Positions 1 through 64,000 of a DNA stretch of 64,000 nucleotides are shown in pieces (positions within the stretch are counted from its first letter, which is position 1; every line of letters starts with the position of its first letter). Under the pieces are notes generated by a model. That model had not been told where the DNA came from, searched no databases, and saw nothing but the letters and a program-made list of their open reading frames with translations. The translations under genes and the position numbers were made by a program. Where the stretch lies: assembly GCA_034359265.1 (NCBI GenBank), contig CP136893.1, forward strand, positions 25,738,001-25,802,000. Reading direction: 5' to 3'. Source of the stretch: Canna indica (lineage: Eukaryota > Streptophyta > Magnoliopsida > Zingiberales > Cannaceae).

Positions 1-441
1 GGTAAAGCAATAATTCTAGTGCAGATTAAGAATAATCAACGAAGGCCATATATATATATATACAAACTTGAACTGTAAACAACTTGCTGATTTTTTATTT
101 ATGAGAAAAATGGAGTAAATTACATTGCTAAAAAATTAATAGCCTTTAGGATCAAGAGAAAAACATATATCTTCACCCAGCTTAATTACCAATACAGAAA
201 TCAAGAAATTAATCAATTGTTACAGAGATCAACAAGAAAATCAGGTAGACATAATTTTTTGAAGAAACAAAAAATAACATTTAATCACCAGTCACTTGAG
301 TTGTTGTTTGATCTGCCATAGATGCTTCAGCGGCCATGAATCCAAGAATGTCTCTTTGCTAAGAGTGGCAGAGTGGAGAAGATAAAGAAGAGGCAATGGA
401 GCTGACCTGAGTGATATCAATTATTCATGTATCTTTTGGCT
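1..441. other. AT-rich sequence, no clear gene; possible 3' region of a minus-strand gene
   Basis: This stretch is AT-rich with a short (TA)n run near 50-60. On the minus strand, a pyrimidine-rich tract ending in a plausible splice acceptor (about 361) is followed by a short open frame ending at a TAA at 281-283. It could be a last exon and 3' UTR of the minus-strand coding fragment at 442-660, but that fragment has its own stop codon, so the link is weak. Confidence 0.2.
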
Positions 442-660
442 TTATGCCGCTTCCTGCAGCAGTCTTGAGTACGCTAAGTAATCAGTGGTAGCTGCCATTG
501 TCGCCGCGACGGAGGCATCAGAGGTTTGGTATCCTCCGAAGGTCTGGAACTCAAGGAGACCAGCCGGGGCAGCGAACTGCGGCACCACCTGGGAGGTGGC
601 TACGGCAACAATGGCGGCAGCTGGAACTTGGCGGAGGTGGGCCTCGAGTTGAGATTTTCT
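442..660 (-). pseudogene. Unidentified C-terminal protein-coding fragment
   Basis: Read on the minus strand, 72 codons are open from just after a TAG (661-663) to a TAA at 442-444. The frame has coherent, GC-rich, alanine-rich composition and ends in a segment reading DYLAYSRLLQEAA, preceded by FQTFGGYQTSDAS. The ending vaguely recalls C-termini of some AP2/ERF transcription factors, but I do not recognise the family with confidence. No DNA-binding domain is present upstream: within about 200 bp the sequence becomes a purine-rich low-complexity tract. It is best regarded as the 3' end of a truncated gene. An alternative is an accidental open frame in GC-rich DNA. Confidence 0.35.
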
Positions 661-1135
661 CTATTCTCGTGGAAGCTGGAGGAGGCAGAGACGAAGCGAG
701 CTCTGATACCGCGAAAGCCGGAGGAGGCAGAGACGAAGCTGCAGTGCAATAGGAAGCTGCGGTGTTGAGAGTAGGTGTAGCGGATGGACGTATAGGGAGC
801 AGGAGGAGTCAAGGTCTCAAGGGGAGTCGGGGGTGTCGAGTGCGAGCAGGGGGAGTCGGGGGCTCGGGGGGAGTCAAGGGCGTCGAGGAGTCGGGGGCGT
901 TGGGGGAGTCGGAGCAGCAAGCATAGTCGGGGCAGCAGGGCTTAAAAGAGCCCTTGCAGCCTGCAAATAAATGCTGCAGGCTTTTGGGCTGTAGCCAATT
1001 TTGCAGCCTGCATTGCAAAATCTAAATCCTGCAATTAGCATAATTGCACGTAACCAAACATCCATTAAAAATAAATGCTGCAAATTGTGTTGTCTGTAAA
1101 CATATTTACAGGCAATCAAACAGCCCCTTAGTAAC
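661..1135. repeat. Purine-rich short repeats and MITE-like sequence
   Basis: A 19-bp motif (ggaggaggcagagacgaag) occurs twice, at about 679 and 719. It is followed by irregular copies of ggggagtcgggggcgtcgag-type sequence to about 915. From about 945, the motif aaataaatgctgca occurs twice in sequence with the feel of a small inverted-repeat element (a run reading caaacagcccc near 1115). No gene is visible. Confidence 0.4.
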
Positions 1136-2364
1136 GAGCTTGACTGCAAGTCAGCCTACAATTTCATGGCTAAGCAGAAGCAATCTGGAAATACACCTAA
1201 TGCAAGCTGGAGCAAAATATGGAAACTGGAGTGAAAAATTTTATATGGAAACTCCTTTGGGGTAGATTACCTACCATAAGTTATTTGGCACATTTCAGCA
1301 AAGTGATTCAAAGCAATTGTTTTGTGTGTGGGAATGGAGAGGACTCTGCTCATCCTATCCTATTAGAATGTGACTTTGCAATGAGTTATTGGAGTAAAAT
1401 AGAACAAGAATTCAATGTGCATTTTAAATTTAGAGATATCAGAAAAGAAGGCAAATGGATTCTGGAAAAAAGCATCAAGGACAATGGTGAAAAAGATTGG
1501 TCCGTTGAACTGATTGCAGCCTCCCTCTGGCATCTCTGGAAGAATAGAAACTCAGCTTGTTTCAGTAAGAAGAAATGGGGGCTCAATATCATACTTTGCA
1601 GAGCTATATCTGACATTCAATGGAATAAGAAGAACACTGTTGAGAGTAACAACAAAACTGATGTAACTCATACTCTGCGTGATGAAAATTTAAGTAATGG
1701 TTCTAATTTCTTAATGTGGTGTGATGCTGCATGGAAGTGAAAAAACACACCTGCAGGCCTGGGAGTGAAAGTAATTGATACCTCTGCTAACAATGTGTTT
1801 GAGATTAGTAGTCATAAGAAAGTTGACTCTCCCCTAGCAGCTAAAATGTGGGCTATATGGATAGGCATCTGTGAGGCAAAAAAGCTGGGTTTGAAGCACA
1901 TAAGTTTGCACACATATAGCTTGCAATGCATAAACATTCTCAATAAATTGTGTAAGCCTCCATGGTTTTTACATGGCCTTGTGCAAGACATTTTGGAATG
2001 TATAAAAGATTACAATGGTCTTAGTCGGAGACATATCAACAGAGAATACAACAAAGAAGACCATAATCTTGCTAAGAAAGGTCTTGATTTTGCTACTCAG
2101 GAATCCTTGATACAAGCCTACAACTGCAATGACCCAGTTATTGTAAATAATCAGTACATTTGTAATTCTCCTAGGCATAATTTTACTTCAGTTTCTACTA
2201 ATATTTTGGCTGATGTAAATGAAGGCATTGAGGCCTGCAAGGTTGTAAACTCTTTGAATGATTTCAATAAAATTACTAAGGTTCAGGAGGAATATATTTC
2301 AGCTTATTCTGAAAGTGATGAGTGCATGACAAATGGTCATCTGCCTCATTTACCTTTCAAATGA
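1136..2364 (+). pseudogene. LINE (non-LTR retrotransposon) 3' fragment: zf-RVT and RNase H
   Basis: The conceptual protein begins with a stretch ending WSKIWKLE, then shifts frame near 1215 into GVKNFIWKLLWGRLPT. This is followed by the cysteine/histidine cluster CFVCGNGEDSAHPILLEC typical of the zinc-binding domain found after plant LINE reverse transcriptases. After about 1700 a plant RNase H-like (RVT_3) domain follows, starting CDAAW and reading on through AGLGV. One in-frame TGA at 1738-1740 interrupts the RNase H domain. The frame then stays open to 2364. Everything upstream (endonuclease, reverse transcriptase) is missing, so this is a typical 5'-truncated copy. Family assignment is firm at the level of RNase H-bearing plant LINEs; the exact clade is not determined. 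Confidence 0.8.
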
Positions 2365-3258
2365 GTTGAAAGTGACCTTTACCTGAGTTATTTCATATAA
2401 AAAAAAATCATCCTCATCACCCAACTCCTCCACACATTCAATTGGAATTTGATTAGATTTTACATGAAACTATATATGCTTTAAGGATTAATTGTGCGCA
2501 GAGATCCATGCTAATATTTATTTGGAACTCTTATACCAATAATGGACTCTTATACCAATAATAGAACATGTGTATGACTCTAGGAAAGTTAATTATTCTC
2601 TTCAATTCGAAGCTATAAAGTTCAGCGTGATCCATTGAAGTTATGCGGTGTCCAAAGTCTGCAAATGAGTATATACATCTACATGTTTTATATGTATGCA
2701 ATGCATGCATATATATATATATATATTGCTTTTAGATAAATAATAGACAGCAAAACTATATGATATATACATGTAAAAATATATTTATCAAGTTGGAATA
2801 TGAGCAAGGATAAAAAGCTTGTCTTAATTTTTTTCCTCCACTTGCACCAGCCAAGCAATTCAGGAGATAAAAAATACAAGGATAAAGGTGCCATATGAAA
2901 AGAGAGGCAAGTTTTTTTTTAAAAAAAAAAAGAGAGGCAAGGCCACACAGCAAGAAAGAAGAAGACGCAGAGAATATCTACGTACTGCTTCTTGGCCACA
3001 ACCATCAAAGGTTAAAGTTTACATATCGCTACATACACTTTAGGAAAGAAGACGAAGAATAAAGGATATAGTGATCATATACTATCAGTGTCCCACTTCA
3101 TAATCAAAAAGACTTAGTGGTTTTTACCCCTAGGTTAATTTTATAATGAATCAAAATTAATTAGTTACTTAGTTTATGTTTGTAAATCAAGAGAAATCAG
3201 TTATTTTTCTAGAATCTTGACCATATTGAAATTGGTTTTTGTATATTCCTAGAATCCA
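2365..3258. repeat. Copy 1 of a duplicated leader-exon segment, minus strand, in AT-rich DNA
   Basis: Positions about 2610-3030 are recognisably similar to 8560-8905, in the same orientation. On the minus strand both copies start with a methionine at the sequence MVVAKK (ATG at 3003-3005 here) followed by YVDILCVFFFLAVWPCL, a basic start and hydrophobic stretch like a signal peptide. In this copy the frame is broken after about 25 residues by an insertion of roughly T10/A10 flanked by a direct repeat (aaaagagaggcaag, about 2898-2941). A (TA)n tract lies at 2708-2727. This looks like a duplicated first exon of a secreted or membrane protein gene; the rest of the gene is not found. Confidence 0.5.
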
Positions 3259-3700
3259 AGCGCGATCATGTCTTACACACACCGTGAGCTTGGTTTGATC
3301 CCAAGCGCAGTCCTTGGCCCCAACGCCATTACTTATGGTCTCAGCATCATTAAAGACCTCAACGACCCCAAGCGCGGTCCTACCTTACGCTCCCTGTGAG
3401 CTCGGCTTGACTCCAAGCGCGGTCCATGGCCTCAACGCCCTTGAAGACCTCAACGATCCCAAGCGCGGTCCTGCCTTACGCTCCCCGCAAGCTTAGCTTG
3501 ACCCCAAGTACGGTCCTCGGCCTCAGCGCCATTATTCACAGCCTTGACGCCCTTAATTACTCTCGGCCTCAACGCCCTTATTCACGGTCTCAACGCCTCC
3601 ACCTACAACCTCGGACTCGAACGACTTCGAGGGAGATCGAATTTAAAGGACCATCAGTCCTATGAGTGACTACCGAACAGTTAACCTCGGTCCTAAGTCT
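3259..3700. repeat. Imperfect tandem repeats in a Ty3/gypsy-derived region
   Basis: The motif ccaagcgcggtcc recurs at about 3301, 3369, 3412 and 3459, and a diverged version near 3503, with intervening gagctcggcttgac and cctcaacgccctt motifs. Spacing varies from about 40 to 70 bp. This kind of repeat is common in non-coding parts of Tat-like gypsy retrotransposons. The short open frames across it are repeat translations, not genes. Confidence 0.55.
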
Positions 3701-4788
3701 ACCTTTGGCAGGAATCTAGCCTCAAACCTAAAGGAGGTCCACGATCCTAACAGGTACCGACTAGCTGGCGTCGGCCAAAGAAATGCCACTCTTCGACCGA
3801 ACAACTACCGGCCTAAGTGACACACCCGGCTCTAAAAGAGTTGGTCAACCACATAACATCGGCATCTTTCAAACAATCTACTCACTGCAAGCAAAACATC
3901 ATGAAGAGCGAGCAAAAGCATCAAAATTGAAGCATCATAGAAAAATGAATATATATTTACAAGCCCGCAAGGGGTAGATATACATTCACAAGCCTGCAAG
4001 GGATAGATATACATTCACAAGCCCGCAAAGGGTTGACATACATTCACAAGCCCGCAAGGGGCGGACGTACACAAGCCAACAGAGGATAATTATTCGAGAG
4101 AAGATATTCCATTATTACAATAGCATTTCTCTAGCCCTACCACTTTTGATGCCATTGAGAACAAGGAGTTGAAGCCCAACTAGTAGGGCTACTTTCTCCC
4201 CCTTACATTGTTTTACCAGATCGCGTTGACCAGGAAATGTGGTTGACAAAATGGGGAGGATCGAATTGTTAAACCATAAGAAGATGTTAGCATAACCATT
4301 GGAATGAGACAGACACTGAAGTACCGGCCTTCAGAAGCAAGACAAGCACACAACATCCTCCTCGCCACCAGGCTACAAACGCCGCCACATAGTTGCATAA
4401 CTTCGTAGGGCTCTCTTGATTGCCTATTGTTGACCTCGCTCACTTCATCTTCTTCATAAGCCTCGTGACGTGAATCCACAACAATCCCTAATCTATTTAC
4501 TGCCTAAGGTCGACGTCTTTCTTCCCCATCAAACCGATGATGTGAGGAACCTAGACAAACAAAGGATGAGTCTACACCCGCTCAAGGCCGACCTCAACAA
4601 AAGACAATGTCAAGAAAACTCACCAAAGATGGTCGAGGGCAGACATGGTGATGAGCGAAATGGCGAGATCACCAACGAGGATCCACGGATGGAGAACTAG
4701 ATGAATGAAAATTCGCAGCACTCCCCATTCCATGCTAGAACCTTGGGGCGCATGGAAAAGGGAGAGTGGGGAGGGGAGGGGGGAGGGT
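3701..4788. repeat. Gypsy-derived non-coding sequence with a 29-bp tandem array
   Basis: At 3961-4076 a 29-bp unit starting aagcccgcaaggggtagata is repeated about four times (starts at 3961, 3990, 4019 and 4048). The rest is moderately GC-rich and has no coding signature. A purine tract at about 4756-4788 (gggaggggaggggggaggg) immediately precedes tgttaaagatcc and is a plausible polypurine tract next to an LTR start. Confidence 0.45.
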
Positions 4789-5640
4789 GTTAAAGATCCG
4801 AAAAGAGGCAACCTCCACATATAACAGTTGTTAGCCACACTCAGTTAATGGGACAGATCCTAGCCACCGGCAACGGGCATCCAAGTGTCTCAAAAAGGAA
4901 CAACTAAATCTCCAAGCCATAATTACCCCTTATCAAAATTAAATGTTGGACAGACGCTGATAGGCGACAGACACGTGAAAAAAGGCATCCATTCCCCTAT
5001 AATCGCCACACCGAGCACAAAAATCGAAGAATCACGAAATGACAAAATCGAAGCACATTGAATTCTCATATTTCAACAGTTTGGCTAAGGACAGAACACA
5101 ATGGGTACTCATATACCAGCCCAAGGTTAGGAGCTCGGCAAAACTAAGAGCTTGATAAAACAAAGAGGTCGACACATTATTATAGATTGACATGAAGTCC
5201 TCGGACTCCAACCAAGTTCGGGGGCTGTGGACTCGACTAGCTCTTTGGGCCCGACCAAACTAGGTCTGAAAGCACCCCAACTCATGAACCAGACTCAAAT
5301 CGAGTCAAGTACAACTTAGCCCGGGGATCCACCCGACCAAACAAGGATATCAACATCCTTCATTTATTACTAGGGATTTGATAGTAATGAACCCCCGACC
5401 TAAGGGATAATCATCGACTCATTCAGGGCATATCCCTACGAGAATCTGGGACAAATCATCGCCAAACACTCAGACTTGCCCCATAAAATAGGCATCACAT
5501 ACATCAGGTATACTCTATGTTCCAATTTCTATACCCATCATCTGGGATCCCCTCTCACTTGAGTGTCGGAGCCGCGTTGGATCATGAGACACGGAGGCTT
5601 ATAACACCCCCGACTTCAGGCGAGAACACTATCAAAGCTT
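4789..5640 (+). mobile_element. Probable LTR of a decayed Tat-like Ty3/gypsy element
   Basis: The segment begins TGTTAAAG after a purine tract and includes the phrase ttcgggggctgtggactcga, a sequence style I associate with Tat-lineage LTRs in plants. No second LTR copy could be matched by eye, so boundaries and identity are tentative. RNase H/integrase remnants of a Tat-like gypsy element follow downstream. Confidence 0.35.
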
Positions 5641-5709
5641 AAGTGTTGACAAACTTTATCTCAAATATGACAAAGCACAATGAAGTCCCATGTGAAACTG
5701 TACTCTATG

Positions 5710-5899
5710 GTATGTTTGCTTCATTGGATAGGATTGGATAATAAATGAGGGTGGATTGGATATAAATTTTTTAAATTCGGTGTACACTAGATATAATATC
5801 AATTTTATACTCATTTTCTTCTAATCCATGCACTAAACAAACAATGAATATTAATCTATCCCTTATCATATCATTCCTTATCCTATGAAACAAACATGC
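5710..5899. mobile_element. Short MITE inserted in the gypsy RNase H sequence
   Basis: The left end reads gtatgtttgcttcattggat and the right end, reverse-complemented, reads gcatgtttgtttcataggat, giving terminal inverted repeats of about 20 bp. A ctatg motif lies on both sides (5705-5709 and 5901-5905). The element separates two parts of a gypsy RNase H reading, with the coding sense resuming at about 5905. The length of about 190 bp and AT-rich interior fit a non-autonomous DNA element; the superfamily is unresolved. Confidence 0.55.
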
Positions 5900-7000
5900 A
5901 CTATGGGTGTTGTATGTCAATGGATCCTCATTGATTTTGAGTGGAGCATTGTACTGGTGGTTACAACATTAATAGGGGAGACTATCGAGTATGTTGTCTA
6001 ATTCAATTTTGTTGTAACCAATAATGAGGCTAAATATGAGGCTTTTTTTGTCGGGCTCTCTTGCTAAGCTTGCAATTCAACTTGATGATAGGGGAAGACA
6101 CCTTAACAATATACATGGAAATACTTTCAACATCTTCCATAGATTCTAAACTCGTAGTATTGGCTCATATGGACGAGTTCTAGCTAGGTTGATCCAATCT
6201 TAAACTACAAGGTGTTCTAAGCTTTTCCATAGAATTGGCCAGAGGCAAGAAGATTGAGAAGAAAGGCCATGCGATATGAATTTATTGAAGTGAGGTATAA
6301 GTAGTTAATCCTTACCACTGTTTCTTGAAACCCATCGAAGTAGAGGAAGTCTTACATGAGCTACATAAAGGTTTCTGTGGGAGCTATACAGGAGGATGAA
6401 TGCTAGCACACAAGGCCTTGCGACATAACTACTCTTAACCCATAATGAGAATGATATTGCCCAAATGATTCAACAATGTGAGCAATGCTAAAAGTTTTCC
6501 ATTGGGGCGGAAGTACTAGTGGTTGTAGCATCACCCATTCTTGCCCTATCACCCTTCGACCATTTGAGGCTAGATCTCATCAGATTTCCAATTGCTAGCA
6601 AACGAAGAAAATTCATGATCATTGCAGTTAAATACAACACTATATTGGTAGAGGTAGAACCACTTGCCAAGATCATCAACCCAAAAAATGTTAGTCTCAT
6701 GCGGAAGAACATTATCGACATATTTGGCACCCCATACATCATAATTACTCGCAACAAAACACAGTTCACGAGCAAACAGTTTGTCAATTTTTGGTGAACA
6801 TAGCTCACCAAGCATCATTGCACAAGCTACATAGACAAAGACAACATGTTAGAATCATATTGGAAAGCGCTCAATCCCTCAAGACATCAACCAAGGGACC
6901 TACCACTAGGAAGTGGACAAAATCAAGCATTGACTAGCCTCTAGTCGATCATACGTCGAGACTTAAAGATAGTCCTCAACCACTTCTGAAAAAAGAATCT
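5900..7000 (+). pseudogene. Ty3/gypsy (Tat-like) RNase H and integrase remnant
   Basis: Around 5908-6060 the translation includes LYVNGSS and, after decay, NNEAKYEAFFVGL, hallmarks of the retroelement RNase H domain. From 6350 to 6490 the histidine/cysteine zinc finger of integrase can be traced across frames (start LHKGFCGSYTGG). From 6519 to 6797 one open frame covers the integrase core: first catalytic aspartate in LRLDLIRF, then EPLAKI, then IIITRNKTQFTSKQF. The second catalytic aspartate, normally in a TDNG context, is replaced (TRNK), so the enzyme is dead. Several stops occur upstream. Expected gag, protease and reverse transcriptase are absent. Confidence 0.7.
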
Positions 7001-8554
7001 CAATTTTTGGGATGATTTAGATTGTTCAAATAAATGTCATCATGCTAAATGCTCAAAAATTTAAATCTTCGATCCAACTCAGCTAGACATTGAAAAATGT
7101 GTCTTCCACCCTCGATCATTACAAGGGACTCTACTAATGGGATAATCCTTTACCTAGAAATGAAATAGGTACCGTGATTCTTTTGAATGGTGAAAATGAA
7201 GTAAAATAGGTATCTTTCTTCCTCTCTCATGTTGGCGGGATAGCACAACATCATCACCACTTCAATTTTTTCTACACCCATAATAATGTTCCAGCTTTGA
7301 GACAAAGAAGAAGAAGAATTTGAAGAGTCTAGAGTGGAACGATTAGAGCTTGACTTCTATACCTTGCCAAAGAAATTGGGCTCAAGAAAATAATGAGGTG
7401 AAGTTGAAGCGTAGTACACCAAACTAACAAAATTTGTAGGATCTATTTTGTTGATCGAATGTAAAAGGAGAGACCGAAGTAGGAGGGGGCAAATGAGACC
7501 CTTGTCCACCTTGTAACTTAGGTTTTGGTGAGAATATTCCATCAAATGCAGAAAATGAGGTGTTTGTTACTATATATGACTATATATTGGGTTTGGATCC
7601 CAAATCAACAACCAAGGGACTAGTGATGGGGTCATTTTTTGGACTTCTCATTTTTCGTTACCAATCAAGCTAGTGCCTCTTCGTGTCGAAACTAGACTCT
7701 TTGTGTTAGTAGTGGAAGCCCAACGGTGCTGGTAGGGCGAGTTGGTATAGCCCAACCACTATCCTTTTAGTGTATGTGCTTGGTCCAATCACTGTCGGTC
7801 AATGTGGGCTTGGCCTAATAGTTATCCGCTGAGTGGGGGGGGGGGGCTGTTTTGACCTTGACGAGTGTGTGTGGGTCATTAATAATCATTTTGACACATG
7901 GTTTGACCTCTATGCCCACCAAAGTCGTATCAAAAAGACAATTTATTCGACATTGGGCAAAAAAAGGAAAAACATTCACAGGGGGAACATAACTAGCATT
8001 TTGCTACAATAATTCTACAAATTTTTGTTGATTAATACTAACTTAATCATTGCAGGTCGCTCCAATAGACCCAACCCCCAATGAGTTCTTTTGCAAGAAT
8101 TGGTTGAATTAGGCTTGGGAGGTCTAACTCCAATCTGATCGATCATACGTACAATTGTTCTCGAAATTGAGAGTAGCGACAAAAATTGAGTCTTTCCGCT
8201 GTCAACCAAACAAGTTATTAAAATGGTACTTTCCAAAAAGTTATATTTCTTATGTAATTTTTCATTAACTAGAACGACACCTTAATTTTTTTGTTTTTGT
8301 TTTTTATGCATAATATGCTATAACTTTAGTTGAGAACTAGTTCATGATTTGTCCCCATTCATATATAGCAAAAATTAAAATATGAGTTAGGGTAAAACGA
8401 CGTTTGATGCAGTTTCATATCTTTTTGGTGAGATTTTCCTATTAATCTTGCTCTTTTGGTTGTGTTGCTTCTCATTATTGTAAGCATAGGTTATGACTCA
8501 AGGAACTGTGGTTTTTAACATACATACAATTAAGCTGCTCATCACCAACGCCTC
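7001..8554. other. No gene recognised; degenerate retroelement-like sequence
   Basis: No reading frame here has recognisable domains. A run of about 13 guanines lies near 7837-7850. The sequence style around 7690-7900 resembles LTR or untranslated retroelement sequence, but no matching partner was found. Confidence 0.4.
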
Positions 8555-8905
8555 TCCAAGCTATAAAGCTCAGGAATCTCCACTGAATTCGATCCCCAAT
8601 CTCCAACCTTCCAATTGAAAGTTATGTGGTGTCCAAAGTCTGCAAACAAGTAGATAAGCTTTAGGTAAATAATAGAGAGTATATATATGTGGAGAATTGG
8701 AAAGATGAGGAAGAATAAAAACTTTTCTTTTTTACCTCCACCTGCAACAGCAAAGCAATTGAGGAGATCAAAAACCAGAAGGATAAAGGTGCTAACTAGC
8801 AAGAGAGGCAAGCAAGGCCACACAACAAGAAAAAAGATGCAGAGAATATCTACCCAATGCTTCTTGGCCACAACCATCAAAGGTTAAAGTTTGCATATAG
8901 CTAGG
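8555..8905 (-). pseudogene. Copy 2 of the duplicated leader exon (signal-peptide-like)
   Basis: On the minus strand, an open frame from 8880 down to 8542 encodes 112 residues. It begins MMVVAKKHWVDILC and continues into a strongly hydrophobic segment, FFLVVWPCLPLLLVSTFILL, compatible with a signal peptide. It is alignable by eye with the segment at about 2610-3030, including a shared upstream motif (tatgtggtgtccaaagtctg here). The product is not recognised. The design (short basic start, hydrophobic core, cysteine afterwards) would suit a first exon of a receptor-like or secreted protein, but no downstream exon is visible within several kilobases on either copy. Confidence 0.4.
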
Positions 8906-9166
8906 ACCATGTATTATCTAGTACTATAAGAAAAAGAAAGATGCAGAGAATATCTATCTATCATTGTTCACTCTTCACAGTTAATCATGCAGATTAATTA
9001 AGTGGTGTTAATTGTATAATGAATAAAAAATGAGTAATTACTCGGTTTATATTAATTTGTAAGTGAAAAGAAACTAGTTAGAATCTTGACTGTGTCGAAA
9101 TGATGGTGATTGGTGTGTAGGAAAGCTATTCAAAGTTTTGGTGCGATATATTTTGGAATTAATATA
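8906..9166. other. AT-rich spacer
   Basis: No gene or structured repeat is seen beyond short AT-rich tracts. Confidence 0.5.
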
Positions 9167-9713
9167 GGATAATTATCTAAATATATCCTGAACTATGCAC
9201 TTTATCTCATTTGTGATGAATTCTAAAATATTACCAAATTGTATCCCGAACTTTGATATTAGTCTCAATTACATCCTCCCGTCAACTCTCCATCAGCAGC
9301 ATCGTTAAGGCGATAACGTGGCGCTTTGACGTGGATTAAAATAATATTTTTATTTAAAAAATATAAAAAAATTATGTTAATTTATATTAAATAATATAAA
9401 ATATTATATTATATTTTATATTCAAAAAATCTCTCCATGTTCACTCCTGACATGGCTCGGAGTGATTTTTAATATAAAATAATAAATATTATTTTATATT
9501 ATTTAATCTAAATTAAAGTGATTTTTTATATTTTTAAAATAAAAATTATTATTTTAATCCACGTCATCGTCTTAACGGTATTGCTGACGGAGAGTTGACG
9601 GGATAATGTAATTGAGACAAATGTTAAAATTCGGGATAGAATTTGATAATATTTTAAAATTAACCACAAATAAGACAAAGTCCATAGTTCATGATATATT
9701 TAAGTAATTACCC
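9167..9713. mobile_element. MITE with long terminal inverted repeats (about 550 bp)
   Basis: The left end starts ggataattatctaaatatat. The right end, reverse-complemented, starts gggtaattacttaaatatat. Similarity between arms can be followed for more than 200 bp, including caattacatcctcccgtcaa, the ctctccgtcagca region and gacgtgg. The centre is extremely AT-rich. Such long inverted repeats without coding capacity fit a Mutator-like or related foldback MITE. I could not identify a convincing target-site duplication. A sequence at 24064-24200 shares the same terminal motif. Confidence 0.75.
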
Positions 9714-10824
9714 ACTTTATAAGTGGATCCTTTTCTTATTGTTGGTAATAATATCTACCTATCGAGTCTTTTCATGCTACCAATATATGCAGCAATAAAT
9801 GCTCATGGTGGTGATGATAATCAATTCTCCATTCATTATCCAACATATACACTAATATCCTTTTCTATGGTTGGTAGACACAATAATGATCAAAGAACTA
9901 AGTTTTTTTTTGTTAGAGGAACTAAGGTTTTTTTGCATCGTTTTGATTTCACCCAAACTAAATTGATTACGAAAACGTGTTTGGTTAATTCAATATTTTC
10001 ATGGAATCAAATCCAAACCAGAATGAAAATAAATTTATGTGAAACTAATTTTCTTAAGAAAAATGAAAATGTTAGAAGGTTGTTTTTTATAATTTTAAAA
10101 TCATTGTTTTCAAAATCAAAATATCATCTCAAACTTATAATTGTTACTATTTTTATAAAATGGATCAATTTATAAATAAATCAAAATATATTTAACTTAC
10201 AAAAATTAAAACAAAAATCACCATATTAAACTCAAACTAGTTTCTCAAATTGACAAAATAATTGAACTAATTTATATCTAATTAAACAAAACCTATTTTT
10301 TAAAATAACTCAATTTTTCTAAAGTCTATCTCTTTATAATTTAATCAAAACTAATTTTAGACCATTCAAGTTGATTTTAAAAAAAATATATATATGATTT
10401 TTATTAGCTTATTTTATATCTAATTAAACAAAACAAAATCTTAAATTACTAATAATGTAATTAAATTTTGCACGGTCATATTAGCAAAAAAATAACTTTA
10501 TAAACTAGCTACGAATAATAATTAATGTTTATAAATCTATTAACTAATTTACTATTTATTCAATATTAGAAGTATCATCTAATAAAAATCAATTTTGTTT
10601 TCTATAATCAAACAAGTTTTCACTAATTTCAACCAACTAAATTTGATATTATTTTTAGAAAACTAAAAACTAAAAACCAACCAAACATATTTTTAGACAA
10701 ACTGAAAATTAGAAATCAAAATCAAATTTCTGAAATCAAATTTTTATTTTCATTGAAATCAAATAAAAAATAATTTTCGCTGATCAAATAATAACTTAGA
10801 TATCATTTAAGTATACCTTGATCA
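9714..10824. other. AT-rich DNA without genes
   Basis: Composition is strongly AT-rich with many tttaaaa-type words. An open frame of 150 codons at 9723-10175 is lysine/asparagine/phenylalanine-rich, has no recognisable domain and is most likely chance. Confidence 0.5.
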
Positions 10825-11000
10825 CTTGATTGACCATGGAAGCAAAGTTTGTAGCTCCAGAGGAGGCTACTAGAGAAGTTGAATGGCCAAGAATTTATCC
10901 ACATCTTTTTTTTATGAAAAAACCATTTTTAATTATTTCACCCCATTATAAAAGTAAAGCACCTACTATAGGGTTCGTAGCAAAAAAGCATAATACCAAA
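10825..11000 (+). pseudogene. Ty1/copia RNase H fragment
   Basis: The translation begins TMEAKFVAPEEATREVEWPR, which matches the well-known copia RNase H context (an acidic residue after an STMEAE-like motif, then ATREVEWL). It continues through a recognisable but diverged segment to about 11000. No integrase or reverse transcriptase precedes it; this is an isolated scrap. Confidence 0.6.
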
Positions 11001-12060
11001 ACCTCGAGCTTTATACAAGATACATTTTTTAATTTTTTTTTAGCAAAGAAAACTTGTATTCTATTCAAGAAAGGTGAACAGTAGTACAAGTAGAGGAAAG
11101 AAAAAGAGAAAAGAACAAACAAGGAAACTAACAAACAAGAACCATCCCATAGGAGGTTACGAAAGAAGCAAGAAACTCGTGAGCACGGGAGAAGATCTAC
11201 TGCAACCCTCGAAAACTTGAAGATTTCTTTCAAACCAAATCCATGACCTCCATACCATAATTAGATGAAAGGATGAGAAAGCGTCTGGAACTCAAAGTGT
11301 AATGTCCTCCCAAGGGCAAAACGCAAGGGGGAAAAAAGTGGAGTTAGCGAGCCGGGGGAAAGTCTACCATCCGTTGCGTGAATAAATGTAATCTTTGAAG
11401 AGGTAGATAACAACGAGGTAGATACATAAAGGATAATCAATACTCAATTCGTTTCAGGGCCCCTTATCTCTCGTTTGGCTAAGAAAATAGAAGGTATTTT
11501 ATACCTCACACCCTACTTTCGAAGAGCCCTAGCTCGAGTGAGGTCCCTTGGTATGCCAATTTATATAAATGTCTCATTTCTTCTTTAGTATGCGTACTAT
11601 AGTTTGTTCATATTTTTCTCTCCAATAGGTTGAGGGAAATATGGGGTGTTCACATGGTCTTGTCAAGGTACTTCGCCTTAGACTACTTGCTTCGACCTAA
11701 CATTTCTTGGACGCAACTGATTGAAACTTACTCTAGGTTCATTCGACCTAAATTCAAAAGACTCGACCCGAGATGATCCTATCCGACTGGATTAACAGAG
11801 TGGACCAAACCCCAAGCCAACTCAAACTATTTGAACTTACCTAATCCAATGTATATTAATTGTAATTCTTGATATAGTCAATCTACTCTTTAATTAATTT
11901 GATTAAATCTGATTAGACTAATTAAGCTAATTCAACATAATCGCGTCGATTTGGCCATTCTTATAATTGGATCTTGAGAACAAGAATATATTAAATTTAA
12001 CAAATTAATATTATCCATTTGATCACTAAAATGCTCCAAATATAAATAAATATTAAAAGA
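11001..12060. other. No gene; possible LTR-like remnants
   Basis: The region contains no supported reading frame. Phrases such as ctcgagtgaggtcccttgg and repeated cgacct words around 11690-11760 resemble LTR sequence, but there is no matching copy. Confidence 0.35.
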
Positions 12061-12249
12061 ATGGATAACATAATTAGCAAAAAGACCTTATGCAGGGACC
12101 ACACAATTATACGAACACGAACAAAATCTGCCTCTTGGTCTCCTAGGCATCTCTTGCTTGGTGACTGTTCGAGTGCAGCATCTTACGTCGCTCGGCAATC
12201 GGCAACCTCTGGTGAATCCAGCATCTCCTTCGTGGAGTTCATCCCCATC

Positions 12250-13953
12250 CATCCCCTCTTCCACATGGAACCACCATCACCTCTCCATGCAGCGTCATCA
12301 TCAAGATCTCAAGAAAAGCGGCCCATTGACGATCACTTCACCCTTCGTCTAATAGAACCTGAAGCTGAAGTGATTCTAAAGGAAAGCTCATATTGTCTCA
12401 TCGAGAAACTGTGGACGGATAAGCCACAATCTCTGCATACCGTCCTCTCATCCATATGGAACAACCCAACGGGCTTCCGATGTGAAGAAGATGATCACCA
12501 TGTTTACAAGTTTTATTTTAGTGATCAAATACAAATGAAGAAAGTTATTAGGAACCAGCCATAGATGTACAAGAATCAACTACTGGTGATCCGGCGATAG
12601 GGTTGTCCACTGTTCGGTTCAAACCGAACCGAACCGAAAAACCGAACCAAAATTTTCGGTTCGGTTCGGTTTCAACCATTGTAGGTTCGGTTCTTTGACC
12701 CGAACCGAACCGAAATTTGTATTTCGGTTCGGATTCGGTTCCCGAAATTCGGGAACCGACCCGAACCGAAAACCGAATTAATTAAAAAAATATTTTTTTT
12801 TTAATTTTTAACTGAATTAAGTAAATAAGTATTAAATAATTATTTTTAATTTTTAATTTTTAATCAAATTAATTAAAAATTTGGTTTTCGGGTTGAAAAC
12901 CGAACCGAACTGAATTATTTCGGTTCGGGTTAAATCGGGTTAGGAAATGTTCGGTTCGGGTTCGGGTTCGGGTTTGGGTAAAGAAAAAATTTCGGTTTGG
13001 CCCAATTCAGTTCGGTTCGGTTCGGTTCGAACCGAATGGACAGCCCTATCCGGCGATGGGAGAAAGATAAAGAATACGAAACATATGATTTCAACCTTGT
13101 CCAGTTTTGGATTCAACTCTGAGGTATCCCGGGTCAAATATGCAACATCCATACGGGGAAGCAAATATTGAATGCTATAGGATCATCCAAACAGGTTGAT
13201 GTGTACTTGGTTAGAGACTCGCAAGGCTTTATCATCAAAGGAAAAGCTACGATCAACATCTCCTACCCTCTCCGATGAGGATTACATTTGGACTCCCCCT
13301 CTCTGGGTAAATTCTGGACCGACTTTAAATATGAAAAACTACCTCTCTTTTGCTACTATTGCAGATTGATAGGGCACTCTGAGAAAACCTACGACAAGTT
13401 GGCTGAAGAACTAGAAGATGAATAGTCCCCAAAATTTCGATTCGGCCCCTGAATGAAAGCTTCTCAAATGGGCTCTCTCCTTCATGCACTCTCGACTGAT
13501 TTGAGGAAGAAGGCCATTTATATCTCTGAAACTTGCCAACATCAATCTCAAGAAGTCGCTACGCTCTTATCCTCTCTCTCCATGTCTGCAACGCAGGCTC
13601 CAATAGAAGATACACCTGCTAAGCCTGATTCAACCTCCCCCCTAAGGAGTGTGACCCTACAACCCCAGCAACAAGTGATCGGCAACGAAGTTGATAAGCA
13701 TCCTATCGCTGACTCTCATCTAGCACAGACTGAGGTCCCAAATCAAACCTCAAAAGCCCGGGCACGACCTCCTTCTAAACGTCAAACACCTCGAAAGGAG
13801 ACCTCTATACTCATTGCTACTATTGCACCCAGGAAGCGACCTTCCGATGGAGTTGTTGATCCTACTTCTAAGAAAGCTCGAAGTGCAACCAATGAATTAA
13901 CCAACATTATAGTGGAGATGGCCAGCCCTAATTGCCCCCCCCCTCCCCAATGA
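12250..13953 (+). pseudogene. LINE ORF1 (DUF4283 and zinc-knuckle nucleic-acid binding protein), interrupted
   Basis: The first part (to 12564) contains the conserved ILKESSYCLIEKLWTDKP region of the DUF4283 domain, which packages LINE RNA in plants. A stop at 12562 and then a 451-bp MITE interrupt it. Coding resumes at about 13060 and reaches a zinc knuckle near 13351 of the form CYYCRLIGHSEKTY, in which the final cysteine of the CCHC pattern has become tyrosine. The C-terminal part (13453-13953) is open for 166 codons, basic and proline-rich, with RKRPSDGVVDP near its end. It overlaps the start of ORF2 by a few bases. The loss of the last zinc ligand and the stops show decay. Confidence 0.75.
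12598..13048. mobile_element. hAT-type MITE with CGGTT-rich interior inside LINE ORF1
   Basis: The element starts tagggttgtccactgttcgg and ends (reverse complement) tagggctgtccattcggttc, so the termini are inverted repeats. It is flanked by the 8-bp duplication tccggcga at 12590-12597 and 13049-13056. An 8-bp duplication with TAGGG-type ends is characteristic of the hAT superfamily. The interior holds many copies of the pentamer cggtt and its complement, arranged so that left and right halves are complementary, plus an AT-rich centre. It has no coding capacity. Short open frames over it encode only repeat-derived residues. Confidence 0.85.
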
Positions 13954-16900
13954 ATGCACTAGTATGGAATTGTCAAGGGTTGAGGAATCCCTTGACAATT
14001 CGGCATCTCAGAAACACTTATTCCAAATATTCTCCAGACTGCCTCTTCCTCATGGAGGTTAAACATGACGGGATGAAGTTCCAAAACCTTCTTCGCAAAT
14101 GTGGCTTTGACAGTTGGTTTGTAGTGCCATCCATCAGCTCGGCGGGTGGTCTTATTCTTGCTTGGAAGACTCATTTCAATGTTCAAGTTCTTTCTGCTGA
14201 TTCCTTCTACATACATGCCTCTTGCGCCTCACCGGATGCAACACAGAACTGGCAATTCATCGGTTTACACCTTCACTTTGATAGATCAACAAGGAAGAAC
14301 CAGATTCAAGCCCTCCTCCAAATAACAAATAACAGAACTAGTCCCATCCTCCTTGGTGGTGATTTCAACGCCATATTTCGTGCATCTGAAAAAAATGGTG
14401 GCAAGGACTTCCATACATCCATGGTTAAAGACCTTTCTCAGCTGGTTAATGAAGGTGAACTACTAGAATTTCCTACAACTGGACACACTTTCACCTGGAC
14501 AAATAAATGTGCCTCCCCCTTCCATATTGAACAGGTCCTTGATAGGTATCTTGTCTCCTCGGATTGGCATGACAATTGGAAAAACTAGTCGGTCTCCCAC
14601 CTTGAAGTCATGGGGAGTAATCACTGCCCACTCCTACTACAACCAGCAAAATTCACAAAGCAAACGAGAGCTTTCAAATTCGATAAGAGATGGCTCACTG
14701 ACTAGGCTATATCATCCTTCATAACTGAAGCTTGGAATAAGAGGTTAATGGCTCTCCTCAATTCCGAGTTATATGAAGCTAAACAATGTTCGGAACAGTA
14801 TTCTAGCATGGCTAAAGAGAAACAACCATAACATTGAAACAAGAGTTGAGACACTGCAGCAACACCTCCTCTCACTCTTAAGGAAGCCTGATGCCTCTTC
14901 TATTGAAGCCCGAAAGTTAATAGAAGTTGGTCTCGCTAAAGCCATACAAGCAGAGGAAATTTACTGGAGACAAAAATCTCGCATAAAATGGTTGAAGGAG
15001 GGTGATAAAAACTCCTTCTTCCATGCAACCACAAGACAATGTAGAAGCTACAACACCATTTACAAATTGCAAAACTAAGATGGACTCTGGGTCGACGGCT
15101 TTGAGGGTGTTGCATCTGTAGCGCAAGAGTACTTCAGAAATATTTATTCCTCGGCTAACCCAAGAACTTCAGAGAATGACTTCAACTTTCCTTTCAAGAA
15201 AGTCACCAGTTGCATGAATAACTGGCTTCTTCGGCCAGTATCAAAGGAAGAAACTAAACATGCAGTGCTCTCACTCAACTCAGATAGTGCACCTGGACCT
15301 GACGGCTTCACAGGCCACTTCTTCAAACACTTCTGGCCTCTCATTGAAGATGATATCACTGTGACGGCTGCTTCTTTCTTCAAAAGTAGACGGATCCTTA
15401 ATTCAAGTTCTTAATAGAACCTCCATTGCACTTATACCAAAAACAAAGGTCCTTTAAAACATGGCACAGATAAGGCCTATCAGTCTTAGCAACTTCATCT
15501 ACAAGTCCTTCTTGAAGACCTTGTGTACCGCATCCAGCCGCTCATGAACCGTATTATCTCTCAAAATCAATGTGCTTTCATAAAAGGTCGTCTTATCTTC
15601 GACAACATCCTTCTCGCCCATGAGCTAATGCATCACTTAAAGACAAAGCAGAAGAGCTTCTCTCATGACATGGCTATTAAACTTGAAATGAGCAAGGCCT
15701 TTGATTGTCTGGAATGGCCTTGCCTCATTGCCATACTCCAAGCTCTTGGATTCCATGCAAACTTCATTGAGATCATAAAACAATGTACACAAACTGTCTC
15801 CTTCTCAGTGCTCGTGAGTAGCAAGACGTATGGCTCCTTCATCCCCACTTATGGTCTCCGTCAAGGAGATCCACTCTCACCTTTCTTATTTGTCATGGCC
15901 ATGGAGGGCTTCAATCTTCTTCTGGAGAAAGCTCGGATAGAACAGCGGCTCCGAGGGGTTCAAATAAATTGAAGATGCCTAGAAATATCCTCTCTTCTCT
16001 TCGTCGACGATGTCATGCTATTTAGCAAGGCCGATGCACACCATGCAGCCACTCTCAAACATCTCCTCACCAGGTTTGAAGAGCTAAGCGGCCAATAAAT
16101 TGACATCAACAAATCTGTGATCTTCTTCTCAAAGTTTTGTCCACCCCATTTGAGCTCGGAGATCGGCAGGACATTGGATATTCCAAATATTGGCTCCCAA
16201 TATATGTACTTGGGCCTCCCTACCATGATCAACAAATCCAAGAAGGCTACCTTTGAATTCATTATTCACAGGATTGAGAAAAAAATTCAAGCCTAGTCTT
16301 CGAAGCTTCTGTCGAGGGCGGGTAAAGCAGTCCTTATAAAGTCAATCTTAAACGCCATACCAACCTATGCAATGTCCAGTTTCTACATTTTAGACTCCAT
16401 CTGTGACCGAATTAACAAGTTGCTTACATCCTATTGGTGGTCCTCCGGAGTGGGAAAGAGAAGAATCCATTGGATCAATTGGAAAATGTTAAGCAGTAGT
16501 TTTGCGGATGGAGGCCTGGGATTCAAAGACTGTCGAGCACAAAATCTCTCTCTCCTAGCCTAGCAGGGCTGGCGACTCATGCACCAGCCAAACTCACTTC
16601 TAAGCCTCACCTTGAAGGGTAAATACTACCCTTATTGCTCATTCATGGATTCTTCTGCAGGTAGTAATGCCTCTTGGGGCTGGCGGAGCATCATCCGAGG
16701 ACGCGAGCTTCTTAAAATTGGTTTCAGATGGAAGATAGGATCCTCCAAAATCCAACCAATTCATGGCACCCCATGGCTTCCTTGCCCTCCCCTCTTCGCC
16801 ATTAGCGGACCGCAACATGCACCCCACTATCAGCTCCTGATCTTGGAATTTTTTGATAGAGGCACGTACATGTGGAATGTACCTCTCATCAGTAACTCCT

Positions 16901-17517
16901 TTCCAAGCTCACTGGCTGACAAAATCCTCACTATCGAGCTTACTCAAGGCGAAGATAAACCTTATTGGCATTACAACACAAATGGTCAATACATTGTTGC
17001 TTCAAACTATCGACTTGCCTGCTCCCTATCTATAGGACATGTCGTCCCTCCCCCACCGATGTCGTGGACGAGTATTTGGAATATCAAGCTACCACCGAGG
17101 CAAAGGATCTTCATCTAGCGTCTCCTGCATGACTCACTCCCGATGAAGATGGCTCTCCAACAACGACAGATACCTATTCAAGATGTTAACTGCACATTCT
17201 GTAATAGCAGCCCTGAAGATGCGGTCCATCTATTCCTCACATGTCCTCTTGCTAACGATGCATGGCAACGTCTAGCCATCCGACTACCTACTAGGTCCAA
17301 CGTCTCCACGGTTTCCACCTGGTGGAGGAATGTAAATATGCCCCTTGGTGTCGACGACCTCTCGAAGGTTTGCTCTCTCCTATGAAGCATTTGGAGATCG
17401 AGGAATGAACGCACCTTCAACTATGTTCCCTCTGCTCCCGACACCACCATTTTGATGGCTCTCTCAACCTGGGAAAACTATCGGAACATGGATAATGTTT
17501 TTGCATTGAAATGCTAA
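13950..17517 (+). pseudogene. LINE ORF2: endonuclease, reverse transcriptase, zf-RVT
   Basis: ORF2 opens with MNALVWNCQGLRNP, the classic start of plant LINE endonucleases. It includes LLGGDFNAIF and LDRYLVSSDW; the usual SDH motif is SNH at about 14616. A TAG at 14586 replaces a tryptophan codon, another TAG lies near 14702, and frames shift near 14790, 15410, 15520 and after 15970. Reverse transcriptase motifs visible are SAPGPDGFTGHFFK (15290s), NQCAFIKGRLIFDNILL, KAFDCLEW, GLRQGDPLSPFLF and the catalytic FVDD box near 16000. The C-terminal zinc-binding region near 17190-17250 reads CTFCNSSPEDAVHLFLTC. No RNase H follows, unlike the other LINE pieces in the window. With several disruptions it cannot be translated as one protein. 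Confidence 0.85.
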
Positions 17518-17612
17518 TGCCACGCTTACTGGTCATTGGTAAGCTGACGTATCTCCCCTCATTCAATGAATGAACACACTTTTTCGGAAAAAGAAAAAAA
17601 AAGAAAAAAGAC

Positions 17613-18834
17613 CCTACACGGTCACATGAACGCACCACATCAACATTATTTTGCTTCCAATTTAGTTAAAATTGGTGTTGATTCGATTTTTGAAATCATC
17701 ACAATATTTATTATAATTAATTTTTTATTTTTATAAATTATTTAAATATAAAATTAAACTCTCATATAAATATGGGGGATTCGGTTTGGCCTTCTCAATA
17801 TCATCAAACCTTGAAAAAATATCATCAAATTTTAAATATATTCGGATCAAATTCTATTTTTGTACGATCCATATATCTTTCTCCCCTTCTGCCGAATCAA
17901 CGTTCAGATCCAATTATAAAATAGTTGGAATTCGGGCTCAATTAATTTGACTGGTTCCTCTAGAATATTCTTATATTAGTACTCTAATCAACGGTCAGTG
18001 TGCTGATTATTCCACTAATTAAATATTATTTTTTTACATCTTAGGATGTTCTTTGTCGGTCGAGGAAGTTTCGAGAAGCCTTCTTTTCTTTATGCTCCCA
18101 ATAGTATTGATTGAGTATTTAAGTCAAAATGTTACTTTTGATTCTATATTAAGACAATATTTGATTGGATGCAACAGATGAGGAATAAAATATTATTCAT
18201 TATTGCTGGTATATTCTCTTATTTGATTGCAATGTATAATACATAATAAATACTATTCCTCGTACATGAGGAATAAGGAATGGTATTTCTCGTCTATTCC
18301 TTATGATATTTTTTAATATTGTTCTTCAACCTATATAATATTACACAATTATACAAAAATTAAATTATTAAATTAATATTAATAATTGCATCTCATAAAT
18401 AGATAATTATTGTTTTATTATCAAATATTATTTCAATACTTATTTTTAAAATTAAATTAAATTTTATGAAAATAAAATAAATAATATTTTTATTATTTTA
18501 AATTAATAAATTATTTTACATAAATCCTTTTTTATTACGTTGTTATTCATAATTAGAACATTATAATATTTATTATATTTTTAGAAAAGTATTTTAGTTA
18601 TTTCCCTCTATATTCCTTGTTTAATCTTAATGTCAATCAAACAAGGTAATGATATTTTTGGCTATTTCATTCCTTATATATTCATATTCTTTGTCTATTC
18701 ATATTTCTTATGAGCCCATTTGATTTGCTAAAAAATAAGGGACTGGACTGGACACCAGTCTGTGTCCTCCGTTTGATTTGCTAAAATGACTCATGGACAG
18801 GATAACTCTCAAGTTTGGGATAGGATTTTTGCCT
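17613..18834. other. AT-rich DNA, possible MITE remnants
   Basis: No gene is visible. Between about 18150 and 18700, inverted pairs of the words gaggaata/tattcct and tttgattg/caatcaaa suggest an old AT-rich MITE, but boundaries are unclear. Near 18712, gagcccatttgatttgct resembles a TIR-type terminus; a possible partner in inverted orientation is near 23126-23133. Confidence 0.35.
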
Positions 18835-18872
18835 ATTTTGGTGTACCGAGAAATTTCTCGGTACACCAAAAT
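18835..18872. repeat. Perfect 38-bp palindrome
   Basis: The sequence has two 19-bp arms with no spacer. The left arm is attttggtgtaccgagaaa and the right arm is its exact reverse complement. It lies 150 bp upstream of the dehydrogenase pseudogene. It may be a foldback remnant of a transposon end. Confidence 0.9.
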
Positions 18873-19424
18873 CGAGCGAAGGACAAGAGCGATAATAGAC
18901 CAAAATACCCCCCACAAAACCTAACCGGGGGAGGGGTCTCGCGCGCATCTACTAGGAGCTTTCTTGCGGCTACGGGAGGTCTCTTCGCTGGCGAGTCACT
19001 CGTCGCACTGCTCGACGCATCATGGTGCTCCTGGCGGAGCAAGAGCATCCTGGCATTAACGTGGACGAGTTCGACCGGGTGATGTGCATCAACGTGCGCG
19101 GCACAACGTTGGGAACAAAGCACGCGGCGCGCGCGATGCTGCCCCAGTATGCCGGATGCATCATCTCGATCGTGAGCATCGCTGGCAGACTCAGCCCGCA
19201 CGCATACACAATGTCCAAGCACGCTGTTGTCGGGCTCATGAAGAACGTGGCTTGCGAGCTCGGCGCGCACAACCACAACAAGAAAATTTTGAAATAACGA
19301 CGGTTATTTTTTGACGTCCGAAGAAGCGTCGAAATGTTTAAGGACGGTTGCGAAAAAATTTAAAAATATCGACGTCTATATTAGACGTCGATATGTAAAA
19401 TGGGAAATACGGTGTTTTTTCGTC

Positions 19425-19700
19425 GGAAAGGCAGCGTCGAAAAATTGAGACGCCAGCGTTTCGACGCATCTGGCGTCGAAATATTTCGACGCCAGCGTTT
19501 CGACGCAGGTGGCGTCGAAATATTTCGACGCCGGTGCGTCGAAATGTTTCGACGCCGGTGCGTCGAAATGTTTCGACGCCACCATTTCGACGCAGGTGGC
19601 GTCGAAATGTTTCGACGCAGGTGGCGTCGAAATGTTTCGACGCAGGTGGCGTCGAAATGTTTCGACGCCACCTTTTCGACGCATGTGGCGTCGAAATGTT
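19425..19700. repeat. CACTA left subterminal repeat array
   Basis: About ten copies of gtcgaaatgtttcgacgc-type sequence alternate with caggtggc or ccggtgc. Each unit is itself partly palindromic (gacgcaggtggcgtc). The array gives long open frames in all frames on both strands; these are artefacts of a repeat without stop codons. In CACTA elements such repeats are typical transposase binding regions. A further near-perfect palindrome with 12-bp arms (cacgggttgaaa) lies at 19736-19760. Confidence 0.8.
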
Positions 19701-20096
19701 TTCCCGCGCGAACGCGCGGTCGTCGAAGCAAGTATCACGGGTTGAAAATTTCAACCCGTGAACGTACGGTAAGCAGCTAAAATTTCATTTCAGCTGCAGA
19801 ACGTACGAAATTATATATATATATATAATTTTTTTAATTATTGCTACAGTTACTTAATTAAATAAATATAAGTTTTACCTATAAAGTATCGGTTCACCGC
19901 CTAAATTTTTGAAGTCCCGCGCGCCTATTTCTTCCTTCGTCTTCCGATCGATTTCTGCTCCTTCTTTCTTCTTCCGATCGATTTCTATTTCTTCTTCTTC
20001 CTTCTTCTTCCATTAAAGTATCGGTTCGCTGCTGCCGATCGATTTCTTCGTCCGATTTCTTCCGTCGTCGAATCAGCAGGTAATTTCTTCCGTCCG

Positions 20097-20690
20097 ATTT
20101 CTGCTCCTTCTTCTTTCTTCTTCCGTCGCTACTCTTTTTTTTTTCTTCTTCTTCTTTCTTCTTCCGTCGCTGCTCCTTCTTCTCGTTTTTTTTTTCTTCT
20201 TCTTTCTTCTTCCGTCGCTGCTGGTTTTTTTTTTTTTTCTTTCTTCTTCCGTCGCTGCTGCTGCTTTTTTTTTTTTTCTTTTCTTTCTTCTTCCGTCGCT
20301 GCTGCTACTGTTTTTTTATTTTTTTATTTTTTTTTTCTTTCTTCCTCCGTCGCTGCTGCTGATGTTTTTTTTTTTCTTTTCTTTCTTCTTCCGTCGCTGC
20401 TGCTGCTGTTTTTTTTTTTTTTTTTCTTTTCTTTCTTCTTCCGTCGCTGCTGCTGCTGTTTTTTTGTTTTTTTTTTTCTTTCTTTTCTTTCTTCTTCCGT
20501 CGCTGCTGTTTCTTTTTTTTTTTCTTTTTTTTCTTTCTTCTTCCGTCGCTGCTGTTTTTTTTTTTTTTCGTCAATGCTGGTGCTGTTTGTTTTTTTTTTT
20601 TTTCGTCGCTGCTGATGTTTTTTTTTTTTTCTTCCTTCCTTCCGTCGCTGCTGCTGCTGCTGTGTTTTTTTTTTTTCCTTCGTTCTTCAC
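20097..20690. repeat. Pyrimidine-rich minisatellite with CCGTCGCTGCTG core
   Basis: About thirteen irregular units of roughly 40-50 bp consist of a poly-T stretch, a tttctttcttctt segment and ccgtcgctgctg with variable numbers of ctg triplets. It lies inside the CACTA element. Open frames here encode only phenylalanine-rich or lysine-rich low-complexity peptides. Confidence 0.85.
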
Positions 20691-21104
20691 GTCGACGAAT
20701 TCGTAATTAACTAATTTTTTTTTTTCTGTTCATCTCGACGAAGCAACCGGCGGCCGTAAATTTTGCTCGTCGAATCAGCAAACGACGAGGCAGCGACGGC
20801 CGTAAATTTTCTGCAAACGAATCAGCAAACGGCCGTAAATTTTCTGTTCATCTCGACGAAGCAAACGACGAGGAAGACAAGAAGATGAGGAGGAGGAGGA
20901 AATGGATTAAATTATTTAATTTTACTTGTAAATAAAATTACTGAGTATTATTTAAATTAAATTTTGTATTACTGTTTCAATTAAATAAAATTGTGAATTT
21001 TGATGATAATTTGATTAATTTTAAATTAATTAATTAATTAATATATTAATTATTGATTACGAGTAAAATTTATTTAAAAAAATGAAAAAAAAAAAGGTTA
21101 ATTA

Positions 21105-21330
21105 GCATATTGACGCCTGTTAGACGTCAATATGCTTTGCATATTGACGCCTGTTTAGACGTCAATATGCTAAGCATAACGTCGTCGTTTTGAATACTGA
21201 CGTCTCTTTTCGACGGCACACGCCGTCGAAATTTAAATCTTTACGCCTGGATAGACGTCAATATTTAAAATTAAGCGGAAGGTTTTCGACACGTGTTTTC
21301 GACGGATTCACTGCCGTCAGAATGCATATA
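21105..21330. repeat. CACTA right subterminal palindromic repeats
   Basis: The motif attgacgcctgttagacgtc is repeated (near 21110 and 21140) and further diverged gacgtc and cgacggc words follow. Units are partly self-complementary (gcatattgacg with cgtcaatatgc). They mirror the role of the left array with a related core. Confidence 0.7.
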
Positions 21331-21665
21331 TTTACTCCATCCGACGTCAAAATTTCTTTATAATCTGCCGTCAGAATTCCAACGATGTGTTGTAGTGAAC
21401 ATCCGGGTGAACTGCATCTCACCCTTCGGTGTGGAAACACAAATCCTGGTGAAGGCTCAGAGAACGAAGGAGGAGGAGGACAACGAGATTGAATTCTTGG
21501 CGTCGTCACCAACGGTGAGGGAGGTGGAGAAGACTGAGGAGATGGTGAGGGGGCTAGTGAACCTCAAGGGGGCGACATTGACGGCCAGAGACGTAGCAGA
21601 AGCAACCTTGTATCTTGCGAGCGATGAGGCCAAGTATCCGGCGAATCTCGTCTGGAAAGTAGGGA

Positions 21666-23320
21666 GCTTGCGTCCAGAATGTGTTGGATTCGCGGTGGTG
21701 GAGGCACTTTTGGTGGATAAGAATCGCAAGTTCATCTATGTCGACATGGTTTTCCATACTCCCATTCTGTCTATTTCTTTTATTTCCTGCAATTTTGGAT
21801 TAAAGTTCTTGAACTTGAGGTTAATTTGTTTATTTATTTATTTGGGATTACTCGGCTAGGCATTCTTTTACCGATGGTGGAGGCAATAGAGCGAAACAAC
21901 AAAGAAGGCGGTGAGAAGGCTCAGTAGCATAGCAAAGCATTGTTCATTGCCATGGTTAAAATTTCACTTAGTTGTCATTAACTGCTGTCAAGTAGTTGAA
22001 GTTCATGGATGCACATGGGTTTGAATTTTCAACTTTTGGTTTCATACTAATGCATTCTTTTTTCCATACTGGATATAAAATAAAAATGGTCATAGGTTGC
22101 AGTAACAATTGAAGGGAATAAATCTCTCTTTTCGTCATTCCAATTTCTCCTCTGCTATGATTGCGAAAAGAAGCAAAGACGTGAAGAAGAAGGGATGCCA
22201 AGTACGCATCCATGGCTCAAAGTCAATACTTTGTCTCAATTTGATGTAAAGTAATAACAGTGACAAGAAGTTTCTCAAAGTCTCTTTCCTAGTTTTAGTA
22301 GTAATAATTAGATTTGTATCAAGAAGAACAAGTTGGTAGTCATCTCCATCCGCATCCTACACTCTATTTCTTTTTAGTGAGTTAGAGGATTATATTATTA
22401 TCCAGCCTACCGGCGCATTCTATTTCATTGTCTCCTGAATTCTAATGATGAATGTAATGGTGATCTTTCCTATGAATGTGATGTTTCTAATCATGTTTCT
22501 ACTCATGAATTTTTGTGGTTGTTGATGTTGTTTTTTATGATTGATTAGTATTTTCGTGTGTGGATGCTTTGCCAAGCAGCTGAAAATACAGTTTAGACGA
22601 TTTCAATACGTTTAGCTCTTCATGAAAAAAAAAAGAATGCGTACATTATTGTACAATTATTGATTTGATGCACTCTTCAACTTCTCCGGCCTCTTCGGAT
22701 GGTGGTGGTTGTTTATCATTGAACTCAAACTTTGGCTCTCCACTTGGTATTCTACTATCAATCTAAATATATATATATTTATCAATCTAAAAAAGTGATA
22801 CTTTTAGGTTAATTAAAAATTAGTTAAAAACTTATTAGTTAAACTAAAACTTCACCTAACTAATTAGTTAATATTTATCAGTTGAAAACTCCACTTAGTG
22901 GTGGTATATAATTAAATATAAGCATTAAAAATATATAAGGGTATTTTGGTCATTTTATCATGTATAGTACTATGTTATAGCAAAATAAACGCATGATAGG
23001 ACTGGATATCGTGTTATGTTCTTGACGAAATAAACATTGTATAACTAATGTCCCATGACACTTGATATCATGTCCTTGTCCTTGTCCTTGTCCGGTGTCC
23101 TGTGACGAGCAATTTGGGAACTAAATGAGCCCTATGATTTTATTCTATCCAACCAAACACTAGCTTAAAATGAGCATATATATATTAAGATAGATGATTA
23201 AAATGGCACTTTGTATTTTATAAGATTTTAATATTAAGAAAATCATAAATTATCCATGTCAGCATACCACATGTTCATTTTAACAAGACTGTTGGCTGAC
23301 AATAGGCGACCAAATACAAT
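21666..23320. other. No gene; AT-rich, possible TIR terminus at 23126-23133
   Basis: Downstream of the dehydrogenase fragment the sequence is non-coding. Near 23076 the hexamer ccttgt is tandemly repeated. Near 23126-23133 the sequence aatgagcc could be the inverted partner of the terminus near 18712 (both ends contain tttag/tttga-type sequence and a cluster of ggacac/gtgtcc words). This is suggestive only. Confidence 0.35.
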
Positions 23321-24056
23321 TCACACAAATTTGTTAGTATATGATTCGATTGGAATAAATAATAATTTGATTGAGATGAGTAGGGGTGACAATTTTATCA
23401 ACATCTGCATCATATTTGATCTATATCCGTAAAAAAAAATGAATATGAATACGAATATGAATTTTAAAAAAAAATATTCGTGCAGATACTGTGTAGATAC
23501 GGATATGGATGCATATCCACGGTGCATCATATTCCAAACATTTTCAACAACATTACTACTCTCCTCATACTCTGTCCAAAAATTTTGGAACTTGAATAAT
23601 TTATTTCTAAGCTGCTTCTTAATAGGGAGAGTGATAAGCAGAGGTCTATGATTAAAGATAATATGATTAAGATGAATAATAGAAGCATGACCATAAAAAT
23701 GGAGCCAAGCAGCATTAGAGAACACTCGATCAAGACGAATAAGAATTTTAGCATTACCAGATTTATTATTAGACCAAGTATATTTAGTACCAGAGAAGCC
23801 CAAATCAATCAAGCCACAATTTTCAATAAAACATCTAAAATCATAAATAGGCTTAGTATATAATTTTAAAAGTAGTACTACCCAATTTATCATGACTATT
23901 CAGAATACATTTAAAATCCGTCGTGGCAACCAAAGAAAAGCATTCAAATCTAATTGCATAAATGAGTTCCATAAAGAAGCTCTAAGGGAAGGATCAATGT
24001 TGACATATAAAACAGATAATAAGAAAGGTTCACTTTCCTCAATCTTTATAACAATA
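23321..24056 (-). pseudogene. LINE endonuclease fragment
   Basis: Read on the minus strand, the C-terminal half of a LINE AP-endonuclease is seen. It starts around LLSVLYVNIDPSLRASLWNS and continues after a frame break to FIENCGLIDLGFSGTKYTWS, then LIRLDRVFSNAAWL, then a diverged NHRPLL motif. It is likely the same minus-strand LINE as the ORF1 fragment at 25364-26065, the two being separated by a later insertion. Confidence 0.75.
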
Positions 24057-25300
24057 TTAAGGAAAATTACCTAAATATATTACTTTGGGATTTTTCTCAT
24101 CTGTGACCTATACTTTTATTTGTCTCAATTGTATCCCGTACTTTCAAAATTGTTCCAATTGAATCTCGTCGTCTAGTTACCGTCACTAGCCCCGTTAACC
24201 TGATGATGTGGCACGCTAATGTGTTCCAAAAAATATTATTTTATTACCCTAAAATCCAACACATCACTATATCATTTTTTAATCTTTTTCAAAATACTTT
24301 TTTAATAAACTTGCCACATCACCACCCCCTTTCTTCTTTATTATCCTGTCGAACCCGACAAAATCTTCCCCCCTTTTGGCGAACCCTAAAATCGAAGTTG
24401 TCATCGCGCCTGTCGCCTAGCCCGTTGCCGAGCATATCAGCGATCCTATCGCCCAGCTCGTCATCGTGGTTGTCGCTGATTGCAGTGAGCAATCTTCACC
24501 GATGTGAAGAGGGAATCTTGTCGCCGAGCATGTTGTTTACACCAAGTAATAATCTGTTTAATTTGTTTAGGGTTTAGGGTTCTGTTTCAATGTTAACATG
24601 AGCTTAAAATGTCTGTGTTTATGATTTTGTCGTTTATATTTTGTTTAATTTTGTTTAGGGTTTAATCTGATTTAACATTTTGTTTGAATGTTAACTGTGT
24701 TTAATTTTATTTAAATGAGCTAAGCATGAGCTCAAAATGTCCCATTCACATGCGTAGAATGAGGAAGCATCTATGTCCTCAAATTTGAATAGGCTTGTGT
24801 CATCATATGGTTAAAGCTAGATTGTTTACTTCAAAAATATCAAAAAATTCGGAAAATTTTTTTTGGAGATGTGTCCAATGGCAAGTATGCTCTACCTTGA
24901 ATTGTTCAATTTATTTTTTTGTTAGTTTGTAGAACATATTTGAATGGTTGTGGATTTTTCAGGATAATTGTGGATTTTTTATTTGGCAAGACTTTGAATT
25001 TGAACGAGGAAAGAAAATTATACAGTCCCCATCAAAGGATGTTGTCGTTATTCATCAAAAGATTTACCAACTTGAAGAGAAGATCAACATATTAGAGCAC
25101 AAATATGAACATATCAAATTGCATAATGGGATATTAAAAATGTTTATTTGTTTTATTGTATGTGCTTGGTCACGTCCCAACTCAGGATCACGTGATCAGC
25201 CAGGGTATATGTGTCTATACCCTACAGCCTAACCCATGCACATGCCAACACATAAAAAGATAGCGAAAGAAATATCATCTTTTTATTTTAAAAGGAAAAT
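24057..25300 (+). mobile_element. MULE-like segment inserted between LINE fragments
   Basis: The left end (24064 onward, aattacctaaatatatta) matches the terminal sequence of the MITE at 9167-9713 for about 140 bp, including ttgtctcaattgtatcccg. It lies exactly where the minus-strand LINE reading breaks off. The interior carries a GRF zinc-finger pseudogene. A matching right end was not found, so the element is partial or its other end has decayed. Confidence 0.45.
24773..25232 (+). pseudogene. GRF-type zinc-finger protein pseudogene
   Basis: Two exons can be traced. The first ends at 24884 and encodes ARLFTSKISKNSENFFWRC, the first half of a GRF zinc finger. An intron with a GT start and an AG end (24885-24962) follows, and the second exon resumes DNCGFFIWQDFEFERG. 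A charged coiled-coil-like stretch (EEKINILEHKYEHIK) and a short hydrophobic C-terminal segment (MFICFIVCAW) follow. This layout is common in small plant GRF proteins, many of which are carried by transposons. A frameshift near 24800 separates the likely start from the finger. Confidence 0.6.
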
Positions 25301-25363
25301 AAAATAGATTTTATTATAAAGATAAAGTGTTCAGCCGAAAGTTCAAATGCGAAAATAAAAGAA

Positions 25364-26065
25364 TCAAAGTTCAACGGTTCTTTTAACAAATAAAATCTGA
25401 ATCAAAGACATGAATGTCCCCACGGGACTACAACTCCAAAACACTAAGTGCATGACAAAACTACTACGAATAACATCTCCTCTTAAAGACCAAGGTCCTC
25501 CGGTTAACACAAAATTAGTAGGTTCTAAAGAAACAAATCGAAAAATGAAGAAATTATCATCCAAATCTATCACCGATTGAAAACCATGAAAACTCCACAA
25601 CCGAGTAGCCCAAGACCGGATCACATCCAGAGGAGGGGGTTTCCCAAGGAACTTACCTATCAAACTCGCCTCTCATGGCTATCGAAGAGTCTGAATCTAA
25701 TTGGAAGTAACGACCACTCGATCGGTAGTAGATGAATGGATCTTGGAGAAGAGGACCGATGGTTGCGACCCTAAGCGTTGCTTAGGGTTCGAACCCTTCA
25801 AAATCTCTGCCCAAGAACTGAGTTTCAGACGGGAAGGAACACCACCACAACTCATTGAATGGCCACCGAAAACATTAGATGCCGCCTTAACAACCGAAGG
25901 AATCGAAGGAGGAGAAGAAGCATCAAGGGGATCATGCGAAGAAGGAGGGGGGCGAGGAGGTGGTGGGGACAAAGAGGGGCCGAAAACGCTAGGATTTTCC
26001 ATTTCCCTAGTTGTCGCCAGAGGGAGACACTCCACACGAGTCAAGTATAAGTTAAGTATTCCCAT
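25364..26065 (-). pseudogene. LINE ORF1 fragment (DUF4283)
   Basis: The minus strand shows two open pieces. The first (26065-25697) has a proline/serine-rich leader ending near SWAEILKG. The second (25663-25364) contains IGKFLGKPPPLDVIRSWA, FFIFRFVS and FVLTGGPWSLRG, which are characteristic of the DUF4283 domain in plant LINE ORF1 proteins. A frame break separates them and the zinc knuckle is missing. The plus-strand open frame over the same DNA is a shadow. Confidence 0.75.
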
Positions 26066-26894
26066 TAATATTATATTAAGTACTAATACTATTATCTATT
26101 TATATTTTAGTATTTATTAGAATTAAAACATCTAAACTAATCTCGTTAAGTTTTAAAATTTTCACTAAATTTTTTATTTAGTTTAGTGTTTCATATTTTG
26201 TTAGAGAAATTCAAAACTCCAAAAACAAACTATATATATATAATTATATATTTTTAATTTTCCCTTTTATTTTTCTTATATCTTTTATATTTGCATTGAT
26301 TATTTATAACAAACTATATGTATTTTTTGTTTTATTATTTTTATTTTATATGTTATTTAGTTATCTATTATTTACTTCATATGAAAAAATATTATTTTTC
26401 TATTAATTTGATTTTAAAGTTTATTTTGATTTTTTTAATTTTAAATTTCAAGTGTGTTATAAAGATATAAAAAATCTAAATCAAACATATTATAGATATC
26501 TACTATATGAAAAAAAAAACTAATGGATGTTGTGGTAAGATTAATTATACAATCAAGCGATACATGGAAATCAGATCTCTTAATTATTTTTTTAATTTTT
26601 TTCATGAAAATTGGATCTCTTAATTATTTTTTAAAACTTTTTTCTTTTTTATTTTAATGTTTACCAAAATTGTAAGTTTTTAAAACTATGATAATTTTTA
26701 ATGGAGTGAGTTTGTTGGTTAAGTATTTTCGCTTAATGTTATTTCTCTTTATTAATTTTTGCTAATTATTGTATTTCTTAAAGCAAAATTTTATCACCCT
26801 TTGTTTTTATTTTTTACATAATAGAAGAAAATATCATTAACTAGCTATGTAAGGTTGCAATGCATCCTCACATAAAATTACATCCAACTAGGTG
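26066..26894. other. AT-rich DNA without genes
   Basis: Very AT-rich, with many ttttat and ttaattat words and no recognisable coding frame. Confidence 0.6.
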
Positions 26895-29359
26895 GGTGGG
26901 GGGAGGGGGCGTATAGAAATCCAAATAGTCAACTCTTTACGTCAGAGAAAAAATTATTGCATAATGGGCAGCTTTGTTAGCATCCTTATTAACAAAGAGG
27001 ATAATTGCAGACTTTAAACTATGTACAATATTACAAATCTTTTAAAACAAATTTATGTGAAGCCAAGGAGCAGAACTTCTGTTGTTTATAATATCCACCG
27101 CATTCTTGCAATCTGAATCCACAATCACATGGTCCATATTTTTGGAAGAAATAAGAATAAGCACATAATAAATAGCAAGTAATTATGAATGAAAGCTAGA
27201 ATCAGAAGTAAAATAAATAGAGGAGGCATAAGAACATTCCTTTTTGAGATCGTGAAGAATGATTCCAATTGCTCCATCAGAACCGAAAAAAAGCACCATC
27301 ATAATTTACCTTAAACCAATTAATAGGTGGAGGAGACCAAATACAAGTATTGATACAATCACCATCAGAGCCTTCAGGAATATGAGCTTTACTATAATTC
27401 GAGGAATAATCAACAATACACATAAGCGCATTATTAATGGTAGGTCGTCCTTCACTATGCAAAATATTGTTTCGAAAAAATTATATGAACCACAAAGCAT
27501 TGGCAACAATGACTTTAAAGTCTAAACTCAAAGTATGGTTCAGACTCAACAAACACCAGCTACCAGAATGCCAGAATGCCATATTAAGTTACTGATTAAA
27601 TCCAAATTAAGGGAATTACCGAGAGCCGACCACAGCTCGGAAGCAAAAACACAACCAGAAAACAAATGGAAAATAATTTCTTCCTCAAGATCACATAAAA
27701 CATAGTTATGATTTGAAACAATTCTCAAGGAAAAAAGTTGGCTACGATCGAGTTAAATGTCCACCATGAAAAACATTCCATAAAAAAAGTTTTGCCTTTG
27801 GGGAAGTATTCAGTTTCCATAATTGACCCCAATTTTGATTAAAACGGAGATAGAGTGAGTAGGGATAGAATTGATTACATATTTAATTAGAACCAATCTA
27901 TCAGCTTGGGAGAGAAGGGAGGATTTTCAGTTACTAAGTTTGAAGTTAATTTGAGTGAGAATATAATCTTGAGTTTTAGGAGGGGCTCCTAAGAGAAATC
28001 ATGACACCAAGATATTTAAAGGGAAATGTTCCCATTTTCATACACAGGGTACAAGAAATTCTAAGCCTAGTATTGGGACTAACATTTCTAGGGAAGAAGA
28101 TCTCAAACTTGCTACAATTAATTTTTTGGCCAGTTAACATTTCATACTAAGAGAAGATGGATTTAATAGTATTTAAATTTTTAGAATTAGACTTGAAAAT
28201 CATAATAATACTATCAACAAACATAAGATGACTGATAAGAATATTATTTTTCAATTTGAAAGGAGTCAAAACATTAGAAGTCACAACAACATTAATAAGA
28301 TTAGTGAGAATATGAGAGACATGAATGTAAAGAAAAGGGGAGATGAGATTCCATTGTCTAATACCCCTAGAAGATGGAAAAAAATTAGAAATATGAGAGT
28401 TAACTAAACAAGCAAAAGAAAGTGTAGATATACGAGCATGAATCCATTTAATGAACTTATCAGGAAAATTATAAAGACTCAAGACTTTAATAATAACATT
28501 TCTATCAAGAGAATCAAAAGTTTTTTCAACGTCTATCTTAACAATGATAAAAGGACAACTACTCTTAGAGTAAAAATAATAATGTATAATTTCTTCAACA
28601 ACTAAGATATTATAATGTATGTTTTTGTCCTATACAAAGGCAGATTGTTCACAAGTAATAAGATGAAGAATGCAACATTTAAGTATATTTGCAATAACCT
28701 TAGAAAGAACGCAATATGAGATATTACAGAGAGCAATAGGTTTATAGTCTCTCACACTCTTAGGATGCTTGTTATTAGGAATAAAAGTCAGAAGGGTCTT
28801 ATTTCAATCATCAGGTAAAGTAGCAGTATGAAAAAAATGTTGAATAGGCTCAAAGAAATTCTCAGACATGGTATTCCAATGATATTTATAAAACTCAATT
28901 GTAAAACCATCAAAGCCAAGATTTTTCCCATTCTTAAAAGAATTAATAATATCTCTAAGTTCTTTTGAAGAAAAATGGGCAATTAACATCTTAGAAAAAG
29001 AAGGACAAATCTAATAAGTATTCAACCAAACCAACTAAGAAGCATGAGTATTAATAGAATCATTTCAAAGATTTGGAAAGGATTGACGAAGAAACCCTAT
29101 TTTCCAAATTAGGGTTTCCTTAGCGCAACAACTGTGCCCAAGAAGAAGGCGATTGAGGCTTCGGAGACAAAGCAGAGACAGGATCGGTAGTCCTGGACAT
29201 CGTCGGCATCAAAGAAGACGAAGACGGCGGGCTAGATCCATAAGGGGGATCGGGGGCGGCGAGTAGGGTTTCGGGAGAGAGTTGTTCATGTCGTTCTGAA
29301 CTTAGAAAGTCATTCATGCTTTGAGTCGAAGTTTTATTAGCAAGAATATTTTGTATCAC
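26895..29359 (-). pseudogene. LINE fragment: ORF1 leader, reverse transcriptase, zf-RVT, RNase H
   Basis: On the minus strand the order is: an ORF1-like serine/proline-rich leader ending SSWAQLLR (29359-29120); a jump directly to reverse transcriptase (from about 28989) with SSKELRDIINSFKNGKN and SRGIRQWNLISPFLY; a degraded catalytic box FVDS near 28215; a zinc-binding remnant HLFSGCVFASELW (27728-27546); and an RNase H domain starting INWFKVNYDGAFFRF (about 27320) and continuing across stops to about 26940 with VIVDSDCKNAVDIIN. Endonuclease and half of ORF1 are deleted. The FADD-to-FVDS change and numerous stops show it is dead. Confidence 0.75.
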
Positions 29360-29929
29360 CCTTTATAAGTATATTAAAATTTATTATTATTGTTGAGTTT
29401 AAGTTAAGCCGATTCATAAAATAAGTTATTTTTTTTTTGGTAAAACAAATGCTTGATTATTGTAAGATTATCTAGATCTATTATTAAATGAGTTTATATT
29501 CATATCTCAATGTTAAGTTATATTTATCTATTACATATTTTAATATATAATCAATTTCATAATATCTATTAAAAATTATTTTATAATTTTTTTTATCCTA
29601 CCAAAATGTCCAAGATTTTTTTCATTCTTCGTGATTTTTAATTAACGATTAAATTATTTTGAAAGTTTTTGCATATTGTTATTTTTGTTTTTAAAATTAT
29701 ATCCATCTTTATTAATTTATTATTATTATTTATTTAAAATATTGAACTTTATTGTTATCATTGATTTAGGTTCGGTATTGTTATATTTATCTTTCTGTTC
29801 AACTATATTTTATTTATTTTATATATTAATATATAATCAAATTTTATAATTTATTTATTCTGTCGTAAAGGGCAAAATTTTTTCTTGTTAATATTATTTA
29901 TTGTCATTTGACGTTTACTAACACCGTTA
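29360..29929. other. AT-rich spacer upstream of the PRR gene
   Basis: No coding or repeat feature is recognised. Composition changes sharply near 29930 to the more balanced promoter region. Confidence 0.5.
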
Positions 29930-30167
29930 AGTCGACGTTATGATTTTTATTCCTTCCTCGAACGGTCCCCGCACTCCCAATTAAGCATACCGCACTCGAA
30001 TCTCCGCCGAGTCATTTGGCCCCATTACTTTTTCTCTCCCTTAATCCAATATGCTAAGCTCTTTGCGGTAATCTAACCGAAGATCATACCACTCCGTCCT
30101 ACGTGGCCCATACCAGATCGGGGCGGATGCACGCTGAGAGCATAAGCTCACGGCTTTTGATTTCGTC

Positions 30168-30173
30168 CACGTG
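30168..30173. promoter_or_regulatory. G-box CACGTG
   Basis: A perfect CACGTG palindrome lies about 950 bp upstream of the PRR start codon, with related ACGT cores at 30101 and 30181. It is a candidate site for bZIP/bHLH factors including PIF-type light regulators. Confidence 0.5.
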
Positions 30174-30268
30174 TCAGGACACGTCAGTGCATTTGTGTCC
30201 GACGTGGGTTTCATCGCCTGTTGCCCACCGCCATTTGCTCCATGTCATCCCCCAAAATGCGACCCCTA

Positions 30269-30270
<2 letters not shown>

Positions 30271-30302
<32 letters not shown>
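30271..30302. repeat. (CT)16 microsatellite
   Basis: A pure CT repeat is followed by further ct-rich sequence to about 30312. CT/GA repeats are common in plant core promoters and 5' UTRs. Confidence 0.95.
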
Positions 30303-30307
<5 letters not shown>

Positions 30308-31123
30308 TCTCTTCTTTGACGCCTCCGGCTCGGATGAGATGTTGTCTCGTCTCCCCTCTCGGTCCAAGCTGTGTGTAGTCCTCCGAAGTCCATAGACATG
30401 GCGCTTTCCCACCACCCGAGAACAAGAGCAAGAGGAGGGAGAACCTTCTTACTCACCTGAGGCTTAAATTCCCCCAATCCAATCTTTCTCCTCCTCCTAC
30501 TTCTCCTAGGATTTCTCGCTTTAATTTCTTTTGGGATCTTTAGAGTGAGTTCGGAGTGATAGGATATTCGAGGAATAGGTTCCTGAGCTTCTCTGCAGGA
30601 TTCTCCATTTTGATCGAGGGCGGAGGTACTTGAAATCTGATACCTTGTTGAGGTCGTAGGAATTACTCTTGATTTGGACTTTTTGATGGACTTTTTCTCG
30701 GGTTATTTGTTCAAAAATTCTTTTCTGGGCTGGATCATTCTTCTATTTGGGGTTTTCAATCGTGTTGCTGTTGATTGTTCAATAGAGCTGTGAATCAGTG
30801 GATTGCTACTTGCGAATGCACACGTTGATTTCATTTTTTTATTATTAATTGCTTTGTTTTAAGCTTCAGCATTTCGGATTTCAAGATCACATAGTATTTC
30901 AGTTGGAACTGCAGTTGTATGCTTTGTTAATTTTGGAATGGTTTAGGTTTGCAGGGCTTCGTCTACATCGTTGTTCTTTTCCTTTGGTTTCAAATAATTG
31001 GTGGTGTTACAGATGTCATTATGCTCGTTAAGAAGGGCACGAGATGTGTGCGTTCCTTTGTTGGATAATCGAGAGAATTCCACTGCTTCAGCATAGTGCC
31101 ATTATCGAATGCTTTGAGTCTGG

Positions 31124-31505
31124 ATGATGGCAGGTGCCCATCAAGTGAGCCGTGATGGGGGTATGAATAAAGGGCTGGCTTGCAGTAATAATCAAGATCA
31201 GAATAAGCACGAGGAAGTTGGGGATGCCGCTGCTGGGGAACGTCAAGGACTCTCTGAAGAAGAAGAGTCCAAGATCAATGAGACGGTGGGAGATTTGAAC
31301 AATAACCAGATAGCGGATGCTGCAAGACCAGCACAACAGTCTGGTGGTCCCCAAAAGCAGCAGCAGCCTCAGCAGCCACCACCAGGTCCAATCATCCGCT
31401 GGGAGAGGTTTCTTCCGGTCAGAACTCTCAAGGTTTTGTTGGTTGAAAATGATGATTGCACTCGCCAAGTTGTCAGTGCATTACTCCGAAATTGCAGTTA
31501 TGAGG
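31124..31505 (+). CDS. PRR37-like: PRR coding exon 1
   Basis: Encodes the N-terminal leader and the first part of the pseudo-receiver to NCSYE plus one base. The donor is G|gtaaat. The second ATG directly follows the first. Confidence 0.9.
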
Positions 31506-34500
31506 GTAAATTTTCTCTCTTATCATTGTTACATCAATCCTTATCTTATTGTTTCTAATTTGTTCAAACTCAAATCTTTTTTAGTGTTGAAGTGAATTTG
31601 CCAGAAAAAGAAACAATCATGAACTTTAATCCTCCATTTAGGCAGTCTTGACGTTTGTTATTAATTATGAATATGCTAAAATACTAGTTTCTTCATTTAT
31701 GTATTTAGGTGGGTTAAACTTTAGTTGCTTTTTTAGTATACAATATAGACCTATTTTTTAGGTGGATGTATTTGTTGAGTCAATTTATCTGCTTACTTTT
31801 GACTTACTTCAGATATTTCAACCAAATGGAGCACACAGGCCAACTCCCTTTCCTTAAAAAGGAAAAACAGTTTTATGTACTCTTATGGCCTCAGTTCACT
31901 TTGCTTGTGTTAAGTGGCATTGTTCTTTACTAACATGATTATAAGACTGTTATCTACTTGTATGTGACTATGGATGAAATTTGTGTGTTCCATACTCAAT
32001 CCTTATTATAGTGCTCATTTCAGGAATGAATTATGGTTATTTTTTATATTTATACTTTATCTTTGTCTCTATATTTAAACTTTTAAAGTTCTCAACTTTA
32101 AGTAGAAAAACTTCTTCTCTTAGTTGTTCCTGAATATTCCAGTGCTAACGAAAAGTTATGTTCACATAATTCTTTTCAGCTCACTAACAGATGGGTTCTG
32201 GCACTATGTAAGAACTTGTATATCATTTGAGATCTATTGTCTTGTTTGTCAGATAGGCTAACAAAAGAGTTTAGGTTTATGCATAAGACTTTTCTTTTAT
32301 GTTTCAGTATATGGATTTTCTTTTATATAATCTAGTCTGCCCACCTATAACTGTTCCGACTCCAAGTATGAAATTGGCTTCTCTTATCTACCTTATGTCC
32401 TTGTCCTTATTTTTATGGCATAGTTTAGTTTGTCATGCATTCCTATGTCAAATCTGTATGTTTTGTCTCCAAAGCTCTTATATATCTCCATCTCCATTTA
32501 TGGGAGATCATAGGTTTTAAATGTTTGGCTGCTCATATCCTCTACAGTTTTCTGTTGGTGCTATGGGGTGTATGTCATATAATGTTGTCGAACAATGACC
32601 CTTCCTGCTCTACCAAGAATATGACTATCATTTCCTTCCATTTAAAGTTTGTAGTTGTCACATTTTATAGCACTAACTCTAATATAGTTATTGTAGTATC
32701 TGGATCCTATGATTTGCAAACGGCAAGGCTTATGGCTTACCTTTAAATTTGCAACATCTTGTACTGCTATGATCTCTCACACATTATGATGTGTCCTATG
32801 CTGATCAACAGAAGCAGATATCATGGTGGCAATGACCATGATATGATACTTTTACTTAGTGCAATGACCATCCTGTGCGACGCTGTCTTCTCCACCAGCT
32901 CCATCGTCATCTCTTCTTATTCTTCAATTGCATCCAAAGGATCCACCACTGGTCATTTTCGTTTGCCTTTTCCCTTCGCCTTTGCCTTTTCCCTTTGATG
33001 GTGAAGGTGCGGCCTTCTTCTTTCCCTTTCATTGTGATTGGGAAGATGGGGAGTCGGACTCGGATCGTCGTCTCGCTTGAGAGCGTGTTCGTTGAGAGGA
33101 ACCAAGGCTTATGTCCCTATATCGGGCGCGATTGTGATTGCCTTGGACGAACTCAACATCGAAAGGATCTATATGTGCACCCTCTTCATTTTGTATTGCC
33201 TCTATTTGAAGTCGTATGTTGTAATGAACATACACCAGCTTATCTAATCGGGCATATCAGAGGCGGTTGCACGGCTTCGTATGGCTTCGTATGTATGAGT
33301 AAGAAGGTTGACCAATTCCTCTCGCATCCACTTGATGATGTTGTTTGTGAGAGGATTCGTACGACGATCATTCGAAGATTTGGAGCATCACGTGCAAATT
33401 ATAGCCACCATTCAACTGCAATACATTGAAATTGAATATTAGAAATGAGATTTTGTCTTTAATAAATAACTTGGAAAAAAAGGATTTTTGCCTACCGGGA
33501 TCCATCTTGTCTCGGCAAGAAATTCCAAATGGATCATTGAAGTTGCCACTTTCATCTCGGAAAAATCTTGATTCCGAAATAGCTTGTGGAGCTTCTGAGT
33601 TGGTTGCCAACATATGTTTTATCACCTTGCGGAGGGTAAATAACATTGTATCTTTTGTTCCAAGGGCGTATTTATACTGGTATGCGAGATTTAAATAATA
33701 ACCTATAAAAAATCAAAGATTCATAAGTATAGTGCTTACCCACTTATTGGCAAAAATCGAAAACCTAAACATGAGGGAGGAGAAAGAAACAATAGTAACT
33801 TGGTCTCGGGCATCTACCAATACCATTATACCTACAATGATTTGCTGTACCATCGCTATTTATAATGGAATAGAACATTTACCTATTTATATAACAAATC
33901 GTATGGTAGGTCACAAATTGGGAGAATTTGCACCTACTATGATAATGATTTAAAATTAAATAATAAAAATAAATACATGCTAAATGTATATCACGCCCTA
34001 TTTGATTATCCCATCTCATAGAGAATTGGAGATAATGTCGATGAAGGGCTTATATTTGCTTGGAGCAGTCAAAAAACTATTTATTTCTTCTTGTGCTTGG
34101 TGGATGTAATGGTAGATATGGCCCATTTGGGGCATTTTTTCCATGTCCACCTGTCATAGAACCTTGTATAATGGTTCTACGACGATGATGATTTCCGCGA
34201 CGTAGTCCCAAAAGCGCAGGTTAAGCACATTCTTCTCAATTTCCTTTCCATCTGGTCTCGTGGCATATTTGGATGAAGACCAATATTGGCTTGTAAATAT
34301 TGTTCTCAAGCCAACCTTTCGTTGTTGGAGCGACCTTAATGCGATGAAATTTGTTACCAACTCTTGTCTTTGTTTGGCATCCTGAACACGCTGCTCTCTC
34401 TTGTTGTCAAACAATTCTTTGAAGAGATTTTGGATTTTTACCGGTGCTTTGCCGCATTTCGCCACATCGGGATATCCTCTGGCTAAATGCTACTTCAATT

Positions 34501-37500
34501 GAGTGATGCCTCCACCTCGGGAAATGAAATCACAATCGAGGCGCTAGTGATGCTTCTTCTCCAACCGACGAGCGTGCTGCCATGCGACGTCGGATTGAGA
34601 TTTCGGCGCCATTTCAACAGTGTTGCGGTGTGGAGATGAAGAAATAAGAGATTTTGAGAGAGGTTGAGAGAGATTGAGAGAATTTGAGAGTTTAGAGAGC
34701 TTGAGAGAGTTAGGGGATGAGTGGGGATGAAAGGGGGGTTTTGGGGTGTTTATATAGCGCCAAAACCCCCCCAAAACCGGTCCCAAGCCGTTTGGGACTG
34801 TTGATGAACAGTACCCATCGGCTCAAAAAAGAACCATTGGGTGATACCGGGTGGTACTGCCCAGTATCATGTAAATACCATCCGGTACTCGGGCGGTATA
34901 CACTGGTACACCCGGTAACGACTAGTACCAGGTGTACCGAATATCGGAAAGCTCATTTTCCGGTACGTACCGCCCGGTATGGTATGAGATTTCGAACCAT
35001 GAGTGAAGATACTATTCTCTCTAAATTTAACCGTCAAAATGTTACATAATATCACAATGGACCAAACTGCATATTAACCCCAAAGATTTTGACATCTTGA
35101 TAGGATATTCTCACAAAAATCAACATGCTCTGGCTTGATTAAACACCCATCTAATAACAACTACATTTTTATGTTTCAAGAAATCCATTCATGCATGCCA
35201 CATTAACATGTTATACTCTACCTTATAGTGAACTGGACCTACCTAATAGTAAACTGGACCTGTTATACATTTTCCTGAACTAAAGCTTATGATGACTCCA
35301 TGTAATGATTCTTTTTCGTTCTTTGACAGTTACTGCAGTTGCAAATGGTCTACAAGCATGGAAAATATTAAAGGATCTAACAAATGATATTGACCTCGTC
35401 TTGACTGAGGTAGTCATGCCTGGTTTGACAGGCATTGATCTCCTAAGCCAGATCATGAGCCATAAAACCTGCAAGAATACTCCTGTGATTAGTGAGTACA
35501 TACATAAGCATTTTTCTGTGTATATCAATTGTCCATATTTGATATGTATAAATGCATCACTTTATGAGCTTTTTGTGCAGTGATGTCATCAAATGATTCT
35601 ATGGGCACAGTCTTTAAGTGCCTATCAAAAGGTGCGGTTGACTTTTTACTTAAGCCTATCCGAAAGAATGAGCTCAAGAACCTCTGGCAGCATGTCTGGA
35701 GGAGATGTCACAGTGTAAGTTTCTATTTGTACCCACAATTTTTAACCCTTCTTAACAAGTTTGATTGGAACAAGGGCAGACTGGTATGGTACTACCTAAT
35801 AAAAAAAATGAGGACAAACTGGTTATCTTTTGAACAAAAACTGTTTAAGGAGGACACCCATGTAGTAAATATACTAACATTTAATGTTTGACATTGCTTT
35901 ACACAAAAAATGAAGTTTATTACATGTATAGTCTAGCAACCGGTACACTACCTACGGTCCCACACCAGGTGGTACTCCAAATGCTGCTCCATAGTATTGT
36001 GTCATCAAGATATGTCATAAACCATCTATATGAGTTATCAAGGTAGGTCATGTATGAGTTATCGAGGTTTGGTCCTTCAGAATTGGTCTTTCATGCCTTT
36101 ATTGTTCTTTCTTTGTTGCTTGATTTAATTAATATGCTATCTCATTCTGTTTTTCTTCTGATTGCGTCATCCATTGCTTTATCCCAGTCAAGTGGCAGTG
36201 GAAGTGAGAGTGGCATCCAAACCCAGAAATCCGTTAAGTCAAAGAGCTGTGATTATAGTGACAATAGTAGTGACAGCAATGATGATGAGAATAGGAGCAT
36301 GGGCTTGAATGCAAGAGATGGTAGTGACAATGGCAGTGGTACTCAGGTGAGCATTCACCTAAGACATTTTAATTTTTCCTCTTTAATGTCTCAATGAAGC
36401 ACACAAACATATTTATATATCATATATTAACAAATAAATTTGTTTGGCTGCACTGAGGTTGTCTGATAATAGTATTATACAATTTAAAAACAAATATAGC
36501 TTATTACACATTCTATTAGTTAATACCAAAACAATAGTATTAACTTCATGCATGTCAATTGGAGATGCTTTCATGATGTAATAATGTGTAAATGAAAGAT
36601 ATAAATAGACGTGGAAATATATTTTGAATGATATAGAAAAATATCTTCAGTCAACTCCTTCCCTCTGAGATCCCTCTTTCTCTTTCTCTCTTCTTCTCTA
36701 TTTTTCCTCTCTCTATTTTCGATCTCCAGCTCTATCGACGACGGCTCGAAGCTATAACCCTCAAAGGAGGAGATATCTCAGGCTCTTGCTCTTCTCAAAC
36801 TCGAAGGCAACTTCTGGAGTCCAAGTCAGGTAATCTCAGATGAGATTACCTGAGATTGGTGCTTTCATTGTTTTCTTGCCTGAGATCATAAGTCCCAATG
36901 GAGATGTGAACGTGATCGCATACCATGGTGGAATCAGTTAAATTGTTGCAAGAATCGAGCACATGCCATGACCAGGTTCTCGGTTCGCTTCAAACCAATC
37001 TGGAAGTTCAGCAACAAGCAATTGAAGCTCAGTAGAAGCTATTACAAACAATTTCAGCTTAGATCGGGGTCCTCAACAATCAAATGGTGCAGATGGCAAA
37101 GACGAAAACAGAAACCATCGGATCTGGAGGGGTGGTGACTCCTCAACCTGTACGCTGGAGGACACCTACGCGAGCTGAAGCAGGAGAAGAGGATGAATTC
37201 CCATTTCCTCCCTGGTCGCCGCAGGTCGAGTTGCCAATTTCCAATGATACAGAGGCGGAAGAATGGATCGCCTCAGCTGAGGATTTTTTCGACTTCTATG
37301 CAACCGAGGACCAACATAGAGTTACTATGGCGTCCTTTCGGATGGAAGGACCGGCGAAGCCATGGTTTCGCTGGATGCAAAGAAGAAAACAATTGACTGG
37401 ATGGAGCCATTTGGTTGACGCAATTCGGAAGCGCTTTTAACGCCAGATCACATGAGGGCCAACTCACGAAGTTGATACAAGTAGCCAAGGTGGAGGATTA

Positions 37501-40500
37501 TAAGAGCCGTTTTGAAGAACTAGCATTAAGAACGACGGATTTATCCGAGTCCTTCCTAGTTAATTGTTTCATTTCAAGATTGTGATCCGACATTAAAATT
37601 GAGGTATTGGCAATTCAGCCCACTTCGATGCATGAGGTGGTCACCTTAGCAAAAAGATGTGAAGTCAAATTTGCGGCGGCTCGTCGATATTCAAACAGGG
37701 GCATGAGTTACAAAGGATTAGAAATATTGTGTACACCTACTCGAGGAGTGTTATCAGCTTCACCTGCAGCTTCGACGCAAGGTGCTAAGGCCTCAACATC
37801 AGCAGTGTCAACGCGACCAGTGCCGCGCAAAATCTCTTCGGTTGAGGCTCAAAAACGATGCAATTAGTTATTATGTTATTACTGCGATGAGAAATTTGTG
37901 TGGGGGCATAAATGCAAATCCCCACAGCTGTTCATGCGACGATGACAGTGTGGAAGACACACCAGAATTACCTCCAGAACAAGCGGAGGAGGAAAAAATG
38001 GAACATTCTTTGATATCTTTCAATGCAATGTCGGGTTGTTTCTCCCCGATAATGCTGCGGTTCAAAGGAAGTGTCCGAAGATTGTATGACAGTGAAGCTG
38101 TGATGGAGATATATCACCTGGAACTATTGAACATAGAAGACGCCATTATGCCTCACAGTGATACAAAATGGCAGTCACTACTAGATAAGTTTCCCGAGGT
38201 GTTCACTCCTTCGAAAGGGTTACCACCAGCTCGCCCTACTGACCACTGAATTCATCTTCCAAGTCATCAGAATTCGGTGAATGTGAAGCCGTATAGATAC
38301 CCTTATTTCCCGAAAGAGGAAATAGAAAGGCAACTTCAGCCCATGTTAACCGAAGGATGGATACAATGCAGCACCAGTCCGTACCAGTCCGTTTTCTTCA
38401 CCGGTGCTCCTCGTCAAAAAGAAAGACGACCCCTGACGCTTTTGTGTGGATTATAGGGATCTCAATGCTGTCACAATCAAGGATAGGTTTCCCATTCCAA
38501 CTATTGACGAGCTATTTGATGAACTGGGAAATGCTTGCATTTTTTCAAAATTGGGTTTACCGGCGAGTTATCACCAGATTAGAGTCCATCCTGATGACAT
38601 CGCGAAGACGACATTCGGACTCACAAAGGGCATTATGAATTCCTTGTGATGCTCTTTGGATTGACAAACGCGTCAACATTCCCGGCGACGATGAATAGAA
38701 TTTTCCAGCCTTATCTGAGGAAATTCTTGTTGGTATTTTTCGATGACATTCTTGTGTATAGCTCTTCGGAGGCAGACCACCAGAATCACCTCAGTATGGT
38801 TCTACAAGTTTTGCGAGCTAATGTCTTTGTGGCCAAGAAATCCAAATGTAAGCTTGGTTGTGCTACTATTGAATACCTGGGACACCTTGTCTCAGCTAAA
38901 GGGTTAAGTGTTGACCCTGCCAAAATAGAAGCAGTTCAGTCTTGGCTTGTTCCCCGCAACCTGAAGGGATTAAGAGGATTCCTTGGTCTTGCGGGATACT
39001 ATCGGAGGTTTATTAAGAATTTTGCTCAGAAAGCAACTCCCTTAACCAATTTGCTGCGGAAAGGAGCTTTCGCATGGAGTTATGAAGCACAGCAGGCATT
39101 TGAGGAGCTTAAAGATATGCTCAGCAAAGCGCATGTATTGGCTCTACCCGATTTCACAAAAACTTTCATTATTGAAATTGATGCGCCGGGCAAAGGAATT
39201 GGGGCCATGTTAACTCAAAGTAAGCAACTAATAACATTTTTCAGTCTGAAATTATCTCCCAGGTTGCAGGCCTCTCCCCGAGAAATGTATGCCATTGTCC
39301 GAGCAATTCAAAAGTGGTGGCAGTATTTACTTGGCCGCAAGTTCACAATTTTAACAGATCATGGGTCACTAAAGGAACTCCAAATGCAGGTCATTCAGAC
39401 CCCTGAACAACAGAAGTGGCTGTATAAGCTGATGGGGTATGATTTTCAGATTCAGTATAGACCACGAAAGCTTAATACGACTGCGGATGCATTGTCAAGG
39501 CAGTCCGAGTATGCAACTATGACCCTCTCGAATCCCGTGTTTGGGATTTTGGAAGAACTCAAAAGGTTGAATAAGGAGAACCAGTAGTTGATATATCTGC
39601 GGGAAATGATGAACACGGACAATGAACTGGCAGGATACGAAGATCGGGATGGAATACTTTTATTCAAGGGACGAATAGTAGTCTCTGACGATCGATCTCT
39701 TTGATCGCTGCTACTGAGGGAGTTTCACAGTTCAGTTATGGGAGGTCATGCGGTACACATAACCTTCCACCGCTTATCTTCAAAATTTTTTTGGAGAAAC
39801 ATGCGCAAGGATGTAAAAAAATTTGTGACTAAATGCACGTATGTTAGAGAACCAAAATTGTGCAGTTGTCGCCTGCGGGCTTACTTCAACCATTGCCTAT
39901 ACTAGAGGATGTCTTCAAAGAAATCGCAATGGGCTTCATCATCGGGTTGCCTCCTTCGAATGGGTAGACAACAATTCTAGTTGTTGATAGGCTTACAAAA
40001 TACAGACACTTCTTCTCACTACCCAAACGCTATTCTACTGAGATAGTAGCCGACACCTTCTTGCGGGGGATTGTGAAGCTCCACGGCATTCCTAAGTCTA
40101 TCATTAGTGACCGAGACAGTCACTTTATCAACGAGCTTTGGCAGGAACTAGTTCGGCTCTAGGGTACTGAACTGGGTCTAAGTTCATATCATCCTCAAAC
40201 CGACGGCCAGACCGAAGCTTTAAACAAATGCCTCGAGATGTACTTGCATAGTTTTGTGGCCGAAGAACCGATGAGGTGGGAAAGGTAGTTGGCATGGGCC
40301 GAATACTGGTATAATACTTCTTACCGGTCATCGGCAGGGATGACCCCTTTCCGAGCATTATATGGTTGGCACTTGGCACCCACCTGCCTTGATTTGTTAC
40401 ATGGGAGGAACCTCACGAAGCTCAGCGGTGGATCGTGAACTGACAACCCGAGACAAAATTCTTCGGCAACTCAAGGGCAATTTAGCCAAGAGCACAAGAA

Positions 40501-43500
40501 CGGATGAAGGCTCAAGCGGATAAGAAGAGATGAGAGGTGGAGTTCAATGAAGATGACTGGGTTTTTGTAAAGCTACAACCTTATCGCCAGCTCTCGGTCA
40601 GATTGCAGCAGCAACAAAAATTCAGTCCGCGATTCTTTGGCCCATTTCGAGTTATTAAACGAATTGGGAAGGTGGCTTATAAACTGGAATTACCAGCGTC
40701 CGCAAGAATCCACAATGTGTTTCATGTCTCTGTTCTTAAGAAATGCCAGGGAAATCCTGACATGCAGGTCATGCCATTACCACCACTGCTGACCATGGCA
40801 ACCAGTTCGCGGAAGTCGTCGGGGGTGACAAGTCCACACACTTAGGAGCAGGGCGACGTCAATGGTGACGACGACACGTCCCAGAACCTTGCAGACAAGG
40901 TTCTTGCGGACCGCGGGAGTATTGTTACGAACGAAGTTGAGATGAATGTTCCACATAGTCACATCAGGCTGCATGGGAAAGCAACGACGACTGGGGACGA
41001 CACGTCGGCCAAAGAGAGGGGTCCGCAACAGGCTGAGGTGGCGCACGACGAGAAGATCGTGCTAGGAAACGCCCTTATTGGAGCGACGATTTCATGATGT
41101 AATAGTGTGTAAATGAAAGATATAAATAGACGGGGAATATATTTTGAATGATATAGAAAAATATCTTCGGTCAACTCCTTCCCTCTCAGATCCCTCTTTC
41201 TCTATCTTTCTCTCTTCTTCTCTACTTTTCCTCTCTCTATTTCCAATCTCCACCTCTAATGATGACTGCAAAATTCTCTTTGAATTGATCTTGACGACTG
41301 CTCGAAGCTATAACCCTCAAAGGAGAAGATATCTTCTTCTCGAACTCGAAGGCTACTTCTGGAGTCCAAGTCATGTAATCTCAGAACCCGACAGTTCTTT
41401 AGATCCTTAAGCATGAAATCGTTCCAAGGTGGGGCAGTCAGATGATCAGTAACCAGTGACTGCACCTTGTAACTAAGATGATGTTTCTTCTCCTTTTGAG
41501 AACTTAAGTTATACTGGTTATGATTTACATGTGTACCTTATATATACTCATAAGTCATCCATTTAACTTGTGCAACAGCTTCAAGCTTTTAATATGGTAA
41601 CTTATAATGCAGTTGTCTTATCATCTTATGAACATTTTCCTTCCTTTATTAACCATACAACTTTACCTTCTTTATGTAATTTCAAGTATCATTGTGAAAT
41701 TATGGGAGAAAATAGGTAGCCTCTCTTATCAAGATATATAGAAAGGATAGTTTGCACATAGGTATAAGGAGATAATATATTTACAATTAAGTCCCTAACA
41801 CTCCCCCGCAAGTTAGAGAAAAAATGTCATGTAAACTCAACTCGTTACAAATATAAATTATTTTGCGACCTTTCAAGAATTTAATTAACATATTAACTAT
41901 CATTGTAACTCACAAATAACATGATTATCTCATTGTTCCAATACTTTCTCCCTGATGAAGTGATAGTTAATCTTTACGTGTTTTGCTCTCTTATGAAAAA
42001 TTGGATTACAAGCTATTTGCATAACAAATTGATTATCATAGAGCAATTTCATTGGTTCTACTTTAATCATATCAACTCACTTGTGACAAGGGTTATAATC
42101 TTGATTTTACCTCTGCATCTGTACTAAACCTAGCCTCCATGGTCCGTTCTAGATTTGTTTCTTACTTCTTACTTCTCCATGAGATTAGATTACCTCCAAG
42201 CATCACATAATATTTTGAAATGGATCACCTGTAGGTGGCCTTATTGTGATATAGGGGGCCTCTTTCCTATACTCCTTTGAGATAATGAAAAATCCTCAAT
42301 CAAACTTTCTAGTGACTATAATGAATGAAATATCAAGCCTTGTGATTATAAGATAATTAAATTTGTCGATCAATTTGCGCTATTGACTTGGATCAGCTTA
42401 TCCTGGTAGTAGCTTTATATTTGGATCTATAGGAGTGTCTGTCTCCTGTAGTTGTTGAGTATATACTTTCTTTGATGACTCTCTCGACCATGCTATTTCG
42501 GTGATAAAGATGTATTTTAAATCGTCATATTGTCTACATAAGCAATAAGGATACTCGCTTCCCACTAGAGGAAGTACAAAAGAAGAATGTGATCTAAAGC
42601 ATGGTTTCAAATACCGTACCGCCCAGTATGGCCGATATTATCGATTTTTTGAAAATCCAATATACGAGATGCTCGGTATTGGGACCCGATTTGGCCTATT
42701 TTGGGGTCTATATAACCCCCCAAAATATACATTTCACCCCCACTCATCCCTCTACTCATCTAAACTCTCTAAACTCTCAATCTCTCTCAATCTTTCTCAA
42801 ACTCTCTCTCTCTAATCTCTTTTCTCTTAATTTCCATGTTGAAACTTTGCTGAAATGGCGCCGAAATCTCAAGTCGACCCCGCATGGCAGCACGGTGTTC
42901 AATTGGAGAAGGCTAACCACTGGCAATGCATCCACTGTAATATGATTTGTCGTGGTGGAGGCGTTACTCGATTGAAGGCACACTTGGCCGGAACATCCTG
43001 CGACGTCGTCAAATGCACCAAAGCACCGCCGGAAGTCCGACAGATGTTCAAAGATATGCTCACCAACAAGGAGTAGCGTCTTAAGAATACAGCTCAACAA
43101 GCCGAGTTCGATCGACGAGCTACCCAAGAAGTCGACGGTGGCCATTACGAGGCTCGGGGTGGCGGTGATGACGAGGATCTGGAACTTGAAGCCGACATCC
43201 GAGCTTCATTGGAGCACGTTGCATTTGAACGAGATCAGATGTACTATCTCGGATCTAATTTTGAGTATGGCGGCGGCAGTGGCAGCGGTGGCACAAGTAG
43301 CGTCGGCTCGACTTCGGTTGCCGGATCAATGGACTGAAGTGGTTCAATTCCCTTCGGTCCTCAAATTGGCCGGAGTTCTAGTATGAGAGTACCTCAAAGC
43401 AGAGGAGGCAGTAGAGGATTCTTCACAAACCTCGGAGCAAGTGGTAGGATGATGTTTCTGATCTTGATCCCAGGGCATTTCCTCCATTAGCAAAGCAACC

Positions 43501-46500
43501 GCGCATAGACGATGCTTGGGGCAAGACAAAGAAGTGGGAGTTGGGGAGAGCCATCTCCAAATGGTTCCACTTCAGTCGGATTCCCGCAAATGCAGCTAAC
43601 AATCCATACTATCGAACCATGATGTCTACCATCCAAAAGGTAGACCCAGATATTGCCCCTCCAACTCCCTATGAAATTTCAGGTCCTTACCTTGAAACGG
43701 AGGTCGATGAAATAAAGCAATGGATCGACAGAATCAAGCGGCAATGGGGGGAGTACGGATGCAGTTTGATGTGCGATAGTTGGACCGGGCCAACCCGAAT
43801 GAGCATAATCAACTTTCTCATCTATTGCAACAGGAGGGTTGTTTATCACAAGTTGGTGAACTCGTCCAATGAAATCCATGACGTTTACTACATCTCAAAG
43901 CTGATGACGGAGGTGATTGAGGAGATTGGACCCCAGAATATTGTTAGTTATAACCAACAAAGGAGACAATTTCAAAAGAGCAGGTGAGATAATTGAACAT
44001 GATTATCCTCACATATGTTGGACTCCATGTACAGCCCATTGTGTAGACCTAATGATGAAAGATATCGGTAATATACCGATAGTGAAGTTAACGGTAAAGA
44101 AGGCGCAACAAATTACCCGCTTCATCTACAACCACACATGAGTACATGTCCTAATGAAAAAATTTACAGAAGATAATTTATTAATTTTTAAATAATTTAC
44201 AATATTTATTTATTAATTAGTTTATCATAAATAATTACCAATGATAATTTCATATTTTAAGCGAAATTCTTCCACCGGGAGCGACTTATTTTGCAACTAA
44301 CTTCATCGCATTAAGGTCGCTCCAACAAAAAAAGGTGGCCCTTAGAACCATGTTTACAAGTGAGGAATGAACTTCATCAAGATATGCCGGAAAAATCGAT
44401 GGAAAACAAACAGAGAAGTACATCCTCAACACACGCTTCTGGGATTGCATCGCAGAAATAATCGTCGCCGTAGAATCTTTGTACAAGGTTCTACGACAGG
44501 TGGATATGGAAAAGACGTCTCAAATGAGTCATCTTTACCACTACATCCACCAAGCACAATAAGAAATCAAGAGGGTTATGATTTCTCCTGCCAAGTATGA
44601 GCACTTCATCGAAATTATCTCCCGGAGATGGGATAATCAAATGGGCCGTGACATACACATCGCATGTACTTTTTATTTAATATTTGGAAATTATTTAAAT
44701 TTAATTCATTATGCTTAATTTTTTATAGGATATTATTTAAATCCCGCATACCAATACAAATATGATTTTGGAACAGTCGATAGTTTGTTATATCCCCTCC
44801 GCAAGGTTATACAACGAATGTCGGGATCCAACCGAGAAGCGGCACAAGCTCTCAATGAATTAAAATGGTTCGGAGATGCAACTGGCAATTTTGGAGGTTC
44901 ATTTGCAATGTCCATTCGAGATACTATGGATCCAAGTAGATAGAATTTTTTTGCCAATTTATTTATCAAAGATAAAATCCCGTTACTAATATTAATTTTA
45001 AATTTGTTGCAGTCGAATGGTGGTTGCAATTTGGAATCGAAACTCCAACTCTTCGAAAGTTTGCAACACGTATCATCTCGCAAACCACATCATCAAGTGG
45101 ATGCGAGAGGAATTGGTCGACCTTCGCCTTGATCCATACGAAGCCGCGCAACCGCCTTTCGTACGCCCGATTAGAGAAGCGCGTATATGTTCATCACAAC
45201 ATGCTACTTCGAATGCGAGCGTTACAAACGAAGATAGAGATATTCCACATGTAGATCCGTTTGATGTCGAGTTCGTCCAAGGCGATGCAGACCCAATAAT
45301 TGATTGGAGCATGGTTTAAAATACCGATACCGGTCATCATCTCGGTGGATGACCGGTACCGGTACGTACCGGTACCGTACCGTACCGACACACGGTACGG
45401 TCCGGTACGAAAATTGCATACCGAGCCTCTTTTTCTTTTTTTTTAAAAATACCGGTATACCGGTACATACCGGGCGGTATTTACCGGTATACCGGTACTT
45501 TTAAAATTTCGGTCTTATGCTACAGTGCAAAATGTCATACCGGGCTATACCGCCCGGTATCTCAGTAAATACCGCCCGGTATTTGATAAATACCGGGCAT
45601 ACCGGGCGGTATTTACCGAGATACCCGGTATTTACCCATACCGGGCATCTCGGATACCGGTTTTTTGAAAAACCGGTAAATACCGGACTTACCGTACCGT
45701 ACCGACCGGTATTTTAAACCATGGATTGGAGTGCAATGGAGACTAACCCACCTCTTCTTGATGAACCAGGCGAACCACCTCGGCCTTTACAAATTATATC
45801 TGATGCTGTTGAGTCTGAGAGCCAACCAGAAGACACGGACAGTCAAGCTCTTGAGAGGGACATGACCCTTGCTCCCTTGGACTCAATGAGTTCGACAAGG
45901 AAGATGACGATCCACGTCCGACTCTTCATCTTCACAATCAAAGGGAAAGAAGAAGGCATCACCTTCAAAGACAAAAGGCAAAGACAAAGACAAAGGCAAA
46001 GGCAAAGGGAAACGACCAATTGATCATTTGGACGTGATTGCAGAAGCGGAAGAGGACGAAGAAGACGAGCCCTCGGTTCATAGCAGTAGCAGTACAGAAG
46101 ACGGAGGAGATGATGATGATGATGGAGCTGGGGGAGAAGACACCGTCGTGCCATCAATACTGGCATCTACCGATCTGTGGACGAATGAGCAATACTTTGA
46201 TCACTGCACCCAAGATCTGGATCACGGTGCTAGAACCGAAGGAACAACTCGGGTGAACGAGAAGAGAGGCTGGCGTCGAGGAGGTGGACCGACAGCTTTG
46301 CAAGATTACCACCACGATATGATGAGTAGCTTGCAAGAAGTTTCTGAATCAACCTATTCTATATCAAGTACCTACTCAACTGATGATACATGGACTAGTT
46401 ATTAGACTGCCAACAAAGAAACACTGATGGGTATGTGGAATAATGGATACCAAGGCATGATGGCATGAGATCATTTCTAGATATGGGCATTGGACACTTA

Positions 46501-49500
46501 CGGTGTCGACCTTAGTCGTGTATGTCCCCAAGATATGTACGAGTACGACGGACGTCATTCGTCCGCATTTTAAATATTGTATTCATGTATTTGTCATTTG
46601 AATATTAAATTAAGTTTTTCTTGATTAATTATGTGTTAATGGAGTTATTTTTAACACCAAAATAAAAAAAACAACTTTTTTTCCTGTCCGGTATGCATTT
46701 TACGTACCAGCCCGTACCGTGTGTCGGTACGGTACCGGTACATATCGGTATCGGTCAAAGATCGAGATTGTTACCGGTATCGATATTTTAAACCATGATC
46801 TAAAGTACTCCTGATCGAGGTTTTAAGTACTATACCAAGGGTGGGGGGGGGGGGGGGTTGGGGCTATATAAACTCCCCATTTCACCCACACTCTCCCAAC
46901 CTCTTAAACTCTCTTTATTTCTTCATTTCCATATCGAAACCTTGCTAAAGTGATGCCGAAATCTCAAGTCGATCCCGCATGGCAGCACTGCCGTTGGTCG
47001 GAGAAGAACCACCGTCAATGTCTCTATTGTGAATTCATTGCTCTGTGGTGGAGGGATCACCCGGTTGAAGCAACATTTAGCCGGAGGATATCTCGATGTG
47101 GCCAAATGCAACCAAGCACTGGCAGAGGTCCACAATCTCTTCAAGGAGTTGCTCGACAATAAATGAGAGCAACGTGTTTGAGATGTCCAACAAAGAAAAG
47201 AGTTAAACCGTACAGAAGACGTGCACTACGCTACATAAGACATGCACTACGCTATAGAAGGCGTGTTTGAGATGTCAAATAAAAAAAAGAGTTCTAGCCA
47301 TTGGGTGTCTTTTTCTAACAGGTCCATTCGGCTAATTGGATCACTTTTTTTTTGTGGGGGTGGGGGGTGGGGGGTTAGGGCTATATAAACCCCCCATTTC
47401 ACCCATACACACTCTCCCAACCTCTCAAACTCTATTTTTTCTTAATTTCCATATCGAAATGCTACTGAAGTGACGCTGAAATCTCAAGCCGATCCCGCAT
47501 GGCAGCACTTCCATTGGTTGGAGAAGAACCATCGGCAATGTCTCTATTGTGAATTCATTGCTCGTGGTGGAGGGATCACCCGATTGAAGCAACATTTGGC
47601 CGGAGGATATCCCGATGTGGCCAAATGCAACCAAACACCAACAACAAGCTCTTCAAGGAGTTGCTCGACAATAAATGAGAGCAATGTGTTTGAGATTTCG
47701 AACAAAGAAAAGAGTTCGACCGATGAGCTACAAAAGACGTGCACTATGACCAATTTCATGGTCGTGGTGATGATGTTGAGGAGGATTCGGAGCTTGTAGC
47801 CGTCATCGATGCTTCATTGTAGCAACATGCATTCAAGCGAGATCGTTGGTCTGAGGATCACAATTTGAGTATGGCAGCAGCAACACCGGCAATGCTGACT
47901 CATCTTCGACTGCAGGAGCAATGTACCGAAGTGGTTCAATTCCCTCCGGTCATCATATTGATCGAAGTTCCAACATGAGGGGACCTTCAACCTAGAGCAG
48001 AGGCGGAAGCATCCGAGGCTTCTTCTCTTCCCACAAATCAAGCAATACGAGAGCTTCTACTGATATAACTAACCTTGATTTTAGGGCTTTTCCTTCTCAA
48101 GCATCGAAGCCACCGCGTATTGACGATGCTTGAAGCAAGAACAAGAAGTGAGAGTTGGGGAGAGCAATCTCCAAATGGTTCAACTTCAGTCGGATTCCAC
48201 CAAATGTAGCCAACAATACCTACTATCGATCTATGGTATTGACAATCCAAAAGATTGAGATGCCTACTTTCTACGACGGATGTCATTCTTCTGCATTTCG
48301 AAATATATTTGTATTCTTATTATTGAAATTTGAAGAAGAAAATTTGAAAAAAGTGTATTTGAAGAAGAAACCATGTATTGGACCATATTTGAGAAATTTA
48401 TGGATGTTTTCCGTCATTTATTAGTAAATTATATGTGTTTTGTAGCTTAAAACTATGTTTTCTAGCATGAAAAAAAATTACAAAAAAAAACAAACCAAGT
48501 CTGTGCCGGACTGTACCGAGTGTTAGTATGGTTACCGACCCTTCACCGAGATCGGTACCGGTATCGAGATTAAACCTTGCTTCATAGTCAATGCTATAGG
48601 TTTGAGTGTACCATTGAGCAACCAACCTCGGTTTGTATCTTTTGATCTGTCCATTGGACCCCATCTTGATGGGGAAAATCCACTTGCATCCCATTACTTT
48701 CTTCTCTCTAGGAAGATTAGCTAATTCCCATGTCTTGTTTTCTTCTAATGCCTTCGTTTTCTTCCATTAGAGCAACTCTCCATCTTGGATCATGTCTTGT
48801 TTTCTTCTAATGCCTTCGTTTTCTTCCATTAGAGCAACTCTCCATCTTGGATCACTTCGAGCATTTTGGATGTTTTGTGGCGACATCTATACCATCAATT
48901 TCTAAAATGCATACGCTGTAATTCTACGATAGCTTGTAATTTGAGAGATAATCTGAAATCAGATACTTAGTACAAGGTCTTACAGATCTTACTCCTTTTC
49001 TGATATCAATAGGAACATCAAGATCATGAATTATTACAGGATCCTCGTTTGGTGGAAGAGTTGTCTATGGTTCCAATTCTTGGTTTTGAACAAAAACTCG
49101 TGGTCTCCTTGAGTAAACACGAAGTTCACATTGAAGTTGGGATGGCTGTTTCAGTTTTCCCCCTTGACCTATTTCTTGAGTTGGCTCAAATTGGGGTCAA
49201 GATGTTGGTGAAGGTACGGATGTTGGTGGAAGTACCAGTGGAGGAGAGGTTGGAAGAGAGATTGGGAGAGAAATAGACGGATCCCAATGATTTTCTTCAC
49301 TTGATTTTTCCCCTGAAGAGAAGCATTAGGGTAGAAACTTTGATGCTCAAGGAAGGTTACATTATACGAGAATATGAATCATCTTAAGAGGGATAATAAC
49401 ACTTGTAACCTTTTTCGTAGGAGAGTAGCCAATAAATATGCATTTGATTGCTTTGGGTTCTAGTTTTCCACAGTTGGACTTGTGTTATGGGCATACACAG

Positions 49501-52500
49501 TACAACCAAAGACTTGATGTGAAACTGAATTTAGGACACAAACTTGAGGAAAGTATATTTATAAACATTGTAAAAGAGTGCAAAATTGAAGAGTTTCTGA
49601 AGGGAGCCTATTAATGAGGTAGGCTGCCTCTCCCTAGAAGAAATGTGGAACATGAGTAGTGAACATAAGGGTACAAGAAGATGACAAATTTTTTGTTCAA
49701 GAACCCCATTTTGTTGAAGAACATAAGTATATGAGCTTTGATGAAGCATACCATTCTCAAGTCATGTTTGTCTTTTAGAAGATAGACCCAACATGCATGA
49801 GTGGGGTCATTAATGAATCTAATGAAACATCTTGGTCCTGTGACATTAGGGAATGGAGTTGGCCCCCAAATATCCCTATGGATAAGATGAAATGATTTTG
49901 AGGGCTGAAAGGAATGATAAAGAATAACTATTGTCGGTTGTTTTGCAAAGATAAAATTCACACCAAAACAAAGAGGGATCTTTGTTAAAAAACAACTTTG
50001 GGTATATGTGCTTTAGATAATTAAAACTAGAATTATAAAGTCATTTGTGCCACAAGACAACATCAGAATTGGAAACTCTCGACAAATTTCCAGGAAGATT
50101 AGACCTTGGAGGAGTGTTGGTGAAGTAATAGAGACCATTTCGTCCTCAGCATTGCCAATCATCTTCCCGAAGACAGCTCCTGTGAGTAGGAAAGAAGGTT
50201 ACTGTACAATTTAGATCTTTAGTTAACCTACTAATAGACAGGTATGTTGTAGATGAGGTACATAAACAACTGAATTCAACTGGAGATTATATTGTGGATG
50301 AGGTACATAAAGGACTGAATTCAGCTGTAAATCACAGTATGAGGATATTTCGTCTACCACTATGACTTTCATGTTACCATTACATTGTTTATAATCAGTC
50401 AAAAGATTGAAAGAACCCGTCATATGGTTTCAGGCACCAGTGTCAACAATCGAACCCTCGCAAATATTATTTTTTGGTGAATGATATGTCTAGATATTAC
50501 CTTGTTGTGCAACAGTTGCCATAGAGGAGGATTGATCAACTTCAGAGTCTTTGGAGTCTTTGGTGGTCCGAGATGACTGCAACAGACTCCTTAGAACTTC
50601 TATATGTTAGGTTGTTAGTGGCAAGGAAGATAGACTGGTTTTTTGCATTTTTGTGGTAGACGGTAAAGTACCTTGCTATAGGCACGAGTTCGAGGTCGAG
50701 AAGAGTTTGCAAGCTCCACGATGGAATGTGTTGCAACAAGAGAGTTGGATGAGAAGAAGACTGGGAGGGAGAGAGAGAGAGAGGAAGATGAAGAGGTAGA
50801 GAGTAGAAGTAGAGAACATTGCAATTGAGAACTGCTCTATCATTCTCCTTCATTCTTTCCCATATAAATACACATTCTGTCCATAATTATCAGCTTTAAT
50901 TCTCACTTTTAGAGCTCACTAGCAGTTACATTATTTTATTTAATGTCATTAATAGCGGTCTTCAATTCTCACTCTTAAATTATCTTCAATTTTTATCCTT
51001 GAAATAAGTGCTGCCTTTATTCTTCTTTATGCGGCGTTCATACTTGACTATCTCCCTTTATCATGTGTGTCATGTGAGTTGGATGGCTAAGGTCTCTGCC
51101 ACATTGATGTGAGGTGGCTGCCAAGTGGGTGTAACAAGTCCTCCCTCCGGAGATACATGCTTGTCCCCAAGCATGAATTGTGGAAAGTCTTGATATAGTT
51201 GAGAGGATGGTTCCTAGGTTGCTTCATCATGAGGAAGGCCGGTCCATTGAACCAAGAGTTCTTCTAAACCGTTGTGCATTCGGCGAGCCAAGATGGCAGA
51301 GGGAGTGGGAAAGAGATCAACAGTGGAAGTGAGTGGTAGTATGGGTTGAGGAGGTGGGGCTGGACCTTGAAATTTCTTTAGGAATGAAACATGGAAAACA
51401 TTGTGGAGTTTGGCCTCCGGAGGAAGGTCAAGAGCATACGCCACTATCCCAATTTTGCGCAGGATGCGGAAGGGGCCATAAAACTTTGGGGATAGCTTCT
51501 GCGAAGTCCGTTGAGCCAACGATTTATGACGTTAAGGTTGGAGCTTAAGGAGGACCAAGTCGTTGACGTCAAAGTGGAGGTCACGATGTTTGTGATCGTA
51601 AGCCTTTTTCATAATTTGTTGTGCTTGTTGAAGCCGAGTACAGATGAGTTGTAAGTGAGTATCACGATCACATAGTGCTTGATCAACGACCTCCAGATTG
51701 GTAGTCCCCGTTGTGTAGGAGAGGAGATGTGGTGGTGGTCGACCATAGACGACTTCGAAGGGGCTGGTGCGAAGAGCTGTATGATATGTCGTATTATAAC
51801 AATACTCTACCCAAGGCAACCATTTGGTCTAGCTCTTCGGCATGTTGCTTGTGAAGCATCTGAGGTAGACTTCGACGTCGCGATTGACGACTTCAGATTG
51901 GCCATCTGATTGAGGGTGATAGGCTGAGGTGAAATTGAGTCGTACTCCGGATAGAGTGAATAATTCCTTCCAAAACTTGCTCGTGAAAGTGGGATCGCGA
52001 TCAGAGATGATTGATTCCGGCACCCCATGTAAGCAGACGATGTGGTCAAAGAAGAGACGCGCTACACTGGTTGCATTGTAGGGGTGACTCAGGGCAAGGA
52101 AGTGGGCATACTTGGAGAGCCGATCAACCACCACTAAGATGACATTCTTGCTTGTCGATGTTTGAAGGCCCTCAATGAAATCCATGGATAAATCTGCCCA
52201 AATTTGCTGTGGAACGGGCAACGGTTGTAGTAAACCAGCCGGTTGTAAGCTGTCTTTTTTGTTGTGTTGACATACGACGCATGATTGGACGTACTCTTGT
52301 ACATCGCAACGAAGTTGTTCCCAAAAAAACTCTGCACGTACTCGTTGGAGTGTACGTTGGTAGCCTTCATGGGTGGAATCATGAAGTGCTTATAAGATGG
52401 TGGAGTGGAGGGGAGACGCCGCTGGAATAACAATTTTGGTTTTGAAGAAGATAAGGCTGTCCCGAACTGTCCATAAGGATGGTTGTGGCATGAGTTTTGT

Positions 52501-55500
52501 TATCCCTCCATAAGTGCTGCATTTGTGGAGAGGACTGGAGTTTGGATTTGAGCTGCAAAATGAAGTGTGGTTGGGGAAAAGAAATAGCAGCAATGGACCC
52601 GACAACAATAGGCTTATGTGAGAGAGTGTCGACCGTTGTATTAGACTTGCCGGCTTTGTATTCAATGAGAAAGTCATATATTAACAGCTTGGAAACCCAA
52701 TGGTGTTGAGGATAAGTGGTCAACCGTTGTTCAAGAAGATACTTCAAGCTGTAATGATCAGTGCGGACGACAAATTGGCGGTCCCAAAGATAAGGTGTCC
52801 GGTGTTTGATACCCTTGACGAGGACTACTAGTTCCTTCTCATACGCCCTGAGTTTTTGCATATGGGCTGGAAATAGGCGGCTGAAATAAGTGACGGGGTG
52901 CCCATTTTGATGAAGGACAACGCCCATACCAGTAGTGGCTGCATCGCATTTGACTACAAAAGGTTGGGAGAAGTCTAGAAGAGCGAGATTAGGGGCTGTG
53001 GTGAGCGAGGACTTGAGTTGTTCAAAAGCGGTTGTAGCTTTTTCGTCCCAACTGAAATTGTTTTTCCGGAGCCAACCTGTGAGAGGGGCAGCAAGTACAC
53101 CATAATTTTTGATAAATTTGCGGTACTAGCCTGCTAGGCCGAGGAAGCTTCGTAGTTCAGCGGTTGTGACGGGTTGAGGCCATGATGATATTGTTGAAAT
53201 TTTTTGAGTATCGGTGTTGTCTCCTTTGTTAGAAATGATGTGGCCCAAGTATGTGATAGTAGGGACATCGAAAGTGCATTTGGACTCCTTGAGAAATAAT
53301 TGATGCTGCCTTAAGGTTGAGAAGACATTGTCGAGGTGAATGAGATGATCAGTTAAAGAAGGGCTGTAAATGAGGATGTCGTTGAAGAAGACAAGCACAT
53401 ACTTTTGCAGCATGGGGCGGAAAATCTCATTCATCCGGGCCTGGAAAGTGGATGGTGCATTGGCCAAGAATGCATTGGCATGACAAGGAACTCAAAGTGG
53501 CCATGATGAGTACGAAAGGCGGTCTTTTCTACACCATCTTCATGCATCCGAATTTGGTGATAGCCCGAACGCAGATCGAGTTTGGAATAGATGTAGTAGC
53601 CATGTAACTCGTCGAGTAGCTCATCAAAAATTTATCCTTGATTGTGATGGCATTCAAGGCATGGTAGTCGATGCACATTCTCCATGAGTCATCCTTCTTT
53701 TTGACAAGAAGGGTGGGCATTGAAAACAGTAGTCGATGTACTCGGTCGAATGATGCCTTGTTGGAGTAGTTGTTGGCATTGAGCTTCAATTTCATTCTTT
53801 TGCCGAAATGGGTATCGGTAAGGACGAACGACCACCGGTCCTGACTGTGGTTGTAGTCGGATGCGGTGGTCCCTTGATCAAAAGGGTGACAATCTTGTTG
53901 GCTCCTGAAACAAGCTTCTAAAAAGTATAAGAACATTTTCAACGCTGTCATGAGTTGCGAAAAGTACTGTTCTTGTTGGTGTGGATTGTTGTGGCTGAAT
54001 TCCTTGTAGCATGATGGTGCCGTTGGGAGTGGCATATTGCAACTTTTGCTTGTCAAAGTCCCATGTGATTGGCCCCAACGTTTGAAGCCATTGTACTCCA
54101 AGAACAACATCAAACCCGTTGAGTTTGATGATGAAAAATGATGTTATGGCTTCGTTGCCGAGGTGCCGAGTCACCATGTGGTCTCCAAGACAATGGAGGC
54201 GAGCTCCATTAGCAACTGTCACCGAGATGCCGTTGCGATGACGGACAGGAAGGTGAAGACGATGCGCCACCGAGGAGCTCAGGAAGTTATGTGTACTCCC
54301 TGAATCGAGGAATACACAGATGGGTAACCCGTAAACAGGGCTGCCGATATGCATGGTTTGAGGATGTGGGGTGCCCTGTAATGCCATGATGGACAGAGTA
54401 GGTTCTGTGTTGACCTCAGCCATGGGAATGATGTCATCATGGTTTGATAACTCCTCATTGGGCAACGACGGGCTCGGTGGTTCAGCTTCCACATCCGGTG
54501 TTATTTTCGACAGGTATAACTGGCGACAACGGTGAGTTGGATGCGACTCTTCATCACAATGGAAGCACAAGCCCTGCTGACGGCGAGCAGCAGCGTCTTC
54601 CTGGCTGAGCCGTCGGGTGGGGAGGCTGCGTTGGGTTCTTCTGATCGGCGGTCGGGAAACAGGGGAAGCAAGTGGATCACGACTGGTGGGGGCACGTGGT
54701 GTGAAAGAGGTATTGGAACCTTGGAGTAACGACCCGGAAGATCAACGAAGCATATATGACGTTTGAGACCACGCCACACGTTCGTACAAGCATGCAAGTC
54801 TCATGGCTTCCGTGAGGTTCACGGGGTTGAGAGCTTCGACTGGCACTTGAAGGTTGGGAGTGAGACCTCGTAAAAATAACTCAACCTCTTGTTCCGCGGA
54901 TAGTGTGCCGACGCGAGCAAGGAGTCACTGGAAGGAACGTTGATAATCGAGGACGGTTCTTGTTTGATGTAGATTGGCCAGGTCATCCAGTTTATTGCCT
55001 CAGCTTGGCGGCCCGAAGCGACGATGACAGTAATCTTGGAAGCCCGTTCATGTGAGGTGGGGAATGTCTGACATCAGTTTTAGCACCCAAAATTGCGCAT
55101 CGTCGGTCATGTGGCACGCTGCAATAGCTACCTTGGATTCCTCAAGAATTGGATGGAAGAGGAAATATTGATCACAACGTGCTAACCATGGTAGGGGTCC
55201 TTTGAGCCATCGTAGCATGGAAATTCGAAATGAGGTGATCGTTGATGCAGGTGGATGGTGCCGATTTCTTCCGGTGGAAATGGTGGACATGGGTGGCCTT
55301 GGCGCCGAGGTACTTGGCCGAGGATGCCTTCCGTCGTTAGTGGTGGGGCAAGTCGCTGAACTGTAGCCGATTCACGACGAATGGAGGCGCTGTCATCTTC
55401 CACCGTGGCCGGAGTTCGAAGGGCCTCCATGTTTTTTGAGAGAGCTGCTACTTGGGCTAAGATCTGCCCGCGTTCAGCGCGTTCTTGCTCGCATTCAGCG

Positions 55501-58500
55501 CGGTCATGGGCTTGGGAAGTAGTTATTTTGCGCATGAAGTTCAAGACCTGATCTTGGAAGGTCTCTCCCATGCCTGAATCTGATACCAACTTGTCAAGTA
55601 CCTTGCTATAGGCACGAGTTCGGGGTTGAGAAGAGTTTGCAAGCTCCACGATAGAATGTGTTGCAACAAGAGAGTTGGATGAGAAGAAGACTGGGAGGGA
55701 GAGAGAGAGAGGAAGGAGGAGAGGAAGATGAAGAGGTAGACAATAGAAGTACAGAACATTGCAATTGAGAAATGCTCTATCATTCTCCTTCATTCTTTCC
55801 CATATAAATACATATTTTGTCCATAATTACCAGCTTTAATTCTCACTTTTAAAGCTCACTAGCAGTTACATTATTTTATTTAATGTCATTATGAGCGGTC
55901 TTCGATTCTCACTCTTAAATTATCTTCAATTTTTATCCTTGAAATGAGTGCTGCATTTATTCTTCTTTATGCGGCGTTCATACTTGACTCTCTATCTCCC
56001 TTCATCATGTGTGTCATATGAGTTGGATGGCTGAGGTGGCTGGCTGCCACATTGATGCTGAGGTGGCTGCCAAGTGGGTGTAACATAGATTTTGCTACAT
56101 GTGCTGACAGCTAACTTTTGCTGACTCTAATGTTTCCAATTGGCTGGCTTCCCATGAATCTCCGAGCATGTTTCTCTATTGCAGTGTTATCTTTGTGGAT
56201 TTTGGTTTTTGTTGTTGTCAGAAGCAACCCAGCATTTAGGCAAAGCATAACTAGGCTGGGTATCTTGAGCGTTGGAATTTAGTGAACTATGGAGTAAGGT
56301 TTAAAATCTCAGCACGGACGTACCGACACGGTATGATCCAGTACCGAAAAATGATACCAGTACCGAAAATGAACAGTATGGTGCCTTGCAGTATGGTGCA
56401 ACAATACCATACCAAGCAGTATGGTGCAGCACCAACCGTACCCATACAGGGTGGTACTGCTTGATATCAAGTACGGTACCACCCGCTATGGGCGGTATTA
56501 TGGAATACTGGGCGATATCGGTACACCTGGTACCGACTGGTACTGCGTTGTATTGGATACAGGCTTTCTCAAAAATCCTTTACAGTACGGTTTTTGAAAC
56601 CATGCTATGGAGCATAACTCTCTTTCAGTTCTCTCATCTAACTTCAGCAAATACTTCTGGAATAGATGAAGGAGGCTTTATTCCAACTGGAAGCAGCATT
56701 CAAATTAAAGCATCCGGGTAACCAGATAGGAGTGATGCCCCGGATCCATTTTGCTTATGAGTACTTAGAAGACCAGTGTAAACGTGCAGCTTTCCAGAAG
56801 AGTCTTAAGGATCTATCTATCTGCAGTAAGATCCCTCTACCAGGCTATTACAGCAAGAGCAAGAAATACAGCCTGAGAAAAGCCAAGAATTATAAGGGCA
56901 AGCCGCACAACACTCACATTAGAATCTTCAAGAGAAAATACTCAGATAAAACGAAGAAATGCAAATGCTTCATATGTGGGGAGGAAGGACACTACGCGCG
57001 AGAATGTTCGAGGAAGCAAGGAAACATCGCCAGGGCGGCGATAATTGAGAATCTAGATCTCCCAGATGATTGGGACGTATTATCCGTCGACCTCGACGAG
57101 CCAGACAGTGATGCCATCTGCTCACTCTCTGAAGGAGAGTCTGTTTCGGAACTCACAACGGCACTAGCTAAGGCAGATTTCCCATACGAAATAGTACTCG
57201 TGATAATAACCGAGGAAATCCCAGAGAAAGACAACAATATTAGTTGGAGAACTGATGTTGCCCTACCCGAGGCCATGAACAGATGCACGCACCTTTGGGA
57301 AGATAACAGCATGGACATAACACAGGGTTGCGAGCATTGCACGCTCTGCAAAGAAATGACGAACCCTAAGATGAGAGCCCATTGCCGAAATTGCTGTATA
57401 ACAGTTTGCCCCATGTGCTCGAGGTTCATACTAGGGCGAAAGCTAGTTGTCAAGTGCTTCGCATGCTCTTCTTCAGTCTCCGAGAAAACAAGTATGTCGT
57501 CGATGTAGACGGCAATGTATTTTTCGGTTCCAGCGAAACACTGATCCATTTTTCTCTGGAAAACCGAGGGTGCATTTTTGAGGCCGAACGGCATCACTAG
57601 CCATTCGTAGAGGCCTCCAGGGACTGTGAATGCGGTCCAAGGGATGGACTCGGGGCTCATTGCCACTTGATGAAACCCACTCTTCAGATCAAACTTCGAG
57701 AATACCTTACTATTCCCGACTTGTTTTAGTATGGTGTTGATCCCGGGTAGACTATATTGGTCCTTGTAGGTGTTATCATTGAGTGTTTTGTAATTGAACA
57801 CCAGACGCTCTTTTCCTCTAGTCTCCTTCTTGGTGGCGGGATCGACGCTTATGCCTGATTGGACAATCATTGCCATTGTCCGATGTCTGCTGGAGCTTGG
57901 TCTTATAGCTCCGAGTTTCAGAAGGCTCTGGATGTGTTTGGCGAACTGTTCTTTTATTGCAGGCGTGACATGTTTCAGTGGTCTGTCCTGGATGGTGATA
58001 TCAGGATTTATTATGTCTAGCTTGCACATGATCTGGTTCTTACTCCAGTGTCTGATAGGGTCTTCCCCTATATATCCTTGTTCCTCCAGCCTTCTCAGTA
58101 ATGGCTTAAATTTCTGTTTGAACGTACGAGATTCTTCCTGCTCGTTTTCTTCTGTAGACGAGCTACTCAGTAGTTCAATGTATTCTTCGTCCGTTAATTC
58201 GAACCAGAGTCAGCGAACAAGCTATCAATCGAAGCAACCTCATCTGCCGAAATCTTTCCACAAGAAATAGTCACCAACATGGATGACAAGAAGACAACGG
58301 AGCAACCGCGGGGACAGAGGATCCTGAATAGACTATACAACATAGTCATAATCATGGAGATACCCCAGGTAAAAACATTTAAAGTTCAGGCGATCTTAGA
58401 TACTGGTGCAACAGTTTGTTGCATTGATCTCAACTCTGTACCTGAAGAAGCTTTGGAGCCAAGCGCGTACCCCATACTGATTAATGGGGTAAACTCACAA

Positions 58501-61500
58501 CAAATGGCCAGTAAGAAGCTAAGGGGCGGATACATGAAGATAGAAGAGAACAGATTCCCAATTCCCTTCACCTACGCGTTTCCCATGAGTAAGAAAGATG
58601 GGATTCAAATGCTCGTAGGATGCAACTTTATCAGATCTATGAAAGGAGGTCTGAGAATTGAAGGACAGGCAATCACGTTCTACAAGAAAGTTACCACGAT
58701 CACAACTAGCACAGACGCAGCAATGTCTGTATCAACCGCCATGGATGAATTCGAATTAACGGACGAAGAATACATTGAACTACTGAGTAGCTCGTCTACA
58801 GAAGAAAACGAGCAGGAAGAATCTCGTACGTTCAAACAGAAATTTAAGCCATTACTGAGAAGGCTGGAGGAACAAGGATATATAGGGGAAGACCCTATCA
58901 GACACTGGAGTAAGAACCAGATCATGTGCAAGCTAGACATAATAAATCCTGATATCACCATCCAGGACAGACCACTGAAACATGTCACGCCTGCAATAAA
59001 AGAACAGTTCGCCAAACACATCCAGAGCCTTCTGAAACTCGGAGCTATAAGACCAAGCTCCAGCAGACATCGGACAATGGCAATGATTGTCCAATCAGGC
59101 ATAAGCGTCGATCCCGCCACCAAGAAGGAGACTAGAGGAAAAGAGCGTCTGGTGTTCAATTACAAAACACTCAATGATAACACCTACAAGGACCAATATA
59201 GTCTACCCGGGATCAACACCATACTAAAACAAGTCGGGAATAGTAAGGTATTCTCGAAGTTTGATCTGAAGAGTGGGTTTCATCAAGTGGCAATGAGCCC
59301 CGAGTCCATCCCTTGGACCGCATTCACAGTCCCTGGAGGCCTCTACGAATGGCTAGTGATGCCGTTCGGCCTCAAAAATGCACCCTCGGTTTTCCAGAGA
59401 AAAATGGATCAGTGTTTCGCTGGAACCGAAAAATACATTGCCGTCTACATCGACGACATACTTGTTTTCTCGGAGACTGAAGAAGAGCATGCGAAGCACT
59501 TGACAACTAGCTTTCGCCCTAGTATGAACCTCGAGCACATGGGGCAAACTGTTATACAGCAATTTCGGCAATGGGCTCTCATCTTAGGGTTCGTCATTTC
59601 TTTGCAGAGCGTGCAACGCTCGCAACCCTGTGTTATGTCCATGCTGTTATCTTCCCAAAGGTGCGTGCATCTGTTCATGGCCTCGGGTAGGGCAACATCA
59701 GTTCTCCAACTAATATTGTTGTCTTTCTCTGGGATTTCCTCGGTTATTATCACGAGTACTGTTTCGTATGGGAAATCTGCCTTAGCTAGTGCCGTTGTGA
59801 GTTCCGAAACAGACTCTCCTTCAGAGAGTGAGCAGATGGCATCACTGTCTGGCTCGTCGAGGTCGACGGATAATACGTCCCAATCATCTGGGAGATCTAG
59901 ATTCTCAATTATCGCCGCCCTGGCGATGTTTCCTTGCTTCCTCGAACATTCTCGCGCGTAGTGTCCTTCCTCCCCACATATGAAGCATTTGCATTTCTTC
60001 GTTTTATCTGAGTATTTTCTCTTGAAGATTCTAATGTGAGTGTTGTGCGGCTTGCCCTTATAATTCTTGGCTTTTCTCAGGCTGTATTTCTTGCTCTTGC
60101 TGTAATAGCCTGGTAGAGGGATCTTACTGCAGATAGATAGATCCTTAAGACTCTTCTGGAAAGCTGCACGTTTACACTGGTCTTCTAAGTACTCATAAGC
60201 AAAATGGATCCGGGGCATCACTCCTATCTGGTTACCCGGATGCTTTAATTTGAATGCTGCTTCCAGTTCCTTTCCCATAATTGGGGGCATTTTTCTAAAG
60301 ACTTTCTCGGATAATTCAGTCGAGACGAACATCCTTCCTGACTTGGCAGCCAGTACCTTGTAATCATTCAGATAATCAAACAAGTCTTTGACACTGTTGC
60401 AGGTAAGTCTTTCAAGGTCCTCATAGGCTCTGTCCTGTTCTTCCGTAGAGCCCGAGGATGGATCCCGTAATAGGATCATTCTTCTTACTTGAGCGGTCAC
60501 ATTCTGGGGATCGTCTGCTATGCCAACGATTTCTTCATATTCTTTGGGGTACGCCATTCTCCACTGGATCCACATCTTTTTCTCATTCTCACCCAGTAGA
60601 TTCTCTATGAAGACTACCTTGGACCTGTTGTCTGTCCAGGTTCTCTCATTGACTAAATTTAATGTAATTGATTCCCAGCGGGCAATTATATCACTATATA
60701 GCCCGAAATGCTCTGGTAGTGATAGGATGGCTCCTGTGTTGGACTGTGCACTGGGTAAGGTATACTTACCGTCATATGCTTTTGCGTATCCTCCCCTCAG
60801 ACTGCCAATCTTTGCTCTCATCATGCTCGAGTCTCCTTGATAGATTGGTCTCACGTTGATGGTAGTAGCCGGGGGGGTACATGGCTGGTCCCATAACAGG
60901 TTCTCTAGGTAACTGGGTAGCCGTTGATGCGGATGAATCAGCTGTCGTGAAAGCTGACTCTGTTTTCTTCACAGGGGTCACTGATTCGGCTTTCTTGATA
61001 GCCTTGTCTAACTTCTTGAAAACCTCATCCAAATCTTTGTTCAGTCATTGGAGAAAATCTAACACTTGATCCTTTTCGAGCATTGGGTTTAGAGCACTTC
61101 ATTATGAGGGCAATGCCATGTCACTTCATAAAAAATAGCCATTTTTTGCCACAAGTTAGTTAGAATATTATAAAACTCAGTTACTGACCTTGTCCATTGC
61201 TGAGTGTTGCGAATTGTAGATCCAATTTCAAAGCACTGAGATGTGCTTTCAAAATCCAAATACATCGCCTGAATAGCTCTCCAGTTTTCATGGGTGGTTT
61301 TGTAGAATAGAAATGTGTTAGAAAATCAACCTTGGACGTAACTCCACCCCAAAAGCTAGCTCAAAGGGGGAGGATTGCCCAATCTATTTAAAGGTCATCT
61401 AGACCACAACCTCAAGCAATGTGGGACTTAATTTAACACCCCCCTCATGCCCAGGATCCACACTGGAGCGTGAAGTTCTGCAGGTGGCCTACTCTCAACC

Positions 61501-64000
61501 ATAGGTTTGGCTCTAATACCATGATAGAAAATCAGCCTTTGACCTAACTCTACTCCAAAAGCTAGCTCAAAGGGGGAGGATTGCCCAATTTATTTAAAGG
61601 TCATCTAGAGTCTAGACCACAATCTCAAGCAATGTGGGACTTTAACAAAATGTCCTTCCAATTTCCGGTTCCATGGAGTTAATCAACCACGCTATTAAAA
61701 TGGAATTCCCAGCCTCCCATGTCCTAGAATGGGCGTAGGTAATAGTTGGTGGGTAATCTCACTGGTAAGATACTCGGTCTTCTCTTTTCCTCTAACTACG
61801 AGCAACACAGATTGGAACCATTCACGAAAATTTAATCCATTTAATTTATGTTAGGTAATTTATAGGGAAGGGGGTAATTTACAGAAGTTGGATTGGTTTG
61901 TGGGACTTGTCTAGGCTGTGTTGTAGTGAATTCGACACTATCCATTGTTTAGTGAACCGAAGGAGCTGAGTAACTCCAACAAGATTGTTCGGCTTTATAC
62001 CATAAAACAGTAGGCTTTTCAAATACTCCTCTTTCTTCATCTATTCCATATGAAAATCTTACAATATATAGGAGTTATGCTACCAAAGATAGATAGCATG
62101 ATTCTAGGAATGCAATCAATACAAATTTATGCTACTAAAAATAGATAACCATGATTATAGGAATGCAATCAATACAAATTAGTGATTCTAGGAGTAAATC
62201 GCTAATCCAAATTTTTGGCTATTTGAATCACTAAATATCTTGGATTTTTCTTTTTTTCCAACAATTCTTATTCAATAAAGTTAATTTTGAGGGTTTTCTA
62301 TTCTAATGGCTTAGAATCCTCGCATAGTTATTTTGTGCAATCTTATCCAGTTTACACAGATTATTGCTTACATTTACCTGGCATGCATAAGAAAGTAGAT
62401 AGTTGTGTGTCTAGCCATGCGTAAATCATAATATTATTTTATCTCTTTTACAGGATATTACTAAGATAAACCAAGATCATGTACCAACAAATCTAGTAGA
62501 GCACTCAGCACATAACAGATGATTTGATCAAAATCAATTCTCATTTCGCCATATTATTTATTTCACGAAAAGTAGAAAGTCCTGTTTTTTCACATTAAAA
62601 ACCTGGATGATTCAGAAGTCATCTAAAGATTAAATAATCATTAGTAGAAAAATTGATTCATGTTCAAACAGATCACCAGAATCCTAAATTTATCCCGTAA
62701 ACTTCAGAATATGATGTAATCCTTACAAAATTAAAAAAAAAACAAATAATCAAATATCATCCCTCAAATTATCAACCTTCTTTGAGCGTTTTATTGATTA
62801 GGCTATATACCATAATTAGGGATCAATCAAATTTACGGTATGCTCATTCCACCAACTAATCAGCAGAACTAACTGGTTCTTACCCTCTCAAACTTTTCCA
62901 GATTTGATCTAACTTGGTTAAATTCTTCCCATATTCAATTCCTCCATATAGTCTCTCTTCTACTTGTTTAAGTCCTACAATGTAATTGTAATCCAAAAGA
63001 TATTGGGGCTTTGAGTTGAGAATAACTTGATTTATTCATGGTCACCATGAGGGAGTGGCAGATAGCTTGTCATTGCGACAAGAGGAAGGTAAGAAGTGCT
63101 TCTCATTATAACTCAAGTCATTAATTAAAGGCATAATATTAGAGTGTTAATAGTAAGCCTGATGATTGTTCCATTGGTTCTAAGAGCATATTGAAAAGGC
63201 AAAAGGTAATTTTTTCCCCTTAATAGTCAAGCAAATAGTAAAGTACTAGGTGGATATTTGGAGGGACATATTTGAGTGTTTTTGAAGGAAATATCTTATC
63301 TTCTATCACTAATTGATTGTCTAGGAATTTAAGATGAAGAGGATGCCTTTTGTTGCCCTTTTCCGCAATTCCCCCACATTGCCTAGGAATAAATGCTCCC
63401 ATAGAGATAAATGATTGAAAATTCTCTTAACTTTGACATGCAGAGTTCCTGGACAAAGCGTGCTGCAGAAGTTGATAGCCCCCAGCCTATGTCTTCCTCG
63501 GACCGATTAGCTGATCCACCTGATAGTACTTGTGCACAGGTCATTCACTCAGCACCTGAAACTTTATGTAAAGATCAGGTGCCTATATCTGCCACTAGGG
63601 AGAACCATGGTAAAAGGGAACTTGCTGGTAAGTCATTCTCACTTCAAAAAGAGCTAACTTCTTGCACATTTTCCATTCTCTTGTTAAACTTTAGTTTGAT
63701 CTCTAGATGATTGCATGGGAAAAGACTTGGAGATAGGAGTATGCAGGAGTTCAGAATATGGAACTCATCCAAGCGACCAGGATCGTACCAAACTTACGGA
63801 CACAAAGGTGGACGATTTATCTGAAAAGGAAACCAAGAATGAGGGATGTTTGGGCAGTCTTCCGAACAATGCATTTGATGAGTCGAGTGCACAAGCAGCT
63901 AATCAGATAACTGCAATTGCCAATAGTTCAGACACTCAAGTGGCCAGAGCTATTCAGCGTCCTAGTAGCTTCTCCAAGATCTCAGAAGGCCAAGATAAGG
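31124..64000 (+). CDS. PRR37-like: Pseudo-response regulator, PRR37/PRR7 type (5' part of gene, six coding exons)
   Basis: PRR proteins are nuclear transcriptional repressors of the plant circadian clock; the PRR3/7/37 group also controls flowering time. The joined exons encode 438 residues before the window ends. Residues 1-96 are a hydrophilic, glutamine-rich leader. Residues 97-226 form the pseudo-receiver domain, with acidic residues E108/D110/D111 in LLVENDDCT, glutamate (E154, [10 protein letters not shown]) in place of the phospho-accepting aspartate, and the conserved lysine K206 (LLKPI). Residues 227-279 are serine-rich ([20 protein letters not shown]). Exon 5 carries [17 protein letters not shown], a PRR3/7/37-clade signature. 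Splice phases agree at every junction. The CCT domain must lie beyond the window. The start is the first of two adjacent ATGs. No stop or frameshift is seen, so the gene appears intact despite a 27.1-kb fourth intron. Confidence 0.9.
31506..32859. other. PRR intron 1, left part
   Basis: Typical T-rich plant intron sequence without recognisable genes. A small palindrome with 10-bp arms (atatcatggt) lies at 32818-32844, close to where the hAT remnant begins. Confidence 0.6.
32860..35001 (-). mobile_element. hAT transposon remnant in PRR intron 1
   Basis: On the minus strand the element begins with the terminus catggttcgaaatctc at 35001, followed by ggtac/taccgg-rich subterminal sequence and a ctatata promoter-like motif (about 34757). 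It then has an N-terminal BED-type reading ([20 protein letters not shown], 34614 downward). Further along, [19 protein letters not shown] and [13 protein letters not shown] segments follow, then the C-terminal dimerisation motif [12 protein letters not shown] around 33310. The far end stops near 32860 within the acidic C-terminal tail and lacks a matching terminus, so it is truncated. Many stops are present. It is the same family as the complete element at 42600-46797, in opposite orientation. Confidence 0.8.
35330..35491 (+). CDS. PRR37-like: PRR coding exon 2
   Basis: Begins after the acceptor ctttgacag and encodes [20 protein letters not shown] to NTPVI plus one base. It contains E154, replacing the phospho-acceptor. 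The donor is gtgagt. Confidence 0.9.
35581..35714 (+). CDS. PRR37-like: PRR coding exon 3
   Basis: Begins after ttttgtgcag and encodes [20 protein letters not shown] through HVWRRCHS. It contains K206 of the receiver fold. The donor is gtaagt, phase 0. Confidence 0.9.
36188..36346 (+). CDS. PRR37-like: PRR coding exon 4
   Basis: Begins after atcccag with [20 protein letters not shown] and ends GSGTQ before gtgagc. It encodes 53 serine-, aspartate- and asparagine-rich residues. Confidence 0.88.
36347..36554. other. Native left end of PRR intron 4
   Basis: AT-rich sequence between the exon 4 donor and the first LTR. No features are seen. Confidence 0.5.
36555..36840 (+). repeat. Left (5') LTR, truncated
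   Basis: Matches the 3' part of the right LTR from attggag onward. It contains a pyrimidine-rich ctctttct stretch and ends gtaatctcaga. Confidence 0.7.
37084..38030 (+). pseudogene. Gypsy gag remnant with CCHC zinc knuckle
   Basis: The first 118 codons are open and contain [18 protein letters not shown] and [18 protein letters not shown], typical of gypsy capsid. A stop at 37438 and further frame changes follow. A zinc knuckle reading [14 protein letters not shown] is recognisable near 37880, in a different frame. The protein would bind genomic RNA in the virus-like particle; here it is broken. Confidence 0.75.
38110..40850 (+). pseudogene. Gypsy pol remnant: RT, RNase H, integrase
   Basis: Reverse transcriptase begins around [19 protein letters not shown], then passes several stops to a 313-codon open segment (38646-39587). 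That segment contains [12 protein letters not shown] with the catalytic FFDD intact, the [20 protein letters not shown] region, [13 protein letters not shown] and an RNase H part ([24 protein letters not shown]). Integrase follows in broken frames (about 39780-40520). The C-terminal part, [18 protein letters not shown] to [11 protein letters not shown], is open at 40537-40845. No clear chromodomain is seen before the right LTR. Confidence 0.85.
40923..41384 (+). repeat. Right (3') LTR
   Basis: Begins TGTTACGAACG directly after a purine-rich tract and includes the sequences shared with the left LTR. The exact right end is uncertain within about 20 bp. Confidence 0.7.
41385..41710. other. Intron sequence between retroelements
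   Basis: No coding signature. This may be native intron or an unrecognised LTR part. Confidence 0.35.
41711..42599 (-). pseudogene. Ty1/copia 3' portion: end of reverse transcriptase, RNase H, LTR start
   Basis: On the minus strand the catalytic box appears near 42540 as AYVDNMTI (second aspartate changed to asparagine). It is followed by [20 protein letters not shown] and, through many stops, RLDISF and the RNase H tail [19 protein letters not shown] polypurine-type tract (cttgcgggggag on the minus strand, 41801-41812) directly precedes TGTTAGGGACTT, the apparent start of the 3' LTR at 41800. The left limit of the LTR is not defined. The reading is separated from the rest of the element by hAT insertions. 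Confidence 0.7.
42855..46405 (+). pseudogene. hAT transposase pseudogene (BED finger, DUF659, hAT dimerisation)
   Basis: The N-terminus [14 protein letters not shown] is followed by a BED-type finger with [20 protein letters not shown]. After a TAG (43074) and other stops, a 149-codon open part (43541-43987) has the DUF659 signature, including [20 protein letters not shown]. Then comes [16 protein letters not shown]. The C-terminal dimerisation region near 45090 reads [19 protein letters not shown]. The reading is cut at 45309 by a MITE and resumes at 45724 with an acidic, serine-rich tail ending at 46405 ([11 protein letters not shown]). DDE residues cannot all be verified. Stops make it inactive, though its ends look mobilisable. 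Confidence 0.85.
45310..45723. mobile_element. hAT-type MITE nested in the hAT transposase gene
   Basis: The element has perfect 17-bp terminal inverted repeats (catggtttaaaataccg) and the 8-bp duplication gattggag at 45302-45309 and 45724-45731. The interior is dominated by ggtaccgg/taccgg and accgcccggtat words, which make the two halves complementary. Its ends match those of its host element, so it could be mobilised by the same transposase family. Length 414 bp; non-coding. Confidence 0.93.
46806..48585 (+). mobile_element. Second, decayed hAT element with internally duplicated 5' region
   Basis: The left end is near gaggttttaagtactatacc (about 46817). The right end is near 48578, where tatcgagattaaacctt is the inverted counterpart. 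Two copies of the promoter and BED-finger exon occur in tandem, 517 bp apart: ctatataaac at 46864 and 47381, and DPAWQH at about 46970 and 47487. A remnant of the DUF659 entry ([20 protein letters not shown]) lies at 48155. The catalytic region and dimerisation domain are deleted. No target duplication was found. Poly-G runs at about 46844-46857 and 47357-47372 lie upstream of each TATA-like box. Confidence 0.7.
48586..50661 (-). pseudogene. Ty1/copia middle portion: protease, integrase, start of reverse transcriptase
   Basis: On the minus strand, from high to low coordinates, these pieces appear in order. A protease-like segment includes [20 protein letters not shown] (50423 downward). A GAG-pre-integrase to integrase piece reads [27 protein letters not shown] and [11 protein letters not shown] (49961-49700). 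[15 protein letters not shown] follows. The start of reverse transcriptase reads [35 protein letters not shown] (48694-48590). It breaks off at the hAT end. Numerous stops are present. Confidence 0.8.
48729..48852. repeat. 62-bp exact tandem duplication
   Basis: The segment catgtcttgttttcttctaa... at 48729-48790 is repeated exactly at 48791-48852. It lies in the copia region just before the reverse transcriptase, on the antisense side. Identity of the copies implies a recent slippage or gap-repair event. Confidence 0.9.
50662..51136 (-). repeat. Chromovirus 3' LTR
   Basis: Nearly identical to 55592-56085, sharing accttgctataggcacgagt and caagtgggtgtaaca. It contains a gagagaga stretch and agctttaattctcactttt. 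The junction at 50662 is slightly diverged from that of the other LTR. Confidence 0.85.
51137..54700 (-). pseudogene. Chromovirus pol: protease, RT, RNase H, integrase, chromodomain
   Basis: Minus-strand order: a zinc knuckle [14 protein letters not shown] (about 54565); protease [15 protein letters not shown] (about 54300); RT in pieces with a mutated catalytic box, [10 protein letters not shown], where the first aspartate of FFDD is asparagine (about 53390); the [10 protein letters not shown] region; RNase H with [20 protein letters not shown] (52927-52379); integrase with [26 protein letters not shown] and [13 protein letters not shown] (52221-51829). The C-terminal part is [28 protein letters not shown], then a chromodomain ([20 protein letters not shown]). 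Frameshifts occur between RT and RNase H and within RT. Confidence 0.88.
54701..55591 (-). pseudogene. Chromovirus gag
   Basis: The minus-strand open frame covers the end of the LTR leader and then a gag segment with [20 protein letters not shown] and [15 protein letters not shown] (the usual GDDPxxW-type region), followed by a stop and a shifted continuation to about 54800. It precedes the zinc knuckle. This is the capsid and nucleocapsid part of the element. Confidence 0.7.
55592..56085 (-). repeat. Chromovirus 5' LTR
   Basis: Begins at 56085 on the minus strand with TGTTACACCC and ends at 55592 with CA, directly before the primer-binding site. It carries a few short insertions relative to the other LTR. 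Confidence 0.85.
56086..56294 (-). pseudogene. Copia gag zinc-knuckle fragment
   Basis: On the minus strand the piece [16 protein letters not shown] can be read near 56120-56170, the typical end of a copia-type gag zinc knuckle (CxxxHGKPxNWK context). It is upstream, in element order, of the chromovirus insertion, and is continued by the protease fragment beyond the chromovirus. Confidence 0.6.
56295..56604. mobile_element. hAT-type MITE of the CATGGTTT family
   Basis: The left end reads taaggtttaaaatctcag and the right end (reverse complement) catggtttcaaaaaccgt. The 8-bp duplication ctatggag occurs at 56287-56294 and 56605-56612. The interior is rich in ggtac and taccg words. Length 310 bp; non-coding. 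It interrupts the copia gag reading. Confidence 0.9.
56605..56682 (-). pseudogene. Copia gag fragment beside the viral segment
   Basis: The minus strand reads [15 protein letters not shown], a conserved copia gag stretch, followed by decay toward the MITE. On the other side of the viral segment, copia gag resumes with NKDLDEV. This shows that the viral DNA lies inside copia gag. Confidence 0.7.
56685..57430 (+). pseudogene. Badnavirus-like capsid protein fragment, left copy
   Basis: An open plus-strand frame begins within the capsid C-terminal half. It contains a CX2CX4HX4C zinc knuckle near 56969 (key residues C, C, H, C) and, near 57330-57417, a second cysteine cluster with spacing CX2CX11CX2CX4CX2C. 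The frame then runs without a stop into the antisense of reverse transcriptase and ends at 57508. The last 26 or so residues are therefore an artefact of the fusion. The N-terminal half of the capsid is absent in this copy. Confidence 0.85.
57431..58203 (-). pseudogene. Badnavirus-like reverse transcriptase fragment, left copy
   Basis: The minus-strand frame runs from the arm edge (58203) through the N-terminal connection to the RT catalytic box YIDD near 57496-57507, then crosses into antisense capsid sequence at about 57435. Protease is absent in this copy because the arm ends before it. The fingers and palm region is uninterrupted. RNase H is missing. Confidence 0.85.
58204..58749 (+). other. 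Single-copy spacer (loop) of the viral inverted repeat: protease region
   Basis: This 546-bp block is present once. It encodes, on the plus strand, the region upstream of and including the aspartic protease (catalytic LDTGA at about 58396-58410). It continues in frame into the right arm. In a transcript it would be the loop of a hairpin. Confidence 0.85.
58204..59515 (+). pseudogene. Badnavirus-like protease-reverse transcriptase fragment, right copy
   Basis: A continuous plus-strand frame covers protease (DTG active site at residue 41 counted from the ATG at 58279) and reverse transcriptase with the catalytic YIDD at 59446-59457. Palm-domain motifs are intact. At about 59510 the frame passes into antisense capsid sequence and remains open to 59961, so the last 150 or so residues are not viral protein. 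RNase H, which should follow RT, is missing. No upstream movement protein is fused. Confidence 0.88.
58750..60268 (-). repeat. Right arm of 1519-bp viral inverted repeat
   Basis: Reverse-complement partner of 56685-58203. It contains RT (plus strand) and the capsid C-terminal half (minus strand), joined at about 59510. Confidence 0.92.
59516..61025 (-). pseudogene. Badnavirus-like capsid protein fragment, right copy (longer)
   Basis: The minus-strand open frame from 60854 runs 1.3 kb through the capsid domain, the CX2CX4HX4C knuckle (about 59975) and the second cysteine cluster to the fusion point. A second frame (61032-60772) carries the preceding lysine- and threonine-rich segment, implying one frameshift near 60850. 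From 60269 to 61025 the sequence is single copy. The N-terminal junction with copia gag is at about 61025. Confidence 0.85.
61026..61315 (-). pseudogene. Copia gag fragment
   Basis: Minus-strand reading: [47 protein letters not shown] and [12 protein letters not shown], then NKDLDEV. These are standard copia gag landmarks. A stop after FLQ is present. It continues on the far side of the TRIM element. Confidence 0.75.
61316..61647 (-). mobile_element. TRIM (terminal-repeat retrotransposon in miniature)
   Basis: Two LTRs of 123 and 126 bp (61316-61438 and 61522-61647) flank about 83 bp. On the minus strand the 5' LTR starts TGTTAAAGTCCCACATTGC and is followed by tggtattagagcc, a tRNA-Met primer-binding site (61509-61521). 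A polypurine tract gagggggg precedes the 3' LTR. The 5-bp duplication aaatg flanks the element (61311-61315 and 61648-61652). There is no coding capacity. All diagnostic parts of a TRIM are present. Confidence 0.92.
61648..62002 (-). pseudogene. Copia gag N-terminal region and leader
   Basis: Minus-strand pieces read [20 protein letters not shown] and [20 protein letters not shown] in different frames, the beginning of copia gag. A possible primer-binding site ggctttatacca (61991-62002; tggtataaagcc on the minus strand) marks the border with the LTR. Confidence 0.7.
62003..62263 (-). repeat. Probable 5' LTR of the copia element
   Basis: On the minus strand it starts TGTTGGAAAAAAAG and ends just before the primer-binding site. 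An internal direct repeat (aggaatgcaatcaatacaaa) occurs twice. Its sequence does not resemble the supposed 3' LTR at 41711-41800, so pairing is unresolved. Confidence 0.5.
62264..63443. other. Native right end of PRR intron 4
   Basis: AT-rich intronic sequence ending in the acceptor ctttgacatgcag. No transposon sequence was recognised. Confidence 0.6.
63444..63627 (+). CDS. PRR37-like: PRR coding exon 5
   Basis: Begins after gacatgcag with [20 protein letters not shown] and includes [18 protein letters not shown], conserved in the PRR37/PRR7 group. It ends with one base before gtaagt. It lies 27.1 kb from exon 4. Confidence 0.9.
63707..64000 (+). CDS. PRR37-like: PRR coding exon 6 (continues beyond window)
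   Basis: Begins after gatctctag and reads [20 protein letters not shown] onward to the window end at SEGQDK without a stop. It is the linker region between the pseudo-receiver and the CCT domain. The rest of the exon is outside. Confidence 0.88.

Follow-up and report, generated by a model that had tools for sequence, protein, structure and literature searches.

A near-perfect inverted repeat of badnavirus-like sequence in an intron of a PRR-like gene of Canna indica

Does a clock gene that carries a viral hairpin in one of its introns supply the plant with antiviral small RNAs, or is such a hairpin a by-product of captured viral DNA? This question is raised by a 64,000-nt stretch of Canna indica DNA (hereafter the window), in which a first-pass annotation had described two nearly identical, oppositely oriented viral arms within intron 4 of a PRR gene and proposed that their transcript would fold into double-stranded RNA. 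The repeat has the following parts:

56685..58203, + strand, left arm (1519 nt)
58204..58749, + strand, loop between the arms (546 nt)
58750..60268, - strand, right arm (1519 nt)

The coordinates, the arm length of 1519, the loop of 546 and the opposite orientation given in that annotation all proved exact, and the arm-versus-arm alignment that it had proposed bore out the near identity of the arms (2 of 1519 positions differ, 99.87% identity). When a sequence of 4184 nt (arms, loop and 300 nt on each side) was folded by ViennaRNA, mirror-partner pairing was predicted on the + strand at 1517 of the 1519 arm positions, in agreement with the hairpin potential noted earlier; the hairpin can form from RNA of either strand. 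Comparison of intron 4 with its own reverse strand (BLAST, E <= 1e-5) listed four inverted pairs: the repeat described here, a second pair measuring 120 bp, and two short sequences that are palindromic with themselves.

The host gene was modelled with its start codon at the earliest ATG in the open stretch and with introns numbered over the coding exons:

31124-31505, + strand, coding exon 1 of a PRR37/73-like gene
35330-35491, + strand, coding exon 2
35581-35714, + strand, coding exon 3
36188-36346, + strand, coding exon 4 (exons 1-4 with GT-AG sites and an open frame)
36347..63443, + strand, intron 4 (27,097 bp, rich in transposon remains)
63444-63627, + strand, exon 5
from 63707, + strand, exon 6, cut by the window end (64000)

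The frame is open over 438 aa, as far as the window reaches, and the predicted protein has both the receiver domain (PF00072) and the exon order of PRR37/73 genes. It is 78% identical to a Musa troglodytarum PRR73 when aligned along its full length (100%), and two Musa homologs reach 100% query coverage. The C-terminal CCT domain (PF06203) is present in most of the listed homologs, and the window stops in exon 6. Five homologous proteins align colinearly across the join of exons 4 and 5, with two additional residues there in rice PRR37. The placement of the repeat in intron 4 of a PRR gene is upheld by the receiver domain, the GT-AG sites and the homolog-colinear join, and the gene does appear intact: its splice sites are GT-AG and its frame stays open until the window ends in exon 6. 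The hairpin-competent sequence lies in an intron predicted to be spliced, its position being given by the gene model and the splicing being supported by the homologous proteins. No 12-mer is common to the arm and the six visible PRR exons, and siRNAs from the hairpin are thus unlikely to target that part of the PRR mRNA. Elsewhere in the window, 11 positions carry an arm 12-mer and none a 14-mer.

The viral content of the repeat was mapped by tblastn with 164 fetched proteins:

56685..57454, + strand, coat segment, left copy (C-terminal half of the coat domain, zinc knuckle, Cys-rich stretch)
57451..58203, - strand, reverse-transcriptase (RT) segment, left copy
58309..59502, + strand, protease-RT segment (loop part unique, RT part within the right arm)
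58372..58653, + strand, viral aspartic protease, inside the loop
59499..60990, - strand, coat segment, right copy, extending further than the left-arm copy
57451..57454 and again 59499..59502, no strand, tail-to-tail junction of coat and RT, where alignments end

Both arms are caulimovirid and badnavirus-like, with coat domain, zinc knuckle and RT, and the protease lies in the loop. The caulimovirid membership is given by the coat domain (PF22909, 1.1e-43 in 59448-60968 on the - strand and 5.6e-18 in the left arm) as well as by protease plus RT (PF02160, 2.4e-6; PF00077; PF00078), in line with the viral, badnavirus-like character proposed for the arms. Downstream of the zinc knuckle, a Cys-rich stretch is visible in the ORF; judged by eye, it may correspond to the second Cys-rich stretch that is typical of badnaviruses. 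A plant organism name is attached to 30 of the 45 coat homologs. In the left arm, 38 of 49 proteins start their coat alignment at 56684; a single protein (P0004) extends left to 56441, which we read as over-extension.

Coat and RT run in opposite directions within an arm, and the arm is therefore a rearranged composite, not a collinear virus fragment. Because the junction is common to both arms (70 nt around it are identical), it is older than the inverse duplication. The earlier statement that the arms cover capsid and reverse transcriptase thus stands in that both are present, and needs amending in that the coat is found only from its C-terminal half onward and the arms are not collinear. 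Matches to coat and protease-RT run uninterrupted from 56681 to 60990, which leaves no space for a viral promoter region. A whole virus at this locus was considered and rejected, and the locus is not one with all viral genes, as only coat and protease-RT were matched. All 12 RNase H-bearing queries checked end at 59502-59517 and leave a large share of their length without a match; the movement part was weakly tested, as a movement domain is present in a single query protein (P0044).

The viral stretch has transposon remains on both sides:

50663..56085, - strand, Ty3/gypsy-type LTR element (LTRs 50663-51136 and 55593-56085)
61092..61850, - strand, gag-like remains adjoining the viral stretch on its right

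The gypsy element is flanked by TAGAC/TAGAT (one mismatch, read by eye), which indicates that it inserted into non-viral sequence, ~600 bp from the left arm. It was rejected as the source of the arms: across 12 proteins its RT reaches 22-53% against 63-71% for the left-arm RT, and it lies in non-viral sequence. Transposon terminal inverted repeats were likewise discarded, as the coding content of the arms is coat and RT, with a transposase domain in 0 of the 7 ORFs scanned there. On the right, a copia-type gag match (61698-61850) scores 21.5 bits, under the Pfam cut-off of 24.1, and an LTR pair, as a candidate copia promoter for the repeat, was looked for around these copia-like remains and not found. 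The surroundings in intron 4 also include hAT-like remains.

The 2250 aligned in-frame sites are free of stops and the arms diverge by 0.13%, both of which are consistent with a fairly young viral stretch; the coat frame of the right copy shifts near 60.85 kb, so that some decay has already begun. At assumed substitution rates of 4.5e-9 to 1.3e-8, the arm age is ~0.05-0.15 Myr (limits 0.006-0.53), a weak dating, as two differences between the arms can record only the time since the latest duplication or gene conversion. The first-pass annotation had read the near identity as recent origin or continued homogenisation; youth agrees with the divergence and the stop-free frame, and the date fits either duplication or conversion. 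At the same rates, the LTRs of the adjoining gypsy element give 1.8-5.3 Myr (K2P 0.048).

Among the 120 protease-RT matches listed, three are named viruses, Dioscorea bacilliform virus (66% protein identity) and two sweet potato viruses (57 and 55%); a closer virus is possible and the absence of one is weak evidence, as the length limits of the protein search put full-length badnavirus polyproteins out of reach. Some of the listed matches are labelled 'Ty3-gypsy subclass', the name of a genome-annotation source. Pakakuy virus and Dioscorea bacilliform virus are, we assume, badnaviruses. In an RT tree of 72 rows (the query and the 71 of 120 listed matches that cover the region, none named as a genus other than Badnavirus; midpoint-rooted for drawing), two Rhynchospora tenuis-annotated sequences form the sister group of the query (100/95), and the three named viruses are placed away from it. 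Scans of a viral contig collection confirmed no relative, a plasmid collection gave no match, and Rfam at gathering thresholds gave none within the window.

The reading that we favour, and to which we give about an even chance, is that a defective endogenous caulimovirid was captured in a TE-rich intron and that the hairpin is a by-product of this capture, not a selected antiviral device, with any siRNAs acting mainly on the locus itself and on related endogenous copies. The coat and the protease-RT piece, both from one viral polyprotein gene, are joined tail to tail, and most of this composite occurs a second time in inverse orientation. In our best reading of the sequence, hairpin dsRNA would be possible only if something other than a viral promoter transcribes the repeat, which could be Pol II reading through the 27-kb PRR intron or a transcript from a neighbouring transposon. 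Such a transcript would fold into ~1.5 kb of dsRNA, Dicer-like cutting would yield 21-24-nt siRNAs (22-nt by DCL2, 24-nt by DCL3), and these might cause methylation or transcript cleavage at the locus itself and any related endogenous copies. It counts against this reading that TE-rich introns can be heterochromatic, possibly silencing the repeat.

We also regard it as quite possible, if only tentatively, that the repeat is an inert relic, heterochromatic or spliced out and degraded, with nothing but background 24-nt RdDM siRNAs, like the neighbouring transposons. The surrounding gypsy, copia-like and hAT-like remains and the missing space for a viral promoter region agree with this, as do the PRR frame and splice sites, which are intact despite the 27-kb intron and suggest that intron 4 is presumably removed as usual. 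However, a near-perfect inverted repeat is well suited to DCL processing once it is transcribed, and 22-nt siRNAs do arise from published caulimovirid inverted repeats (PMC10377300). Defence against related badnaviruses by siRNAs from a clock-driven, intron-borne hairpin, as the first-pass annotation suggested, appears improbable to us. A hairpin that RNA of either strand can form, placed in a clock gene that looks intact, would suit this role, as would the conserved nature of coat and RT, and EVE siRNAs acting on cognate viruses have been proposed in reviews (PMC10377300; PMC6256188). Yet siRNA targeting requires near-identical stretches, whereas no close named virus is among the listed matches (at the protease-RT identities given above, full-length badnavirus polyproteins being outside the search) and the nearest tree neighbours are the two Rhynchospora tenuis-annotated sequences. 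It is very unlikely that peak PRR transcription feeds a diced hairpin whose clock-cycling siRNAs silence badna-like viruses or endogenous copies, the repeat being kept, and its arms alike, as useful.

The almost identical arms might also suggest that a fold-back or chimeric read duplicated one arm during assembly. The two arm differences, the unique 546-nt loop and the differing neighbours (beyond the right arm the viral coat continues, and the left arm has non-viral sequence on its outer side) make such an artefact hard to credit, and inverted duplications have been described for endogenous badnaviruses (PMC10377300). The rearranged, inverted and little decayed state of the stretch recalls what is described for banana eBSV (PMC10377300), from which virus is restored by recombination. 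That the locus is part of such a releasable provirus is extremely unlikely: it is contradicted by the missing gene parts, unless these lie outside the window, and the coat frame is changed.

PRR genes have a strong daily rhythm. If transcribed, the repeat would offer a natural test case in which one rhythmic host promoter drives a viral hairpin, and host transcription, intron splicing and siRNA output from a viral fossil could be linked over 24 h in an unmodified plant. A silent repeat would simply add to the rearranged caulimovirid fragments captured in plant introns. The new aspect would be clock-gated output only. Chen et al. 2011 (RNA) reportedly described siRNA precursors in introns. The claim that this kind of hairpin is new does not hold, since inverted-repeat caulimovirids feeding DCL2 22-nt siRNAs and intron-borne precursors have already been published (PMC10377300, PMC5545994, PMC6256188). 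In tomato, dense 22-nt siRNAs are reported from inverted repeats of endogenous caulimovirids, and caulimovirid/TE inverted repeats feed DCL2 in soybean (PMC10377300). The tomato 'TSAs' (Valli et al., via PMC10377300) resemble the Canna repeat as rearranged endogenous caulimovirids in hairpin-competent, inverted-repeat form; they have dense 22-nt siRNAs and their complementary transcripts are silenced, whereas the Canna repeat is known from sequence alone and, unlike them, lies inside a host-gene intron. The soybean CMV RNA1 repeat (da Fonseca et al. 2016, via PMC6256188) is also a long viral inverted repeat with a ~0.5 kb spacer, and its siRNAs come only from the repeated part. Its 3.4 kb of viral sequence derive, however, from cucumber mosaic virus, which has an RNA genome and belongs to a different family; the spacer is of plant origin and the repeat closely follows a copia promoter (PMC6256188), whereas the Canna repeat has a DNA virus origin, a viral-protease spacer and no promoter identified. 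Intron-located siRNA precursors, termed sirtrons (PMC5545994), share with the Canna repeat hairpin-competent sequence in an intron of a protein-coding gene; the Canna repeat is a candidate of this kind, and its origin is viral. The eggplant R1a insertion is likewise a badnavirus EVE within a host gene, accompanied by copia elements; that gene is disrupted, with co-transcripts and a viral promoter, whereas the Canna PRR exons are intact, and the available description of the insertion mentions no inversion (PMC8346255). The eBSV loci of Musa balbisiana consist of fragmented endogenous badnavirus sequence with duplications in opposing orientations and are able to restore virus, whereas the Canna stretch holds only coat and protease-RT (PMC10377300). 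Of the florendoviral EVEs of grapevine, 9% overlap with host genes, almost always in introns (PMC10377300).

The PRR gene that hosts the viral sequence was examined up to exon 6, where the window stops. Joined at GT-AG sites, its six coding exons form an uninterrupted reading frame of 438 residues that includes a receiver domain, in agreement with the apparently intact gene of the first-pass annotation. Its best homologs (7992 candidates scored, best 120 of 1118 matches listed) are PRR73/PRR37-type proteins, with search identities among the matches listed of 78% in Musa troglodytarum, 75% in M. acuminata, 71% in Zingiber and 69% in Curcuma. The join of exons 4 and 5 is colinear in all five aligned homologs, rice PRR37 having two extra residues. 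By these comparisons the host is probably a member of the Zingiberales other than the Musa and ginger species sampled. The viral repeat was located in intron 4, as first described, with exactly the coordinates, arm length and loop originally assigned to it:

36347-63443, intron 4 (numbered over coding exons), 27,097 bp
50663-56085, minus strand, gypsy-type element, LTR K2P 0.048
56685-58203, plus strand, left arm, 1519 nt
58750-60268, minus strand, right arm, 1519 nt

The arms, called nearly identical in the first pass, differ at only 2 of 1519 positions and are separated by a 546-nt loop. When the plus strand was folded from 300 nt before the left arm to 300 nt after the right arm, 1517 of the 1519 arm positions paired with their mirror partners; the proposed hairpin potential is real. 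A BLAST search of intron 4 against its own reverse strand (E <= 1e-5) yielded four inverted pairs: the viral repeat, a 120-bp pair and two short self-palindromes. A self-inverted stretch of about 550 bp (80% identity) is also present in an AT-rich region at 9167-9713.

Pfam domains in the right part include a caulimovirid coat domain and zinc knuckle, both minus-strand, while protease and RT lie plus-strand in the loop and right arm. On the left side, half the coat, the knuckle and RT recur as inverted copies. Segments were mapped with 164 protein queries (E <= 1e-4). In residues of P0046, a Rhynchospora tenuis protein, the left arm reads coat 97-350 (plus), then RT 843-595 (minus), and the loop and right arm read protease-RT 448-843 (plus), then coat 350-1 (minus). 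The arms therefore do cover capsid and RT as proposed, each being a tail-to-tail coat/RT composite (joins at 57451-57454 and 59499-59502), with the protease in the loop. Since the 70 nt around this junction are identical between the arms, the junction formed once, earlier than the inverse duplication. Fetched proteins, leaving aside homolog P0004, whose match is probably over-extended, cover 56681-60990 without gaps, which leaves no space for a viral promoter region. All 12 checked RNase H-bearing queries stop at 59502-59517; the movement domain occurs in just one query, making this a weak test of the movement part.

As far as the assignment goes, the sequence suggests a badnavirus-like virus. 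The coat ORF had 45 matches among 7998 candidates scored (30 with a plant organism name, 15 nameless), and the protease-RT region had 622, with three named viruses among the 120 listed. Aligned over protease-RT, the query shares 70% identity with P0046 and 66% with Dioscorea bacilliform virus; for two viruses of sweet potato the values are 57 and 55%. A tree built from the query together with 71 of the 120 listed matches makes it sister to a pair of Rhynchospora sequences (100/95 support), with the named viruses placed elsewhere; because no row was named as another genus and the root was midpoint only, the assignment stops at badnavirus-like. No relatives were found in viral_contigs, and no near virus in a protein search whose length limits left out full-length badnavirus polyproteins.

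The first-pass annotation left a choice between recent origin and homogenisation. A young event fits both the arm divergence of 0.13% (95% limits 0.016-0.48%) and the open frames, in which no stop occurs across 2250 aligned in-frame sites, 1056 of them in coat and 1194 in protease-RT. Under substitutions alone, the probability of such a stop-free run is 0.40 if neutral divergence is 1% and 0.066 if it is 3%, for pieces picked by their alignments and leaving out a frame change near 60.85 kb. This change counts against great youth: the coat frame shifts at 60821-60868, and an N-terminal coat-like part, extending to about 60990, aligns with homologs in a different frame. Gene conversion between the arms would equally keep them alike.

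Intron 4 holds a viral repeat that is able to form a hairpin and lacks a viral promoter region. Most likely, host transcription would read through the intron into the repeat, the hairpin transcript would be diced, and the products would silence the locus itself and its relatives. The clock-driven antiviral role first suggested appears unlikely on this evidence; no near virus was found within the length limits searched, and the arm and the PRR exons within the window have no 12-mer in common. Viral hairpin-competent inverted repeats in plants are already known as a kind, to which the Canna locus adds a case. According to section 3.5 of one review (PMC10377300), tomato has endogenous caulimovirids that are rearranged, contain inverted repeats and give dense 22-nt siRNAs able to set off the decay of transcripts that match them; soybean has loci of a similar sort. 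Other sources describe a soybean virus-derived inverted repeat with siRNAs from the repeated part only (PMC6256188), badnavirus DNA with copia elements inside a host gene at eggplant R1a (PMC8346255), and 'sirtrons', a review's word for intronic siRNA precursors (PMC5545994). In the open-licence literature, no paper was found joining 'pseudo-response regulator' and 'badnavirus', and no intronic clock-gene case in the titles and abstract starts among the matches listed. The viral repeat is worth a look in small-RNA data.

Left of the viral stretch lie about 600 bp of non-viral sequence and then the gypsy-type element, whose flanks (TAGAC/TAGAT, by eye) indicate that it landed beside, not inside, the viral stretch. 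To the right are minus-strand gag-like remains, one of them copia-type and under the Pfam cut-off, for which the search gave no pair of LTRs; its other half may be an RVT_2 piece, also minus-strand, at 48.4-48.8 kb. A 62-bp unit in perfect tandem duplication (48729-48854) adjoins this piece. The rest of intron 4 includes gypsy and hAT-like stretches, among them an older plus-strand gypsy element (36558-41385) with LTR-like ends about 79% alike, and a zf-BED and DUF659 area at 42679-47716, which we take to be hAT-like. The latter is related (about 72-76% alike, inverted) to 32904-34786 in intron 1; the pair flanks exons 2-4, an arrangement that might in principle promote back-splicing. At 1201-2361 and 13932-15969 there are LINE-like remains, with zf-RVT, RVT_3, endonuclease and RVT_1 domains, and the region 19434-20685, with strong AT skew, holds dense tandem arrays: 24-39-bp units that contain TTTCGACGC, and also a 44-98-bp CTTCTTC-rich array.
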